Positions 1 to 64,000 of a stretch of DNA of 64,000 bases are shown here, in pieces; the stretch's first letter is position 1, and each line of letters opens with the position of its first letter. Below the pieces are notes generated by a model that was not told where the DNA came from, made no database searches, and saw only the letters and a program-made list of their open reading frames with translations. Made by a program: the position numbers and the translations under genes. This DNA comes from Sulfolobus sp. S-194 (GTDB taxonomy: Archaea > Thermoproteota > Thermoprotei_A > Sulfolobales > Sulfolobaceae). The DNA lies in assembly GCF_012222305.1 (NCBI RefSeq), contig NZ_CP035730.1, forward strand, positions 186,001 through 250,000. Reading direction: 5' to 3'.

Positions 1-153
1 ATTGTGTACAGTTAATTTAAATACATTTGAGATGAGAAAAAAGGTTGTAGTATAAACTCAATTGTTACGCGATCAATTATTACTCTACTAGAGAATACAA
101 TTCGTAAAGGTAATGCTGAGTATTATTTTTGAAGCGTAAAAGCATTAGTTGAA

Positions 154-164
154 AAATTTATATT
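154..164 (+). promoter_or_regulatory. TATA box of the HD phosphohydrolase gene
   Basis: AAATTTATATT lies about 28 bp before the ATG at 190. This is normal archaeal spacing for a transcript starting at or next to the start codon. Confidence 0.5.
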
Positions 165-189
165 TACCATTTTTTAATATAGGAAATTC

Positions 190-1458
190 ATGGAGAAGTT
201 TATTAAGGATCCAATACACGGGAATATAAAAATAGATGATGCTCTTATCGATAATATATATTTTCAAAGATTAAGGCATATTATACAGAACGGTATGGCT
301 TATATGGTATTTCCGTCTATGAGACACTCAAGGTTCGAACACTCTCTCGGAACTTATTATATAGCGTCAAAAATGATAGAAAATGTTCAAGCTTCCGAAA
401 AAGAGGTAATTGATAAAAAAGAGCTTATTAAAGAACTCGCCCTTTACCACGATATAGGTCATTTTCCTTTCTCTCATACTTTTGAATTCGCTATGGAAAT
501 TCTAGAATACCTTGATAAAAGCATTTACAATAGTATCATCAGGCTAACTGGCTTTAGAGACATGGAATATAAACTTCATGAGATGATGGGAATTAATATA
601 CTTAGGTCGATAGGAAAGACAGAACTGGCAGATCTAATGACTAATGTATACTCACCTAAACGCATAAAAGACATAGATGATCCTTTAGTAAAGATAGCTA
701 AATTAATAGTAAACTCCGAACTGGACGCTGATAGGCTGGACTATTTGCAAAGAGATTCGTATTATTCTGGAGCTAAGTTTGGAATAATAGACCCAGAAAG
801 GTTGTTAATCACAATGAAAATAACCACCGATGGTTATGTATTTCCACCTAAGGCAATAGATGATTTAGAGCACTTCTTTTTAGCTAGGTTTCACATGTAC
901 AGTTCTGTTTATAATCATGCCGTCATAGAGATATATAATAGAATAATGGCGTATTTCATTGCTTTCGCGATAAACTGTTCGTTTCTCGATATCCCTAGTG
1001 GCTTAGACGAATTCGTGGAATTTACAGATGAAAAAATATATTTAGCCCTCTTAAAAGTTAAAAATGATATCAGGTTTTCACATTTTTACGAATCCCTAGT
1101 TAAAAGGAAAAAGTATATAAGAGCGGTAGTCGAAGGTGATCAAGCTAAAAATTTATTTAAGATACTATCATCAAATGAAAAAAGTAAGAAGAACCTCTAT
1201 GATACTGTTCTTAATTACTACGGTAAGATTGTAATAGGTAAATCAGAATTAACTACAGAGATAGACAATATATTCATTGAGAGAAAAATGCTTAAAGAGA
1301 GCTATAATAATCCGTTATCTGAAGAAGGCGGGTTAACAAAAATTCCTGAAAGATACAGAATTTATGTTGGAGCCTATGATGAGGATAGTAAAAATGATAT
1401 TTTAAAATATTTTAATGACACCTTTGGTATACGATTAGCTTTCAAGGCTAATTCCTAG
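190..1458 (+). CDS. HD-domain phosphohydrolase (dNTPase/SAMHD1-like)
   Basis: The protein has 422 residues and the signature of HD-superfamily phosphohydrolases of the dGTPase/SAMHD1 type. His51 lies in RFEHSLG, His87-Asp88 in YHDIGHFPFSH, and a distal Asp near residue 180 in LDADRLDYL. These residues bind the catalytic metals in the family, whose members hydrolyse nucleotides, often dNTPs. The opening IKDPIHGNI is typical of archaeal and bacterial members. A TATA-like AAATTTATATT lies at 154-164, about 28 bp before the ATG, which suggests a leaderless transcript and supports this start. The 3' end overlaps the convergent small gene by 24 bp. The substrate cannot be read from sequence. A housekeeping role in nucleotide pools and a defensive role are both possible. 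Confidence 0.85.
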   Translation: MEKFIKDPIHGNIKIDDALIDNIYFQRLRHIIQNGMAYMVFPSMRHSRFEHSLGTYYIASKMIENVQASEKEVIDKKELIKELALYHDIGHFPFSHTFEFAMEILEYLDKSIYNSIIRLTGFRDMEYKLHEMMGINILRSIGKTELADLMTNVYSPKRIKDIDDPLVKIAKLIVNSELDADRLDYLQRDSYYSGAKFGIIDPERLLITMKITTDGYVFPPKAIDDLEHFFLARFHMYSSVYNHAVIEIYNRIMAYFIAFAINCSFLDIPSGLDEFVEFTDEKIYLALLKVKNDIRFSHFYESLVKRKKYIRAVVEGDQAKNLFKILSSNEKSKKNLYDTVLNYYGKIVIGKSELTTEIDNIFIERKMLKESYNNPLSEEGGLTKIPERYRIYVGAYDEDSKNDILKYFNDTFGIRLAFKANS

Positions 1459-1779
1459 ATCATCAAGTAACTTTTTCTCTTCATTAGAGAACTCAACTTT
1501 CTTATTAGCATAGTAATTCCAAAGCTTCAAACTTAAAGTCTTTATAGTCTCATGACTGTATGAGGAGAATTTTTTAACATAGATATCGCATTCACTCTTT
1601 ACATCTTCTAATTTTCCACTATAAATAACTCCGTCAGTGTCTGGAGCGAAATAATAAAGAACATTGCCTTTTGCAATAGCTATTAAAAATGCCATTGATG
1701 ATACTAATTTATAATCAGAATAATGTTGTTTTAAGCAATTTATATAGCCAGATATTTCCCATTTATCTAATGACAACAT
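1435..1779 (-). CDS. Small protein of unknown function
   Basis: I do not recognise this 114-residue protein. It looks soluble and mixed alpha/beta, without cysteine motifs, a signal peptide or a clear membrane segment. The segment AKGNVLYYFAPDTDGVIYSG could be a beta-hairpin-rich core, and the C-terminal half is charged and helical. The ATG at 1779 has an A/T-rich TATA-like stretch (reading GAATAAAAATAG on the minus strand) about 26 bp upstream, as expected of a leaderless gene. It is convergent with the HD gene and overlaps its last 24 bp. The coding quality looks real, but I offer no function. Confidence 0.55.
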   Translation of the reverse strand: MLSLDKWEISGYINCLKQHYSDYKLVSSMAFLIAIAKGNVLYYFAPDTDGVIYSGKLEDVKSECDIYVKKFSSYSHETIKTLSLKLWNYYANKKVEFSNEEKKLLDDLGISLES

Positions 1780-2298
1780 ATGTAAATAGCTTGTATAGTC
1801 TATTTTTATTCACTAACCCTTATAACCAACTATAGAGAGAGTAACCCGAAAGTAAAAAGCTGACTAACTATTACCTAGTACTAAAAGTCAAAAGTTTTTA
1901 AAAAAAGAATTACTCGAAAGAAAATGAGCTACAGAAAAAGAAAAAGAATCTTACCTATTTTAGATTATGACTATAAGTTCTAAGGGCTGTTCTCTTCTTT
2001 TAAAATATAAGATTTAGTAAAATATTTCCTCTATTTTTACTTTAGTTATTTAAGAGTAATCATAAGTGCTAAAGACGTATGTCTAAGGTTATTTTAATTT
2101 ATTATAGGATTAACAGTAATTTCCCTTCAAATAGAAAGGAGAACTTTTCGGGTGTAAAACTTATCCTAAGCCGTAAAATATAGGCTCTTTCCTTATCTTG
2201 TAAGAAGCTTCTAAAGCTCTATAGGTTTACGCTCTTAAACCTTTAGAAAGAGATTCTCTTTTCCTAATACGATTAGCATTTATCGGAAAATCCGTCCT
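1780..2298. other. Intergenic region without a recognisable gene
   Basis: About 520 bp of A/T-rich sequence with no credible reading frame. Near the right edge, at 2276-2293, it holds a motif ending TTATCGGAAAATCC that recurs at 44278, at 50870 and, inverted, at 47335. This suggests an old transposon border. The first bases contain the promoter of the small gene at 1435-1779. Confidence 0.4.
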
Positions 2299-2405
2299 TA
2301 GACTCCAAATACATTTTACAAAATAATTGTAATAAACAATTATTATCTATTATCTTGAAAATTTTGTAATAAAAGTTAAGGTGGATGGAGCGGGGAAGTG
2401 TCAAA
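2299..2405 (+). mobile_element. End fragment of an ISH3/IS4-like element
   Basis: The sequence begins TAGACTCCAAAT and runs through CATTTTACAAAA and TATCTTGAAAATTTTG to GTTAAGGTGGATGGAG. Inverted, the same series of words is found at about 48155-48246, the end of another relic. The end of the intact element at 32249 is a more distant match. So this is one terminus plus the 5' untranslated part of that IS family, cut off at 2405 by a second element. Confidence 0.55.
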
Positions 2406-3422
2406 TCAGTATGGGAATCTCATTTTTTGCGTAAAAAATGAGATGAATGAAATACAGAAAAATCTAATTCTTGCTAATTTTTTGTAGAAAAGTTTGTATA
2501 AGCGAGGGCGGACCTAATCATATACCTAAGACAAAGTGAGTCAAGCAAACCAATAGAGACTTCGCCAGGTCCGCCCTCAAGATAATTTACTCAACTCTCC
2601 CTATAATACCTAAACAACTCCTCAAGCTTAAGGCTAGGGGAACATACTTGACAAGACTAGGAAACGAGGGAAGAAGAACCTTGAACCACATCAATGTTGA
2701 AGACATGAGAAAAGCAACCAAGGAATCGGGAAAAAGCATCAAGAGAAACTAGGGATAGAAGAGTAACAATAGACCTACACTAAATACCACAAGGATAAAA
2801 CACTATTAAGTAGACCAAATAAGGGAACTAGCCCAAGCAACAATATTAGGAAGAAAAAAAGCCTTCCTAGAAGTCCTACCAATAACAATAAAGAGAATAG
2901 CCGAGGACTAAAAAAAGTAATACAAGTCCTTAAGTTGGATAAAAAGGGGCTTAGACTCGTCTTTGCAGATAGGGAGTTTGCTGTAAATGAACAAGTTTCT
3001 CTTGGACTTTGTCATAGCTCCTAAGGTTCAAATGTATAGGAAGTATGTGAAGAGGCTAAAGCAAGTTGATGTTAATTACGCTGGGTATGTTTCTTGTGTG
3101 TAATTCTGGTGCTTATTTATAAGAGGGGGAGATGGTGGGGTTTTTGGTTAGGGGTGAAAGAGGTGTTCAAGGGGCTGTTGTTTTGGCTGAATAGGTGTAG
3201 GGTGTTATCAAGGAAGTGGTTTTCCCTTAAGTCCGGCTGATTCTATGCTTCCTCTTCTGTTAGCGTTGGATAAATTGTATATTTCTAGTATATTCAAGAG
3301 GAAATATTATTTATTAGATACAATAGGTCGAAATATATAATATTTTATCTTAAATTGTTGTGTTAAATTAAATTTATTCTAAGTTTTAATTTATCTTGCA
3401 ATAAAAGAGATTCCCATACTGA
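2406..3422 (+). mobile_element. Degenerate insertion sequence with 16-bp terminal inverted repeats
   Basis: TCAGTATGGGAATCTC at 2406-2421 is repeated exactly inverted at 3407-3422, so these are terminal repeats of an element of 1,017 bp. Inside lies a DDE-type transposase broken by stops and frameshifts: one stretch reads TYLTRLGNEG, a later one LRLVFADREFAVN, then FVIAPKVQMYRKYVKRL. The DREF segment resembles the second catalytic Asp region of IS4/ISH3-like transposases. A perfect 12-bp hairpin lies at 2504-2578, before the old start. The element is inactive. I found no convincing target duplication. Confidence 0.65.
2504..2578 (+). repeat. Perfect 12-bp hairpin upstream of the decayed transposase
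   Basis: GAGGGCGGACCT at 2504-2515 is exactly complementary to AGGTCCGCCCTC at 2567-2578, with a 51-nt loop. It is strikingly GC-rich for this DNA. The position, just before the transposase reading frame, matches hairpins in the other elements at 32337, 48094 and 13684. Confidence 0.75.
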
Positions 3423-3592
3423 CGTGGATGACGAAGTAATTGTAGTCGTTGAAGTGGTCGTAGTGAACTAGGAAACTGAAGTGTTTATATGTGTTACATT
3501 ATTATGTAATACTATTACTATACTTGCTATAATTATTATTATTACAGCAATTGCTATAATTAAAGCCGAACTTTTAATGTTTGTTCACCTAT
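3423..3592 (-). pseudogene. N-terminal relic of a secreted or surface protein cut by the IS
   Basis: On the minus strand this reads SSALIIAIAVIIIIIASIV, a single strong membrane helix. A stretch of Thr and Ser with one internal stop follows (TTTTSTTTITSSS), and the frame runs into the terminal repeat of the element at 3422. A hydrophobic N-terminus plus a Ser/Thr-rich linker is typical of Sulfolobales pilins and extracellular binding proteins. No start codon is clear, and the rest of the gene is not found on the far side of the element. The reading is suggestive only. Confidence 0.35.
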
Positions 3593-3812
3593 CATAAATG
3601 AAAACAAATATATAAATATTATTTTCAATATTTCCTTAATCTTTGTATCGAGAAGAATGAGTTAATTTTCTAACTAAAAATTAATATTATGATATTAAAA
3701 TATATATTATAACATAAGATGTTACCAAATTCGAAAATTTTTATGGGACAATATAAGGCTTTGTCTTGACTTACATTCTTATTTAAATAACTTAATGAAT
3801 AGTTAAATCAAA

Positions 3813-3830
3813 CCTATATATTTAAAAATT
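3813..3830 (+). promoter_or_regulatory. TATA box of the large NTPase gene
   Basis: CCTATATATTTAAAAATT lies about 35 bp before the TTG start at 3858, the only strong TATA-like site ahead of the gene. Confidence 0.45.
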
Positions 3831-3857
3831 AGGAATTTAGACAAAACTGGGGTCTGT

Positions 3858-6800
3858 TTGAGTTTACAAAAGGACTTATTTGGTAATTATAACTACTGGT
3901 TTATTGATAATAAAGCCATTCCCATTATTAGTAACGTTAAGAAAGAAGACAATATCGAATGTCTTAATCTGGGTCCACCCCAATCGGGTAAAAGCCAGAT
4001 TGCAAAACTTATTCAGCAACATTGTACTCCAGTTAAAGAATCCATAATAGGATTGATAAACCTAGAACCCGTAGAACCTAATGAGGAACATACGATTGCC
4101 TCTGTCCAACAACCCTTAATTCAAGGTAATAAATTAGATACTATCGTTGATTTCTTTAGCCAACATATATTCCCATGGATTAACACCCTTAAGGAGACAG
4201 AGGCTATAGACTTTAATAAACTTACTAAATTTAGCGAACACGAACTTAATTTATTAAAGGAATATTTCAGCGAGGTTAAAAGGGTACCTAGGGGATTAAC
4301 AAAACGCCTAATTGAATTAAGAGAAAAATACGGTCCCATAATCATTTATTATATACCGTGGGACGTCAATAAATACGTCGAAAATGGAGAAATCAGCCTA
4401 GATGAACAAGTTATAGAAGCCGTAAAGCTCATCAAGAAGTATTTTAATAAAGAGAAGAAACACTTACCAATAAAATGGTTAGGTAAGGAGTATATACCAC
4501 CTGGATTAGTCTATGAGATTATTAACAAAGCTAGCGAAGGGGGTTGTGCTAAGGTTGAGGGCTGCAAAGTAGCTGAGGAGTTCGTTAAGGAACAAGCCGA
4601 GGCTTATCACGAGGTCGTAAAGTTCCTAGTAGGCGAAAAAGATTTAGAATTTGAGGGAATTTTAGGCTTAAGTATTACTAAACTTAAGAACTCTATCCGT
4701 GATATTCTAAGTAATGTAATAAATACTGCAATAATAGGAGTAATGTCCTTAACGGTCTCCATAGTTATATTAACGTTAATATCAGCGTCAATGTATGTAT
4801 CATCCGAGAGATCAGAACATGGTATAGCTGACGAGATCATAAAATTGAAAACTAACTGGGGAAAGTTAAGTGAACCGCTGAAGAAGATAATTGAATGGAG
4901 AGTATCGATACAACTGGGCGTAACACCAAGTGACGTAGAGGGGGCAATAAATCAAATAACCGGACTAGACGAACAAAAGATAAGGGAATCTGTTAAGGAA
5001 TTAGAGAAGAAGTTAAAGGAGCTGGAAAATAGGGTCGACCTCGTTGAGTCTCAGCTCAAGGGGTTCAAAATTTATAAATTAAGTGATATAGAAAAAGGTT
5101 ATCTATACTCTAACGTTAGGCTCGTAAATGACAATCTAGGCATAGTTTCGGAAACTTACGGCGAAACTGAGGTTAATATTATTAAAGTCAGTAAGTTTAA
5201 CGAGTATCTAACGCTATTGGCCCGTGAATTAGAGAAAGGTTTTACAGTAATTAATGGCCCTAAGGGTATAGGTAAATCTACTTTAGCAGTTTATACGATT
5301 TGGAACTTATTAAGAAATGGTTACTACGGAGTAATCAGGGTTGAGGACATAATCGATGATAATGAGAGATTGAAGCTTGAGAACTTCCTAAGAGACTATT
5401 CAGATAATCTGAAGGCTTACTTCGGCAAGCTTATTATACTTTACGATCCGTCATCTACGGAATCCTTTACTTCACCCACAGTTTCTATTAACGTGAAGTC
5501 TGTTGAAGAGACCGTTAAGCAGTTAGTTAAGCTTTCTAATAAGTTAGATAAGTACGATACATCACTATTGATAGTAATTCCGGACGATCTGTATAATGGG
5601 TTAAGTGAGGAAGTTAAAAAGTCTTTAAAAAACGTGATTAATATTGATCTAAAAGACGCTGAGTTTCTGAAGGCCGTAATTAAAGAGTACTCAGGCTGTG
5701 ATTTAGGGGATAAGTTAAATGAACTATCGAACGAAGTTATCAGGTTTAGTGAAGGTTATACACTAATTGCCAGGTTGATAGGCGAGGGATTAAGGAAGAG
5801 TAATTGCTCAATAGTTGAGATAGAGAAGATTCTTAGAGATGCTCAAGGTAACGCCAAAGCCTTCATAATAAACTTTATCAATAATTACTTAAGGATAGTA
5901 GATAATGGAACTCCTAATGTGCAAAGGATTAAGACTCTTTCGCAAATTTTTGCAATAAGGGAACCTTTTAAGGGAACAGTGAATCTAGGCGATTACATCA
6001 CTACCCCGTACTTGGTAGATCGCTTATTCTATTGGTCAAATTTGGGTTTAAATGAGGAGGAGGCGAGATGGATTTCTATCAAGCATGAGGATTTAATAGA
6101 GAATGCTATAACTGAAATCGTCAAATCCTCAATGGGCGAAAGTACTAATAACGAACAATTAAAGAAGGCTTTAGAATATTGGAATAAATACGGAAAATTA
6201 GAGTATAGGTTAAACACTCAACGTGACGTTATCAATTACCTATTTAAAAAATACGGTGATAATTTAAAGAAAGAGGTACTCGATAGTTTAGTCGGGGAAT
6301 CAGAAGGAGAGCCGATAAATCCTTGTTGGAATGCACTAGTATTTATTTTAAGCTCAATATGGGCTGGCTATTCGATTCATACAGGCTCTGAAACCTATAG
6401 AAAAGTCTTTAATAAGCTCATGGATTCTGTTAGATCAGCAATTATTTTTATCGATGATAAAGAAAATATTAACAGTTGTAATGCCCTTAAGTTACTAATA
6501 GTAAACGATGATATACCACCAGTAAGCAAAGCCTTAATTCTTGTAGAATTAATTCTTGAATCACCTCCAGTTAATCCAATTATCGATGCCTTAGTTGAGG
6601 GTAAAAGGAAAGAGATAAAGGAGAGGCTGAAAGAATTTGAGAAAAATGTTGAGGAAAGGAAAGAGAAAGGTGGGGGTATTTACCCTGTTGAAAACGTTTA
6701 TATTATAGGACTCGCAATTTTAACCGCCTATGCTGTTAGAAGAGGCATTGATGAATTTGAAGACAAGGATTTATGGGCTAAGGTACTTTACAATGTTGAA

Positions 6801-8267
6801 ATTCCTATTCAAAGTATTAGTAATGTGAATTTAATACTTTCAATTGTTAATCGCTTGAGCATTATAAGAAATGCTTCACTTAATGATTGGGCGATAATAT
6901 ATTATGCGGCTACTGAACTTCTAAAGGAATATTCTAAAAATCTTAGAGACTTAGCCAAATTTCTTGAAGAACTAATAAATAAGTGGGAGGACTTAAGCGA
7001 CTTGGGTAAGACATATTTAATGTACGGAATAGCAAATAGTTTAGAATTTATAGAAAATCCTTGCGAAGTATTTAAGACCATCATTGAATTTATAAATGAT
7101 ATTCAGAGCGTATATCTTAAATTATTTGCAATGTCTAAACTCTACTACCAAATTTCTAGCTCAGGCCTTAACTGTGATCCTGATATTATAAAGGCGTTAG
7201 AAGGCTTTATTGAGATTTTTGAGGAACTTAATAAGATTGCTGATCAACATTCTACTGCTTTACTCAAGTCCGATAATCAGCTTGCCAAATATCTAAGGAG
7301 TCGTCATATCGCCAAATCTGAAGAAGAAGCATTAAAACGTGAAATAAAGAGTCATTTATATCTTATTTACGATGCTATTGGCAATATAAGTATGATTGAA
7401 GGATCGCTAGACAAGGCAGTATATTACTTTGCCGAGTCAAGGAAAAACGCTAAGGAACTTGAGGAATGGCACAATTATGTTTCAGCATATGGTAAAACCG
7501 TTCGTGCAAATATACTTAAGGCTAATAATATTGATGAGCTAATTAGTGCGGCTAGTGAGTTTGAAAAGATTTACGATGAGTTAGATGAGAAGTTAGGTAA
7601 TGATATGGCAAGTGAATATTTACGTGGAATGATATTAGTTGATTATTTATCCTATTTGGGGATTTCCGGTGAAGTTAAGAAGGCCAACGAGTTATTAATG
7701 GAGAAGGGTTATTTACTAAACCGGTTACCAGAACCGGCTAGACTTCTTGTAATGATTTTCTTGAACTGGTTAAACGTCACTAAGGATAGACCTAATGCTG
7801 ACGAAATTTCAAAATCAGTGGACGTAGAGCATATGATCCCCGTGCTAAAGGCTGCACTAGGTGCCAATACGAATTGTATCGCGGAATGCATAGAAGTCGG
7901 GGGTAAATACGTGACTCTTTGTACTCAATTATGTTATCTCTTAGAATTAGCGACGATAGGAGATAAGGACGCATTAGAGAAATTAGCAATTATTTTCAAA
8001 TCAGAGAATAATTTTACTAAATATAATCTTAAAGCTTTCGTACAAACCTTAGCGTGTAGTAGCAGCCTCTGTTTTTTAATACTAATATTAAATGCCTTAG
8101 CCAATGGTGATTATGAGACTGCTAAAGTGCTTATTGAAGAAACCGAACAAAGATCAACTAGTAGCAATTTTAGTAACTACTACCATAATCTTCATGAGGC
8201 TATTAATAAGAATAACGTTAGAGATATTAAATTTGCTCTATCTAAAATCTATTTCCTTCATATCTGA
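3858..8267 (+). CDS. Large membrane-spanning STAND-like NTPase with two P-loops
   Basis: The protein has 1,469 residues and begins with TTG; no ATG is better placed, and a TATA box fits. A first P-loop, GPPQSGKS, lies at residues 39-46. About 240 residues follow, then one hydrophobic segment at about 287-311, then a coiled coil at about 377-402 (KELEKKLKELENRVDLV). A second P-loop, GPKGIGKST, lies near 467-475, with a Walker-B-like LIILYD near 526. The long helical C-terminal half contains TPR-like stretches, for example around residues 1175-1215. A P-loop NTPase followed by a superhelical repeat region is the plan of STAND signalling ATPases, which include archaeal and bacterial antiviral proteins. 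The position beside CRISPR array 1 fits a defence role, but that is inference. No effector nuclease motif was recognised. Confidence 0.75.
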   Translation: MSLQKDLFGNYNYWFIDNKAIPIISNVKKEDNIECLNLGPPQSGKSQIAKLIQQHCTPVKESIIGLINLEPVEPNEEHTIASVQQPLIQGNKLDTIVDFFSQHIFPWINTLKETEAIDFNKLTKFSEHELNLLKEYFSEVKRVPRGLTKRLIELREKYGPIIIYYIPWDVNKYVENGEISLDEQVIEAVKLIKKYFNKEKKHLPIKWLGKEYIPPGLVYEIINKASEGGCAKVEGCKVAEEFVKEQAEAYHEVVKFLVGEKDLEFEGILGLSITKLKNSIRDILSNVINTAIIGVMSLTVSIVILTLISASMYVSSERSEHGIADEIIKLKTNWGKLSEPLKKIIEWRVSIQLGVTPSDVEGAINQITGLDEQKIRESVKELEKKLKELENRVDLVESQLKGFKIYKLSDIEKGYLYSNVRLVNDNLGIVSETYGETEVNIIKVSKFNEYLTLLARELEKGFTVINGPKGIGKSTLAVYTIWNLLRNGYYGVIRVEDIIDDNERLKLENFLRDYSDNLKAYFGKLIILYDPSSTESFTSPTVSINVKSVEETVKQLVKLSNKLDKYDTSLLIVIPDDLYNGLSEEVKKSLKNVINIDLKDAEFLKAVIKEYSGCDLGDKLNELSNEVIRFSEGYTLIARLIGEGLRKSNCSIVEIEKILRDAQGNAKAFIINFINNYLRIVDNGTPNVQRIKTLSQIFAIREPFKGTVNLGDYITTPYLVDRLFYWSNLGLNEEEARWISIKHEDLIENAITEIVKSSMGESTNNEQLKKALEYWNKYGKLEYRLNTQRDVINYLFKKYGDNLKKEVLDSLVGESEGEPINPCWNALVFILSSIWAGYSIHTGSETYRKVFNKLMDSVRSAIIFIDDKENINSCNALKLLIVNDDIPPVSKALILVELILESPPVNPIIDALVEGKRKEIKERLKEFEKNVEERKEKGGGIYPVENVYIIGLAILTAYAVRRGIDEFEDKDLWAKVLYNVEIPIQSISNVNLILSIVNRLSIIRNASLNDWAIIYYAATELLKEYSKNLRDLAKFLEELINKWEDLSDLGKTYLMYGIANSLEFIENPCEVFKTIIEFINDIQSVYLKLFAMSKLYYQISSSGLNCDPDIIKALEGFIEIFEELNKIADQHSTALLKSDNQLAKYLRSRHIAKSEEEALKREIKSHLYLIYDAIGNISMIEGSLDKAVYYFAESRKNAKELEEWHNYVSAYGKTVRANILKANNIDELISAASEFEKIYDELDEKLGNDMASEYLRGMILVDYLSYLGISGEVKKANELLMEKGYLLNRLPEPARLLVMIFLNWLNVTKDRPNADEISKSVDVEHMIPVLKAALGANTNCIAECIEVGGKYVTLCTQLCYLLELATIGDKDALEKLAIIFKSENNFTKYNLKAFVQTLACSSSLCFLILILNALANGDYETAKVLIEETEQRSTSSNFSNYYHNLHEAINKNNVRDIKFALSKIYFLHI

Positions 8268-8692
8268 TCTCTCCAATTTTTACATTTAAATTATTTGATG
8301 AAAACGGATTCTCGTAATTTAAACGTATTCCAAATTAATGAAATTACCGCTATACTGAAAATGCTCAATGGAATTTGTTTTTTTAATTTTTAGATATCTT
8401 CATCTCTTCCAAGTATTTTATCGTTTAATCCTCTATAGTGGTTTTCACTGAATTTGTAACGTAGTATAACAAAAAGGTCTAGTAAAAATTATTAGCATTA
8501 CGGTTAATATTGCTTTATGAATTAGTTGAAATTCCTTAGGTCTTAGACTAGAGAGGAAAAAATAATTCAAAATCTTCTGTTGAGTTAAAAGTTAGCTATA
8601 CGTTTCTATTGAGAAAAACTGAAGAATTCTATAAAGCAGCTTAATATAAAAAAGAAGACTATATCGTTATCTTAAAATGATCATTTTGGTGG
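8268..8692. other. Intergenic region, no gene seen
   Basis: About 425 bp of A/T-rich sequence between the NTPase gene and the convergent small gene. A short open frame at 8104-8289 overlaps the end of the NTPase gene in another frame and has no support. I see no repeat or RNA gene here. Confidence 0.4.
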
Positions 8693-9163
8693 TTACCATT
8701 TTATAAAGTAAGTCCCATAATCTGGTTGCCACAGTTCTAATGTAATTTTATTTCTATCTGCCGCTAACCTATGTTCGCTTTGTATCTCTACTCCCTCATG
8801 AGGCCCATCTAAGGTGACTACTAAAACTTTTTCCGCCTTCACGTTTTTTGGAACCCATGGTAGATTTATCGTAATCTTTGCATAATAGGTGGGTTGACCT
8901 ATTGTGATCCCTTCCATACTGTAATTCATATTGTATCTTCTATAAAGCTCTTCCATAGTTGATGGAAAGTATTTTTCATCCCAAGTATAGAACCCGTATT
9001 TTATCAATTCCCCTACCTCTAACGGGGGATCAAATGTTACGCGGAATTTAATGAGCTTAGGATCTACCTCTTTTTCCCACTTACCTTCACCTCTTTTATT
9101 CTCATCCAGCAGATTTTTCCTAGTTATCTTATTAAACCTTATTACTCTGGAAAGATACGCCAA
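8693..9163 (-). CDS. Unknown protein next to the far end of CRISPR array 1, probably truncated
   Basis: A 156-residue frame, not recognised. The middle looks rich in beta strands (KFRVTFDPPLEVGE, TYYAKITINLPWVP, EKVLVVTLDG), and aromatic residues are common near the end (LELWQPDYGTYFIKW). It opens at a TTG only 18 bp from the outermost repeat of array 1. There is no room for a promoter of its own, so the N-terminus may have been lost when the array or a deletion reached it. It lies on the strand along which array 1 is transcribed, so array read-through could express it. A surface or carbohydrate-binding beta-sandwich is possible but unproven. Confidence 0.5.
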   Translation of the reverse strand: MAYLSRVIRFNKITRKNLLDENKRGEGKWEKEVDPKLIKFRVTFDPPLEVGELIKYGFYTWDEKYFPSTMEELYRRYNMNYSMEGITIGQPTYYAKITINLPWVPKNVKAEKVLVVTLDGPHEGVEIQSEHRLAADRNKITLELWQPDYGTYFIKW

Positions 9164-9181
9164 TGATTAGGTGAGAAAAAT

Positions 9182-12100
9182 GTTTTAGTTTCTTTTTGTT
9201 TTTACGATGAAGAGACTGAAGGGGAAGACTAATGAGAGTAATGTTTTAGTTTCTTTTTGTTTTTACACGATAGAGTAGTCGGAGTAGCCCACAACGAAAA
9301 AGGTTTTAGTTTCTTTTTGTTTTTACAAGATAGCTAAAGCCCTAGACTTGGAACCAGTAATAGGTTTTAGTTTCTTTTTGTTTTTACAGGAATATTGATG
9401 CTATATGCAGCAGCTCAACTGCATGTTTTAGTTTCTTTTTGTTTTTACATTATAAAGATAGGAGATAAGCAGTACAGGGTACTTAAGTTTTAGTTTCTTT
9501 TTGTTTTTACTAAATACTTTCTGCACACTATGTAGAATGAAGAAAATGGTTTTAGTTTCTTTTTGTTTTTACCTATATATCCAGGCTTTTATGATATTAT
9601 TATAGTCCCTGTTTTAGTTTCTTTTTGTTTTTACTGTAAAGTATAGTGGATTTAGTAATGTTGAAGAATGGATGTTTTAGTTTCTTTTTGTTTTTACATC
9701 TATTTTTTTCTCCTTTCTTTTTGCAGCGTTTGTTTTAGTTTCTTTTTGTTTTTACAAGAAGGACCGGAGGTCATACAGCCTGAACTCTTGTTTTAGTTTC
9801 TTTTTGTTTTTACAGCAAACTACAGTACTGCAGCAGCATCTTTCTAAAGCAGTTTTAGTTTCTTTTTGTTTTTACATTACAAAATTACAAAAAATTGGAG
9901 GAATGGTTAAAATGTTTTAGTTTCTTTTTGTTTTTACGAAGGGGAGCAAGATCTTCTTTTTTTAATTTCCCGTTTTAGTTTCTTTTTGTTTTTACGTAGT
10001 AGTCATCGTAGTCATCGCAAGTATAATAAATGTTTTAGTTTCTTTTTGTTTTTACATCCCTGGAATACACTTTATATACCTCAACCTGACTTGTTTTAGT
10101 TTCTTTTTGTTTTTACATAAATTATCACAGGCGAACAAAAGCACAACAATAGTTTTAGTTTCTTTTTGTTTTTACAGATATGAAGGTACTGTGCATGAGG
10201 CTTTAGTAGGGGTGTTTTAGTTTCTTTTTGTTTTTACAGCTATCCATCCGTATCCTGGACCTCTAAAAAAACTGTTTTAGTTTCTTTTTGTTTTTACCCA
10301 GCTAATATAACTCCTTCTCCAAGCCCTTCATTGTTTTAGTTTCTTTTTGTTTTTACGTTATCGTTAGCTACATTCGGGCCATCAAAGAAATCGTTTTAGT
10401 TTCTTTTTGTTTTTACGAAGATGTGCCTAAACAACCAACGGAAGAAGAGTTAAGTTTTAGTTTCTTTTTGTTTTTACTTGGGGGCTCTCTCTTATAAATG
10501 TCTGAAAAGCATTGTTTTAGTTTCTTTTTGTTTTTACAATTATATCCTCCAGGATCGACGATTGTCTCAAAGTTTTAGTTTCTTTTTGTTTTTACAAAAT
10601 ATGAGATCAAAATCTAATATAACCGCCATTCTGTTTTAGTTTCTTTTTGTTTTTACTTTCTCAGAGACGAAAAAAGTATTATATATTATTTCAAGTTTTA
10701 GTTTCTTTTTGTTTTTACACGCTAAGAGAAAAAAGGAAGGAGAAAAAAATAGATGTTTTAGTTTCTTTTTGTTTTTACGTCCTCTTCCATAACATATCTT
10801 AAATAGAGTCTCAAAGTTTTAGTTTCTTTTTGTTTTTACTATGGTCCCTTGCACGAGCTGTAGTATGCCTACAGTTTTAGTTTCTTTTTGTTTTTACACC
10901 TAAGATTGGGAGTTCACTGACACTGGCAATCCTGTTTTAGTTTCTTTTTGTTTTTACTCATTTTGCCATGTAATTGCAGCTGCTTGCAATGCTGTTTTAG
11001 TTTCTTTTTGTTTTTACATGGTGTTACAGAGGGAATCCTAACAAAGCTAGCTATGTTTTAGTTTCTTTTTGTTTTTACAGGTGATCGTTTTAGATTATAA
11101 GAATCTTGTCATAAAAGTTTTAGTTTCTTTTTGTTTTTACATTAATCATACTGTACCGAGAGCTATTGATATGATGTTTTAGTTTCTTTTTGTTTTTACA
11201 GAATTAACTTTTCCGTTAGGTTTCGATTTTTGTAATAGTTTTAGTTTCTTTTTGTTTTTACAATACTAAGGGTGCTAAGAATGAGCAACAGCAAAAATGT
11301 TTTAGTTTCTTTTTGTTTTTACTTTTTTTAAAAAAGAATTCGATGAGTGTGCGGTAGTTTTAGTTTCTTTTTGTTTTTACAAAGCGTACAGCGATTTCAG
11401 TGAGCAACTGAAATGTTTTAGTTTCTTTTTGTTTTTACATTATATTTAAATTCATAAAAAATATTTTTCAATATTCGTTTTAGTTTCTTTTTGTTTTTAC
11501 TCTATGTCAGCGGGAATTACATGTTCTTTCCCACGGTTTTAGTTTCTTTTTGTTTTTACAAGTGAAAAGCGTAGAATGAGCCTTTCTGACCTCTGTTTTA
11601 GTTTCTTTTTGTTTTTACGGAATAGAGGTGGTAGAAATTACTACACAACTTATTAAGTTTTAGTTTCTTTTTGTTTTTACTTCTACGTCCGATTTATAAC
11701 AAAATCATGATTCCGCAGTTTTAGTTTCTTTTTGTTTTTACCCTATCATATTCCCGTATGCTATCCTTTGCTTCAATGTTTTAGTTTCTTTTTGTTTTTA
11801 CTTTCTTTCTTACGATCTCATTTGCTTCTATATTTACGTTTTAGTTTCTTTTTGTTTTTACATGACTCCAGCTATAACTTGTGGTTCTTGAATCCAGTTT
11901 TAGTTTCTTTTTGTTTTTACCTTAGCGTAAAGTTGGTAAGATATTGCACCTAATGAAAGTTTTAGTTTCTTTTTGTTTTTACATCATTATTGCGACAATA
12001 TGTCATAACATTATATCTCGTTTTAGTTTCTTTTTGTTTTTACTTTGAGTGTATCAAAGAAGTTATTGAATGCCCTATGTTTTAGTTTCTTTTTGTTTTT

Positions 12101-13144
12101 ACAATGGAAGACCTTGTCTGTAAGCTACACATTGTATTGCTGTTTTAGTTTCTTTTTGTTTTTACATATGGAAAGTATACAGTCTTTTGTGCTATGACAA
12201 GTTTTAGTTTCTTTTTGTTTTTACCATCAATTCTACTAAAGTGCTGGTGTCTACACTATAGTTTTAGTTTCTTTTTGTTTTTACTTTTTGCTAGCATGAT
12301 AGGGCAAGTGGATGCAGGTTCGTTTTAGTTTCTTTTTGTTTTTACAAGAAAGAAAACGGGAAATGGGTATTCAAACGCCTGGCGTTTTAGTTTCTTTTTG
12401 TTTTTACAATTAACATCTTTACCCTGCATCCACTGTAATAACGTTTTAGTTTCTTTTTGTTTTTACTTAACCACGTCAGATCGTCCTCATGAAATGACTC
12501 ATGTTTTAGTTTCTTTTTGTTTTTACAATACAACAGCTCAACTACGCCTCAATCAATCCTGTGTTTTAGTTTCTTTTTGTTTTTACTATATTAGGCAAAC
12601 GTAGTTCAGTCTCAACAATAAATAGTTTTAGTTTCTTTTTGTTTTTACTGTTGTTTTCTAAAGCCTCTTTTATTTTCCCGCAAGTTTTAGTTTCTTTTTG
12701 TTTTTACGTAAGCGTAAGGAACCCTCCATTAGCAAACTTATTATGTTTTAGTTTCTTTTTGTTTTTACAAGAAATAGATAAAAAATTATCAAAATATAAT
12801 AAAGAAAGTTTTAGTTTCTTTTTGTTTTTACAAAGTATTGTGAACAAAAAAATATTGCACCAAGTAAGTTTTAGTTTCTTTTTGTTTTTACTGTACAAAT
12901 GATGTATATCTTTTTTCATCAGTTTTTAGTTTTAGTTTCTTTTTGTTTTTACGGCTGTGGAGATGCCTATTCAACATCACAATATTTTATAGGCGGTGGT
13001 TTTAGTTTCTTTTTGTTTTTACAGAAGTAAAAACATGCACAGGGTGCTAAGCTGCTATAGTTTTAGTTTCTTTTTGTTTTTACTCCGCCGTGCTAACTCA
13101 ATATGGTGTGACAGGCCCTAGTTTTAGTTTCTTTTTGTTTTTAC
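9182..13144 (-). CRISPR. CRISPR array 1, about 66 repeats
   Basis: I counted 66 copies of a 24-bp repeat that on the given strand starts GTTTTAGTTTC and ends GTTTTTAC, separated by 65 spacers averaging 36.6 bp. The leader is the 210-bp block right of the last repeat, because the same block sits right of array 2. The array is therefore transcribed on the minus strand, and the newest spacers are near 13,120. In crRNA sense the repeat ends ACTAAAAC, which gives the predicted 8-nt handle. All copies seen keep the G at the left edge. The repeat resembles the class I recall from Sulfolobus acidocaldarius. It is presumably processed by the Cas6 encoded at 15483. Confidence 0.97.
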
Positions 13145-13354
13145 TTGATCTTGTTGGTCGTTGTTTTTTCGTTTGTTTTTCCTATTTATAAGGTTTACTC
13201 TATGTTCTGTATCCTAGAGGTTTGTCTTTGGTGTTGAAGGGTTTTTTAGGTGGTTTTAGGGTTATCCTAAAAGTTTTTATGTATGGGTGTTGAAGGTGGG
13301 ATATTCCTAAAAATAAGGGGATTTTTTACGTTTAAAAACGTAGAAGACGTAAAA
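13145..13354 (-). promoter_or_regulatory. Leader of CRISPR array 1
   Basis: These 210 bp are identical, as far as I can read, to 42074-42283 beside array 2, and the two flanks diverge right after. Reading on the minus strand, a TATA box (CCTTATAAATAGG, complement of 13181-13193) is placed to start transcription about 10-15 bp before the first repeat. The word GTGTTGAAGG occurs twice (13231-13240 and 13287-13296), each followed by a CCTAAAA word. The outer end carries an inverted repeat TTTTACG/CGTAAAA (13324-13330 and 13348-13354). Such elements could serve adaptation or regulator binding. Confidence 0.9.
13181..13193 (-). promoter_or_regulatory. TATA box for the array 1 precursor RNA
   Basis: On the minus strand it reads CCTTATAAATAGG, a near-ideal archaeal TATA box. 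It lies 37-49 bp from the first repeat, so the transcript should start in the last few leader bases. Confidence 0.65.
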
Positions 13355-13495
13355 CTTTACAGATAATTAACAATATATCAGATAGAAGTTTTTACTTTCT
13401 AGTGAAAATCTATAATTATTCTATTCTTTCTGACAGTATGAAAATTTTTTAAACTATTTATATATATTAACTATGATTAACTAATTGAGTGTGGA
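13355..13495. other. A/T-rich spacer between leader and IS element
   Basis: About 140 bp beyond the conserved leader block, not shared with the region beyond the array 2 leader. No reading frame or repeat is visible. Confidence 0.4.
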
Positions 13496-13683
13496 AAACA
13501 ATTTTGTTAATTCAGTATAAATTATATAAATTTTTTCTTTTTGAGTAAAATAAATTGTACAAAGCTCCCGTAATACCATAACTAACCTACTTACACATCA
13601 AGACTCTACCCCAGCTGTTCTCTGGATAGAGTTAAACCTAACCAACTAACACACACGAGTAACCGAAGTGAGAACGCTTTTTA

Positions 13684-13749
13684 GGGTGAGCACGGGGTAA
13701 TACCCAGGTGAGACCACGGGAACAAGATGGAAAATCCCCGTGCTCACCC
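13684..13749 (+). repeat. Perfect 14-bp hairpin at the start of the IS6-like transposase
   Basis: GGGTGAGCACGGGG at 13684-13697 pairs exactly with CCCCGTGCTCACCC at 13736-13749 around a 38-nt loop. It ends about 17 bp before the probable ATG at 13767. A stem this long and GC-rich is unlikely by chance here. It may shield the transposase gene from outside transcription, as inverted repeats do in some bacterial IS elements. Confidence 0.75.
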
Positions 13750-13766
13750 AAGTAATACTAATACTA

Positions 13767-14416
13767 ATGGAGTATATTAATCTTAAGCCGAGATTCCACT
13801 CGGCAGAAAACGTAGCCCTAGCCTGCTACCTATGCGGACTATCCTCTTGGAGAACCACAATACCACACTCCACCCTACTATACTACTACAGAAGGTTGAG
13901 TTACGTGAGGTATGCAGTACCCTTGAGCGGGGAATACGCAATAGACGAGACCAAGGTGAAACTAATCAAGGGAGAATACTATTACGTGTGGGTTGTCAGG
14001 GATGTGAAGACAAAAGCCATACCCTTCTTCATGCTAACAAGTGTTAGAAGCGGTATACACATACTAGTAGTCTTGGTAAACATGAGGGGAATGAGGAAAC
14101 AGCAAGGAGAGTATTTAGAACTAGGATAGACAAGGTAATTTACTTACATGATGGTGCAACAGCATATAACGCCTTCTCGTGGTTCAACGTAGAACACAAA
14201 AGAGTAACATTTAATGAGAGGGATTACGCAGAACAAGGCTTCAGGACACTAAAACACAGAATTGCGCCGATGGACTTCCACTTCCCTTGGAACTCAAACA
14301 AGCACACGATAATGAGGTGGTTGTCCGCACTCTTCTTTGCCTTCAACACACTTTACGTCCCGACGTATTTATTAGACAAGGGGGTGATAATAAATGTAAA
14401 TATTACAAATGAGTGA
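13767..14416 (+). pseudogene. IS6-like transposase, frameshifted
   Basis: The first part reads through YAIDETKVKL, which holds the first catalytic Asp, and VRDVKTKAIPFFML. At about 14088 one base is missing relative to the copy at 44442 (GGAATGAGG here, GGAATCGAGG there), and the frame stops at 14129. The second half then continues in another frame with LHDGAT (second Asp) and YAEQGFRTLKHRI (catalytic Glu). These are the landmarks of IS6/IS240-type transposases. An intact protein would have about 220 residues. The N-terminus present here is missing from the other copy. A GTG at 13740 opens the frame earlier, but the ATG at 13767 is the likelier start. Confidence 0.75.
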
Positions 14417-14431
14417 AATTGTTGTCCACTC

Positions 14432-15482
14432 TCGACTTTATTATATACAATAATTTTACTAGTCAAAAATTTTATGATGCTGATAAAGAGTTTTAATTAA
14501 TCTACTTCTCGAAAACATTTTTCTTCTGCATAAAAATCTACACACAAAGATTATACTCTTATGTTATACATTGAAACTTTTATAAGGTGCTAAGATGATG
14601 TCTTGAATTAATATCTTATATTATACATTGAAACCTCTTGGAATCTATATATAATAAGAAATAGTAAAAGAATATGTTTATTCTTTATCTTAGCTTATTA
14701 CTGCTCCATTGGTTGATTCTTTCTTATGAAAACTGTTTCGGATCTTTTACAAAAAAGATGGGGCGTCAGTAATAAATCTTTGAGTCATATTTTAAACATA
14801 GTCAGCTAACATTGCCACGTGAGTCCTCTATAAATGTTTGTATTGGCTGAGGGTGTTAGTGATAATAGAATTTCATTGAATTATAGTCCATGTCTGGGCG
14901 TTAGATATTTGACTGATCAAAATTAAAGTAAAATGAATAGAAGGAAAAGGAGGAATAAGTATGGATTCTCTACATAATAGTACAATTTTATATAGTATAT
15001 TACTTTTGATTACTTTTTATTAATTTATTGATCTTCAATCTAATTTTAATTGGCTTTGGGTAGTTTGTGAGAAAGACCTTAACTATGTGAAGCTTATCTT
15101 CTTTTATTGCTTAGCAATGACTTTTTCTGGCAGTTTACAATCTTGATGGATTCTTATAAGGCAGTTAAATATAAATTAGGTTTAATTAAGTGATGGAGAA
15201 AATATTCTGACAAAGAAGAGAAAAGGAGTTCATGTATATAAGATAGATCTGTTAAAGACTAGTTTATTAAGAGTTAGATGTTTTATTCTTACTCTTAAAT
15301 TTTAATCAAATGTTAAGATGAAAAATAAGATTAAACGTTAGTTTATATAATTAGAGTGATGTGGTAACAAGGAGTAGATGGAAGTTATATATCTCCGAAG
15401 AATTAATCTAGTTTGAAAAATGTTATTTACGGAGATGGCTATATATTATATAATCTGCTAATTGATGGCATCTAAAATTTTG
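14432..15482. other. Intergenic region with a pair of CRISPR-like repeats
   Basis: About 1 kb without a credible gene. The one ordered feature is the 20-bp repeat pair at 14558-14634. The remainder is A/T-rich and irregular. Confidence 0.4.
14558..14634 (+). repeat. Two-copy direct repeat ending ATTGAAAC, possible mini-CRISPR relic
   Basis: CTTATGTTATACATTGAAAC at 14558-14577 recurs at 14615-14634 with one change (A for G). A unique 37-bp segment lies between. The 3' end ATTGAAAC is the classical archaeal crRNA handle, and the 57-bp period is close to a Sulfolobales CRISPR unit. The repeat differs from that of arrays 1 and 2. It could be a remnant of another array class or a virus-type mini-array. 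With only two copies, chance or a regulatory repeat cannot be excluded. Confidence 0.4.
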
Positions 15483-16364
15483 TCATTCTGTCTCTATTAT
15501 TGCGTAACCGAATCCTGTTCCTCTACTTGTTCCTATTCCCATTATCTGTGCATGTCTAAGTATTTTCTTAAAATCTTCTATAACTTCTTTTCTTAATTTT
15601 TGTCTTCTTATAAACTTAGCGTAGCCTATTATACCTGGAAGGAGTTTATTATCGTAATTATACCATACTACTTTTACGTTTCTTAATATGTCTGGCGTTT
15701 CTCTAAATGCGTAACCAAGCCTTATTATTGTTTTACCGTATCTGGCTCTTAGTAGTTCGTAAACGTTTACTGAAAATATTACGGGTGGTAATGGTAGGAA
15801 TCTCTTTAGTCTATCTCTTTCTACCCCCGCTATGTATGAGAATGGATCTCTGAATAATGTAGGTGAGATGAATTTTACTTTAAGTGTGGTGAAATTTGAC
15901 GGAGGATCAGTTACTTCAACCAATTGGTATTCTCTCATTCGAACTTTTACTTCAAATTCTCCGTATTTCATTTTTATCCCGGAGGAGAGGTTAATTAATG
16001 CTTTTGATAGTTGCGGTTTGAGAGCGTTGTTTATTCCTACCAAGAAGTAATATTCTCCTCCTATTTCTAATGGTATTTTCTTGTCGTTATTCGAATAACT
16101 CTTAAGGTAAATAGGTATTGTTGGTAATGGAATTGAGGTTAATCCATTATTTTTCTCTTTGTTGCTGTATTTAAGTAATGGTGTTATTCTTATAGGCTTC
16201 GGATTTAATTCCTTTAATTGTTTCTCAAATATTTCTTCTAATTCGGGGTTTGCTTGTATTAAGAGGGCTTTTACGAATTTTCCGGTATAGTCTGTTGTAA
16301 TGAAGCGTGAAACGTTAACTCTTATTAGATGGAGAGAATATAACAACTCTTCTTCCTCTTCCAA
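15483..16364 (-). CDS. cas6: Cas6 CRISPR RNA endoribonuclease
   Basis: The protein has 293 residues with the C-terminal glycine-rich loop of Cas6, GIGTSRGTGFGYA, in its last 20 residues, and the two RAMP-like ferredoxin folds expected from its length. Cas6 cuts the array transcript inside each repeat and leaves the 8-nt 5' handle. No other Cas6 is visible, so it probably serves both effector complexes. The frame opens at a TTG at 16364 (MEEEEELLYSLHLIRV). A TTG at 16346 would give MLYSLHLIRV, closer to the usual Cas6 N-terminus, and the purine-rich GGAAGAGGAAGAAGAG before it could act as its ribosome site. It stands between array 1 and the vapC gene on the same strand as the array. Confidence 0.85.
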   Translation of the reverse strand: MEEEEELLYSLHLIRVNVSRFITTDYTGKFVKALLIQANPELEEIFEKQLKELNPKPIRITPLLKYSNKEKNNGLTSIPLPTIPIYLKSYSNNDKKIPLEIGGEYYFLVGINNALKPQLSKALINLSSGIKMKYGEFEVKVRMREYQLVEVTDPPSNFTTLKVKFISPTLFRDPFSYIAGVERDRLKRFLPLPPVIFSVNVYELLRARYGKTIIRLGYAFRETPDILRNVKVVWYNYDNKLLPGIIGYAKFIRRQKLRKEVIEDFKKILRHAQIMGIGTSRGTGFGYAIIETE

Positions 16365-16434
16365 TGCAATTAAAATGTATTTTAAGAAGATAATAAATTT
16401 GCAGATCGGATTTTTTATGCTAATATGATGAAGA

Positions 16435-16833
16435 TTAGTCTAATTTATTTTCAATTAGCTTCTTAGCTTCTAATAATTCCTTATCAAGGCTTATCATTTC
16501 ACTACCCATGATAATACTTGCTGATAGATGAAGGAGATCTAGTGTTTTTAGCTTAACTCTGTTACAAATTCTCAGAGCCATGTCGAATATTTTATTTAAT
16601 TCTATATCTTTTACTTTACAATCGCACTTATTGAGTGCATAATCTACAAGGGCGTCTAGTTCTTCGTCTGAAAGCTTCATAGTCCTAAAAAATACTGAAT
16701 AAAGTTCAATAACTACAAGTTTACTTACTAGTCTTTCTCCGTCTTTAGGATAATTTGCGAATGCTTTTTCATGGTTAGGGTCTTTTTCATTAATTAGAGC
16801 TATTATAACGCTTATATCGATATAATACTTCAT
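16435..16833 (-). CDS. vapC: VapC-type PIN-domain toxin ribonuclease
   Basis: The protein has 132 residues and a PIN domain: Asp6 in YIDISVIIALI, a central Glu in VVIELYS, and the C-terminal acidic pair in LKTLDLLHLSASI and ISLDKEL. VapC toxins are metal-dependent RNases held in check by a VapB partner encoded just upstream. Here the upstream vapB is broken (16830-17062), and its old stop overlaps this ATG. The toxin frame is intact and the catalytic acids are present. It may be silent, tolerated, or neutralised by another VapB such as that at 45301. Confidence 0.85.
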   Translation of the reverse strand: MKYYIDISVIIALINEKDPNHEKAFANYPKDGERLVSKLVVIELYSVFFRTMKLSDEELDALVDYALNKCDCKVKDIELNKIFDMALRICNRVKLKTLDLLHLSASIIMGSEMISLDKELLEAKKLIENKLD

Positions 16834-17062
16834 TCTCTTTCCCTTAATAAGTCTTCAAAAGTCGGCAACTCGTCCTTCTCTTAACCACTTCTCAGTCAGT
16901 TCTTCAACTTTTTCTTTTTTTAAGTTCCTCTTTAGCTTTGTCAAGACCGTAAGAAAGAATGAGATTAAAAGCTTCATTCCTAGATTTAGCCATACCCATC
17001 TCCTACCATTTTTCGGCTATTTCGTAATACTCATCCTTTACTTTAAGTGTTATAATCTTCAT
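16830..17062 (-). pseudogene. Broken VapB antitoxin gene
   Basis: On the minus strand it starts ATG at 17062 and reads MKIITLKVKDEYYEIAEK, then meets a TAG. It continues with EMGMAKSRNEAFNLILSYGL, shifts frame in an A-rich run after EELK, and then reads VEELTEKWLREG before another frame change. The order matches the intact VapB at 45301 (AKLIEKMIELGIARSKNEAVNLLIEYGR). The old stop overlaps the vapC start as ATGA. At least one stop and two frameshifts make a working antitoxin unlikely. Confidence 0.75.
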
Positions 17063-17184
17063 ACTGTAATGTTACTTAAGTAATAAAATAAGCTACTCTG
17101 CGAAAATAATGTGAAGTACGTATAAAGAACATTAAAGCGCTTTTATATTATGTGCTGTTCTTTGCTGTGTTTTATGCCTTTGGA

Positions 17185-17200
17185 AAAGAAATAATATACT
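17185..17200 (+). promoter_or_regulatory. TATA box of cas1
   Basis: AAAGAAATAATATACT ends 23 bp before the ATG at 17223. The spacing suits a leaderless cas1 transcript. Confidence 0.5.
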
Positions 17201-17222
17201 AGCTCTCCATATAATATTTAAT

Positions 17223-18125
17223 ATGATACTGATAGTCAAGAAGGCTAAAGTATACAAAAAGGGTTCTAATATAGTTGTGGAGACCTCTAGAGGTATTACA
17301 GAGTACAGTACATTAGATCTGGATTTGTTAGTGATTATAGGTAATGAGGTGGAGATTGATTCAGGTACGTTACTTTTTCTTTCTTCAATAAATGCCCCAG
17401 TGCTTATTCACGGCAAAAAGTATGATGTTACTCTGGTACCGCCCTTTTTGAACTCAATTTCCTCAATTAGAAGAGCACAATATACAGTCTCTGATACGTT
17501 TATGCTGAACGTAGCTAAGTCCTTTATAACTGGGAAGATAAAAGGGATGGTGAACCTTACAAAATATTTTTCTTATATAAGGGGAATTGAAATAAATATG
17601 GATATCGATATGGAAAAGATAAATAAAGCAGCTGATGTTGATTCGCTCAGGGTGGCAGAGGCTGAGTTGAGTAAGAAAATATGGGAGAAATTGAGAAATT
17701 TTCTTCCTTCCGATTTCCCTGGGAGAAAGCCTAGGGGCGAGGATGTAACTAATAGGACTATTGATTATGCATATTCTTTAGCATATTCTATGATTACTCA
17801 TGCTATTATGTCAGCTGGTTTAGATCCATATTACGGTTTTATGCATAAGAATATGCCGGGAAGATATTCGTTAACTTACGATTTTTCTGAGATGTTTAAA
17901 CCGTTTTGTGTCCATGTTGTGATCTCCACAGTTAATAAATATTCATTGGGATTGGATAAGAGAGGTTATTTAGACTCTAAGTCCCTAACTATAATAACTA
18001 AGAACTTTTATGAGATGATGATGAAAAAGAAGATAAGGAGTGCTATTTATACTAAGGCTAATGAGTTGAGGAAGTCAATTGTTGAATTTAAGGCTTTTGC
18101 TCCTTATATATATAAACCTAAATAA
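17223..18125 (+). CDS. cas1: Cas1 CRISPR integrase
   Basis: The protein has 300 residues, normal for archaeal Cas1. The N-terminal beta domain is followed by the helical catalytic domain. The metal ligands fit Glu146 or Glu148 in [14 protein letters not shown], His208 in DPYYGFMHK, and Asp220/Glu223 in [35 protein letters not shown] is the usual core helix. With Cas2, Cas1 integrates new spacers at the leader end. It stands alone: cas2 and cas4 are 26 kb away beside array 2. It is separated by 414 bp from the I-D effector operon and probably has its own promoter. Confidence 0.95.
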
Positions 18126-18539
18126 TATATTTGTGTTAATGTTAGCTACTGGTTTACCACAATTTTTGTAACTCCACGTATTGTAAACTTTTCCGTTTTC
18201 GTTGCTCCTAATAAGCCATAAGATTTGAGTAAAAGATTCTCTTTAGACGTAATGAATTAATTAGACAAAGAAAAAACTATATTATCTTTAATTTTATTGC
18301 CCCGTCAAAAATCATCCTATATTATACCTTAAGATCTGAAAAATGCGTCTAACAGCTTAAATCTTAGCGTTAATCTTCTTTAAAATTTCAGATTTCTACT
18401 ATATATAGAGAAAGCACTAGCTCTTTATGTTTCTTTAACTCTTGAAAATTTCCAATAAATATTTGACATAGATTTGACGAAATAATCAAAAATTCAAGCA
18501 TTCATATAAAGTTATATACCTCCAGTTAATATTTTTAAT
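18126..18539. other. Gap between cas1 and cas10d
   Basis: No complete gene is seen. On the minus strand, about 18150-18260 gives an open stretch (LLLKSYGLLGATKTEKFTIR) flanked by stops, possibly a decayed gene end. The right edge carries the cas10d promoter. Confidence 0.35.
18504..18518 (+). promoter_or_regulatory. TATA region of the type I-D effector operon
   Basis: ATATAAAGTTATATA lies 22-36 bp before the first ATG at 18540. It is the only TATA-like block ahead of cas10d and should drive the four-gene operon. Confidence 0.55.
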
Positions 18540-21125
18540 ATGATGAGTAAAGAAGAACAACGAATTGAAGAGCTTCAAAAGCTTATCTTGAAATCTATGG
18601 AGATTTTACCTTTTACTGATGCTATTAAGCCTGCAAAAGTAGCATCTCCTCAAACTTACGTTTACCACTCTATTTCTGTTGGTACTTTATCTTATACTAT
18701 TTGTGAAAAAATAGCGGAAGTGGACTCAGAAGGTTTGAAAAATCTGGAGAATATCTACGGTTATGATTATAGGGAATTATGTTACTTTGGCGGTTTCTTT
18801 CACGATTGGATGAAATTATATAGTACTAAAGAGGAGAAGAGTTTTAAGTTTTTACCAGATGCTAGAGAAAAGGCTAGGGAATTGGCTAAAAAGACTGGGA
18901 TTCCAAACGCTGAGAAACTCGTAGACCATGTTTATACTTTTGCTGAAGGACCTCTATCAAATAACCTAGAACTCCCATTATGGCTCTCAGTAAAATTAGC
19001 TGATATGTTAATGATAAGTGAGATAAACAGTGTTAGTGACGTATATAAATTTGCAGAGAGTCCCAATTACATAGATGCAATAAGGGCATTAAGAAATTAT
19101 GGGTTGGATTTGCACTACATAAGTGCATCCCCTAGATTGTTCACAATTCTGGCGTCAGAGGATATTATGAAAAGTGTCAACGGTACTCCGCTAATTACAT
19201 ATAAGGACGGATTTGTATATATTTCTGGGACTGATTCTTCTCCTTTACCGCTCTCTAAAATAAGGGAAATTTTCGAGAGTAGGTTCAGATCGGTAGATAT
19301 TAAAAATATCGCTGATCAAATCGAGAGGTGTATCAGTAATAAAGAGGAGGAATGGAATAAGCTTAACTCCGGTGATTTCTCAGTACTATATAATGAAAAG
19401 TCTGGTGAGAAGAAACCTAAGCAGCTTAATGCTTTTCTACCTACTAAGGTTTGTACTCCGTTTGAGGATGTTGTAGGTAATTTATCACCTCAAGATAGGA
19501 TAGCTGTTGCAGAAATGATTATTGGGAAATTAAGGGATAAAATACCCTATGGTGTTATAACCTATTTTACTGAAAAGTTCTCGCGTTATGATGAGGATTA
19601 CATTAAGAGTAAGCTTGACATCAAGGATAAATTTCCTAAGTATCTAGAGGGTATTAAACTGGAAGACACACAGAAATTAATTGATCAAATTCTTAATGCT
19701 ATAAGGGAGAAGTATAGTAAAGTCGGGGCTAACTTGACTATCGCTAGCTTTGTTAAGAAGAGTTTTAATGGTTATATAAATGATGATATTGATTTAGAAA
19801 AAATTCCACCTAAAAATTACTGTGTTGTATGTGGTATACCAATTTATGATGAGGTAGTAAACTTTAAGCAGTTTAGCACTCTTTTAGGAGGAAAAACAGA
19901 AATTTGGATTCCTAGAGAGACTGGCCTAGATGAAATAGACAGAGTTAGAGATAATTGGGCGATATGCCCTATATGTAACTATGAGGCGTTGCAATTAAAG
20001 GGAGATTTTGCCCCACCATTTATTTTAGTCTCCTTTTATCCTGGTGTTCCTATTCTGTTGTTAGAGGCTTTAAGTACTATTACTTCAGCTTTGAATTCTC
20101 AATCTGGTGATGAGGAGAAGAAATCCTTACAAAGCCTAGTCATTTCTAAACATTCTACCTATTATAATGTTTTTATCCATAGTCTTTACAAGATACAAAC
20201 TTTCAGTAAAAGCGTAAAAGCCGATTATTTAGGAGGGAAAGTTATAATCCCGGCTACAGAGATCACTAGTAAGAAGTCTACAAGATTGGACAAAAATACT
20301 CTTAACGATATATTATATTATATTCCTTACGTTTCTTCAGTATATCTTTTCTCGCCCATAATAATATCTGCAAGTATATACGATTTCCCCATAACTACTA
20401 ATACATTTGAGATCTCTTCTGAAATAAACTACTTATGGACGAGAGTGGGTAAAACCACTGAAGAAGATAATCCCAATTATATTACATTACTTTTACTGTT
20501 AGCTTATAATGCGAAATATACTGCCTTAAGGAATACTTATAAGAATAGAGATGAGTTTGAAAATGTCCTAAATTCAATGATTAATGATATGGACATGTTC
20601 GCAAGTGTTAGTAGATCCTTATCAGTTATTGCTTTAGGAATAGCTGTAAATGAAGCTAGATCGGAAGATGAAAGTAAACTCATAAGAAATATTAAGTTTT
20701 TTATTCCATTTTTAGATTTCGCGTTTTCGGGTGTAGATAAAATGGGGGAGTCTTTTTCCAAATCTTTAAATGCAATAGCTAAAGTATTAGTAGATGCGGT
20801 TAAAGATCAGAAGGTAAGCAAACACCAAATTGTAGGGTTTTTAAGGGATGGTATAGACATGTTTTTTAAATCTTATATGCTAGATAAAGATGACAGAATA
20901 TCTATAGCAGCAAATACTGCACTTAACACTCTCTCAAACAACTTTAACATAACTGATGAAGATTCGAAAAATCTTTTCTATAATTTAAAAAATGTTTTTT
21001 CTAATTTGTATGAGATCGAATCTACTTCAGATAGAAGTCTGGCTATATCTATATCCACAGCTCTAGTCAATTGGTTATACCTCCTTTACCTATATAGGAA
21101 ATCTGGGGAGGAGGAAAATGAGTAA
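18540..21125 (+). CDS. cas10d: Cas10d (Csc3), large subunit of the type I-D complex with HD nuclease
   Basis: The protein has 861 residues. An HD nuclease motif is at His88-Asp89 (FFHDWMK), with His43 upstream. A Cys4 zinc site is formed by CVVCG near residue 428 and CPIC near 476. No GGDD cyclase motif is seen, which separates Cas10d from the type III Cas10. The long helical C-terminus corresponds to the part that in type I-D also supplies the small subunit Cas11d from an internal start. Cas10d carries the DNA-cleaving HD domain missing from the partner Cas3'. Two ATGs are adjacent (18540 and 18543), and either fits a leaderless start. The stop overlaps csc2 by 8 bp. Confidence 0.9.
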
Positions 21126-22170
21126 GGCAGAAGAACTTTTCAAAAATATATTTGGGGTAGAATTTAATCAAGTCAAACCTTTTTTTTCAGATCTAAGTAA
21201 ACCAGATGTAAAAAATGTAGTACCTCAAGGTAGAGTAATAAACGTATATATTGTAATAAGGGCTAACAACGAACTATTGATAAGACACGAAGGCGGAGAG
21301 GATATATCACTAGCTTCAATAGGCCAAGATAAGTATCCAATAATACTTTACGATAAGTTCCAGTCAGTATATAGGAGAAAGGAACTAGAATTTCTGAGGA
21401 ATGACTATAGTGCTCATAAGGCAGAAATAAACAAGATAAGGGGTAAAGAGGATGACTGGTTCTGTGCTCTAAGGCCTACTGTAGCTACTAAGAAAGAAGA
21501 AGAAAGAATGGGAGGACAATGCGGAGAATGTCCGGACTGTATCACGTTTGGGTTTGCTGTTAGAAAAGAAGGGAGATACAACGTTAAGAGTAGGATTGAA
21601 GGTGATTTATTTATAGCCACAACATCAGAAAGAAAGAGCGTTGTGATAAGGACTTTTAACGCTGTAGATGATATAACAAAAACGACTATAATAGGTGGTG
21701 AGAGTGATCAGGCTGGTAGGACTGGAGCTTTATTCAGGTTATCACTAGTAAGGGCAGGGACAGCATTTGTAGGAAAGATTGCAATGAAAGATATAGGTCC
21801 TAACGACTTCTTATTAAAGATAGCAACATTAACAACTATAAGTAAAATAGGTGGAAATATAACTGATTTCGGCAACATAAAAGTCTATATACCGGCAATA
21901 ATGTTTAGCACTCATGAGATCTCATCGAGCTATGACCTCTTCTTAAAAGTGAAAGAGAAAGAAGATGTAGATACGATTATTTCCGATATAAACGCTCAAT
22001 TAGATAAGATGAAGAAGGGTGTCTTAGTTACTTCAAATGATTTTTCAGAAAAGATTAAGAGCGTACTGTTTGATGCTAACGGTCGTATAGTCCATGATGT
22101 AATTCAAGGAGCCTGGGAAGAGGCTAAGATATTCAAAGACTCCATAGAAGCTGCATTAAAAGAAAAGTGA
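21118..22170 (+). CDS. csc2: Csc2 (Cas7 backbone subunit of type I-D)
   Basis: The protein has 350 residues and matches Csc2, the Cas7-type subunit that lines the crRNA in the type I-D complex. A cysteine cluster, [10 protein letters not shown], lies near residue 133, and a glycine-rich stretch [18 protein letters not shown] follows near 195. The ATG overlaps the end of cas10d by 8 bp, with GGGGAGGAGG directly before it as ribosome site. The next gene, csc1, starts 6 bp after the stop. The order cas10d-csc2-csc1-cas3' is that of type I-D loci. It is intact and not unusual. Confidence 0.9.
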
Positions 22171-22176
22171 TCTCTA

Positions 22177-22949
22177 ATGTTATTCAGAGCAACTTTTATC
22201 CTTGAAGGTATCTTAATTTTTTCAACAGAAGTTCGACCTATGATATCTGCAGGACAAGCTATGGGTTCCTATATATCCCCCTCACCTTACATTCATAATT
22301 ACCCTATAATATACGGAATCCTGGGGAAGTCTGCCGAAGCTTACTTCGTTATACCGTCACTTCATTATAATTATTATGAAGACAGGAAAGTTAAGGGGGG
22401 ATAACACTCAATTACACTTCCATCAATCAAGTTATTCAGAACGCTAAATTAGGAAAGGGTTTTTATGTATTCCCGTTAATTCCTAAAAAGATAATTACAG
22501 AGTCGTTTCTGCTCTCAGCGGAATCTTGGACTTATTACTTACCAACAAGAGCACCTACGAAGAACGTTTTCCCCAGAGTTACTAGTTACACCGCCTTCAT
22601 GCCTGGAACTGAATTTTATACTTACATAGTTACAGATGGAAAGTTTGAGATCCCAAAATGGATCAGAATTGGAAAGAAGAGGTGGGGAATAATGAGGATA
22701 GAACCACAAGAGGTTAAGGTGGATAAAGTTACTCAAGTCGGGAATTGTACTACATCAATTCCTGTGAACATTAAAGATGCTGAAGCATTCGACTATAAAG
22801 TATTGAGTTATTCTAAACTGTATGAGACACCAAACGTAGAAGAGGGCCTTATAGGTTGGGCTACTTTAGAATCATGTTATGAGATTAAAAGTAGGAGTGC
22901 TAGGATTACTCTTCCTATTCCTAAATCATTTATAACTCAAGAGGTTTAA
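22177..22949 (+). pseudogene. csc1: Csc1 (Cas5 subunit of type I-D), split by a frameshift at a G6 run
   Basis: The first frame (22177-22404) gives 75 residues, starting [20 protein letters not shown] and ending in GG-stop. The same protein continues in the -1 frame from 22401: [48 protein letters not shown], through to the stop at 22949. The joined product would have 257 residues, a normal Csc1 size. The break falls in GTTAAGGGGGGATAA; one more G, or a -1 slip on GGG, restores the frame. Csc1 is the Cas5-type subunit near the crRNA handle, so a true null would disable type I-D interference. A sequencing error, a reversible G-tract change and programmed slippage are all open. Confidence 0.85.
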
Positions 22950-22952
22950 TTA

Positions 22953-24884
22953 ATGGCTGATAAAGAGTTAATTATTCCAGAGACTTTTATTCCGTTAGGT
23001 AATTTAGCGATAAATGGGAAAAGACTTAGGAAGTTTCAAGAGGACCTATATTATGCATTAGAACAAGCAGATGAAGTATGTATAACGGCACCTACTGGGT
23101 CTGGGAAAACTTTTTCCCTCTTAATCCTTTTAGCTTATGCTCTGAAAACTAGGTTGCCAGTAGTAGGAATTTACCCTTCAAAAGCTCTAATTAACGACCA
23201 ATTTGAATCACTAAGTAATACACTTTTAGACTTAGGGTTCCAGCGTATCGATAATTATACATATAGGGGAAAATTCTCTTTAAAGAACCTGATAGAAAAA
23301 GATATTAAACTTTACTTAGTAAAATTGACCCACGATACAAAAAAGGATGTGATGGATATAATAGAAAATTTCTATGCCGGACCAAATAAATACATTATAA
23401 TATTAACTGTCCCAGAATATCCTTATATTTACTTAACAAATTTAGGTTTAATTGATGCATTCTCAACACTTGCTGAATTAGTAAGTAAGAGAACAACAAT
23501 AACCCATGATGATACTAAGAGATTGAATGTATCTGAAAGTCTGATAAAGAGAAACTTCAACTTATTTGCAAGAACTCTAAACGGTTATTATTTTATTGAC
23601 GAGTTTCACCTTTATACTGGATTTGCCAGAGCTTCACTTTTAACCCTAAAGAGAATGATTGAGGACTATAACGAGGATACAAAACTATATAAGTTCGTCT
23701 TTTCCTCAGCAACTCCTATAGGGATAGAGTGTAAAAAAGTGGTAAGTACTTCTCCCTCGGATGATGGAGCAAAGATTAGGAAAAGAACTAGGGTTGTATT
23801 TCATCTTGCTTCCGGAAATCCCCAGGAGGAAGCTGTTAATTATATCGTAAATAATTTTAAATCTTCTGAAAATAGGAAAACCGGTATTATATTAGATAGG
23901 ATATATTACATAGCACAATTATGTGATAAAATACAAGACGCTACAGTTGTTTGGGGTTTGAAAAATTACGGAAAATGTAGGATTTCACAAAACCCTAGAG
24001 AGGAAAAAATAATCATCGGAAACAGTGCTATATCGTTTGGTATAGATATTCCTAATTTAGATTTGGGTTTCATTCACGCACATGATGCGGAAACTGCTAT
24101 ACAAAGGATTGGAAGGTTTGGAAGACACGGTGAAGGAGAGGCTGAAGTACATCTATTTATTAAATCTACATATAAAGTTACAAGCAAAATAAAATGCGGT
24201 AATATGAAATACGATGAGTTCCTTAAGTTAATTCGTGAGATTTATGAAAAAAGGGAGGATGATGGACTAGACAAAATAAAGATCTCTAAAGAGAGAGCCG
24301 AAGTAGCGTTTTACACTTATAAATTATTCAAGATGATTGCGACAGGAGAAATTGAGACTCAAAATCTAACTCACCAAAACTTACCAACACTCATTAAACT
24401 TCGCCCAATAGCTGACGAATACTTTTACGTTTATGCCTTTAGACCAGGAGGTATAACAGGAAGATGGTGTAACGGAAACGGTCAAGATGACTTCTTCTCC
24501 ATGGCTAGGAACTTTGAATATGATCCCGATAATCAGTGCTTTAAAGATACACCATTAAAGCAGCTACCAGAAGTCCTTGTGCAACGAGAAGTAAAAGATG
24601 AACATAAATTTTTACCGGTAGAAAAATTTTCAAAATTATATTTTCCAAGGCTTGTGATCAACAATAGAAATAATCTAATAAAGTTAGATGATGTTAAAGA
24701 TCTAAAAAATTCCTATGTCTTGGTAATTAAACATGAGGATGTAAATTGGAAAGACTTTGACGAAATGGCAAGAATAGTTGCAAGTTATGAGTCTGCATTT
24801 CCTATGTGCAATAAAGAAAATAGAAGTTTTGATCCTCAAAAGTTAAGATGCATCACATATGACGGATTGCTAGTATTTATCTAA
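22953..24884 (+). CDS. cas3: Cas3' helicase of type I-D
   Basis: The protein has 643 residues and is a superfamily 2 helicase. Walker A APTGSGKT is at residues 47-54, a DExH box DEFH near 216-219 (YFIDEFHLYTG), SAT in FSSATPIG, and motif VI QRIGRFGRHG near 382-391. It has no HD nuclease domain, as expected in type I-D, where that domain sits on Cas10d. It unwinds target DNA after the complex has bound it. It starts 3 bp after csc1 and closes the operon. The convergent cmr operon ends 46 bp beyond its stop. Confidence 0.9.
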   Translation: MADKELIIPETFIPLGNLAINGKRLRKFQEDLYYALEQADEVCITAPTGSGKTFSLLILLAYALKTRLPVVGIYPSKALINDQFESLSNTLLDLGFQRIDNYTYRGKFSLKNLIEKDIKLYLVKLTHDTKKDVMDIIENFYAGPNKYIIILTVPEYPYIYLTNLGLIDAFSTLAELVSKRTTITHDDTKRLNVSESLIKRNFNLFARTLNGYYFIDEFHLYTGFARASLLTLKRMIEDYNEDTKLYKFVFSSATPIGIECKKVVSTSPSDDGAKIRKRTRVVFHLASGNPQEEAVNYIVNNFKSSENRKTGIILDRIYYIAQLCDKIQDATVVWGLKNYGKCRISQNPREEKIIIGNSAISFGIDIPNLDLGFIHAHDAETAIQRIGRFGRHGEGEAEVHLFIKSTYKVTSKIKCGNMKYDEFLKLIREIYEKREDDGLDKIKISKERAEVAFYTYKLFKMIATGEIETQNLTHQNLPTLIKLRPIADEYFYVYAFRPGGITGRWCNGNGQDDFFSMARNFEYDPDNQCFKDTPLKQLPEVLVQREVKDEHKFLPVEKFSKLYFPRLVINNRNNLIKLDDVKDLKNSYVLVIKHEDVNWKDFDEMARIVASYESAFPMCNKENRSFDPQKLRCITYDGLLVFI

Positions 24885-24930
24885 TTTGAGATTTTTTATA
24901 AATATACATTAAATAAAAACTGAAAAACTA

Positions 24931-25785
24931 TTATTTGCTTATAGGTAGTACGGATCCCCATCCATTTTCTCTGAAAAGCCCTAAGTTTGATCTTTCTCTA
25001 TAACTTATTATTGAACCAGGCATTATTGCAGGATAAATAGGTCTTCTGACTCCATAGGCAATATTAAATCCGAGTCCTATCAGTCCTATCCTTATCGCTA
25101 GATTATCCGTCATAACGTCTTTTAACTTGCCTAAGCCATCTATTTCCATTTCATATAGATCTTCTATTGCCACTATCTTATTCACAGGCTTTAATATAAT
25201 GGGTGAAAGAACAAGTCCTAGTTCTCCCTTTTGCGGAATTTCAAGATCCTTTAAAACCTCAACCTTAACTATGCTACTCTCTCCTCCCATTGTATAATAA
25301 CCTTCCTTAACTTCATGGTCAGTCTCTACAACTATTCCTCCTTCCTTAATCTTTATCAACTGTTGTGTATATAATAAAGATTCTTTAACGGTTTTACTAT
25401 CACCTTCTATCCCAATTCCTATCTTATTTATCACATTTAAGACTTTTACTACGTCAAGTTCTTCTACAATTTTCCAGTTATTCAACTTTATTACTTTTCC
25501 TGGATAACTGTGGGCATAATAACCCCCTTTTGTGTAGAGTAGAGGCCCCCATAACTTAACTTTAACTGTATTTAAATCACTTTCCAGTGACAATTTATTA
25601 ACATTTATTTTGTTTCCTGCATTCTTAGTAATGGAATATAGGAACCCAACTATAGTTGAAGGTAATGGTAGTGGTTCTGAAATTCCTTTATTCATAGGCC
25701 CGCTTAGTATTGGTGAGAATTCTCCTCCCCATCTAAACGATACGGGTTTTAATGGTTTGATTAAGAGAAATGTGATCGTTCTCAC
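24931..25785 (-). CDS. cmr3: Cmr3 (Cas5 subunit of type III-B)
   Basis: The protein has 284 residues and typical Cmr3 features: the N-terminal FLLIKPLKPVSFRWGGEF, ISEPLPLPSTIVGFLYS, and a C-terminal glycine-rich part GLIGLGFNIAYGVRRPIYPA. Cmr3 binds the 5' handle of the crRNA and pairs with Cmr2 at the base of the complex. It is the last gene of the operon. Its ATG overlaps the end of cmr2 by 4 bp, which fits coupled translation of partners. Nothing is unusual. Confidence 0.9.
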   Translation of the reverse strand: MRTITFLLIKPLKPVSFRWGGEFSPILSGPMNKGISEPLPLPSTIVGFLYSITKNAGNKINVNKLSLESDLNTVKVKLWGPLLYTKGGYYAHSYPGKVIKLNNWKIVEELDVVKVLNVINKIGIGIEGDSKTVKESLLYTQQLIKIKEGGIVVETDHEVKEGYYTMGGESSIVKVEVLKDLEIPQKGELGLVLSPIILKPVNKIVAIEDLYEMEIDGLGKLKDVMTDNLAIRIGLIGLGFNIAYGVRRPIYPAIMPGSIISYRERSNLGLFRENGWGSVLPISK

Positions 25786-28325
25786 CCCATATAATTATCA
25801 TCTAAATACTCCACTGCCTTTATTATATTAAGGTTATATGGTGGGGTATAGTTTAAATCTTTCTTTAATTTATTTCTTGTAATATAGTAATCAACTACAC
25901 TCTTTAATAAATTACCACAATCGCTTTCAACACACTTCTTTATTATTTCATCTCCCAATACATCTTTAATGAATGAATTACTTAATTCCTTTTTCCTCTT
26001 TATCTTTTCATACAATCCCTCAATTTGATCTAATTCACTGTTTCGTATAATTGCAATATTTTTAAAATCTAATTCACCCCTACCTCTTAAGATTATAGTT
26101 ACGTCTTTCCCTTTAACTTCATCCTTAAGTTCCTCAAGCCTAGAAGCTATTTCCCATGAGTAAAAGAATGGGTCCTTATAGTGTGTAATATATACCCCAT
26201 AACTCCTACCATAAGCTATCGGTGCATCAAATATCATATCCCCGATTTTTACAAAACCTAATGCTCCTTCACTGGAAGAGATACTCAAATCGCTTATTCT
26301 ACTCGCACCCCAATAGTTTAACCTTGTTTCTTCTATTAGATTTAATACGGATAAGTTACTGATTGGAGAAAGGAAAGCCACATCATCGCCTCCTGAATAA
26401 ATTAAGAACCCGTCCTTAGAGACTTTCAATGCATCCAAAAGCGATACAACCATTAAGCCTCTGGACAAGGTTATTAAATAATCTGGGGTCATAGGTATTT
26501 GAACTTCATCTTTCTCTAAATTAACGTTAAATATAGTCCTTATTTCCTCTTCCATCTCCTTAATCCTTTTTTCGTCTACGGTTACATTGGATATTGTATT
26601 TATGTAGTCCTTAAAGTTTTCGCCCCTAACTATTCCCTTCCATAATTTTTTACCTATATAATCTCCATCACCTTTTACTATTGCGTAATATATTTCCTCT
26701 TTTTTAGGAAGTCCTAGATTTTTGCAGTCTATCTCAGAAGTCCCCTCAATGCAGTCCAGCATTAATCGCTTTTTAGTAGTGTAAATATAAAAGAAAAGTC
26801 TTGCTATAGGTGTGTCATGCGCTTTTAGAGGATCGGGTAATCTTAAGAGTTTAGGATATTCGTCTGTCTCCGATACTTCCTCTTTTTTCTCTAATACATT
26901 TCTCCAATTATATACATTAGCAATATCGATAGTTGAGGGTATGAGCTGCATATTATATTTTCTCTCCATGTACTTGTGTAGTTTTCTCTTTATATAACAA
27001 TATTGGCATAACCTTTCCCCTTCCTCTAGGTCTTCATCATTATCTATAACTGATGGTAATACTCCACATGAAGTACATATCCTATAAAGTTCCTTATTTT
27101 CGTATTTTTCCGTTGTGTATTTATTAACGAAGTCTGAAGCAGTAATACCATAAGTTACCTTTACCATAACATCAGCCTCGTTAATAAGCTTAATTAAATA
27201 CATGAATTTAGAGAAAGCAGAATTAAAGTTCTTACTTCTCAGAGCTTTATTTACATCAACTACTCTAATTCTTATAGGCGTGATAGGATTCTCTAAAGAC
27301 TTCAATATAGACTTATCTGAGAAATTATCGCTTACTGCACTTACTATCTTTTCCCACGCCTTTACATATAACTCCTTAATGTATTTTTTAACCTCATCTT
27401 CATTGTGATTAACCGCCTTAGGTAATGCCAAAAGCACTGTAGCCGGCATTATGGGCTGTGTAGGGTTGAACATCAAATCGTTGAATTCCCAATAAGTTTC
27501 TTTGCCGTTTATTTCCCTAGGTATATTCTTTAGTCTGGTTACAAAGAATGGGTTCAATCCCATGAAAGGAGAGAGTACAATATCTACACCGTAACTATGT
27601 ATTAAGGGATCAATAGTCTCATATGTCAGCCAAGAGAGTAGATAACTCCCTCCCCAAAAGTCCCAAGCTTTCCTAGCCTTAGATATTATCTGCTGAATTG
27701 CAGGTAAATCGATTTTAACTATGTAACCAGTCAAGTCCCTATTTAAGAACCAGTTGACCATTGATGATGTTGCATATAAATGATCAAAAACAGAGTAAGT
27801 CCCGATTCTTGTATCAGCTAAGGGATAGTTATTAGGACAAAAGTGATACCAAGACACTTCTATTAATGCATAAAGTGAATTATATTTATCTCTCCAATTT
27901 AAATTACTTAAATTATCTTTAATCCATCTAACATAATCTTGTATACATTTCTTTTTAATATTATCAACTAGCTTTATCCTATGTTTAGGATTAAACACAT
28001 TATATTTCCACGTCTGTTTATATGTCCCAGTATTCTGAAAAGATATCGCATACCTCTCTAAAGATGCCGAGAACCTATCAGCCTTATGCACAATTTCTAT
28101 ATACTTGTCTATTTCTTCATCAGTTATACCCAGAAGCTTTGCAAAAGTAAGTCCATCTTTTTCATGAACGTCTGAAGCCCTTTCGTAATAAGTTACGTTG
28201 AACTCTTTTAGGAAAGAATCATCTAACGCCCTACCACTACCTTCTATACTCCTAGTTATACCCCATGGTTTCCATGGAGGATCATGCAATAGGGCTAGGA
28301 TTTTAATCTTAAAGATTTCACTCAA
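25782..28325 (-). CDS. cmr2: Cmr2 (Cas10), type III-B large subunit with HD and GGDD cyclase
   Basis: The protein has 847 residues. His14-Asp15 in ALLHDPPWKPW is the Cmr-type HD site. CTSCG (about 413) with CQYC (about 436) form the zinc site. SGGDDVAFLSP near residue 645 is the palm GGDD motif that makes cyclic oligoadenylates. Both active sites look intact, so the complex should be able to signal to the Csx1 encoded at 53773 and perhaps to cut DNA. It begins directly after the cmr6 stop with GAGGTGATC ahead of the ATG, a good match to the Sulfolobales anti-Shine-Dalgarno. Confidence 0.95.
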   Translation of the reverse strand: MSEIFKIKILALLHDPPWKPWGITRSIEGSGRALDDSFLKEFNVTYYERASDVHEKDGLTFAKLLGITDEEIDKYIEIVHKADRFSASLERYAISFQNTGTYKQTWKYNVFNPKHRIKLVDNIKKKCIQDYVRWIKDNLSNLNWRDKYNSLYALIEVSWYHFCPNNYPLADTRIGTYSVFDHLYATSSMVNWFLNRDLTGYIVKIDLPAIQQIISKARKAWDFWGGSYLLSWLTYETIDPLIHSYGVDIVLSPFMGLNPFFVTRLKNIPREINGKETYWEFNDLMFNPTQPIMPATVLLALPKAVNHNEDEVKKYIKELYVKAWEKIVSAVSDNFSDKSILKSLENPITPIRIRVVDVNKALRSKNFNSAFSKFMYLIKLINEADVMVKVTYGITASDFVNKYTTEKYENKELYRICTSCGVLPSVIDNDEDLEEGERLCQYCYIKRKLHKYMERKYNMQLIPSTIDIANVYNWRNVLEKKEEVSETDEYPKLLRLPDPLKAHDTPIARLFFYIYTTKKRLMLDCIEGTSEIDCKNLGLPKKEEIYYAIVKGDGDYIGKKLWKGIVRGENFKDYINTISNVTVDEKRIKEMEEEIRTIFNVNLEKDEVQIPMTPDYLITLSRGLMVVSLLDALKVSKDGFLIYSGGDDVAFLSPISNLSVLNLIEETRLNYWGASRISDLSISSSEGALGFVKIGDMIFDAPIAYGRSYGVYITHYKDPFFYSWEIASRLEELKDEVKGKDVTIILRGRGELDFKNIAIIRNSELDQIEGLYEKIKRKKELSNSFIKDVLGDEIIKKCVESDCGNLLKSVVDYYITRNKLKKDLNYTPPYNLNIIKAVEYLDDNYMG

Positions 28326-29063
28326 TCAGATCACCTCAAACCCTTCCAGTTCAAAAAAGTTATATCCCTTAGTCGACCTTGCACCTAATCCAATTTTCAT
28401 GGAGTAAAGTAGTAAGAGTGATATAAGCTCTACTGCATCCTTTACATTTAGCTTTTCCTTTACACTATCAATCTTTGCCCTTTTATCTACTCCAATTATA
28501 AACCTGAACCTAACGTTTTCTCTAATGGCTAAATGGACTATAGGTACTGGGCTAACTTCATATTCAGTCTTAATTGGATTTCCTCCTCTATAATAATGGG
28601 GATTTATAATATCTCCAATTAACACCCTACCCTTTTCACCGATAGGATAAGCATCACCAACTATTATATAACCCTCATTATTCTTCCCTCCAAAAATCTC
28701 CTCACCGTCATCTTTTGTTAGTGCATAAAGGTTACTCCTAAGGATACCCTTAATTGTAGACCCAGGAATGTAAGGGATGTCTAGAATTTCGTCATAATTT
28801 AATCCCACCTCAAAGATTAGATGAAATAGCCCCTCAGAGAGACCACTTAAAGCCTTATAATTAACTCTACCAGTTACATCTATTACCCGATAATTTAAAC
28901 TGATTAAAGCCTTTTTAATCTCGTTGGTTAGATCACTTATTAACTTTAAGTTAAACTCTTGCTTTTCAGCTCTTTCTAATATCCTTCTCCTCACTGTTTC
29001 CTTATTTTCTCCCGTTAAAATCCCGTAAACAAACTCTTTGATACAACTTAACCCGAAGTTCAT
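28326..29063 (-). CDS. cmr6: Cmr6 (Cas7-like RAMP subunit)
   Basis: The protein has 245 residues. It has the RAMP landmarks YIPGSTIKGILRSNLYAL in the middle, which form the thumb region, and GLGARSTKGYNFFEL near the C-terminus. Cmr6 sits near the 3' end of the crRNA in the Cmr complex. The ATG is preceded by GGGTG, 10 bp after the cmr5 stop. The gene ends immediately before cmr2. The family assignment rests on motifs and operon position. Confidence 0.88.
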   Translation of the reverse strand: MNFGLSCIKEFVYGILTGENKETVRRRILERAEKQEFNLKLISDLTNEIKKALISLNYRVIDVTGRVNYKALSGLSEGLFHLIFEVGLNYDEILDIPYIPGSTIKGILRSNLYALTKDDGEEIFGGKNNEGYIIVGDAYPIGEKGRVLIGDIINPHYYRGGNPIKTEYEVSPVPIVHLAIRENVRFRFIIGVDKRAKIDSVKEKLNVKDAVELISLLLLYSMKIGLGARSTKGYNFFELEGFEVI

Positions 29064-29073
29064 AAAAACACCC

Positions 29074-29469
29074 TTAGTCGATCATTTTTGCTACCTTTTT
29101 CATCTCGATTAATATTGGTAATATTTTCCTAGTTATTATAAGCTCATTTTTCCTAACCTCCTTTATGCACTCTAGTGAGTTATTACACTTTATATTACCG
29201 AACTTATTCAGAACGTCCGTTAAAAACATTAGATAAACTGAATATCCCTTACCCTCATTTTCAACTTCATCACATTCCGCCGATTCTAAATTGTTTACCT
29301 TTCCCTCAGCCTTTGCATAATAGAAAGTCATTGCTGGAACCAGACCCTCTTGTGCAACTAAAGAAGGAAAATCTTCAGCTCTCCTTACAAAGGCATCTAT
29401 GTTTTTACATTGTAACTTCTTACTTTCCAGTTTTTTACCATATTCAATTACATAATCTATATAGTCCAT
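29074..29469 (-). CDS. cmr5: Cmr5 (Cas11 small subunit)
   Basis: The protein has 131 residues, small and all-helical, with the Cmr5 pattern DFPSLVAQEGLVPAMTFYYAKA. Cmr5 forms the minor filament beside the Cmr4 backbone and helps hold target RNA. The start has GAGGTGATT 5 bp ahead, an almost perfect ribosome site. Flanking gaps are 7 bp to cmr1 and 10 bp to cmr6. Confidence 0.9.
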   Translation of the reverse strand: MDYIDYVIEYGKKLESKKLQCKNIDAFVRRAEDFPSLVAQEGLVPAMTFYYAKAEGKVNNLESAECDEVENEGKGYSVYLMFLTDVLNKFGNIKCNNSLECIKEVRKNELIITRKILPILIEMKKVAKMID

Positions 29470-29476
29470 AGTTTAA

Positions 29477-30742
29477 TCACCTCAAAATTTCTTCCAACCA
29501 GTCCAGAGCTAAATCCACATGCTCCTTTATAACCTGACTAGGAGGAAGAGTTTTGCAATTAGGATTAACTCTATTAATATTAGTAACTTCAACTTGCCCG
29601 TGGTCTGAGTGGTATATCTTAGTATAATCCTCGACATAGAAAGGGAGCAATATTACTCCTAGGTCCTCTGTAGGAGACATAACAATATAAGATTGTCTCC
29701 TCAATTCCCCGTTTTTACTTATATAACCCTTACCATTTACTTCCCTCGGCAAACCCAAAACCCAAGTATGATAACCCCTACCAGATCCCATAAAAGCGTT
29801 ACAGACGGACTTCCACGTAGACTTAAGCGTCGAAATACCTATTGCTGCTAATACACCCTCTATATCCTCGGCTCTGTATTTATTTCTGCGAATATAAGCA
29901 TTAACCGGCTTAATAACCCTTATATCTTGGGGGGAGGGAAATCTAGGGAAAGAAGAATTTCCTTCCCTTTTACATTCTACTATAATCTCTTTAGTGATAT
30001 CCAGATCTTTTTTAATCCCTTCTATAGCATGGCTTATCTTTGTTAACTTAAACCTACCAAAACCTCTATTAGCAGCACTCCCTATACCTAAATATTTTAA
30101 GGTTATGAGCATAGCATTAACAAAAAGCTTCGATACTTCTTTGTCTCTACTGAAAACTCTTATCCTTATCTTAAACCCAGGTTTCATTGGTTGTGATTTA
30201 AAGATCTCTTGAATAATCTCTGATTGTCTTTGACTCCTTCTCCCCATAGCTTTTAAATAGAACCTCGGGATAGTGAGCAACTTATAAAGTCCACCAAACT
30301 CCCTATTTAGATGCGGGTTTGTTGCAGAGGAATAGCTTGGGAAAAGGAGTTTATATCCCTCTTCTCTCATATCCCTTAAAAGATCAAGATAACTCCTCGT
30401 CTTACTACTCCTCCCTCCACTTTTCCCTATCATATCATCTATGTTAGGTATTTTGTCAAAGTACATTTCGCCATGACTTAATATACTTACAGAAACTTTT
30501 ACTGTAGAGGCATTCTTCTCGCTAATACCCAACTTTTCTGGTACATTACCGCACAAAGTCCTTATAGTCCATTTAGTCTTCCCTATAATTTCTTTAGGTT
30601 CTGGGTAATGCGGTTGCGGGTAAAAAGTATATCCTAACTCATTCCCTCCCCACCATGGTGTGAAAGCGAGAAACTCTCCGTCAAATACTATATAATTATC
30701 TAGAAGTCTATTCACTTTGGCGTTTAATTCCTCTGCTAACAC
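29477..30742 (-). CDS. cmr1: Cmr1 (Cas7-like RAMP subunit)
   Basis: The protein has 421 residues. It carries FLAFTPWWGGNELG near the N-terminus and the glycine-rich GIGSAANRGFGRFKL near residue 230, followed by a large C-terminal domain, as in Cmr1. Cmr1 caps the complex near the crRNA 3' end. The start is GTG, chosen because GAGGTGAGG stands just before it and the cmr4 stop is 10 bp away. It is a complete gene with no visible damage. Confidence 0.88.
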   Translation of the reverse strand: MLAEELNAKVNRLLDNYIVFDGEFLAFTPWWGGNELGYTFYPQPHYPEPKEIIGKTKWTIRTLCGNVPEKLGISEKNASTVKVSVSILSHGEMYFDKIPNIDDMIGKSGGRSSKTRSYLDLLRDMREEGYKLLFPSYSSATNPHLNREFGGLYKLLTIPRFYLKAMGRRSQRQSEIIQEIFKSQPMKPGFKIRIRVFSRDKEVSKLFVNAMLITLKYLGIGSAANRGFGRFKLTKISHAIEGIKKDLDITKEIIVECKREGNSSFPRFPSPQDIRVIKPVNAYIRRNKYRAEDIEGVLAAIGISTLKSTWKSVCNAFMGSGRGYHTWVLGLPREVNGKGYISKNGELRRQSYIVMSPTEDLGVILLPFYVEDYTKIYHSDHGQVEVTNINRVNPNCKTLPPSQVIKEHVDLALDWLEEILR

Positions 30743-30752
30743 TTACCTCACC

Positions 30753-31634
30753 TCAGAAAAGTAATTTTACCCTTATAATACCTTTTCCTATACTCTCCTT
30801 TCCTCCAACATTCATATAAAACTCATCAGAAAGGAATTCCTTGATCTTTTCCTTAGCACAATCCTCGTTACACACATCACTCCCACAATACTTATTCCTC
30901 CTGGGCACATTAAAGAAAATAATTCCTGCAAATATGGTACCATGCGGGATATATTCCTCAGTCCATAGGGAGTGTTCAGCCACAGTACCGGTCTCATAGT
31001 TTATCTTATTCCTCGTATACTTAATTATACCTCTCTCCATTTCCAAAACGGCTTTGCCATCATCATCTTCAACAGCCACTCCCTCCTTTAGTTTTCCAGC
31101 GATTGAACCGAGGTTTGTTAGTACAGAAGCCATATTAGACTGTGAAATATTAACTAAGGGTACTTCTAAGTCGATACCCACAATAACCTTATTCTTTCTC
31201 TCCGCAGATTCGAGAGAAGTTAAGAAGCTAATCCCATCCTTATAGTCCACAGCATTAAACAAGTCCTTTATTGTATTTATCAAATATTTAGATGTAAGAT
31301 AAACATAACCCATATCTAAGCTAGGAATTGGCATCAGTAAAGGATAAAGATCGCTTAGACTAATAATCGATGTGACGTCAGCATTAGACTCTTCCTCCCC
31401 TCCTAAAAGACAACAACATACACTCGCCTTATTACAGTCTATCCTCCCATTTTTATTAAATGCATTAAATTTTTGTCCACAAAACTGCTTTAAAGCTCCT
31501 TTAAATGAGGAAGAAAATATTATTGGAAATCCTTCTGGATCCCTTTGGATAGGTAAATCAACAACTCCACTCGATCGGCCCATACCTACATGAAGGGACG
31601 TGATCGCGTACACTATTAGTGGAATTCCTTTCAT
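30753..31634 (-). CDS. cmr4: Cmr4 (Cas7 backbone, target-RNA nuclease subunit)
   Basis: The protein has 293 residues. LHVGMGRSSGVVDLPIQRDPEGFPI is the recognisable Cmr4 opening, and the Asp in VDLPIQRD matches the region of the catalytic Asp that cuts target RNA every 6 nt. IIFSSSFKGALKQF and the C-terminal VGGKESIGKGIIRVKL are RAMP signatures. It is the first gene of the operon. A TATA box at 31651-31666 lies just ahead and no ribosome site is needed. Several Cys-rich loops (KASVCCCLLGG and CGSDVCNEDC) are unusual and could bind metal. Confidence 0.9.
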   Translation of the reverse strand: MKGIPLIVYAITSLHVGMGRSSGVVDLPIQRDPEGFPIIFSSSFKGALKQFCGQKFNAFNKNGRIDCNKASVCCCLLGGEEESNADVTSIISLSDLYPLLMPIPSLDMGYVYLTSKYLINTIKDLFNAVDYKDGISFLTSLESAERKNKVIVGIDLEVPLVNISQSNMASVLTNLGSIAGKLKEGVAVEDDDGKAVLEMERGIIKYTRNKINYETGTVAEHSLWTEEYIPHGTIFAGIIFFNVPRRNKYCGSDVCNEDCAKEKIKEFLSDEFYMNVGGKESIGKGIIRVKLLF

Positions 31635-31650
31635 ATAGAAAAATATGACT

Positions 31651-31666
31651 GTATAAATTATAAACT
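31651..31666 (-). promoter_or_regulatory. TATA box of the cmr operon
   Basis: On the minus strand it reads AGTTTATAATTTATAC, centred 24 bp from the cmr4 ATG, so the operon starts as a leaderless message. It lies between cmr4 and the outer end of array 2. Confidence 0.6.
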
Positions 31667-31840
31667 TTATGTGCGGACAATATTCTTCATCATAATATAA
31701 GAAATTTGAGAAAAATCATGATGACTTACGCATCTAAGGAAGCTCCAATATACTAAATATATAGTGGGAAAAAGTTACATTTTGTTCTTTGGCTTAATGA
31801 TTTTTTAATTAAATACCTCTTGAAAATAAAAAAGTAGAAG

Positions 31841-32226
31841 TTTTTAGTTTCTTTTTGTTTTTACGAAAAATTAGAAAGATTATTAGAACGAAAAAAGAAA
31901 TCTTTTAGTTTCTTTTTGTTTTTACAATATATACGTTGCGTTGACAGACATGACAGTTATCCCTTTTAGTTTCTTTTTGTTTTTACACTATACTTCGCGG
32001 GTACTAACACAATAATTATAGAAGTTCTTTTAGTTTCTTTTTGTTTTTACAAAAATTAGGTGATTTAGATGGATAAAATATTAATCTTTTAGTTTCTTTT
32101 TGTTTTTACAAAACTATAGTCGCTTATAGGAGACCAATACGTTCTTTTAGTTTCTTTTTGTTTTTACACAATTTAAGTTTAGCGGTAATAGAAAAATTTA
32201 AACTTTTAGTTTCTTTTTGTTTTTAC
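31841..32226 (-). CRISPR. CRISPR array 2, outer (oldest) part, 7 repeats
   Basis: Seven repeats of the same 24-bp class form the end of array 2 furthest from its leader. They are cut off from the rest by the insertion sequence at 32249-33417. The outermost copy starts with T and the next six with C, where most copies of both arrays start with G. In crRNA sense their handle therefore ends in A or G, not C. The interrupted spacer is 32227-32248 plus 33422-33436. Transcription is on the minus strand. Confidence 0.95.
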
Positions 32227-32336
32227 AGCATACGACGTAAGCCCGTTTCGGTAGACCCAAAATCATTTTACAAAAATTATCTCAGCGAATTACTTAAATG
32301 ATAATAGAAAATTTGAAACTAATAGTAAAAATTTAA

Positions 32337-32398
32337 GGTTGGGAGAGCCGGTATTACTAGTAGGAGATACAACGTGATAACACCGAGCTCTCCCAACC
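32337..32398 (+). repeat. Hairpin around the transposase start
   Basis: GGTTGGGAGAGCCGGT (32337-32352) pairs with ACCGAGCTCTCCCAACC (32382-32398) with one bulged base. The GTG start at 32374 lies in the loop. A relic of the same IS at 48094-48139 has a hairpin at the same place with different bases. Confidence 0.7.
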
Positions 32399-33402
32399 AA
32401 GTCAAAAATAAATTATCTTCCATCTTGAACTTCAAAGGAAGAAAAGCAGAACAAGCAAAACAAGTAATAATCTCAGCAGCAATAACAAGAGACTCAATAG
32501 AAAACAAGGCAAAAAAGTTTAGCATATCACCACAAACAGCAAGAAACTACATAGAACAAACAACAATAGACAAGATGACAGAGAAAATAAAAAAACTCTC
32601 AATAAAGAAACTAAAAAAACGAATTAAAAACCACAGACCAATAAAAATTTCAATAGACTGGACATCAATAGAATACTACGGGAAACCAGTAGAAGGAATA
32701 GGAGGATCAAAACAAGGCTACGCATGGAACTACGCAACTGCAACAACACAAATCAACGGAAAAACCCTAGTACTAGCCCTAACACGCATAACCAAAGGAA
32801 TGAGTAAAGCAGATATTGTCAAGACCTTGATTGAGCAAGTCTTGGCCTTGGGCGTTAAAATATCGTTAGTAACGCTTGATGCAGGTTTTTACTCAGTTGA
32901 CGTGTTAAAGTACTTGTCTCAATTTAAGTTTGTGGTTGCTGTACCCGTGGGTGACGTTAAGGTTCACCACGATTTTGATGGTATATATAGGACGAGGAGT
33001 AAGGGGAAGGATAGGGTTGCTTTTAGGTTGATTGTTCATCATAGGGTAAGGGATGGCAAGAGGGAGTATTTTGCTAAGGGGACTAATCTTGATTTGCCCA
33101 AATACAAGGTTGTTAGGTTGTATAATGAGGTTAGGACTCCTATTGAGACTTCTTATAGGATGGTTAAATCTTTCTTGATTTTCACGTCTTCTAGGAGTTG
33201 GGTTTTTCGCTTGTTCGTCTTCGTTCTGGCTATACTTATTTACATGTTGTTCATGTTTGTTAAGGGGAAGATGTCTAGGGAAGACTTTCGTTTATTCTTA
33301 ATTCTGTTATTTTTATTTGATAATATTAATTATTTTTACGAATATTCATTTAATGCTCTAAAATCACTTTTTAATACATTAGACTTATTTTCAAGGGGGT
33401 GA
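32374..33402 (+). CDS. DDE transposase, ISH3/IS4-like
   Basis: The 342-residue protein is intact. The first acidic residue is in KISIDWTSIEYYG, the second in LVTLDAGFYSVDVLKYL, and the Glu in YNEVRTPIETSYRMVK, which resembles the Y-R-E-K box of IS4-type transposases. An N-terminal helix-turn-helix-like segment (FSISPQTARNYIEQ) probably binds the ends. The start is GTG, since no upstream ATG fits inside the element. The C-terminus is hydrophobic (FVLAILIYMLFMFV), as is common in this group. It opposes the direction of array 2 transcription. I did not assign an ISfinder name. Confidence 0.85.
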   Translation: MITPSSPNQVKNKLSSILNFKGRKAEQAKQVIISAAITRDSIENKAKKFSISPQTARNYIEQTTIDKMTEKIKKLSIKKLKKRIKNHRPIKISIDWTSIEYYGKPVEGIGGSKQGYAWNYATATTQINGKTLVLALTRITKGMSKADIVKTLIEQVLALGVKISLVTLDAGFYSVDVLKYLSQFKFVVAVPVGDVKVHHDFDGIYRTRSKGKDRVAFRLIVHHRVRDGKREYFAKGTNLDLPKYKVVRLYNEVRTPIETSYRMVKSFLIFTSSRSWVFRLFVFVLAILIYMLFMFVKGKMSREDFRLFLILLFLFDNINYFYEYSFNALKSLFNTLDLFSRG

Positions 33403-33436
33403 TTTTGGGGTCTACCGGTTTATGAAGTTCTCTAAG

Positions 33437-36400
33437 CTTTTAGTTTCTTTTTGTTTTTACGTCTATTCGGTTCACCGTCAGAACAGTTACAATTCCTTTT
33501 AGTTTCTTTTTGTTTTTACCTAAAAGGAGTGTAACTTCCTTAGAATCATTAAGCCTTTTAGTTTCTTTTTGTTTTTACTGTACAAGTGATGTATATCTTT
33601 TTTCATCAGATTTTACTTTTAGTTTCTTTTTGTTTTTACTCTCTATTATTGACCTGATTCTTTCTTCACAAGCTATACTTTTAGTTTCTTTTTGTTTTTA
33701 CCAGTCTCCCGTGTCAGGATCCCGTAATTTCACTATAAGCTTTTAGTTTCTTTTTGTTTTTACCGGCTATTACTAAACCTAACGCTAGTGTTACTATAGT
33801 TTTAGTTTCTTTTTGTTTTTACGGTAGAATAACGCATCATCAACATTCAGGTAAGTTAAGTTTTAGTTTCTTTTTGTTTTTACGTCTAACCATTCTTATC
33901 CCCAATTACTATCTCACATTGTTTTAGTTTCTTTTTGTTTTTACTAACAAAAAACAAATTCTTTTTAAAATTCACACGCTGTTTTAGTTTCTTTTTGTTT
34001 TTACGGTTTATTTTGGCTTGGACTTACGTTTATTTTCATTTTTGTTTTAGTTTCTTTTTGTTTTTACATTTGAATTTCAGTAACCGTACCGCCGTATAAA
34101 TAGTTTTAGTTTCTTTTTGTTTTTACAATGTGGACAGTTATTTGGAATATCTAAAAAGTATCTGTTTTAGTTTCTTTTTGTTTTTACATTTGTTCGCAAA
34201 TAAACGTGGAGACGGCGTATGTAGTTTTAGTTTCTTTTTGTTTTTACAAAAGTGTCTTTGAATTTGAAAAAATGCCATCTGGTTTTAGTTTCTTTTTGTT
34301 TTTACGCAAGAACAATTTAAGGGAGAGGTGGTATTATTCGAAGTTTTAGTTTCTTTTTGTTTTTACGTGAATCAAGAATTGTGTCTACAATCGGTGCCAT
34401 TGTGTTTTAGTTTCTTTTTGTTTTTACATAAAAAATTTTCACGTTGCGGGAGCTAGCCCAAAGTTTTAGTTTCTTTTTGTTTTTACTCGCATACCATATC
34501 AAAAATAAAAGTCATAAAAACATGTTTTAGTTTCTTTTTGTTTTTACAAATATCTTAAACTCGTCCCACCCCACTTTGGAGCTTCGTTTTAGTTTCTTTT
34601 TGTTTTTACAAGAATAAAAGAGATTAAGCTTTTTATTTAAAATGTTTTAGTTTCTTTTTGTTTTTACTCTAATAACATAGTAGACGACTTCTTTGACGAT
34701 AATGTTTTAGTTTCTTTTTGTTTTTACAATAACACAATTAAAAGATCAAATAATCGGGTTTAGTTTTAGTTTCTTTTTGTTTTTACTAACAGACGATGAG
34801 CTACCTACTGCCCGAAGCTGACGTTTTAGTTTCTTTTTGTTTTTACGGTAGGTAGCGAGTCTAACAGACGATGAGCTACCGTTTTAGTTTCTTTTTGTTT
34901 TTACCTATTAATCCGTTATTACGTAATTTAGCAAAATCATCGTTTTAGTTTCTTTTTGTTTTTACAAGTTTTTCCTCTTCTTTTTCATAATTATTCCAAA
35001 CAGTTTTAGTTTCTTTTTGTTTTTACGAAAATAAAATGAAAAACTAAAATTAGGAAAAATTAAGTTTTAGTTTCTTTTTGTTTTTACTGGCTTCATTTAT
35101 ATCAGACCACTTATACACCATTCGTTTTAGTTTCTTTTTGTTTTTACATTTCCATAATTCCACTCTGTGTCAAGGAAGAATGTGTTTTAGTTTCTTTTTG
35201 TTTTTACGAGGCGAGTTACAGGGGATAGAAGATTATGATGATGTTTTAGTTTCTTTTTGTTTTTACCTCATGTCCGTGATTAAATAGAATGTCGCATATT
35301 GTTTTAGTTTCTTTTTGTTTTTACAGGAATTGAAGCAAGCATTACCTGTGGGGGCTAAAATAGGAAATGTGTTTTAGTTTCTTTTTGTTTTTACATGATT
35401 ATGAGCAAATTGATTTTTCTTCGTTTGAAGGTTTTAGTTTCTTTTTGTTTTTACAGTAATGAGTACCTTTGTACGTACCACCAAATAATAGTTTTAGTTT
35501 CTTTTTGTTTTTACATTAACAATAATAAACTAGTGTTAATTAAGTTCAATGTTTTAGTTTCTTTTTGTTTTTACCATTCATTTTCTTTTTCCCCAAATAC
35601 TATCTCACATTGTTTTAGTTTCTTTTTGTTTTTACAGCATTTTGTTCAGCTTTACAACTTTCTTGTATTTGTTTTAGTTTCTTTTTGTTTTTACGGCTTC
35701 TTGAATTAGCCATCCCAAGAGATGTTATTCTGTTTTAGTTTCTTTTTGTTTTTACCCTAATATTTTCATATGGACACAGAACTCGAACGAAGTTTTAGTT
35801 TCTTTTTGTTTTTACCTATATTCTTCTTCAGCCGACTTTACTTCTTCCTGTTTTAGTTTCTTTTTGTTTTTACATGTGGACAGTTATTTGGAATATCTAA
35901 AAAGTATCTGTTTTAGTTTCTTTTTGTTTTTACAAAATACCGTGTACAGCAGAAGAAGCCGAAAGAAATAGTTTTAGTTTCTTTTTGTTTTTACAAAATA
36001 AGATTTTTGGATTCGGACACAAGCTTCCCGTTTTAGTTTCTTTTTGTTTTTACTCGTCTGCACACCTTGAAATGATGGCACATTAGAGGTTTTAGTTTCT
36101 TTTTGTTTTTACAACGTAATCGCGGAAACGTTGAATAAATTGAAGGAAAGTTTTAGTTTCTTTTTGTTTTTACATTCTTGATTATATACGGGGTTATGAG
36201 TAGCATTATAGTTTTAGTTTCTTTTTGTTTTTACGTAACGGTTTTTTTGCATATTTTATATCACATTTGTTTTAGTTTCTTTTTGTTTTTACGAACTAGA
36301 GGTAAAGAATGCGCCGCGGCCGGGATTTGGTTTTAGTTTCTTTTTGTTTTTACAGGAGGAACTACTTCAAAATACTTGCAGGTCCTATTGTTTTAGTTTC

Positions 36401-39400
36401 TTTTTGTTTTTACAACGTGAACTACCTCCCTCACGGAAGGGGACTTTGTTTTAGTTTCTTTTTGTTTTTACTGTCCATCAAGCTATTATGTACTAAAAAA
36501 AATTTTAGTTTTAGTTTCTTTTTGTTTTTACTTCAGATATCATAGAAAATCAAAGTTTTAAAGACAGAGTTTTAGTTTCTTTTTGTTTTTACATGTCAGA
36601 TAGTTGGAAGGGAAATAATTTATTCTTCGTTTTAGTTTCTTTTTGTTTTTACGAGCGTCCCAAATGGGGAAGATGCCCGGTATATTGTAGTTTTAGTTTC
36701 TTTTTGTTTTTACGCTAATGCAGTAAAGCAACTATTAGCATATAAAAGGGCGTTTTAGTTTCTTTTTGTTTTTACTTACATCACCGTAAAAGAACGCGTC
36801 TAAGGATCCGTGTTTTAGTTTCTTTTTGTTTTTACAAGAAACATGCTTCAACGTTGTACTTTCGTTTAGTTTTAGTTTCTTTTTGTTTTTACATAGAGGC
36901 ATTAATTCAGGCTCAAGGAAAACTGAGTTTTAGTTTCTTTTTGTTTTTACATTAACACCGTCACAATCTTGTTATCCTAGCCAAATGTTTTAGTTTCTTT
37001 TTGTTTTTACTGTACTTAAGAATGAAGACGATTATGTGGAATTTCTTGTTTTAGTTTCTTTTTGTTTTTACATGTTACTTCCGCTCCCGCTCCAAATTCT
37101 TTCTCTGTTTTAGTTTCTTTTTGTTTTTACATTTTGCCTTTGTGATCGTTACCTTTAACTGAGGGACAATGTTTTAGTTTCTTTTTGTTTTTACACGTCT
37201 AATACATCAACGCCGTCGTTATATGTTCCGTAGTTTTAGTTTCTTTTTGTTTTTACACCAATGGGTTATTTGTAAATATGTTATTATTAAGGTTTTAGTT
37301 TCTTTTTGTTTTTACATCCGTTTACTAAAGTTCACCTTTGCATTACTCTGTTTTAGTTTCTTTTTGTTTTTACAAAATTACATAAAGATTTATATATCCC
37401 CTATATAGTTTTAGTTTCTTTTTGTTTTTACTTACCCATTTTATTCCCTCTAGTTAAAACTCTAAGTTAGTTTTAGTTTCTTTTTGTTTTTACAATAATC
37501 GTGTACTCAATTGTAACATTTGCACTGGTTTTAGTTTCTTTTTGTTTTTACATATGGAATGGAAAATATTATTAATAACTTATTTGGTTTTAGTTTCTTT
37601 TTGTTTTTACTGTCGTTCATTTTGCATACGCCAATTATACACTTAGCAGTTTTAGTTTCTTTTTGTTTTTACAGAGGATTGAAAATTTCAGTAGAAGATG
37701 TTTTGCAAGTTTTAGTTTCTTTTTGTTTTTACAAAATTCAGTGCAGATTTGCCAGACGAGGACACTGTGTTTTAGTTTCTTTTTGTTTTTACAACGATAT
37801 AGTAACGTCTTTGAAAGAACGAAAAACCATTGTTTTAGTTTCTTTTTGTTTTTACAAAATTCAGTGCAGATTTGCCAGACGAGGACACTGTGTTTTAGTT
37901 TCTTTTTGTTTTTACATACAAACGAAAATGAAGAAGAATCCAAACAAGCTGTTTTAGTTTCTTTTTGTTTTTACTCTCTGCAGATGGAGGTGTTTTCGTC
38001 AAACCAAATGTTTTAGTTTCTTTTTGTTTTTACCGATCTGACGTGGTTACGTGATTATATCGGGGCAATAGTTTTAGTTTCTTTTTGTTTTTACGCGTTG
38101 GCAAAGGCAATATGTTGGAGGCTAAACGATGTTTTAGTTTCTTTTTGTTTTTACGAGAGTTCTTCCGACATAGTTATCAATCTACACTATAGTTTTAGTT
38201 TCTTTTTGTTTTTACTTTTGATGAGAGTGAGCTCGACTGTTAGGATAGGAATGTTTTAGTTTCTTTTTGTTTTTACATGTTGATTTAGAAATTGACGAAA
38301 AGACATTTCTTCGTTTTAGTTTCTTTTTGTTTTTACGATTGACCCCAACGCGGATTTCTTGGACTTAGCTAAGTTTTAGTTTCTTTTTGTTTTTACATCT
38401 TTCAACAAAAACCCTTTTTTCGCCTTAATCTTCGTTTTAGTTTCTTTTTGTTTTTACAAGATTTTTTGAGAGGTATGAGAGAATGGATATGAAGTTTTAG
38501 TTTCTTTTTGTTTTTACATAAATGCGGCAATCACATGGCAAAATGATTATGAAGTTTTAGTTTCTTTTTGTTTTTACACTAATCCAAGAGACGGATGTCC
38601 CGCCCACCTTCCTCAAGTTTTAGTTTCTTTTTGTTTTTACAGTTATCTAGAATCCCATCCGATCGCCCTTCTAATGTTTTAGTTTCTTTTTGTTTTTACA
38701 TGGTATCATCGACACCATCGCCTCAGGTCTCATGGTTTTAGTTTCTTTTTGTTTTTACATTTGCTGAAAACAGTCCAATACGAAGTGATAAACGTTTTAG
38801 TTTCTTTTTGTTTTTACGACTAAAAAAATAAAAACTTGTGAAAGGAGCAAAAAGTTTTAGTTTCTTTTTGTTTTTACTTGAGGAAGAACTCAACGAAATT
38901 AAAAATGGAAAAATGTTTTAGTTTCTTTTTGTTTTTACAATAAATACATTCATTCAATCTCGTTCCCAACCCCAGTTTTAGTTTCTTTTTGTTTTTACAA
39001 AAGAGAATGTGAAGCATTAAGGAATATGAGAGAATATTGTTTTAGTTTCTTTTTGTTTTTACTCTACACTTTACCCAACGACGTATGGCCCATCATTGTT
39101 TTAGTTTCTTTTTGTTTTTACACGATAAGTATTCTGTTTTAATTCGTGTCGGCTCAGTCTCAGTTTTAGTTTCTTTTTGTTTTTACATCATATCAACTAA
39201 CGTTAAACTAACGTCATAATCATGTTTTAGTTTCTTTTTGTTTTTACTATTTTTAATATGTTTGAGTTTGGGAAGGTAGAATGTTTTAGTTTCTTTTTGT
39301 TTTTACTTACTGTCCTGTTGAACTTCACCGGATCACCTTTTCTGTTTTAGTTTCTTTTTGTTTTTACATTCAGCTTAAAACATCTACAGAATTTAACAAT

Positions 39401-42073
39401 TTTCTTGTTTTAGTTTCTTTTTGTTTTTACAGCCTTAGATCTCACAGTAATCATTGGATCTGGAGTTTTAGTTTCTTTTTGTTTTTACATATTTACTTTC
39501 CCTTCAGCGGGTAATAATGCTTATGTTTTAGTTTCTTTTTGTTTTTACCAAATATAACTTTGGATATGGCGATAATAAAATTAGTTTTAGTTTCTTTTTG
39601 TTTTTACAATCTCCCACCAGAAATAGTTCAAAAAATTCAACAGTTTTAGTTTCTTTTTGTTTTTACATAGTTGCGGAAATCATATGCATATCATCTTCAA
39701 GAGTTTTAGTTTCTTTTTGTTTTTACATTTATTGCATTATATATAGCATAATTTGATTGAATGTTTTAGTTTCTTTTTGTTTTTACAAAATACATTAGAA
39801 TCATCAGAATATTGTAGCCAAGTTTTAGTTTCTTTTTGTTTTTACTTTCTACTGCCTTTAAAAATGCCATTTGACTTAAAATTGTTTTAGTTTCTTTTTG
39901 TTTTTACATGGTGCTGGGAATAATTATAGCTCTCGTTAGAGCAGTTTTAGTTTCTTTTTGTTTTTACATATTTCCCAGATTTTGTTAAATAGTCAGTTGC
40001 TAAGTTTTAGTTTCTTTTTGTTTTTACATTGGTGAATAAAATAATGGAAATAATCTAGGCAAGTTTTAGTTTCTTTTTGTTTTTACTATGATGAATTTGT
40101 AAAGAATTGTCATATAGAATATCGTTTTAGTTTCTTTTTGTTTTTACTAAAGCAAAAACTACTAAGGCGATAGAGAAAGCATTCGTTTTAGTTTCTTTTT
40201 GTTTTTACAATACTAAGGGTGCTAAGAATGAGCAACAGCAAAAATGTTTTAGTTTCTTTTTGTTTTTACACCTCACTAGGCACTCCTAACTCCAGAAGTT
40301 TAGTGTTTTAGTTTCTTTTTGTTTTTACTAACGTTTTCTAACAATCCTGAATTTTCCGCAAGCGATTGTTTTAGTTTCTTTTTGTTTTTACTATGGAGAG
40401 AAAAATAATAGAAATATCAGCAAAAGTTTTAGTTTCTTTTTGTTTTTACAGCAAAAGAGAGGTGGAGAAAAGTTAAGATAGAAGTTTTAGTTTCTTTTTG
40501 TTTTTACAGCGTTGGACATGATGGAAGTATAGTTGTGTCCAGTGTTTTAGTTTCTTTTTGTTTTTACATAACGGACATTATACAAGTATAAGACAAGATG
40601 AGAAGATGTTTTAGTTTCTTTTTGTTTTTACAAATATGGGTCTGTGATTCGAGTCGGTTCAGTGTCAGTTTTAGTTTCTTTTTGTTTTTAACAGATATGT
40701 AGACCCATCATCGGGGTTTATAACACATGTAAGAGTTTTAGTTTCTTTTTGTTTTTACACCTATTTTTGCAATAGTCTTTAAATCGGTGAAATGTTTTAG
40801 TTTCTTTTTGTTTTTACATATCATGATATCAAAACAAAAGATTTAAATATCGTTTTAGTTTCTTTTTGTTTTTACAAGATATCATATATCAACATAATGG
40901 AGTAGATCAAAGTTTTAGTTTCTTTTTGTTTTTACATTGGACGAATGGAGCGGTGGGTGTTATACGCACCGTTTTAGTTTCTTTTTGTTTTTACAGAGTG
41001 CCAGAGCAAACCGTATTTAGTGATGTGTTGTTTTAGTTTCTTTTTGTTTTTACACGATATCAAGAAAAACAATTGTTTGAGAGTAACGTGTTTTAGTTTC
41101 TTTTTGTTTTTACACATAATAAGCAGTGCAAGGAAGTTTGTTGAGGTGTTTTAGTTTCTTTTTGTTTTTACAGACAGCGGGGATGAAGCACTAGCGTTCT
41201 TACTAAGTTTTAGTTTCTTTTTGTTTTTACTTCTTTATATATATTGTTGAACCTTCCGTAACTTCGTTTTAGTTTCTTTTTGTTTTTACAAACAACAATT
41301 AAAATTAATAGAATTAGAGGCTAGAGTTTTAGTTTCTTTTTGTTTTTACGACTGACCCAGAAACAGTAAATGAGAGGATTGTTATGTTTTAGTTTCTTTT
41401 TGTTTTTACGACAGGATGAGAAGAGACTGGAGTGGCAGAGTAGCAGTTTTAGTTTCTTTTTGTTTTTACTGAAACGGAAAAACGTAGATAGCTTTATAAA
41501 AAGCCCGTTTTAGTTTCTTTTTGTTTTTACAATATGTGTCAAAAGCGACTTTGTCGAGCTTACAATGTTTTAGTTTCTTTTTGTTTTTACAAATTCTTCA
41601 ACTGCGGGGGTTTATCAGCTCAACGTGTTTTAGTTTCTTTTTGTTTTTACTTTCTTTTGTTCATACTTTCTCATCTCCTTATGAACGTTTTAGTTTCTTT
41701 TTGTTTTTACAGAATGATGACTGAGCAATCTAAAGGAGTTCATGTGTTTTAGTTTCTTTTTGTTTTTACAACTTCAACCTTAGCATTAAATTCCTTTTGA
41801 AGGAATGTTTTAGTTTCTTTTTGTTTTTACATGCGAAAATTATAATTAAGTGTGATGAGTTCACGAAGTTTTAGTTTCTTTTTGTTTTTACAAGTAGCGG
41901 AAAAGCTAAGAGAAATCAACGAGATTATGTTTTAGTTTCTTTTTGTTTTTACTGTAGAACTTTTAAGACAAAATAATATAGATATTGAAGTTTTAGTTTC
42001 TTTTTGTTTTTACAATTACTTTCTGGTGTATTGTAATGACAAATTCTGAGTTTTAGTTTCTTTTTGTTTTTAC
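33437..42073 (-). CRISPR. CRISPR array 2, main part, about 144 repeats
   Basis: I counted about 144 repeats of the same class, with spacers averaging 36 bp, up to the leader at 42074. With the 7 outer repeats the array has about 151. The first six repeats on the left (33437 to about 33763) start with C, and every later one I read starts with G, so the switch lies near 33799. One repeat near 40668-40692 has an extra A. Identical spacers occur at 37733 and 37856, and the spacer at 40209 is also in array 1 at 11262. Short frames giving peptides such as VLVSFCFY are repeat translations, not genes. Confidence 0.97.
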
Positions 42074-42283
42074 TTGATCTTGTTGGTCGTTGTTTTTTCG
42101 TTTGTTTTTCCTATTTATAAGGTTTACTCTATGTTCTGTATCCTAGAGGTTTGTCTTTGGTGTTGAAGGGTTTTTTAGGTGGTTTTAGGGTTATCCTAAA
42201 AGTTTTTATGTATGGGTGTTGAAGGTGGGATATTCCTAAAAATAAGGGGATTTTTTACGTTTAAAAACGTAGAAGACGTAAAA
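42074..42283 (-). promoter_or_regulatory. Leader of CRISPR array 2
   Basis: The 210 bp match the array 1 leader base for base where I compared them, including the TATA box at 42110-42122, the two GTGTTGAAGG words and the terminal TTTTACG/CGTAAAA pair. Sequence identity ends sharply after this block. The leader-proximal spacers of the two arrays differ, so both arrays gained spacers after the leader was copied. Confidence 0.9.
42110..42122 (-). promoter_or_regulatory. TATA box for the array 2 precursor RNA
   Basis: It reads CCTTATAAATAGG on the minus strand, at the same distance from the first repeat as in array 1. Confidence 0.65.
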
Positions 42284-42873
42284 TTTCCTAGAATAATATT
42301 CATATATTATTCTATTCTTTTATTTTTCTAGTTTAAAATATTGTTAAAGTAACAGGTAAATCGTTAATAAATATGGCTATTTTTAATTTTTATCTATAAA
42401 AATACTATATTAAATATAGTCTTTATTTCATTATATTCTTGTATTGTGTATGACTTTTTAAGTTCTTATCGAATATTAGAAAAATCATTTAGACTTTATA
42501 TAAGTTTAATATAATAGAATTATTTTCAACTATTTTTAAGTATGCTACACCATGCATAGTTTGGCCTAATTTACTTCTCAACTATAGTTAATGTCTTGAT
42601 ACCTTGGTTTTTATCGTAAATTTTTAGTGTTTTTTTATAGGGGTATAATCACTATCTAGCCAAAGTCTTTACTTGTAGCACCTTTAGAATGCTACATCAT
42701 AGGAAAGTCTTTGCATTTATATTTTTATAATTTTTAATTTATAAAATATAGTTTAACCTACATTTAATGAAGAGTTTCTAATTAGCTAGATGTGTAACAA
42801 TTTTACACTATGTAATAATGTAGGAGAGACTTGACTAATTTATATATGTTACGATTTAAATGGAGTGCGTGTA

Positions 42874-42997
42874 GATAATGTCGTCATTTGTATATAATTT
42901 CATTAGAGGCTATTCCCTATAAGAGAAGTACTAAGATAAAGTTATTGTATGCCTTGTTTAAATATAGAAATATAAATAGCTCAATAATGACACTATC
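42874..42997 (+). mobile_element. MITE copy A
   Basis: GATAATGTCGTCATT at the left end pairs with AATAATGACACTATC at the right. The interior (TTGTATATAATTTCATTA, AAGATAAAGTTATTGTA, ATATAGAAATATAAATAG) is shared with copies at 53634, 55374 and 56908. At about 124 bp and with no coding capacity, it is a miniature inverted-repeat element. Confidence 0.75.
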
Positions 42998-43265
42998 GAC
43001 ATACAGTAAATGGATAAAGATAAGTCCCTCATTTAGTTGTTAAGGCTAACTTTCAAAGACAGTAATAAGATAAGTCTATTAATGGTTTGTTTTTCTATCT
43101 ATTTATTTTTACATGATATATATAGTAGGTCTTTTGATAATGTAATGTTTTCAATTCCACTTATTATTGATTCAAGGACTGGGTAATAACCTGTCCTAGT
43201 GGCTACATAATCACTATACAGAAGGTGAAAAATTAGTGATTAGGTCCTTTCACTATTCCACTATT

Positions 43266-43277
43266 GTTTATATTATC
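43266..43277 (+). promoter_or_regulatory. TATA box of cas2
   Basis: GTTTATATTATC lies 20-31 bp ahead of the ATG at 43297, consistent with a leaderless cas2-cas4 message. Confidence 0.5.
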
Positions 43278-43296
43278 GTTCTAACAACTCTATAGT

Positions 43297-43587
43297 ATGT
43301 ATGTAGTGGTGGCTTATGACATTTCGGATGAAAAGGTCAGAGGTAAGGTTAGGAGGCTCTTACGCCGTTACGGTTTATCATTTATTTCTAGATCAGTTTA
43401 TGGAGGAAGACTTTCTTGGAATAGATCCCTCTTCTTATCGGACAAGATTGCTAGAATTCTTGGAGAAAGGGATTCAGTGGCTTTCATCCCAGTCCAAAAC
43501 GCTGATTTCTCAAGAACTATTATCGTCGGCAAAAATAAGGTACAGAGACACACCTTTCAAGTCTATTTTGCCGGCGAGGATTTTTGA
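43297..43587 (+). CDS. cas2: Cas2 CRISPR adaptation protein
   Basis: The protein has 96 residues. It opens MYVVVAYDISDEKVRGKVRRLLRRYG, the Cas2 ferredoxin fold with the usual Asp after the first strand and an Arg-rich helix. SVYGGRLSWNRS and DSVAFIPVQ follow at the expected places. Cas2 dimers bridge two Cas1 dimers during spacer integration. The gene lies 1 kb from the array 2 leader, and its end overlaps the probable start of the cas4-like gene. Its partner cas1 is 26 kb away. Confidence 0.9.
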   Translation: MYVVVAYDISDEKVRGKVRRLLRRYGLSFISRSVYGGRLSWNRSLFLSDKIARILGERDSVAFIPVQNADFSRTIIVGKNKVQRHTFQVYFAGEDF

Positions 43588-44059
43588 TGATTTATTGATC
43601 TGTAAGCAGAGAGCTTATTTTACGATGAATAGAGCTAAGGCTATTACAGATATTAGGATGTTATATGAGAAAAAACACGAGATTGATTGCGGTAAATCTG
43701 AAATGATGGATTTATATTTTAAGGTAGGGAATGAGTGGTATAAGATTGTTGGTGTGCCGGACTGTGTTTATGATAATCTGGTTGTAGAGTTCACTATTAC
43801 TAGGAATAAGATAGAACATTTGTTAGGTAGGGCTGTTATATACGCCTATATGTGTATGAAGAAAGGTGAGTATTGCGCTACTTTAATTGTACCAACTACT
43901 TTTGGAGAGGTTTTTGCTCACTTGGTTATTCCTAACTCGAATGTGGTTAATTACTTATCCTTAGCTTTGGAGGATGTAGTTAATGAGAGATTTAAGGCTA
44001 AGAAAATTAAGTTTTGTAGTAGTTGTTTATATAAGAGAGAATGTCCGTTTTCTATCTAG
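43568..44059 (+). CDS. cas4: Cas4-like Fe-S protein, altered nuclease motif
   Basis: From the TTG at 43568 the protein has 163 residues. One Cys near the start (LLICKQRAYF) and three near the end (FCSSCLYKRECPF) match the four Fe-S ligands of Cas4. The RecB-type nuclease core is partly present: Asp in VGVPDCVYD and Glu in LVVEFTITR. The usual E-x-K lysine is Thr here. HLLGRAVIYAYM fits the following helix. Cas4 trims and orients prespacers by PAM. The frame is open back to 43316, but that part lies within cas2, so a start close to the cas2 stop is preferred. With the lysine gone, nuclease activity is doubtful. Confidence 0.75.
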   Translation: MPARIFDDLLICKQRAYFTMNRAKAITDIRMLYEKKHEIDCGKSEMMDLYFKVGNEWYKIVGVPDCVYDNLVVEFTITRNKIEHLLGRAVIYAYMCMKKGEYCATLIVPTTFGEVFAHLVIPNSNVVNYLSLALEDVVNERFKAKKIKFCSSCLYKRECPFSI

Positions 44060-44433
44060 AAAGAGAAATTTCTAAGAGTTATACAAAACCTCAAATTAGA
44101 GAAAAGTTTGTTAAGGACTTGTAAGAAGATATTAAACTTGATAATCAAATAAGAATTGGAGTAAAAGAACTATTATGTGGATTCTTATTCTGTGGTAATT
44201 GGGTATTTCCCAGAAAAAACTAGTGTTGAATTAGAATGAGCGTAAAGCTTGACATTTAAAGAGTATAATTCAGTTAGATTTATCGGAAAATCCTTGAAGT
44301 GAATAATTATCTCAAAAGATATTATAGATATTTATACTATATTTCATCTCAAAGAGAATAAATTTATCACTATTAGATGAAAATCTTATACAATGAATCA
44401 TATTTGTTTAAAACCATTTTAACGTAGGATTTT
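44060..44433. other. Gap with a dispersed repeat
   Basis: No gene is seen. Bases about 44300-44433 are clearly related to 57265-57412 (shared words such as TAGATATTTATACTAT and GATGAAAATCTTATAC). The motif ending TTATCGGAAAATCC occurs at 44278-44293. Confidence 0.45.
44300..44433 (+). repeat. Dispersed repeat, copy 1
   Basis: The sequence runs parallel to 57265-57412 at moderate identity, with common words TAGATATTTATACTAT, GATGAAAATCTTATAC and CACGTAAA. It is non-coding and probably the end of an old mobile element. Here it stops exactly where the truncated IS6-like copy begins. Confidence 0.5.
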
Positions 44434-45075
44434 CACGTAAAATGCTAAACGTAGCCCTTGCCCTAACCTGCTACCTATGCGGACTATCATCTTGGAGGAC
44501 CACCATACCACACTCCACCCTACTATACTACTACAGAAGGTTGAGTTACGTGAGGCATGCAGTACCCTTGAGCGGGGAATACGCAATAGACGAGACCAAG
44601 GTGAAACTCGTCAGGGGAGAATACTATTACGTATGGATTGTCAGGGACGTGAAGACAAAAGCCATACCCTTCTTCATGCTGACAAGTGTTAGAAGCGGTA
44701 TACACATACTAGTAGTCTTGGTAAACATGAGGGGAATCGAGGAAACAGCGAGGAAAGTGTTTAAAACTAGGATAGACAAGGTAATTTACTTACATGACGG
44801 GGCAACAGTATATAACGCCTTCTCGTGGTTCAACATAGAACACAAAAGAGTAACATTTAATGAGAGGGATTACGCAGAACAAGGCTTCAGAACCCTAAAA
44901 CACAGAATTGCACCAATGGACTTCCACTTCTCTTGGAACTCAAACAAGTTGATGAGGTGGTTGTCCACATTCTTCTTTGCCTTCAACACACTTTACGTCC
45001 CGACGTATTTATTAGACAAGGGGGTGATAATAAATGTAAATGTTTCAAATTGATGAAGTTATTGTCCACGCTCCG
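44434..45075 (+). mobile_element. IS6-like insertion sequence, 5'-truncated copy
   Basis: From about 44445 the sequence follows the element at 13496-14431 almost base for base to its right end (ATTGTCCACGCTC near 45061-45073). The hairpin, the left end and the first 20 or so codons of the transposase are missing. Confidence 0.65.
44442..45053 (+). pseudogene. IS6-like transposase lacking its N-terminus
   Basis: The 203-residue frame has all three catalytic acidic residues: YAIDETKVKL, LHDGATVYNAF and YAEQGFRTLKHRI. The frame is open to the end (VPTYLLDKGV). Compared with the copy at 13767, the start (MEYINLKPRFHSAEN) is absent and replaced by MLN. The missing part usually holds the DNA-binding helices, so it is probably inactive, though it could act in trans if expressed. 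It shows what the frameshifted copy once encoded. Confidence 0.7.
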
Positions 45076-45130
45076 TTTTCACAAACTCTTTTACACATTC
45101 TACGTAGTCTGAGTGCAATGTTCCTTATTT

Positions 45131-45207
45131 ATATTATGTAATTCAAAGACATTTACCGAGAAGAACCTAATATCGAGACGATCTATAAATATTATGTAAT
45201 TCAAAGA
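45131..45207 (+). repeat. Second two-copy direct repeat, CRISPR-like spacing
   Basis: ATATTATGTAATTCAAAGA at 45131-45149 recurs at 45189-45207, a 58-bp period with a unique segment of 39 bp between. On the minus strand the unit reads TCTTTGAATTACATAATAT. This resembles the CTTTCAATTCTATA start of other Sulfolobales CRISPR repeats more than the repeat of arrays 1 and 2. Like the pair at 14558, it lies just beyond the right end of an IS6-like copy. Confidence 0.35.
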
Positions 45208-45300
45208 GAATCTGTTAACATCGCTTTAAACAAATTTAAGTATACTGTCAATTCCTAATGGAAGAAAAAGCTTATTATATTGGTATACCAAAATAATATT

Positions 45301-45552
45301 ATGGTAAATATAGTCATTACCATTAAGGTGAATGAGGAAATTGCCAAATTAATTGAGAAGATGATTGAGTTGGGAATTGCTAGGTCGAAAAATGAGGCTG
45401 TGAATTTATTAATAGAATATGGAAGAGCAGAAATAGAGAAAAAAATACGTGAACAGGAAGAGGTTATAAGGTTAGCTGATGAATGGCTTAAGAGTGGTTT
45501 TCCTTATAAACGACTGAATACTTCTGATTTAAGGGAAGAAAGATATGAGTGA
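45301..45552 (+). CDS. vapB: VapB-type antitoxin
   Basis: The protein has 83 residues. Its N-terminus (MVNIVITIKVNEEIAKLIEK) fits the ribbon-helix-helix DNA-binding fold, followed by GIARSKNEAVNLLIEYGR. The C-terminal tail (ADEWLKSGFPYKRL) should wrap the toxin. I prefer the ATG at 45301 over a TTG at 45280, because a TATA-like TTTAAGTATA near 45236-45245 and the family N-terminus fit it better. It overlaps the next gene by 8 bp, as is usual for vapBC. It probably represses its own promoter. Confidence 0.85.
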   Translation: MVNIVITIKVNEEIAKLIEKMIELGIARSKNEAVNLLIEYGRAEIEKKIREQEEVIRLADEWLKSGFPYKRLNTSDLREERYE

Positions 45553-45967
45553 TTCTCACTATGTTGATACTAATGTTATATTGTCTATAGTGGAGGAAGA
45601 TTCTAATTATGAAAAAGCAATAAGAATTAGGAATATTAGAAATTTAGTTACGGGGGAAATTACAGTTTTAGAACTTAACTCTTTCTACTCTAGGAAACTT
45701 AAAGATGAAATTAAGGCTAAAGCTGCAACCCTTTACTCGTTAAAGTTCTCTAACGTAAGAGTGACTGAAGTTGATTGGAACAAGCTGTTTAGGAAAAGTG
45801 AAGAACTTTCTTTAAGGCTACAGTTAAAGACCTTAGATATATTACAGATAACATCCGCTACACTGATTGGAGTCTCACACTTTTTAACTTTCGATAAGGA
45901 CATACTAAGTAAAAAGGAACTGGTGAAAAGATATACGGGGATGGAAGTTAATGATTTAAGTACATAG
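45545..45967 (+). CDS. vapC: VapC-type PIN-domain toxin ribonuclease
   Basis: The protein has 140 residues. The PIN acidic residues are visible: Asp in HYVDTNVILSIV, Glu in ITVLELNSFYS, and Asp in LKTLDILQITSATL and LTFDKDIL. It overlaps the upstream antitoxin by 8 bp, so it is translationally coupled. It is related to the VapC at 16435 (both carry LQLKTLD/VKLKTLD and a similar C-terminus). The pair is intact and stands among transposon relics. Confidence 0.88.
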   Translation: MSDSHYVDTNVILSIVEEDSNYEKAIRIRNIRNLVTGEITVLELNSFYSRKLKDEIKAKAATLYSLKFSNVRVTEVDWNKLFRKSEELSLRLQLKTLDILQITSATLIGVSHFLTFDKDILSKKELVKRYTGMEVNDLST

Positions 45968-46109
45968 ATTAAGGAGACTATAAGAAAATCATTACATTAA
46001 AAAGACCCTATCTCCTTGACTCCAAATTCATCACCCCGAAAATAATTCAAGAGAGTTAAAAAGTGTATAAAATAATTTAACTAAATATTCTTGTAAAATA
46101 GTAATATTA

Positions 46110-47335
46110 TCTTGTAAAAACAAGACGATTAGGAGTAAGCGGAAGTCTTCCTTGCTCGTTGTCCCCTTGAGGAGCAAGTATAGATTAACATTGCTAGGAC
46201 GAATAGCAGTTTACGGATTTCTCTTCCGTTTAAATAATTTTTTGATTCCTCCGCCTCCTTGATAAATTCTTTTTATCAACCTAGAGAGCCTTTTAGCTCC
46301 TAGATTTAAACCTAAGGAATACTTGAAGACCAAGACTACAAGCAAAGAAAAGGTCTTTAAGATAATGAAGCCGGTGTTCCTCAACCAGGTGAGAAAGGAA
46401 CCCTTCTCCAAACCTAGAGCCTTCAACTCCCTGATTAACACCTCGATGTCCCAACGGTTCTCCCAAGTGGTTAAGATGTCCTCGGGAGAATCGTTGACGT
46501 TCGTTGAGAAGAAATACCTCCTCCCGTAACCCTTATAATCATCTATAACAAGTAACTTTATGGGAGTACCCAAGTATTCTACTAAGTACTCCCCTTGGGG
46601 GAACTCGCCAACGGGTACGGATCTGCCACCCTCGACGACCCGCGCGTTGGACTTGAGTTCCCCGACGGTATCATCAAGAAGAGTCTTAGAATTAACATAC
46701 CAAGAGTCGAAGACCTTGCCCACAATGTTGAACTCCTTTTCAAGTCCCGGTAATATTTCCAAGTATTCTTGTATTTTGGTCTTGAACTCAACTTCCTCTC
46801 CCCTCTCCCTTAACACCTCAACAACCTTTTGTGGTATATACGGTATTATTGTTACTACGTAGGCCTCGTTTGTCCTCAAGTCTTTTACTGTTATTAGTAA
46901 AAGTTGTATTGCCGGCTCGTATCTCTTGTGTTCTCTGCAGTAAAAGACTTGTGCTCCGTTTCTTGATACCGGTATCGCTCTCGCGTATTCTTTGTGGTCG
47001 TGTGTGTCGTCTATTATTAGTAGTACCGGGTGGTCTTTTACTATGTTTTTTACTGCTTTTACTAGGTTTGCGTTTGCTATCTTGTCTAGGTTTTTGAGTA
47101 GTGTCATGTAGTCCATGTTTATCTCTTGTGATATTTCGTATGCTCCCTTGCCTATTATTCCTCCTAGTAGTAGTCTTACTGCAGTATCTTTTCTTATGTT
47201 TTCTAGTGGGGCTAGTGCAGCATGTATTGCATCGTTTAAAGCTTGGTAATACGTATCGTTGCTGATGTTTTTATTCACACGATACTTTATTTGGTTAATT
47301 TTTAAAAAGTTTTCAAGCCTCCCTCAGTCTACAAG
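46110..47335 (-). mobile_element. Insertion sequence nested in the relic
   Basis: The block interrupts the ISH3/IS4-like relic and holds one complete transposase gene. Borders are estimated from where homology to the intact element stops (about 46100) and resumes (about 47340). No clear terminal repeats were found. A small hairpin CTTGCTC/GAGCAAG (46160-46187) beyond the gene end may be a terminator. Confidence 0.55.
46211..47278 (-). CDS. DDE transposase of a second IS type
   Basis: The 355-residue protein is intact. DDE residues are suggested by VLLIIDDTHDHKEYARAI, VGKVFDSWYVNSKTLL and ENRWDIEVLIRELKALG, the last with the W-x-I-E..R-E-x-K pattern of IS4/IS701-like enzymes. The C-terminus is basic (KKLFKRKRNP). 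It is clearly different from the transposase at 32374 and resembles transposases of ISC1217-like Sulfolobales elements as I remember them, which I cannot confirm. The gene's DNA composition (GC-rich stretches such as 46600-46680) differs from its surroundings, a sign of recent arrival. Confidence 0.75.
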   Translation of the reverse strand: MNKNISNDTYYQALNDAIHAALAPLENIRKDTAVRLLLGGIIGKGAYEISQEINMDYMTLLKNLDKIANANLVKAVKNIVKDHPVLLIIDDTHDHKEYARAIPVSRNGAQVFYCREHKRYEPAIQLLLITVKDLRTNEAYVVTIIPYIPQKVVEVLRERGEEVEFKTKIQEYLEILPGLEKEFNIVGKVFDSWYVNSKTLLDDTVGELKSNARVVEGGRSVPVGEFPQGEYLVEYLGTPIKLLVIDDYKGYGRRYFFSTNVNDSPEDILTTWENRWDIEVLIRELKALGLEKGSFLTWLRNTGFIILKTFSLLVVLVFKYSLGLNLGAKRLSRLIKRIYQGGGGIKKLFKRKRNP

Positions 47336-47344
47336 GATTTTCCA

Positions 47345-48070
47345 ATAACTGCTAGACGAAGATAAACAAGCGGAATAACCAACTCCTTGATGAGGTTAGG
47401 AAAGACCTGATCAACTTGTATGATGTAGTGGTGTGCTAACCTTGTTATACCATATTACAACAATATGTACGTCTGGGTTTGTCCCCTTAGCCAAGTACTC
47501 CTTTTCCCTACTATGATGTACTATTAGCCTAAAAGTTGTCTTCTTACCATTTGCAGTGTAATCCCCGTCAAGATTTCTATGTATTCCAACCTTTTCCATG
47601 GGTACTCCAATGGTGAAGCTGACAAGTAGTTGATCACGTCTACTGAGTAGAATCCGGCATCTAGTGCTACTAGTTCTAGGCCCAATGCTACTATTTGTTT
47701 TATTAGGTTTTCAACTATCTCTAGTCTAGTCATTCTATGCGTGTGAATGCTAGTATTAGTGTTTTTCCCTTGTTGTTGCGTAGTTCCATGAGTAACCTTT
47801 TTCTGATCCGCTTAGTCCTTCTTCTGGTTTTCCCTTGTTATTGATGTCCGGTCTATTATTATTTTTACTTTTTTCTTTCACGTAGTTGCTTGATGGAGAT
47901 TGTGTTTAGTATTTGTTCTATTACTTGTGGTTGTTCTTTCACGTAGTTTCTTACTGTTTGTGGTGATATGCTAAATTCTTTTGCCTTGTTTTCTACGGAA
48001 TCTTTTGTTAGTGCTGCTGTTATAAGTGTTTTCTTGACTTCTTCCCTTGAAGTTTATGATGGAAAATAAT
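47345..48070 (-). pseudogene. Decayed transposase of the ISH3/IS4-like family
   Basis: Fragments of the protein at 32374 are recognisable in several frames. ITRKTKDSVENKAKEFSISPQ-like text occurs near 48020-47960, IVENLIKQIVALGLELVALDAGFYSVDVINYLS at 47730-47620 (in pieces), and TTFRLIVHHSREKEYLAKGTN near 47540-47480. Frameshifts and deletions make it non-functional. Confidence 0.65.
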
Positions 48071-48093
48071 TTTTCCTCGATTTGTATACGTAT

Positions 48094-48139
48094 TTTAGGG
48101 TAGATGTAGTCTGGCTTTGTCAAGTGTTTCTGCCCTAAA
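48094..48139 (-). repeat. Hairpin upstream of the decayed transposase
   Basis: TTTAGGGTAGA at 48094-48104 pairs with TCTGCCCTAAA at 48129-48139 with a single G-T wobble-type mismatch. It occupies the same place as the hairpin at 32337-32398 in the intact relative but has different bases. Confidence 0.6.
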
Positions 48140-48348
48140 GTAATACCACTCCATCTACCTTAACTTTTTCTCTAATTACAAAATTTTCAAGATAATAGAT
48201 AATTATGCCCTGTAATTATTTTTGTAAAATGAATTTGGAGTCTAGGGTAACTGCTATAACTGGAAGTTATGGAAATATGCCATAGACATATAATACTATG
48301 AATTAACACTAGAAAAGCTTATAGTTATGTCTGGTTCAATTTACTATA

Positions 48349-50604
48349 ATGAATGAGGCGTGGAAAACAGCATTTTCAACGTCATTACTACTCCTCTTTT
48401 ACTTCATCTACCTAGTGAACTTCGGGGGACTCCAGCTGACCTACGTAAGTCTGACGAACCTCACAGCATCGGGCTGGCTGGCCCTATTCTCCCTATCCCT
48501 AGCTCTCGTTGCACTTTATCTCCCGAAGAAGACGAATTCCTTCTTGGCAATGCTAATCCCTCTTTTCGGCTCTGGTGTCATCGATTTTTACTTATCGTTA
48601 AGCGTTCCAATCGGGTTCTTCCTTTTGCTCTACGCTGTAGTCCCCTTCATAGCAACAGGGGTTAGTGAGTTAGTAGGTGTCGGAGTATTCGTATCCTTTA
48701 TCTACGCCCTTGCGTCAGCTAACCACCCAGAGTTCTGGATACCATTCCTCCTCTTATTACCTCTTGCAGTAGTGTACTGGTCGGCAAAGGGTGAACTAAT
48801 GCGTCAAAAAGACATAGACCTGGTTGACTTTTCGGCCCTCACTGCCCTCCTCTTGGTTCCGTTCCCCCTTGTTGCCTTGAACACAGGTTCATTAATCGGT
48901 ATTTTGATGTATTTTTCGGCTATGGTCATATTATCTGTAGGGATAGTGATGAAATTTAGGATGAAGGACTCGGCTTGGCCATTTATAACTTCCGGGCTCA
49001 TAACCTATTTCGCCCCTATACTCCTTTACTTCCAGCTCAAGGACTCCGTAAATTATGGATCCTCTTTCCTTAATGCGTACTACCTTTTCTTTTACGGCTC
49101 CCTCGCGCTGATCTTCTATCTCCCATTCCTTTTCAAGGAAGAAGATTCAATAGTTGTAGTCTTAGCTACCCCGATACTTTTAGGCATAACCGCAGGCTTT
49201 CTGGTTTATTCAAAAACGACTGCCTACTTTGCAGCTATCGACCCTTGGCTCGTAGTTGCAATAGCACTCCCCAAGAGCCCGGCTATTGAAGATTTCTTCA
49301 CTTCTTGGGGATATATCCCGCAGTACTCAGTCCGATCGCATCACTCCCCTCCCCAGCAAGTACAAGTTCAACAACCCTCTTTACAAGTCAGGTTCATACT
49401 CAGGGGATTACCGCCGATGGCTAGAGCAGTAATAGAAGTGGGTAACACCACGTGCCACGGAGACTCATTAATAGACTGCAACGACTACGGGAATTGGAGG
49501 GCCTTCCCGGTAAAAGTCGGACAGAACGTTTACTATCCCAACCCAGGCTCGGGGTACGCTAACCCACGGGACATAATAACGATAAACTACGTCTTAGCTA
49601 CTCAATCACAGCAGGCCCAACCATCTACTCAGTCCTCTCAGACCTCCATTTATGTCCCCTCAAGAGCCTTGGGCAAAGTCAGCATTACCAGCTTGGATCC
49701 GAACGCTCTTCTCAATAGGAGGCTGGGGGTGTATAAAGTTAAGTCCATAATAGGTAGCGGAGGATTTGGTTATGTTTACTTAGGAGAGATGGGAGGTGAC
49801 TACTATGCAATAAAAGTACTTAAAGTAGACAAGGGTGACCCTATGGCATACTTCCGAGAGCTCTTTCATGAGGCTAATAACCTTGTAGACTTATCTAACC
49901 ACCCGAATATAGTTAAGGTCTATGCAGTTAACGTTGATTTGAACGTAATAAAAAGGGCATTAAGTAGGGATTTCATGCCTTACTACGCTGATCCTCCCAG
50001 GATAGTCATGGAGTATATGGAGGGTGGGAGTCTTAACGAGTATTTAAACGATGACAGGTTCTTCTACTCCTTGAACTGGGAAGCAAGTGTCAAGAAGGCA
50101 GTGAGGCAAGTGGCAGAAGCACTAGCCCACATCCACGGTAGGGGATACGTGCATTCGGACGTAAAACCCCAGAATATATTCTTGGCTAAGAAACCGAAGG
50201 ATCCGTCAGAGTTGCTTACCGTTGACTTCAAGCTAGGGGACCTAGGTAGTGCAACTAGGTCTGGGAAGGACGTAAGCCAAGTGACTATAGAGTATTATCC
50301 CCCAGAGGTCTTCACAAGTAAAGCATCTCCCTCAATGGATATCTTTGCATTAGGCATGACATTGTACGTATTGTTAACCAGGAGGATTGATAGGCCTGAT
50401 TTGCAGGTGATTAATGAAGCCTTTGATTGTTATATAAATAACGACATGAACTGTGTGAGTAACAAAGTTAAGGAAGCAAGACGTTTACTTGTCTCTTGGG
50501 ATCCACAAGTCTCAGAGCCCTATAAGAGCCTTATAAAGGCAATAGTCGACCCGGATCCTATGAAGAGGCCGACAGCACTGGAGGTCGCTGACAAGCTGAG
50601 ATAA
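48349..50604 (+). CDS. Membrane-anchored eukaryotic-type Ser/Thr protein kinase
   Basis: The protein has 751 residues. The first 300 or so contain about ten hydrophobic helices. A cytoplasmic or external beta-rich segment (residues about 345-430) and a Gln/Ser linker follow. The kinase domain begins at about 462: glycine loop GSGGFGYVYLG (470-480), Lys in YYAIKVLK, catalytic loop HSDVKPQN near 602, metal site GDLGSA near 631 (DLG, not DFG), and YPPEVF as the APE-like motif. All catalytic residues are present, so it should be active. A TATA-like TTATAGTT near 48318-48325 fits a leaderless start. It could sense a membrane signal; the target proteins are unknown. Codon usage is more GC-rich than in neighbouring genes. 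Confidence 0.88.
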   Translation: MNEAWKTAFSTSLLLLFYFIYLVNFGGLQLTYVSLTNLTASGWLALFSLSLALVALYLPKKTNSFLAMLIPLFGSGVIDFYLSLSVPIGFFLLLYAVVPFIATGVSELVGVGVFVSFIYALASANHPEFWIPFLLLLPLAVVYWSAKGELMRQKDIDLVDFSALTALLLVPFPLVALNTGSLIGILMYFSAMVILSVGIVMKFRMKDSAWPFITSGLITYFAPILLYFQLKDSVNYGSSFLNAYYLFFYGSLALIFYLPFLFKEEDSIVVVLATPILLGITAGFLVYSKTTAYFAAIDPWLVVAIALPKSPAIEDFFTSWGYIPQYSVRSHHSPPQQVQVQQPSLQVRFILRGLPPMARAVIEVGNTTCHGDSLIDCNDYGNWRAFPVKVGQNVYYPNPGSGYANPRDIITINYVLATQSQQAQPSTQSSQTSIYVPSRALGKVSITSLDPNALLNRRLGVYKVKSIIGSGGFGYVYLGEMGGDYYAIKVLKVDKGDPMAYFRELFHEANNLVDLSNHPNIVKVYAVNVDLNVIKRALSRDFMPYYADPPRIVMEYMEGGSLNEYLNDDRFFYSLNWEASVKKAVRQVAEALAHIHGRGYVHSDVKPQNIFLAKKPKDPSELLTVDFKLGDLGSATRSGKDVSQVTIEYYPPEVFTSKASPSMDIFALGMTLYVLLTRRIDRPDLQVINEAFDCYINNDMNCVSNKVKEARRLLVSWDPQVSEPYKSLIKAIVDPDPMKRPTALEVADKLR

Positions 50605-51014
50605 CATAGTGTGTCAGTCTCAAGTAGCCTTAGATACAGCAGTGTTTAAGGTATTTTTTCGTGAAGGACTTCCCATAAGTACGTATAGTAGTTTAAGTAA
50701 TCCTAGATCATAAAAAGTCATAACATTTTCTCATGAACTAATAAATATTTTTAATTTGCTTCCTTACTTTTATCCCTTAATGAAAAGAAAACTTCAGCAA
50801 GTGAGAGGATCTTTCTTTCATGTTTTTAACGTAAAAATGTAACGATTTTCCTAAAGTGCTATAAGTATAGCATTTATTGGAAAAATCGTGGCAATATAAG
50901 TGAGAGAGTGTAATGCGTAATAAATATAATTTGCTTTATAACAAAATTTTTATAAAGAATTAATGACAGAATTCCTTCAGACAATTTAGCTCAGGTTAAA
51001 AAGTCCCCCCGTAC
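50605..51014. other. Intergenic region between convergent genes
   Basis: About 410 bp, no gene. Bases 50870-50887 hold a variant (TTATTGGAAAAATC) of the motif also seen at 2280, 44278 and 47335, suggesting a transposon scar. Confidence 0.4.
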
Positions 51015-52754
51015 TCAGCGCAAACATTCCTCTATGAACGACACAACATACGACTCCTCTCTCGCTTTAGATTCTGGATCAGCTATTGAATGACCGGTAT
51101 CGTTTACAAACAGCATTACATCATTTCCTAAACTCTTAGACTTAGCAACATATTTTAACGCATGTGCTGGATGAACTCTATCATCATTAATACCCGTGTA
51201 AACGAAGGTCTTAGGTAAACCCTTCTTCAAGTTATGGTGAGGACTATAAGATAGCAAATACTCTCTATATTTAGGATCATTAGGATCTCCATACTCCTCA
51301 ACCCAGTATTTTCCAACATAAAGCTTATCATACTTTAACATATCAAGTACAGGATGACCTATTACTGCACAATCAATCAATTCAGGGTGCTCATTCATTG
51401 TAGCACCTACCAATAACCCTCCGTTACTCCCTCCCATTGCTACCGTTTTACCGCTCATGTACTTTACAAGCTTTAAAAATTCCGCAAAGTCCTTAAACAC
51501 ATTCCTCTTATTTAACAGCATCCCGGCTTTATGCCACTCCTCTCCGTTCTCATAACCCCCTCTTAAGTTAGTTATCATTATTGAATACCCCTCGTCCAGT
51601 AATACCCTCATTACGGGTATAAGAGAGGGAAGTAAGGGAATTCTGAAACCACCATAACCGTAAACTATTACTCCTTTAGGATTATTGGCTTTAGAGACTA
51701 AAAACCCGTGGAGCAATACATCCCCCTTGATATATACGTCCTTTACTGTCACATCATAATTTCCGTACTGCATTAGCACTTCCCCTCTCCCTTCATCACT
51801 TTTCTTTACCACTTTGAATTTGTAATTAAATGAGGTCTCAACAAGAAATAAAGTGTGACCTTTACTATCCATAAACATTACATTATCGTGTACTTCTTCC
51901 CCTATTTTCTTCCCTTCATTATCGAAGAATATTACGGGAGTCCTATACTCTTTTATGACTTCAACCGCAATTTTATCCCCTATATTAGAAACACCTAGAA
52001 CTGGGTAATCAACTTCCACAATTTTTCTGTTACCGATGTAGACTGCACTATTCTTCTGATAAATCACCTCACCTTGCTGAAAATCTATAACATCTATCAC
52101 TTCACCTTCATTTACTTTCCTTAGGGAATCAAATCCCTCTCCTACATAAAGTTCACTATACCTCCAACCCTTCTGCCTGACCAAAGTGAGGAAATCATCA
52201 AACACTTTTATCGATACAAACTCACCAGGTTTCATGTCTTTGCCGTAAACTATTTCGTCTTTGCAAAACACTCTGTCTACCGGAAATTCACCACCATCTG
52301 GAGGTGGTGAATACCTAAAACTCTTAACGTAACACAACTCACCTTTAAAGTAGAATGGTGATTCTATCATCTCACCTAATTCTCTGATTTTCCCTTCCGG
52401 AGAAATTAGCAATGTGATAATCTTGTCACTCCCTTTTCTTTCTATACTAACACCTATTTCCTTTGAGTTATAGACTTTCCAGATTTCCGAGGCTACGTAA
52501 CCTTCAGGTGGAGTGTAGATGGTCTTATTACCTAAAACTAACTGGCTTTTTTCACCGTAAAGTAAAATTGCGGGGTTTTCTTCATCATAAGCGAACATAC
52601 TTAAAACGTAAGGCTCCTTATCCATTTCTAGGAGAAGGGGATAAAGTTCCTTCGCCCTCTTTCCCAGTTTATTTTCAGTCTCTTTATTTTCCTTCTCTAT
52701 AAAGGATACAGTTCTGCGGTCTGATAAGTTTTCTAAATACTCATATTCGTCCAT
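51015..52754 (-). CDS. Prolyl oligopeptidase family serine peptidase (S9)
   Basis: The protein has 579 residues. The N-terminal part is a beta-propeller-like region. The C-terminal alpha/beta hydrolase domain carries the triad: Ser near 440 in GGSNGG, Asp near 521 in GINDDRVHPAHA, and His near 556 in NDTGHSIAD. GYGGFRIPLLPS and NLRGGYENGEEWH are typical of prolyl oligopeptidases. It lacks a signal peptide, so it probably trims peptides in the cytoplasm. It is slightly shorter than most relatives, mainly in the propeller. It is monocistronic, with a TATA-like site upstream near 52776. Confidence 0.9.
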   Translation of the reverse strand: MDEYEYLENLSDRRTVSFIEKENKETENKLGKRAKELYPLLLEMDKEPYVLSMFAYDEENPAILLYGEKSQLVLGNKTIYTPPEGYVASEIWKVYNSKEIGVSIERKGSDKIITLLISPEGKIRELGEMIESPFYFKGELCYVKSFRYSPPPDGGEFPVDRVFCKDEIVYGKDMKPGEFVSIKVFDDFLTLVRQKGWRYSELYVGEGFDSLRKVNEGEVIDVIDFQQGEVIYQKNSAVYIGNRKIVEVDYPVLGVSNIGDKIAVEVIKEYRTPVIFFDNEGKKIGEEVHDNVMFMDSKGHTLFLVETSFNYKFKVVKKSDEGRGEVLMQYGNYDVTVKDVYIKGDVLLHGFLVSKANNPKGVIVYGYGGFRIPLLPSLIPVMRVLLDEGYSIMITNLRGGYENGEEWHKAGMLLNKRNVFKDFAEFLKLVKYMSGKTVAMGGSNGGLLVGATMNEHPELIDCAVIGHPVLDMLKYDKLYVGKYWVEEYGDPNDPKYREYLLSYSPHHNLKKGLPKTFVYTGINDDRVHPAHALKYVAKSKSLGNDVMLFVNDTGHSIADPESKAREESYVVSFIEECLR

Positions 52755-53078
52755 AATTAATGAGTTGGAAGAAGGTTAATAAACATTTCATCGCTTCTCG
52801 CTAAAGACATGAATAGTTACAGGAATTAAGAAAGCTTAGTCATCTTATCCAATTATCAAGCAATATACGCATTAAATGTGGGAGATCTTTTATGCCCGGG
52901 CCATAAACTGCTTCAATATTTCAAACTAGTTAAGCGTCAATATGATATTCTCTCTAGAATACTATTTAATTAGTAATAGTTTTTAATCATCTTCAAGCTC
53001 ATTTAGAGGTGTTTTCTGGTTGAGATGACGTGAGGGTAAATAACCTTTGATTCTTATGTAATCATACAAGGAGTAAAG

Positions 53079-53213
53079 ATGTCAGAAATAAACGGGTACT
53101 TAGAATACGGGATGAAAGGAATACCCATGTTCATATCAAATAAAATATTTAATGAAATTAATGCTAAAGGAAACAGGAACAAGTTTGCGGCATCACTTTT
53201 GCTTTTCCTATGA
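53079..53213 (+). CDS. Possible small protein of 44 residues
   Basis: An ATG is preceded by AAGGAG 6 bp upstream and opens MSEINGYLEYGMKGIPMFIS, ending AASLLLFL. A palindrome (GATTTTTTAAGTTAAAAAAT, 53218-53237) follows within 5 bp of the stop and could end transcription. The ribosome site and hairpin argue for expression, the short length against. It may also be the 5' stump of a larger lost gene. Not recognised. Confidence 0.3.
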   Translation: MSEINGYLEYGMKGIPMFISNKIFNEINAKGNRNKFAASLLLFL

Positions 53214-53633
53214 TTTCGATTTTTTAAGTTAAAAAATCTAAAAACTTAACTATCACGTTCACTAGTGCTTTGCAGTTGTTTAAGTTTTTATCAAAGCTAA
53301 CACTGAATTTTACTTTAACCTGACAAAAATTGGCGAAGGCATAATGTGAGGGAAAAATTGAGGATTTAACAAACTCCTTCAAAACAAGAGGTTAAAAAAG
53401 AAGAAACATACAATATAAAAATACAAAAATTTTGAATCATAAAGGAATTGGAAGTTTACTTCCGTAATACCTTTTAGGTTAAATGATATAGTCAAAGCGT
53501 CATCATCGAGTAATCTAGGGCAATCCACAGCTTTTTACGATTTCTATTGTCTTAGTAGTGGGAAATTTTAATTATAAAATATGCACAATGAAAACCAAAC
53601 GAGTCCCTTATTTTAACAGAAAACCCTTTTACC

Positions 53634-53760
53634 ATAGTGTCGTCATTAACCTATTTATATTTCTATATTAAAACAATGTATACAATAGCTTTATCTTAGC
53701 GTAATCTCTTTATAGAGATTAGCTTAGTTATTTAATTAATATACAAATGACGACACTATC
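53634..53760 (-). mobile_element. MITE copy B
   Basis: The ends are ATAGTGTCGTCATTA and, inverted, GATAGTGTCGTCATT. It is 127 bp and ends 12 bp before the csx1 stop codon. The interior includes CTCTTTATAGAGA, a small hairpin. Internal order shows it is inverted relative to copies A and D. Confidence 0.8.
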
Positions 53761-53772
53761 CCCTTTTACTGC

Positions 53773-55158
53773 CTATTTAAGTATTTGTTTTATTACCTCA
53801 TTCTTAGTATTCTGATAATCTCTTTTTAAGTTACTCACTACATAATTCTCTATTACTGATAATGCAATCCCACTTCTTAACTCTATCCTACTCTCCTTCA
53901 CTTCTGCCCTTAAGTCCTTAGAAAGACTCCCGTGCATTAACACATTTCTATACTGAAGCATACTATTGTTCATAAGGTACTCACGGACAATTTTATCACA
54001 TGCACTATAATTTTCATCATCATCACTATATACACCGCCTCCTCTAGAATTAAGACAGAAAGCCACTGGTAGTTCTCTAGCTAATGAGATCGCTTTGTCA
54101 TAATAACCTACTTTTATATATAAATCTAGAATCTTCTCCAGCACTTCTAAGTCGTTACCGTTATAAATTATGTCCCTAACTTTAATGGTGGAGTAGAAGT
54201 GGGAAAGAACTATTCTATTCTCCTTCTCGAAGTAAGTGTAATTATACCACTCACTGTAAGCCTTAGAAAGTATGTTTACGTCCTTTTCTAATTCATCAAT
54301 GTAACTCTCTAAATCTCTCATACTCTTCACGCTTTCTACGGCAAAACCATTCCTTAAATTCTTCAGCAAGCTAATTACTTTATTTGGATCTTTCGACTTA
54401 ATCTTTCCTATTAATTCTTTCATTTCCTTAAACTCACCTGGGTTTAAGTCCCTAAGGGTTACACTATAATCTCTGAAATATCTCTCGTCTACTTTCTCTA
54501 TAGAGTAAGTTATTGCCAAGGAGTCCTTCATAGATTTGACAACTTCTGTTAAATCAACTATTGTTACCTTTTGTCCAGGTGAGCTAATTACCGGTGCGGC
54601 TACAAACTTAGAGTTGAAAAGAGCTCCTACCGCCATTGTAACAGACACTAATACGTTAGTACCATGGGTTAGATCAACTATTATCTCGTTGCAAGTTTTG
54701 CTCAGCTCATTAAATATTGAATAGATCACGTTGAAGATGAAGACAGGCGATCTTTCCTTGGAGTATGGGCTTCTTTTATATTTCTGGCTCTCACTCAATA
54801 AGTTACCTTCCTTATCGACATAATAAGCTTGTCCGCTACCTACATTTGGTATAATCCTAACGTCAATTTTGTTGATGAAGTCCTCTACATCTTTTTTCAT
54901 AATCTCGTCTCTGAACAGCTGGTTGCTCCTATTTAATATCATATTCTTATATCCCTTTATTAAAATAGGGAGATCTTGGGCCGTAGAATTATCATGAACT
55001 ACTAGACTATCCGGTAAGAGTGCTACTATTTTTTGTGGGTCTAAAAGTTTAGCTAAGGCGTGAGCTGAGAAAAATGTGTTAAATTCCTTACCTTCAAATT
55101 CATAATTAGTAGTGTAATATGACGTTACATCTCCTGCTATATAAACTAAACATTTCAT
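53773..55158 (-). CDS. csx1: Csx1, CARF-HEPN ribonuclease activated by cyclic oligoadenylate
   Basis: The protein has 461 residues. The N-terminus (MKCLVYIAGDVTSYYTTNYE) and DLTHGTNVL near residue 160 are CARF-domain signatures that bind cyclic oligoadenylate. The C-terminal HEPN site is R402-x4-H407 in QYRNVLMHGS. In type III immunity, Cas10 makes the signal and Csx1 then degrades RNA without specificity. The likely source here is Cmr2 at 25782. It resembles the Saccharolobus Csx1 proteins. TATA-like ATATTTTATATATTTTT (55178-55193, other strand) lies 27 bp from the ATG, so a leaderless start at 55158 is well supported. No ring nuclease is recognised in the window. Confidence 0.88.
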   Translation of the reverse strand: MKCLVYIAGDVTSYYTTNYEFEGKEFNTFFSAHALAKLLDPQKIVALLPDSLVVHDNSTAQDLPILIKGYKNMILNRSNQLFRDEIMKKDVEDFINKIDVRIIPNVGSGQAYYVDKEGNLLSESQKYKRSPYSKERSPVFIFNVIYSIFNELSKTCNEIIVDLTHGTNVLVSVTMAVGALFNSKFVAAPVISSPGQKVTIVDLTEVVKSMKDSLAITYSIEKVDERYFRDYSVTLRDLNPGEFKEMKELIGKIKSKDPNKVISLLKNLRNGFAVESVKSMRDLESYIDELEKDVNILSKAYSEWYNYTYFEKENRIVLSHFYSTIKVRDIIYNGNDLEVLEKILDLYIKVGYYDKAISLARELPVAFCLNSRGGGVYSDDDENYSACDKIVREYLMNNSMLQYRNVLMHGSLSKDLRAEVKESRIELRSGIALSVIENYVVSNLKRDYQNTKNEVIKQILK

Positions 55159-55177
55159 AACAAAATAATATGACGAA

Positions 55178-55193
55178 TATTTTATATATTTTT
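55178..55193 (-). promoter_or_regulatory. TATA box of csx1
   Basis: An A/T block reading AAAATATATAAAATAT on the minus strand, centred 27 bp from the ATG. Confidence 0.55.
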
Positions 55194-55373
55194 CGAGTAT
55201 GTACTATATTGCTAATGTAATATTTATCATATTAATTAAAGAAAATGCTTTCAATTTAACGTAAAATTTTATGAAAAATCATGTTAATAAATAATTTTTG
55301 TTAAAAAAGATACTAACAAGATGAGACTATCTAGTTTTTTAACTAAATTTGAAATGAAATATTTGACACACTA

Positions 55374-55500
55374 GATAGTATCGCCATTAAACTATGTATA
55401 TTTCTATATTAAAATTGTATACAATAACTATATCTTAGTATCGTCTCTTGATAAAGATTAGCATCAATCAATGAAATTATATGCAAATGATGATACTATC
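55374..55500 (-). mobile_element. MITE copy C
   Basis: GATAGTATCGCCATTA at the left end matches, inverted, TTGCAAATGATGATACTATC-type sequence ending at 55500 (termini GATAGTATC-ATCATT). It is 127 bp with the same internal words as copy B (TATATTTCTATATTAAAA, GTATACAATA) and the same orientation. Confidence 0.75.
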
Positions 55501-55652
55501 AACGCACTCAAAATGCTAATAGAAATCCTTAAAAAGTCTCTTGAGGAGAGTACAGAATATTAGAGCGATTGATATAATTTTGCAAATATTTTTCAAATTT
55601 CATGACTTTTTGCTTAATAAAAACTGAAGAAATCCACAAAGCACAAGCTATT

Positions 55653-56768
55653 CTAAAGTTTAAATAGGTTATCAAAGTCGTAGCCGTTAATTTTATAGAC
55701 ATATATGATAGACACATATAAGTACACTATGAGCATTATAGGATCTCCCAATTTTTTACCTATCTTTAGTAACTCATCAACTTTGTTAACTTCTCTGGTA
55801 TGCTGTGTGTTAGGTCTACTGGGCAAAGTTATGTTATACCAGCCCAGGTTTTCAACCTCTTTCTTCACAGAGTCTAGATTAATACCTCCAGCTTCTATGT
55901 CATGATAAAGATCTTTTATATCTTTTATGAACTGCTTTGGCTTATCTACAGAAGCCAGAATAAAGGGGAGATAGTTAACAACCTCTCCTAGAGTCAGCTT
56001 AGAAGTCTTTAATGCCCAATGTGTATATCTCAATGCTATTATTATATAATCTGCATTTAAGAACTCTAAAACGTCACTTATCTCCAGTTGAGTTTTTGAC
56101 TTTAATATAAGTTTGCCTAAAGCTTTCTCTAAAAAGGGTAATACGAATTTTATCCTCTCCTCATTTAACTGAAGGACTCTAATCTCGTAGGGGTCTACTG
56201 AAATATCACCGAATTTTACTCCAAGCCTAGGCTTATTCTTTGTAAAGAAAAGGAAAGGGGCATAATAGCCCAGTTCATCCGAATAGGGTCTTATCGTAAG
56301 GTAGACCTTTATTCCTAAATATTCCGTTTCGAACTCCTTACCTGACACAGAATCAATTTTTTTAAATACACTGAATATATCTGGAGTCTTGAAAGACCAA
56401 ACGACAGGTAAGGGAAAAGTTTCCTCCTCATCAGCTTCTTCGTCTATCTTGATATATTCTTTAATTTTTTTATGAAGATTTAGTTTTCTTACCTCTTCGA
56501 CCAGAGCTTTTAGCCTACCGTTATTAATATAGTCATCAAAGACCATATGCGACAAATAGGAAACATACAACGGTGAGTCTTTAAGCTTGATTTCCTCAAG
56601 CCCTTTCGCAACATCACTATATTTTTCATGAAGGGACTTTAATGGTTCTTTATCAAATGATTGAGTAATTATGTTTACTGCTGTAACCAGATCAGCGTAA
56701 AATTTTTGCTGGTTCTTAACGTTTATTTCCCCATCAATTACAGTAGTGTAAATAACAATACTGCTCAT
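55653..56768 (-). CDS. Unknown helical protein with a C-terminal membrane helix, beside csx1
   Basis: The protein has 371 residues and is not recognised. It is mostly helical and charged, with an acidic patch EEADEEE near residue 125 and a hydrophobic segment at the end (DPIMLIVYLYVSIIYVYKI) that could anchor it in the membrane. No CARF, HEPN, PIN or nuclease motif is evident. I start it at the ATG at 56768 (MSSIVIYTT), because a TATA sequence (TATATACTTAAA on the minus strand, about 56792-56803) lies 25-35 bp before it; an ATG at 56819 lies upstream of that box. It stands upstream of csx1 on the same strand, between MITE copies C and D, so a link with type III immunity is possible but unproven. 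Confidence 0.65.
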   Translation of the reverse strand: MSSIVIYTTVIDGEINVKNQQKFYADLVTAVNIITQSFDKEPLKSLHEKYSDVAKGLEEIKLKDSPLYVSYLSHMVFDDYINNGRLKALVEEVRKLNLHKKIKEYIKIDEEADEEETFPLPVVWSFKTPDIFSVFKKIDSVSGKEFETEYLGIKVYLTIRPYSDELGYYAPFLFFTKNKPRLGVKFGDISVDPYEIRVLQLNEERIKFVLPFLEKALGKLILKSKTQLEISDVLEFLNADYIIIALRYTHWALKTSKLTLGEVVNYLPFILASVDKPKQFIKDIKDLYHDIEAGGINLDSVKKEVENLGWYNITLPSRPNTQHTREVNKVDELLKIGKKLGDPIMLIVYLYVSIIYVYKINGYDFDNLFKL

Positions 56769-56907
56769 GAATATACTCTCTGTAAAGGGGAAATTTAAGT
56801 ATATATGAAAACTTCCCAAGGTTTGTTAAATGAAGTAACACTTCTCAAGTTTAAAGAAATCCTAGCTGTTTTTGTAGTGTCTTTTTCATAGTAAATACAG
56901 AATGTGT

Positions 56908-57022
56908 GATCGTGTCGTCATTTGTATATAATTTCATTAGCGGAGTTAATCTCTAGGAAGAGAAGATACTAAGATATAGTTATTGTATACAATTTTAATT
57001 AAATACCGTTATGACGATACTA
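56908..57022 (+). mobile_element. MITE copy D
   Basis: GATCGTGTCGTCATTTG at the left end; ATGACGATACTAG closes the right. It is about 115 bp, lacking the internal AAATATAGAAATATAAATAG block of the others. It has the same orientation as copy A. Confidence 0.65.
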
Positions 57023-57245
57023 GGAAAATCTAGTTTATGCTAATTTCTGTAGAAAACTTTGTATAAGCAAGGACGAACATATGAGACAAGGTGTAAAACA
57101 AACCGAAAGGGACTTCTCCAGTCAGTTCCCAAATATTTTTCCTTTATGAACTAGAACAACTACTAAGAACCCTACTCAAGGTCAGAGGAAGTTACTTGAC
57201 AAGACTAGGAAATGAGGGAAGGGAAAACCTTGAAGAAATTGGGAT
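57023..57245 (+). mobile_element. Fragment of the decayed element seen at 2406
   Basis: GCTAATTTCTGTAGAAAAC and TTACTTGACAAGACTAGGAA parallel 2472-2660, where the same words occur in the same order. Only the 5' part remains, with no reading frame. Confidence 0.55.
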
Positions 57246-57264
57246 GGCACTTATGAAAATCGTG

Positions 57265-57412
57265 ATAGTTAATAATTATCTTAAAGATATCGTAGATATT
57301 TATACTATCTTCATAGTAAAGAGAGCAGATTTATCAGTACTGGATGAAAATCTTATACTATAAAATCGTATTTATTTAAAAACTATTTCACGTAAAGACT
57401 TTTGCGTAAAGC
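57265..57412 (+). repeat. Dispersed repeat, copy 2
   Basis: Related to 44300-44433 as described there. Here it follows the transposase fragment directly, so it may be part of the same family of elements. Confidence 0.45.
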
Positions 57413-57594
57413 GTTATTCGATTAATAAGATATTATGTTTCTTATTATAAATATTTTTAACTTAACATGAATACGACTTTTTGAGATTAAATACGTCAGA
57501 TTAAATGCGATCTTATTTCTTCTCTAAGCGAGAGTTAAAGGAAGAAAATAAATAGCTTAGATTTACAGCATAGATGTTTCTATGTAATTAAAAA

Positions 57595-58620
57595 TTACGG
57601 TACTAGTATTGCCCTTCCAACTATTTTTCCGCTCTTAAGCATTTCCAATGCCTTATTCGCGTCATCTAGTCTGAATATCTGCGTTTTTAATTTCACTTTT
57701 CCTCTTGAGTATAATTCAACCAATTCAGCTAACTCGTTATATGTTCCCACTAAGTTTCCTATGACACTTATTTCTCTACTTATGAAATCTAGTGTTGTGT
57801 TAACAAATTCTCCGCCATATCCTACAATGGAATATATTCCTCCCTTTTTAATCATCCTTATAGCATTCTTGGGTGTACCATGTTCACCTACAAAGTCCAG
57901 CACTGCATCTGCTCCCTCATTATTAGTTAACTTTAGTACTTCATTAACACCTCCGTTTTCTTCGGCTATTACTCCCTCATCCGCTCCTAATTCCTTAGCT
58001 ATTTTTATCCTATCCTCGCTAATATCAACAGCTATTATTGTTGCCGGTGTTATTGCTTTTAATATCTGTACTGCTATATGTCCTAACCCTCCTATTCCTA
58101 TCACTACTACCTTACTGTCGGGGTCTAGTTTTAACTTCTTTACTGCATGATAGGCTGTTAATCCCGCATCTGCTAATGGCGCCATTGGTGTTGGGTCTAC
58201 ATTTTTAGGCAATTTTATAGCTGAATAAGCCGATGTTTTCAAATATTCGGCATAACCTCCGTCTGTCCCATCAAGCCCGGGGAATTTACCATTAGGACAA
58301 TGCATATCATTTCCTGCTCTACATGCCTTACAATGCCTACAGGTTATGTAGGGATGTAGGATTACTGGATCTCCTTTACTTAACCAATCTACAGCACTGC
58401 CGACTTCCTCAATTATCCCTACATTTTCATGCCCAATGATGAAGGGCAGTTTCGGATTAAATACGTCTTTCCAAATTCCCTCTTGTATGTGTAAATCGGT
58501 TCTGCAAACTCCCGCACCTTTTATTTTTACTATGATATCATAAGGCCCCGTTATTTTAGGATAGTCTACCTCGTCTAATTGTAGGGGTTCATTATATTCG
58601 TGAATCCTAACTGCCTTCAC
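57595..58620 (-). CDS. Zinc-dependent alcohol dehydrogenase (MDR family)
   Basis: The protein has 341 residues. The catalytic zinc site is suggested by GVCRTDLH and IIGHENVG. The structural zinc site is CRHCKACRAGNDMHC. The Rossmann motif GIGGLGHIAVQ is near residue 174, with an acidic residue after the second strand (AVDIS), which favours NAD. It oxidises or reduces alcohols and aldehydes. It is the last gene of a three-gene operon and overlaps the DUF59 gene by 14 bp. With the amidohydrolase, this set usually accompanies hydrocarbon or ketone monooxygenases, so a short alcohol made from an alkane or ketone is a likely substrate. Confidence 0.9.
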   Translation of the reverse strand: MKAVRIHEYNEPLQLDEVDYPKITGPYDIIVKIKGAGVCRTDLHIQEGIWKDVFNPKLPFIIGHENVGIIEEVGSAVDWLSKGDPVILHPYITCRHCKACRAGNDMHCPNGKFPGLDGTDGGYAEYLKTSAYSAIKLPKNVDPTPMAPLADAGLTAYHAVKKLKLDPDSKVVVIGIGGLGHIAVQILKAITPATIIAVDISEDRIKIAKELGADEGVIAEENGGVNEVLKLTNNEGADAVLDFVGEHGTPKNAIRMIKKGGIYSIVGYGGEFVNTTLDFISREISVIGNLVGTYNELAELVELYSRGKVKLKTQIFRLDDANKALEMLKSGKIVGRAILVP

Positions 58621-59065
58621 GTTTCATCCTCTCCTCAGCTAATAATTTGCACATTTCTCCGGTTATACCTAAAGATAATCTTACTAACTTGTCCGATCTG
58701 TTTTTCGGGCTAATTCCCTTTTCTAATCTTTGGTAAAATCTCTTCTTCAAATTATCATAAAGTCCTTTTATGGCTTCATCCCCGTAACACTCATCAAATT
58801 TTAGCCCCTTGTTTATACATTTTGTTAACTTTTCACTATCATGATGACCTGTGACCTCGATGTTAACTATCTCGTACTTACTCTTTAATTTTTCTCTTAA
58901 ATCTTCTAGGATAATATACAGGAATGTTGGAGGACACCAAAAAGTAGGTGGAGAAAGTACTACTCTTATCTTATTTTCTTCCTCCTCAATTTGTTTAACA
59001 AACCCTAGTTCGACAATTGAACTTAAAGTCTCTGGATCAATAACACTTTTAAGGATTTCGCTCAT
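58607..59065 (-). CDS. DUF59/MIP18-family protein (Fe-S or metal-centre assembly type)
   Basis: The protein has 152 residues. SVIDPETLSSIVELGFVKQI is the typical DUF59 start, and SPPTFWCPPTFLYIILEDL is the conserved Cys-containing loop. The family takes part in Fe-S cluster or metalloprotein maturation (SufT, PaaD, MIP18). The extended C-terminus (about 60 residues after VTGHHDSEKL) is beyond the basic domain and is also seen in versions linked to di-iron monooxygenases. It is transcribed with the ADH gene (14-bp overlap) and 60 bp after the amidohydrolase gene. Its precise client cannot be read here. Confidence 0.8.
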   Translation of the reverse strand: MSEILKSVIDPETLSSIVELGFVKQIEEEENKIRVVLSPPTFWCPPTFLYIILEDLREKLKSKYEIVNIEVTGHHDSEKLTKCINKGLKFDECYGDEAIKGLYDNLKKRFYQRLEKGISPKNRSDKLVRLSLGITGEMCKLLAEERMKREGS

Positions 59066-59125
59066 TTAATACACCTCCATTTTATGCGGTATAGTGAGAA
59101 TAGAATAATCCAACCTAATCACCAT

Positions 59126-60235
59126 TTAATATACAACCTCTTTACTTAACTTAGTTTCAAGAACTTTAGCCCTGCTTTTAATATCGTCATTTAATGTTTT
59201 TATTATTTCATTAACATCTATTCCCCACAGTTTTGCTGCGTTTTCGTAAAGTATTTTCTTCTTTATATCTAAAGTTAGTTGAACTCCGTATTCCTTTTCT
59301 ATATCTGGCGGTAATTCGAATTTAATAAAGTCCTCTATTATCCATTTTGGATTCCATATTGCGTAGTCTGATCCATATAATATTCTATCCGGTCCTAACC
59401 AGAATAACAGTTCAGCCATTATTTGTGCAAAGTATCTTGGCCTCTTATGTATAAACGCCGTAGCTACTGCTAATCCGGCATAAACGTTTTTATCTTGAAC
59501 TCCTATCCAACAGAAATCATCAAATCTGGGCAATCCTATATGTGTTACCACAAATTTCATTTCCGGGAATGATGAAGCTGCAGCATCTACATCTTTTACA
59601 TCAAATGCGTCCTTATCCAAAGGCCATACTGTTGGTCCCTTATGCGGGACTAAGATGTTTATTCCAAGTGATTTACTAAATTCTATGAACTCAAAAGCTT
59701 CTCTGGAATCAAGTCTCCATCCTCTTGATAAATTTCCTCCAATATCTTTCCATTCTGCAGTGTATAGTTTCACATGACGCATTTGCCAAGGCTTAACCCT
59801 ATATCTTCTAACATCTTCCTCTAATTGCTTTTTACCTTGTTCACCGTCCCTAGGATCCCATCTGGTACCTATTATAAATCTATAGGGATTTTCATAAACT
59901 AGTTTACCGAATTCTTCAGTATTTCCGAAAGGTGTGCGATAGAAGTATAGTAGATATTGTGGTTGTGTAATTCCTAAATCTACGTAACCGTTAAGAAATA
60001 CATCCTCGATCATTTTCTTTGAACCGTAATATTTGAAAGTATTATAGTCCATTATGTATTCTTGGGGACTTAAGGATTTATGGTAGTCATAAAAGCAATC
60101 TATCCATCCTTTAGCTAATTCTGGTCTTAACCAATTATCCTCATGGGCTTTCCATACATGGACATGATAATCTATTACGGGGATCTCATGAATTTTACCA
60201 TCAGGTGTTTCCACTTTTATCAAATATTTCCCCAT
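59126..60235 (-). CDS. Amidohydrolase-2 family TIM-barrel metal-dependent hydrolase
   Basis: The protein has 369 residues. The metal motif HVH is in IDYHVHVWK, a second-shell His in LVPHKGP and VVTHIGLPRF, and the closing Asp in ILYGSDYAIW. These mark the amidohydrolase-2 group, which includes hydrolases and decarboxylases. In soluble di-iron monooxygenase operons such a protein is encoded beside a DUF59 protein and a dehydrogenase and is thought to help assemble the oxygenase. No oxygenase gene is present upstream here. A TATA-like TTTTTAAATAAACATG just upstream (60243-60262, other strand) makes this the first gene of the operon, with a leaderless ATG at 60235. Confidence 0.85.
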   Translation of the reverse strand: MGKYLIKVETPDGKIHEIPVIDYHVHVWKAHEDNWLRPELAKGWIDCFYDYHKSLSPQEYIMDYNTFKYYGSKKMIEDVFLNGYVDLGITQPQYLLYFYRTPFGNTEEFGKLVYENPYRFIIGTRWDPRDGEQGKKQLEEDVRRYRVKPWQMRHVKLYTAEWKDIGGNLSRGWRLDSREAFEFIEFSKSLGINILVPHKGPTVWPLDKDAFDVKDVDAAASSFPEMKFVVTHIGLPRFDDFCWIGVQDKNVYAGLAVATAFIHKRPRYFAQIMAELLFWLGPDRILYGSDYAIWNPKWIIEDFIKFELPPDIEKEYGVQLTLDIKKKILYENAAKLWGIDVNEIIKTLNDDIKSRAKVLETKLSKEVVY

Positions 60236-61446
60236 ATTATATTGATCATGTTTATTTAAAAATCTTTGTTAAAAAAGGAAAGATAAGAATGTATTTTATA
60301 ATGATAACATTAAGTTACGAATTCGTTTAAATGATTATTGATAGGGTAGACGTAGAAAATAGAGTATTCTTTTAAAACGAGAAAATAAATAAGACATAAG
60401 ATAGTTAAAATTTTGTCTGAGTTCTTCTGTTTTATTGTACATTCTACTGCTATGAATTTGTATTATTAACTTCTTATATTCTACGTTTCATTACAGACTA
60501 CTATTTATCTGAAAATTGTTAAATTTAATAATTCTCATAAAACTTTTCATTTAATATTTATTCTCTATTTTAAGATGTGGAATAAGATCTGATCAGTAAG
60601 GATAAAACTTCTTTTTTAGTCGTGTTATTATGAGATTATTTAGTTATAGAATTTATGAAAAATAGTAATCGAGGCTTATCATTCTAAAACTCACACTAAT
60701 GCTGGGCTGATAAACCAACTAATTCTTACGGTTACGAACTTAGATCTGTTAAAGACATTACATGTGAAGTCTTTAAAATTCACTTCTCTACTTTTACAAA
60801 GCATAGTTATGATAACATTTAACTTACCATAGAAAAGTTTTTGACCTTAAAAAGCTCCGTAAAGATATGCAAATATCTAACGTAGAATGTAAATTTGTAG
60901 AATTTTTGTGGTTTTAGACGCATGAATTTAGTATTTGATTCTCTTTTTATTGATAGGTCTTCAGAAGTTGGTAAACTAAAGGGTAACGCTCCCTTAATGA
61001 TTTCTCAGTTAATCCCTTAATCTTCTTTCTCTTATTAGACTCATTTTTAGCTTTACCGTAAGAAAGAACAAAGCTAAACATATCATTCTTTAGTCTAACA
61101 ATCTGATTTCAATCCTTCTCTCAGCTATTTCACAAACTATTTTCATATTATAGTAGTACTATGAAGTTATAAAATAAGCTTTAGTCGCTACTTGCTCTAA
61201 ATCTGCAGATAATCTTCTTAGAATATATGAGTTTTAGTTGTAGCGAATAAAATGCTTGTAACAAGTCTCTGCATTTAAAACTTAGAGTCTCCCTAACTTT
61301 ACAAAAATTTTTCATGATCTTATCATCCCAAGAACCTTAATTTCCTTTTCTTTTCATTATCTTCTTCATATAACATATTATCATTTATGAATTACTTTTA
61401 AGAGTCTTGATGAATCTGGTAGAATATATGCGAAAGGTTGTGTAAA
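60236..61446. other. Large intergenic region with a VapB relic
   Basis: About 1.2 kb with no intact gene. It includes the promoter of the amidohydrolase operon and a decayed vapB (about 60960-61150). The remainder is A/T-rich. Confidence 0.45.
60960..61150 (-). pseudogene. Second decayed VapB antitoxin
   Basis: Minus-strand fragments read MKIVCEIAERRIEI, then after stops FSFVLSYGKAKNES and GLTEKSLRERYP. They follow the same order as the broken vapB at 16830 (EIAEK, LILSYGL, LTEKWLREG). Several stops and frameshifts are present, and no PIN toxin is left beside it. Confidence 0.5.
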
Positions 61447-63750
61447 TTAGCTTCCGTTAGTGTTAATACATATGTTAGTAAGTGCTGTGAATATTGGTAT
61501 TTCTTTTACATTAATTATTGATTTTACTGCGTTAAGAATTGCTGGAGGTGCTGCCATGGTTCCTCCTTCTCCTAACCCAGAAGAGTGGTCACTATTGCTT
61601 TCTATGTGTTCCACTTCTATATTAGGACTTTCAATCGCAGTCATAACTCCATAGTCTGAAAAGGTCTGAGTTATGGGTATTCCCTCATCGTTATATTCTA
61701 TCGATGTGTACAAGGCTGCTTCAATACCATGAAAAGTTGAACCAATTATTTGACCTTTTGCGAAATTTTCATTAATTATTTTGCCAGAATCATGTATTAC
61801 GTAATATTTTAGTATTTTCGGTATGTTAGTTTCGTCTATTTCGATTTCTACTATGTGGCCCATGCAACCGTATGAGATTGAGGAATTTATTTTTCCATCT
61901 TTTATGTTATCAGCGTATGGGGATTGGAAGTAACCTACCGCTATAAGACTTCCTTCTATTCCTTTTAGTTTAACTGGATCCCAGTAGAATGTGCCTACTA
62001 GATGTCTTAACGAAATAGATTTATCTCCAGATATTGTCTTTATTCTTCCGTTTTCAATTTTTAGTTCAGATTTTTGAACTCCTAATATTTCTGAAGCCAT
62101 ATCTTTTAGTTTATTCTCTAATTGATCTAATGCATTATTTAATGCTGGTAAAACTATTGGAGTAAATCTACTAGAATAGCTGCCAGATGATATAACCCAT
62201 GGCCTATTTGTATCAACACTGTATATCACGTCTACATCTTCTGGGTTTACTCCTAATCTTTTAGATACTATTTCGGAGATTACGGTCTCATGACCTTGCC
62301 CCTCATTTGTCCCATTTGCTATTACTTTAACTTTTGAATATGAGTCTATTTGCACAATTACCATATCTTGAGCTGAAGATTTAGGTAAATAATCTTTACT
62401 TTCTCTAGCTAAGTCTAAATATCCTATGTTAGTACCGGAGGGTTCTACTATCAGTGAGGTACCTATTGCGACTCTCCTTTCTCTTTTCCTTTCCTCATTA
62501 ACTTCTACCCTAAGTTTATCGTACAACTCTTTCATCCTTTTTACTACATTATAGCAGCTAAATCCGTAATATTTACCTCCTGTAACTGTCTCGTACTGTG
62601 TAGTTTTTATCACGTTTTTCATTCTAACCTCAATGGGATCAATACCTATTTCCCTTGCAAACGTATCTATTGCACTCTCTAATGCTAAGTACAAGTGTGG
62701 TCCTCCATAACCCCTATTTAATCCAGTAGGTACAGTATTAGTTAGGACTGCTCTGTACGTTAATTTTAATGCTTGTATATCATAAGGACCAGTTAAATTT
62801 CCGTGGTTTCTAAGTAAATTTCCAGGTTCTGGAGGTCTGGGATATGCCCCTAAGTTATCGGTAAGTTCCATGTCTATAGCATGGATTTTCCCCTCCTTAT
62901 CTCCATATATTCTTATAATTGACTCTCTCTCAGCTCCAACGGAACTTGAAGTTAAGTGTTCGCTTCTAGTCTCTACCCATTTTAGCGGTCTATTCACTAA
63001 TCTTGAAGACGCTGCAATTAAAGCCATGTATGGATAAATTGCGCTCTTAATGCCAAATGATCCTCCTATGTCTCTAGGTCCTCTTATAACTACTTTAGAT
63101 TTTAATGCTTTACTTAAGAGATAATGAATGGTAAATGGTCCTTGAAAGTTAGAAAAAATTTCATATTCTTCACCATTATACTTTGCGTAAACTTCATATG
63201 TTTCTAAAGGAGAAGAGGTGTATCTTGGAAATTTTATCCTCTCCTCAACTACTATATCCGATTTCTTAATCTCGTCCGTATATTTTCCGTAAATAAAAGT
63301 TTTATCTAGCACTATATTTGATTTTAGATTAGGATGAATCGGTGGTTTAGAAATTGCGTCAGATATGCTTATAACTGCATCTAATGGTTCGTAATCTACT
63401 TGTAGTAGTTCTTTTGCATCTTCTGCTACGTAATCGTCTTTTGCTACTATTATGGCAACAGGTTCACCATAATAAACTGTTTTATGTCTAGCTATCGGAT
63501 AGTATTCCAAATTTATGTCAAGTGATAATGGAAAGGGATCTAAAATATTTTTTAAATCGCTATATGTTATTACTTTTATCACTCCGCTTAATTTTTCTGC
63601 TTCTTCTTTGTTGATACTTATTATTTTTGCATGAGCATAAGGAGATCTAGCAATAGAAACAGAAAAATAACCTTTTATTTCTTTAGTTAATACGTCATCA
63701 ATATACGAACCTTCTCCCTTTACAAATCGAAACCCCTCTTTAAATACCAT
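61447..63750 (-). CDS. Molybdenum hydroxylase large subunit (xanthine/aldehyde dehydrogenase family)
   Basis: The protein has 767 residues, normal for the molybdopterin-binding subunit. SYIDDVLTKEIKGYFSVSIARSPYAHAKI is the usual start; GGSFGIKS and RGYGGPHLYLALE hold the cofactor contacts; GLGEGGTMAAPPAI near the C-terminus contains the catalytic Glu. Sulfolobales use such enzymes as glyceraldehyde or aldehyde dehydrogenases, and a CoxL-type function is a less likely alternative. The medium and small subunit genes are not in the window on this side. The ATG follows the stop of the upstream enoyl-CoA hydratase by 2 bp, so they share a transcript. Confidence 0.88.
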   Translation of the reverse strand: MVFKEGFRFVKGEGSYIDDVLTKEIKGYFSVSIARSPYAHAKIISINKEEAEKLSGVIKVITYSDLKNILDPFPLSLDINLEYYPIARHKTVYYGEPVAIIVAKDDYVAEDAKELLQVDYEPLDAVISISDAISKPPIHPNLKSNIVLDKTFIYGKYTDEIKKSDIVVEERIKFPRYTSSPLETYEVYAKYNGEEYEIFSNFQGPFTIHYLLSKALKSKVVIRGPRDIGGSFGIKSAIYPYMALIAASSRLVNRPLKWVETRSEHLTSSSVGAERESIIRIYGDKEGKIHAIDMELTDNLGAYPRPPEPGNLLRNHGNLTGPYDIQALKLTYRAVLTNTVPTGLNRGYGGPHLYLALESAIDTFAREIGIDPIEVRMKNVIKTTQYETVTGGKYYGFSCYNVVKRMKELYDKLRVEVNEERKRERRVAIGTSLIVEPSGTNIGYLDLARESKDYLPKSSAQDMVIVQIDSYSKVKVIANGTNEGQGHETVISEIVSKRLGVNPEDVDVIYSVDTNRPWVISSGSYSSRFTPIVLPALNNALDQLENKLKDMASEILGVQKSELKIENGRIKTISGDKSISLRHLVGTFYWDPVKLKGIEGSLIAVGYFQSPYADNIKDGKINSSISYGCMGHIVEIEIDETNIPKILKYYVIHDSGKIINENFAKGQIIGSTFHGIEAALYTSIEYNDEGIPITQTFSDYGVMTAIESPNIEVEHIESNSDHSSGLGEGGTMAAPPAILNAVKSIINVKEIPIFTALTNICINTNGS

Positions 63751-63752
63751 AA

Positions 63753-64000
63753 TTACCTACCGTTAAAATTAGGCTTCCTTTTATTTAAGAAGGACTGTAC
63801 GCCTTCTTTGAAGTCTTCGCTATATCTGAGTAAGCCAAACGTTTTCCTTTCAATATCGAATCCTGCGTAAAACGGCGAATCTGCAACCTCTCTTATTATT
63901 TTCTTTAATGCTTTGAGGGCTAACGAGGATAGGCTAGCTAAATCTTTAGCTATTTCTAATGCTCTCCCTTCTAATTTATCTTCATCAACAATCTCATGTA
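63753..64000 (-). CDS. Enoyl-CoA hydratase/isomerase family protein, C-terminal part only
   Basis: The window ends inside this gene. The visible 82 residues read VDEDKLEGRALEIAKDLAS, LALKALKKIIREV and FGLLRYSEDFKEGVQSFLNK, then RKPNFNGR-stop. This is the typical C-terminal pattern of crotonase-fold enzymes (a late helix followed by EDFKEGVxxFLxKRKPNF). It lies 2 bp upstream of the molybdenum hydroxylase gene. The substrate chain length cannot be told. Confidence 0.8.
   Translation of the reverse strand, partial: HEIVDEDKLEGRALEIAKDLASLSSLALKALKKIIREVADSPFYAGFDIERKTFGLLRYSEDFKEGVQSFLNKRKPNFNGR

Follow-up and report, generated by a model that had tools for sequence, protein, structure and literature searches.

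The csc1 gene of the type I-D locus of Sulfolobus sp. S-194 is split into two overlapping frames at a run of six G residues, and we read it, with a probability of roughly two in three, as a recently frameshifted gene and an ordinary loss. The gene lies in a window of 64,000 nucleotides, the whole stretch of DNA analysed here, from a genome that forms one contig of 2.79 Mb and belongs to the genus Sulfurisphaera. The relevant features of the gene are the following.

22177-22404, plus strand: 5' part of csc1, in the zero frame; 75 residues followed by TAA (22402-22404); matches the N-terminal third of Csc1
22395-22400, plus strand: G6 tract where the frames meet; reads G_GGG_GGA in the zero-frame phase
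22395-22949, plus strand: 3' part of csc1, in the -1 frame; matches Csc1 residues 71-257

The split and its setting

The junction sequence, GTTAAGGGGGGATAA (22390-22404), holds the G6 tract. A TAA at 22392-22394 closes the -1 frame just upstream of the tract and, because it bounds that frame, the two frames can meet only in AAG GGG GGA. Coordinates, ORFs, and frame bounds thus confirm the sequence-only reading, which had placed the split exactly at this tract. The -1 part contains no ATG, GTG, or TTG start codon before 22599, and therefore the whole remainder of the gene cannot be translated independently from a common start codon. Adding one base to the tract yields a csc1 of 774 nt, 257 codons plus a stop, as had been proposed. 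This read-through product matches the PADLOC Cas5d model (CAS-I-D) with E=9.4e-71 (2-244/257) and the TIGR03159 Csc1 model with E=3.6e-10, where its 39.6 bits fall slightly short of the 41.4-bit cut-off, and the gene sits in its conserved position between csc2 and cas3'. Judged from these matches, csc1 would, when read through, encode a normal Csc1 of 257 residues. Both the gene and its tract are present once in the whole genome, and csc1 has no match in the plasmid collection searched. (A 20-base match in viral contigs sits in an unrelated, tape-measure-like gene and was set aside as chance.) In seven relatives csc1 is a single full-length ORF; the S-194 copy is not, and relative to these intact orthologues it carries the frame-breaking indel of a frameshift pseudogene.

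Around csc1, the I-D locus is arranged as follows.

15483-16364, minus strand: cas6; TIGR01877, E=2e-8, below cut-off; its orthologue adjoins I-D in relatives
17223-18125, plus strand: cas1 of the I-D locus; TIGR00287
18540-21125, plus strand: cas10d, intact, 861 residues, HD motif kept; PADLOC Cas10_Id, E=5.1e-254 (10-857/861)
21118-22170, plus strand: csc2 (cas7d), intact, 350 residues; TIGR03157, E=2.7e-57
22953-24884, plus strand: cas3' of type I-D, intact, 643 residues, with GSGKT, DEFH, and SAT motifs; TIGR03158 and PADLOC Cas3d, E=8.6e-209

The earlier statement that all other genes of the operon are intact is correct for cas10d, csc2, and cas3', but not for the surroundings of cas6 and cas1: no cas2 or cas4 is recognised next to cas1, and an antitoxin-like gene nearby is broken. 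The gap after cas1 (18126-18539) holds no recognisable gene. The antitoxin-like gene (16834-17062, minus strand) reads MKIITLKVKDEYYEIAEKW, a stop, and then EMGMAKSRNEAFNL; it has one in-frame TAG together with apparent frameshifts, one of them at an A7 run. It lies between cas6 and cas1, upstream of an intact PIN-domain toxin gene (16435-16833), whose product is an orphan VapC. A Pfam scan of one piece of the antitoxin-like gene gave no match, and the VapB-like label is our own reading of its sequence.

Relatives and the case for a recent loss

Among 31 Sulfolobaceae genomes, csc1 is present in eight, and only the S-194 copy is split. At the level of the class, csc1 matches occur in 27 of 229 genomes, many of the distant ones partial, with no other split inside csc1. 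Aligning csc1 of relatives over the tract, a check suggested by the sequence-only reading, places the G run in a loop of variable length, where no relative has a G run. The S-194 gene deviates at two of the 73 positions that are invariant in other csc1 genes (the seven intact Sulfolobaceae orthologues deviate at 1-8). Its branch, 0.226 compared with 0.268 in the sister, is no longer than the sister's. A single lesion, normal conservation, and a branch of this length together argue that the event is recent; as far as sequence comparison goes, the lesion would be young, or else the gene would be intact or still used.

The operon order cas10d-csc2-csc1-cas3' is common to S-194, six other genomes (G022, G001, G026, G017, G007, and G013), and Metallosphaera javensis; csc1 is intact in all of the others, whereas in S-194 it is frameshifted. 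Three of the nine I-D loci of the family carry lesions: csc1 in S-194, cas10d and cas6 in S. javensis KD-1 (G001), and the fragments left in G014, a member of another genus. In S. javensis, which belongs to the same genus as S-194, cas10d is frameshifted after about 100 codons and cas6 is frameshifted as well (locus L117, about 9359-9370 and 10674-10722), while csc1 and csc2 are intact; this locus is decaying independently. The remnant locus of G014 (L121, G014:C1:594000-610000) retains no more than the C-terminal end of cas10d and two pieces of csc2, which overlap and lie in different frames. Neither csc1 nor csc2 was found in G002 and G003, two of the four species of the genus. Given these absences, the lesions in S. 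javensis and G014, and the breakage of the antitoxin-like gene in S-194, I-D decay is a common outcome in this group. Among frameshift-inactivated cas genes, the S-194 case shows a single frame-breaking lesion in one effector gene beside intact neighbours, and the cas10d and cas6 lesions of S. javensis are comparable; it differs in that the lesion lies in a G homopolymer, so that one base can revert it.

A search of genome contigs found no close strain of S-194; it returned only Sulfolobales archaeon Acd1, Vulcanisaeta sp. JCM 14467, and Metallosphaera javensis. The I-D operon of the Vulcanisaeta strain (L114, BBDM01000004) is close to the Sulfolobales type, with a Csc1 57% identical to that of S-194, a likeness that suggests exchange between orders. 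This locus has several frame changes that may be draft sequence errors and was left out of the lesion count.

Gains and losses of one base in G runs are nothing unusual among Sulfolobales, as indicated by the G5 run of Sulfolobus acidocaldarius pyrE, a strong hotspot of expansion and contraction with, on our reading of the passage, 28 events among the 107 mutations of the reported wild-type spectrum (PMC3139894). In S-194, a one-base contraction of a short G run, in a loop of variable length, would have frameshifted csc1, leaving a 75-residue fragment and an untranslated remainder. This fragment lacks about 70% of Csc1, and the missing part contains the stretch alignable to the solved Cas5d structure of Synechocystis (profile positions 92-202 against 7sba_H 76-191); because so much is missing, loss of function is predicted. 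In the I-D Cascade, Cas5d sits at the base and recognises the crRNA by its 8-nt 5' handle (PMC9123187). Since it caps this handle, a I-D Cascade deprived of full-length Cas5d should fail to assemble, and I-D interference would be off. We infer that the tract truly has six bases, that a contraction produced it, and that the I-D system is no longer active.

Such a loss would be tolerated because an apparently complete, DNA-targeting I-A system and a III-B system stay in the cell. The I-A operon, about 50 kb away, has intact csa5, cas7, cas5a, cas3', cas3'', and csaX together with cas4/cas1/cas2/cas4, and has its own array with a different repeat. The III-B operon adjoins the split csc1. In the window, the alternative effector and the arrays are as follows.

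9182-13144: CRISPR array of 66 repeats, GTTTTAGTTTCTTTTTGTTTTTAC
24931-31634, minus strand: type III-B (Cmr) operon with Cmr3, Cmr2/Cas10, Cmr6, Cmr5, and RAMPs
33437-42073: CRISPR array of 144 repeats, the same repeat as in the 66-repeat array

No convincing self-targeting spacer that might have caused the loss of I-D was found in the approximately 13% of the genome searched. Recent loss, one of several outcomes raised by the sequence-only reading, is the best supported of them, resting on a single lesion, a conserved gene, a tract of a hotspot type, decay next door, and I-D decay in relatives. The csc1 frameshift would add one more route by which I-D interference is lost in Sulfolobales with arrays and other effectors kept, and for annotation it means that the S-194 I-D locus is not to be counted as active without a check.

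Error, switching, and recoding

For a dead gene, both parts of csc1 have kept their sequence unusually well, a state that equally fits a sequence error or rescue by slippage. If the genome truly has a seventh G, csc1 is intact and the split is a sequencing or assembly error. A lone homopolymer indel in a conserved gene is the classic signature of such an error, csc1 is normally conserved, and this singleton fits the expectation of the GeneTack authors that homology-confirmed singleton frameshifts are sequencing errors, not real indels (PMC3711429). Counts of G6 and G7 tracts, however, are 109 and 5 in S-194, against 85/1, 104/5, and 112/6 in three congeners, which shows no distortion of G-run length, and among 100 tracts of at least six G residues that were checked, 72 of them within ORFs that span 120 codons or more, the csc1 tract is the only one that breaks a gene. 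(Pattern counts, together with some 90 short stretches, supplied these statistics.) Because tract lengths are normal genome-wide and only this tract breaks a gene, systematic base-calling error at G runs is unlikely. In addition, the in-frame stop in the nearby antitoxin-like gene is a change that homopolymer error cannot make. The suggestion of a read error is thus not sustained in its systematic form and stands for a single miscalled base; overall, we consider an error at csc1 unlikely, at somewhat less than one chance in five. A frameshift-like signature also marks four further G6 junctions, each of which, on our reading of the translations, is a true boundary between genes (PCNA/metE-like, ABC ATPase/permease, PCNA/primase, and ATPase subunits).

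Slippage at the G run might instead flip I-D immunity on and off within a population. A single base restores the csc1 frame, the pyrE G5 run of S. acidocaldarius often expands and contracts, and frameshifts make up 0.55-0.69 of the spontaneous pyrE mutations reported for three strains (PMC3139894), so the idea is mechanistically possible, as it would be for any G run. Signs of selection for such a switch are lacking. The csc1 tract is private to S-194 and only six bases long; it is neither recurrent nor unusually long in csc1, whose copies in relatives show no enrichment of G tracts. Nor does it form a special class, given the 109 G6 tracts of the genome and the frequency with which those examined fall in long ORFs. 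We regard an on/off tract as quite improbable, and a slow G6/G7 switch that leaves the population mixed for I-D defence, with I-A and III-B permanently active, as slightly more so. If the tract did vary in culture, the locus would gain in importance, because a slippage-based switch of adaptive immunity would then be easily testable.

Finally, some full-length Csc1 could arise at G_GGG_GGA if the ribosome shifted to the -1 frame or the polymerase slipped during transcription. The heptamer has the X_XXY_YYZ phase, with a stop directly after the site, and one -1 programmed frameshift, that of fucA1 of Saccharolobus solfataricus, has been documented in Sulfolobales; it is the one documented case of cellular -1 frameshifting in archaea (PMC8211752). 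As in csc1, the fucA1 ORFs overlap, with the N-terminal part in the zero frame, the rest in the -1 frame, and a homopolymer at the junction. The two differ in that the slippery site of fucA1 is A-rich and is accompanied by a rare codon and a putative stem-loop that is conserved across Sulfolobales (PMC8211752), whereas csc1 has a G run with neither structure nor conservation: no relative has a G run or a split there. Y is G at the csc1 site but usually A or U (PMC8211752), and the same phase recurs in 13 of the 33 sense-strand G6 tracts of intact S-194 genes, four of them identical G_GGG_GGA heptamers. The RNA 3' of the tract offers no stimulatory structure, with z = +0.40 (+0.16 to +1.0 over all offsets) and 88% of operon windows at least as stable; if anything, it is slightly less structured than shuffled controls. 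The earlier proposal of programmed frameshifting is thus disfavoured by the unconserved tract, the lack of downstream structure, and the recurrence of the phase in intact genes. Recoding is very unlikely, and it and reversible switching of csc1 are both unsupported.

Other CRISPR-associated and defence genes in the window

Between 31841 and 33437, just before the 144-repeat array, there are seven CRISPR repeats in which the first base is altered in the inspected copies (TTTTTAG/CTTTTAG), and an ORF for a transposase-like protein of 342 residues (32374-33402) lies between these repeats and the array. The region is apparently an insertion sequence within a CRISPR array. Two further genes, flanking the arrays on either side, are possible defence genes: one (48349-50601) encodes a protein of 751 residues whose C-terminal domain is a Ser/Thr kinase (PADLOC mad6, E=1.7e-49), and the other (3858-8264) a STAND/AAA-like protein of 1469 residues with a weak match to mad8. 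A Csx1-type CARF protein of 461 residues, encoded at 53776-55158, some 22 kb away from the cmr genes, is probably a cOA-responsive effector of the III-B system.
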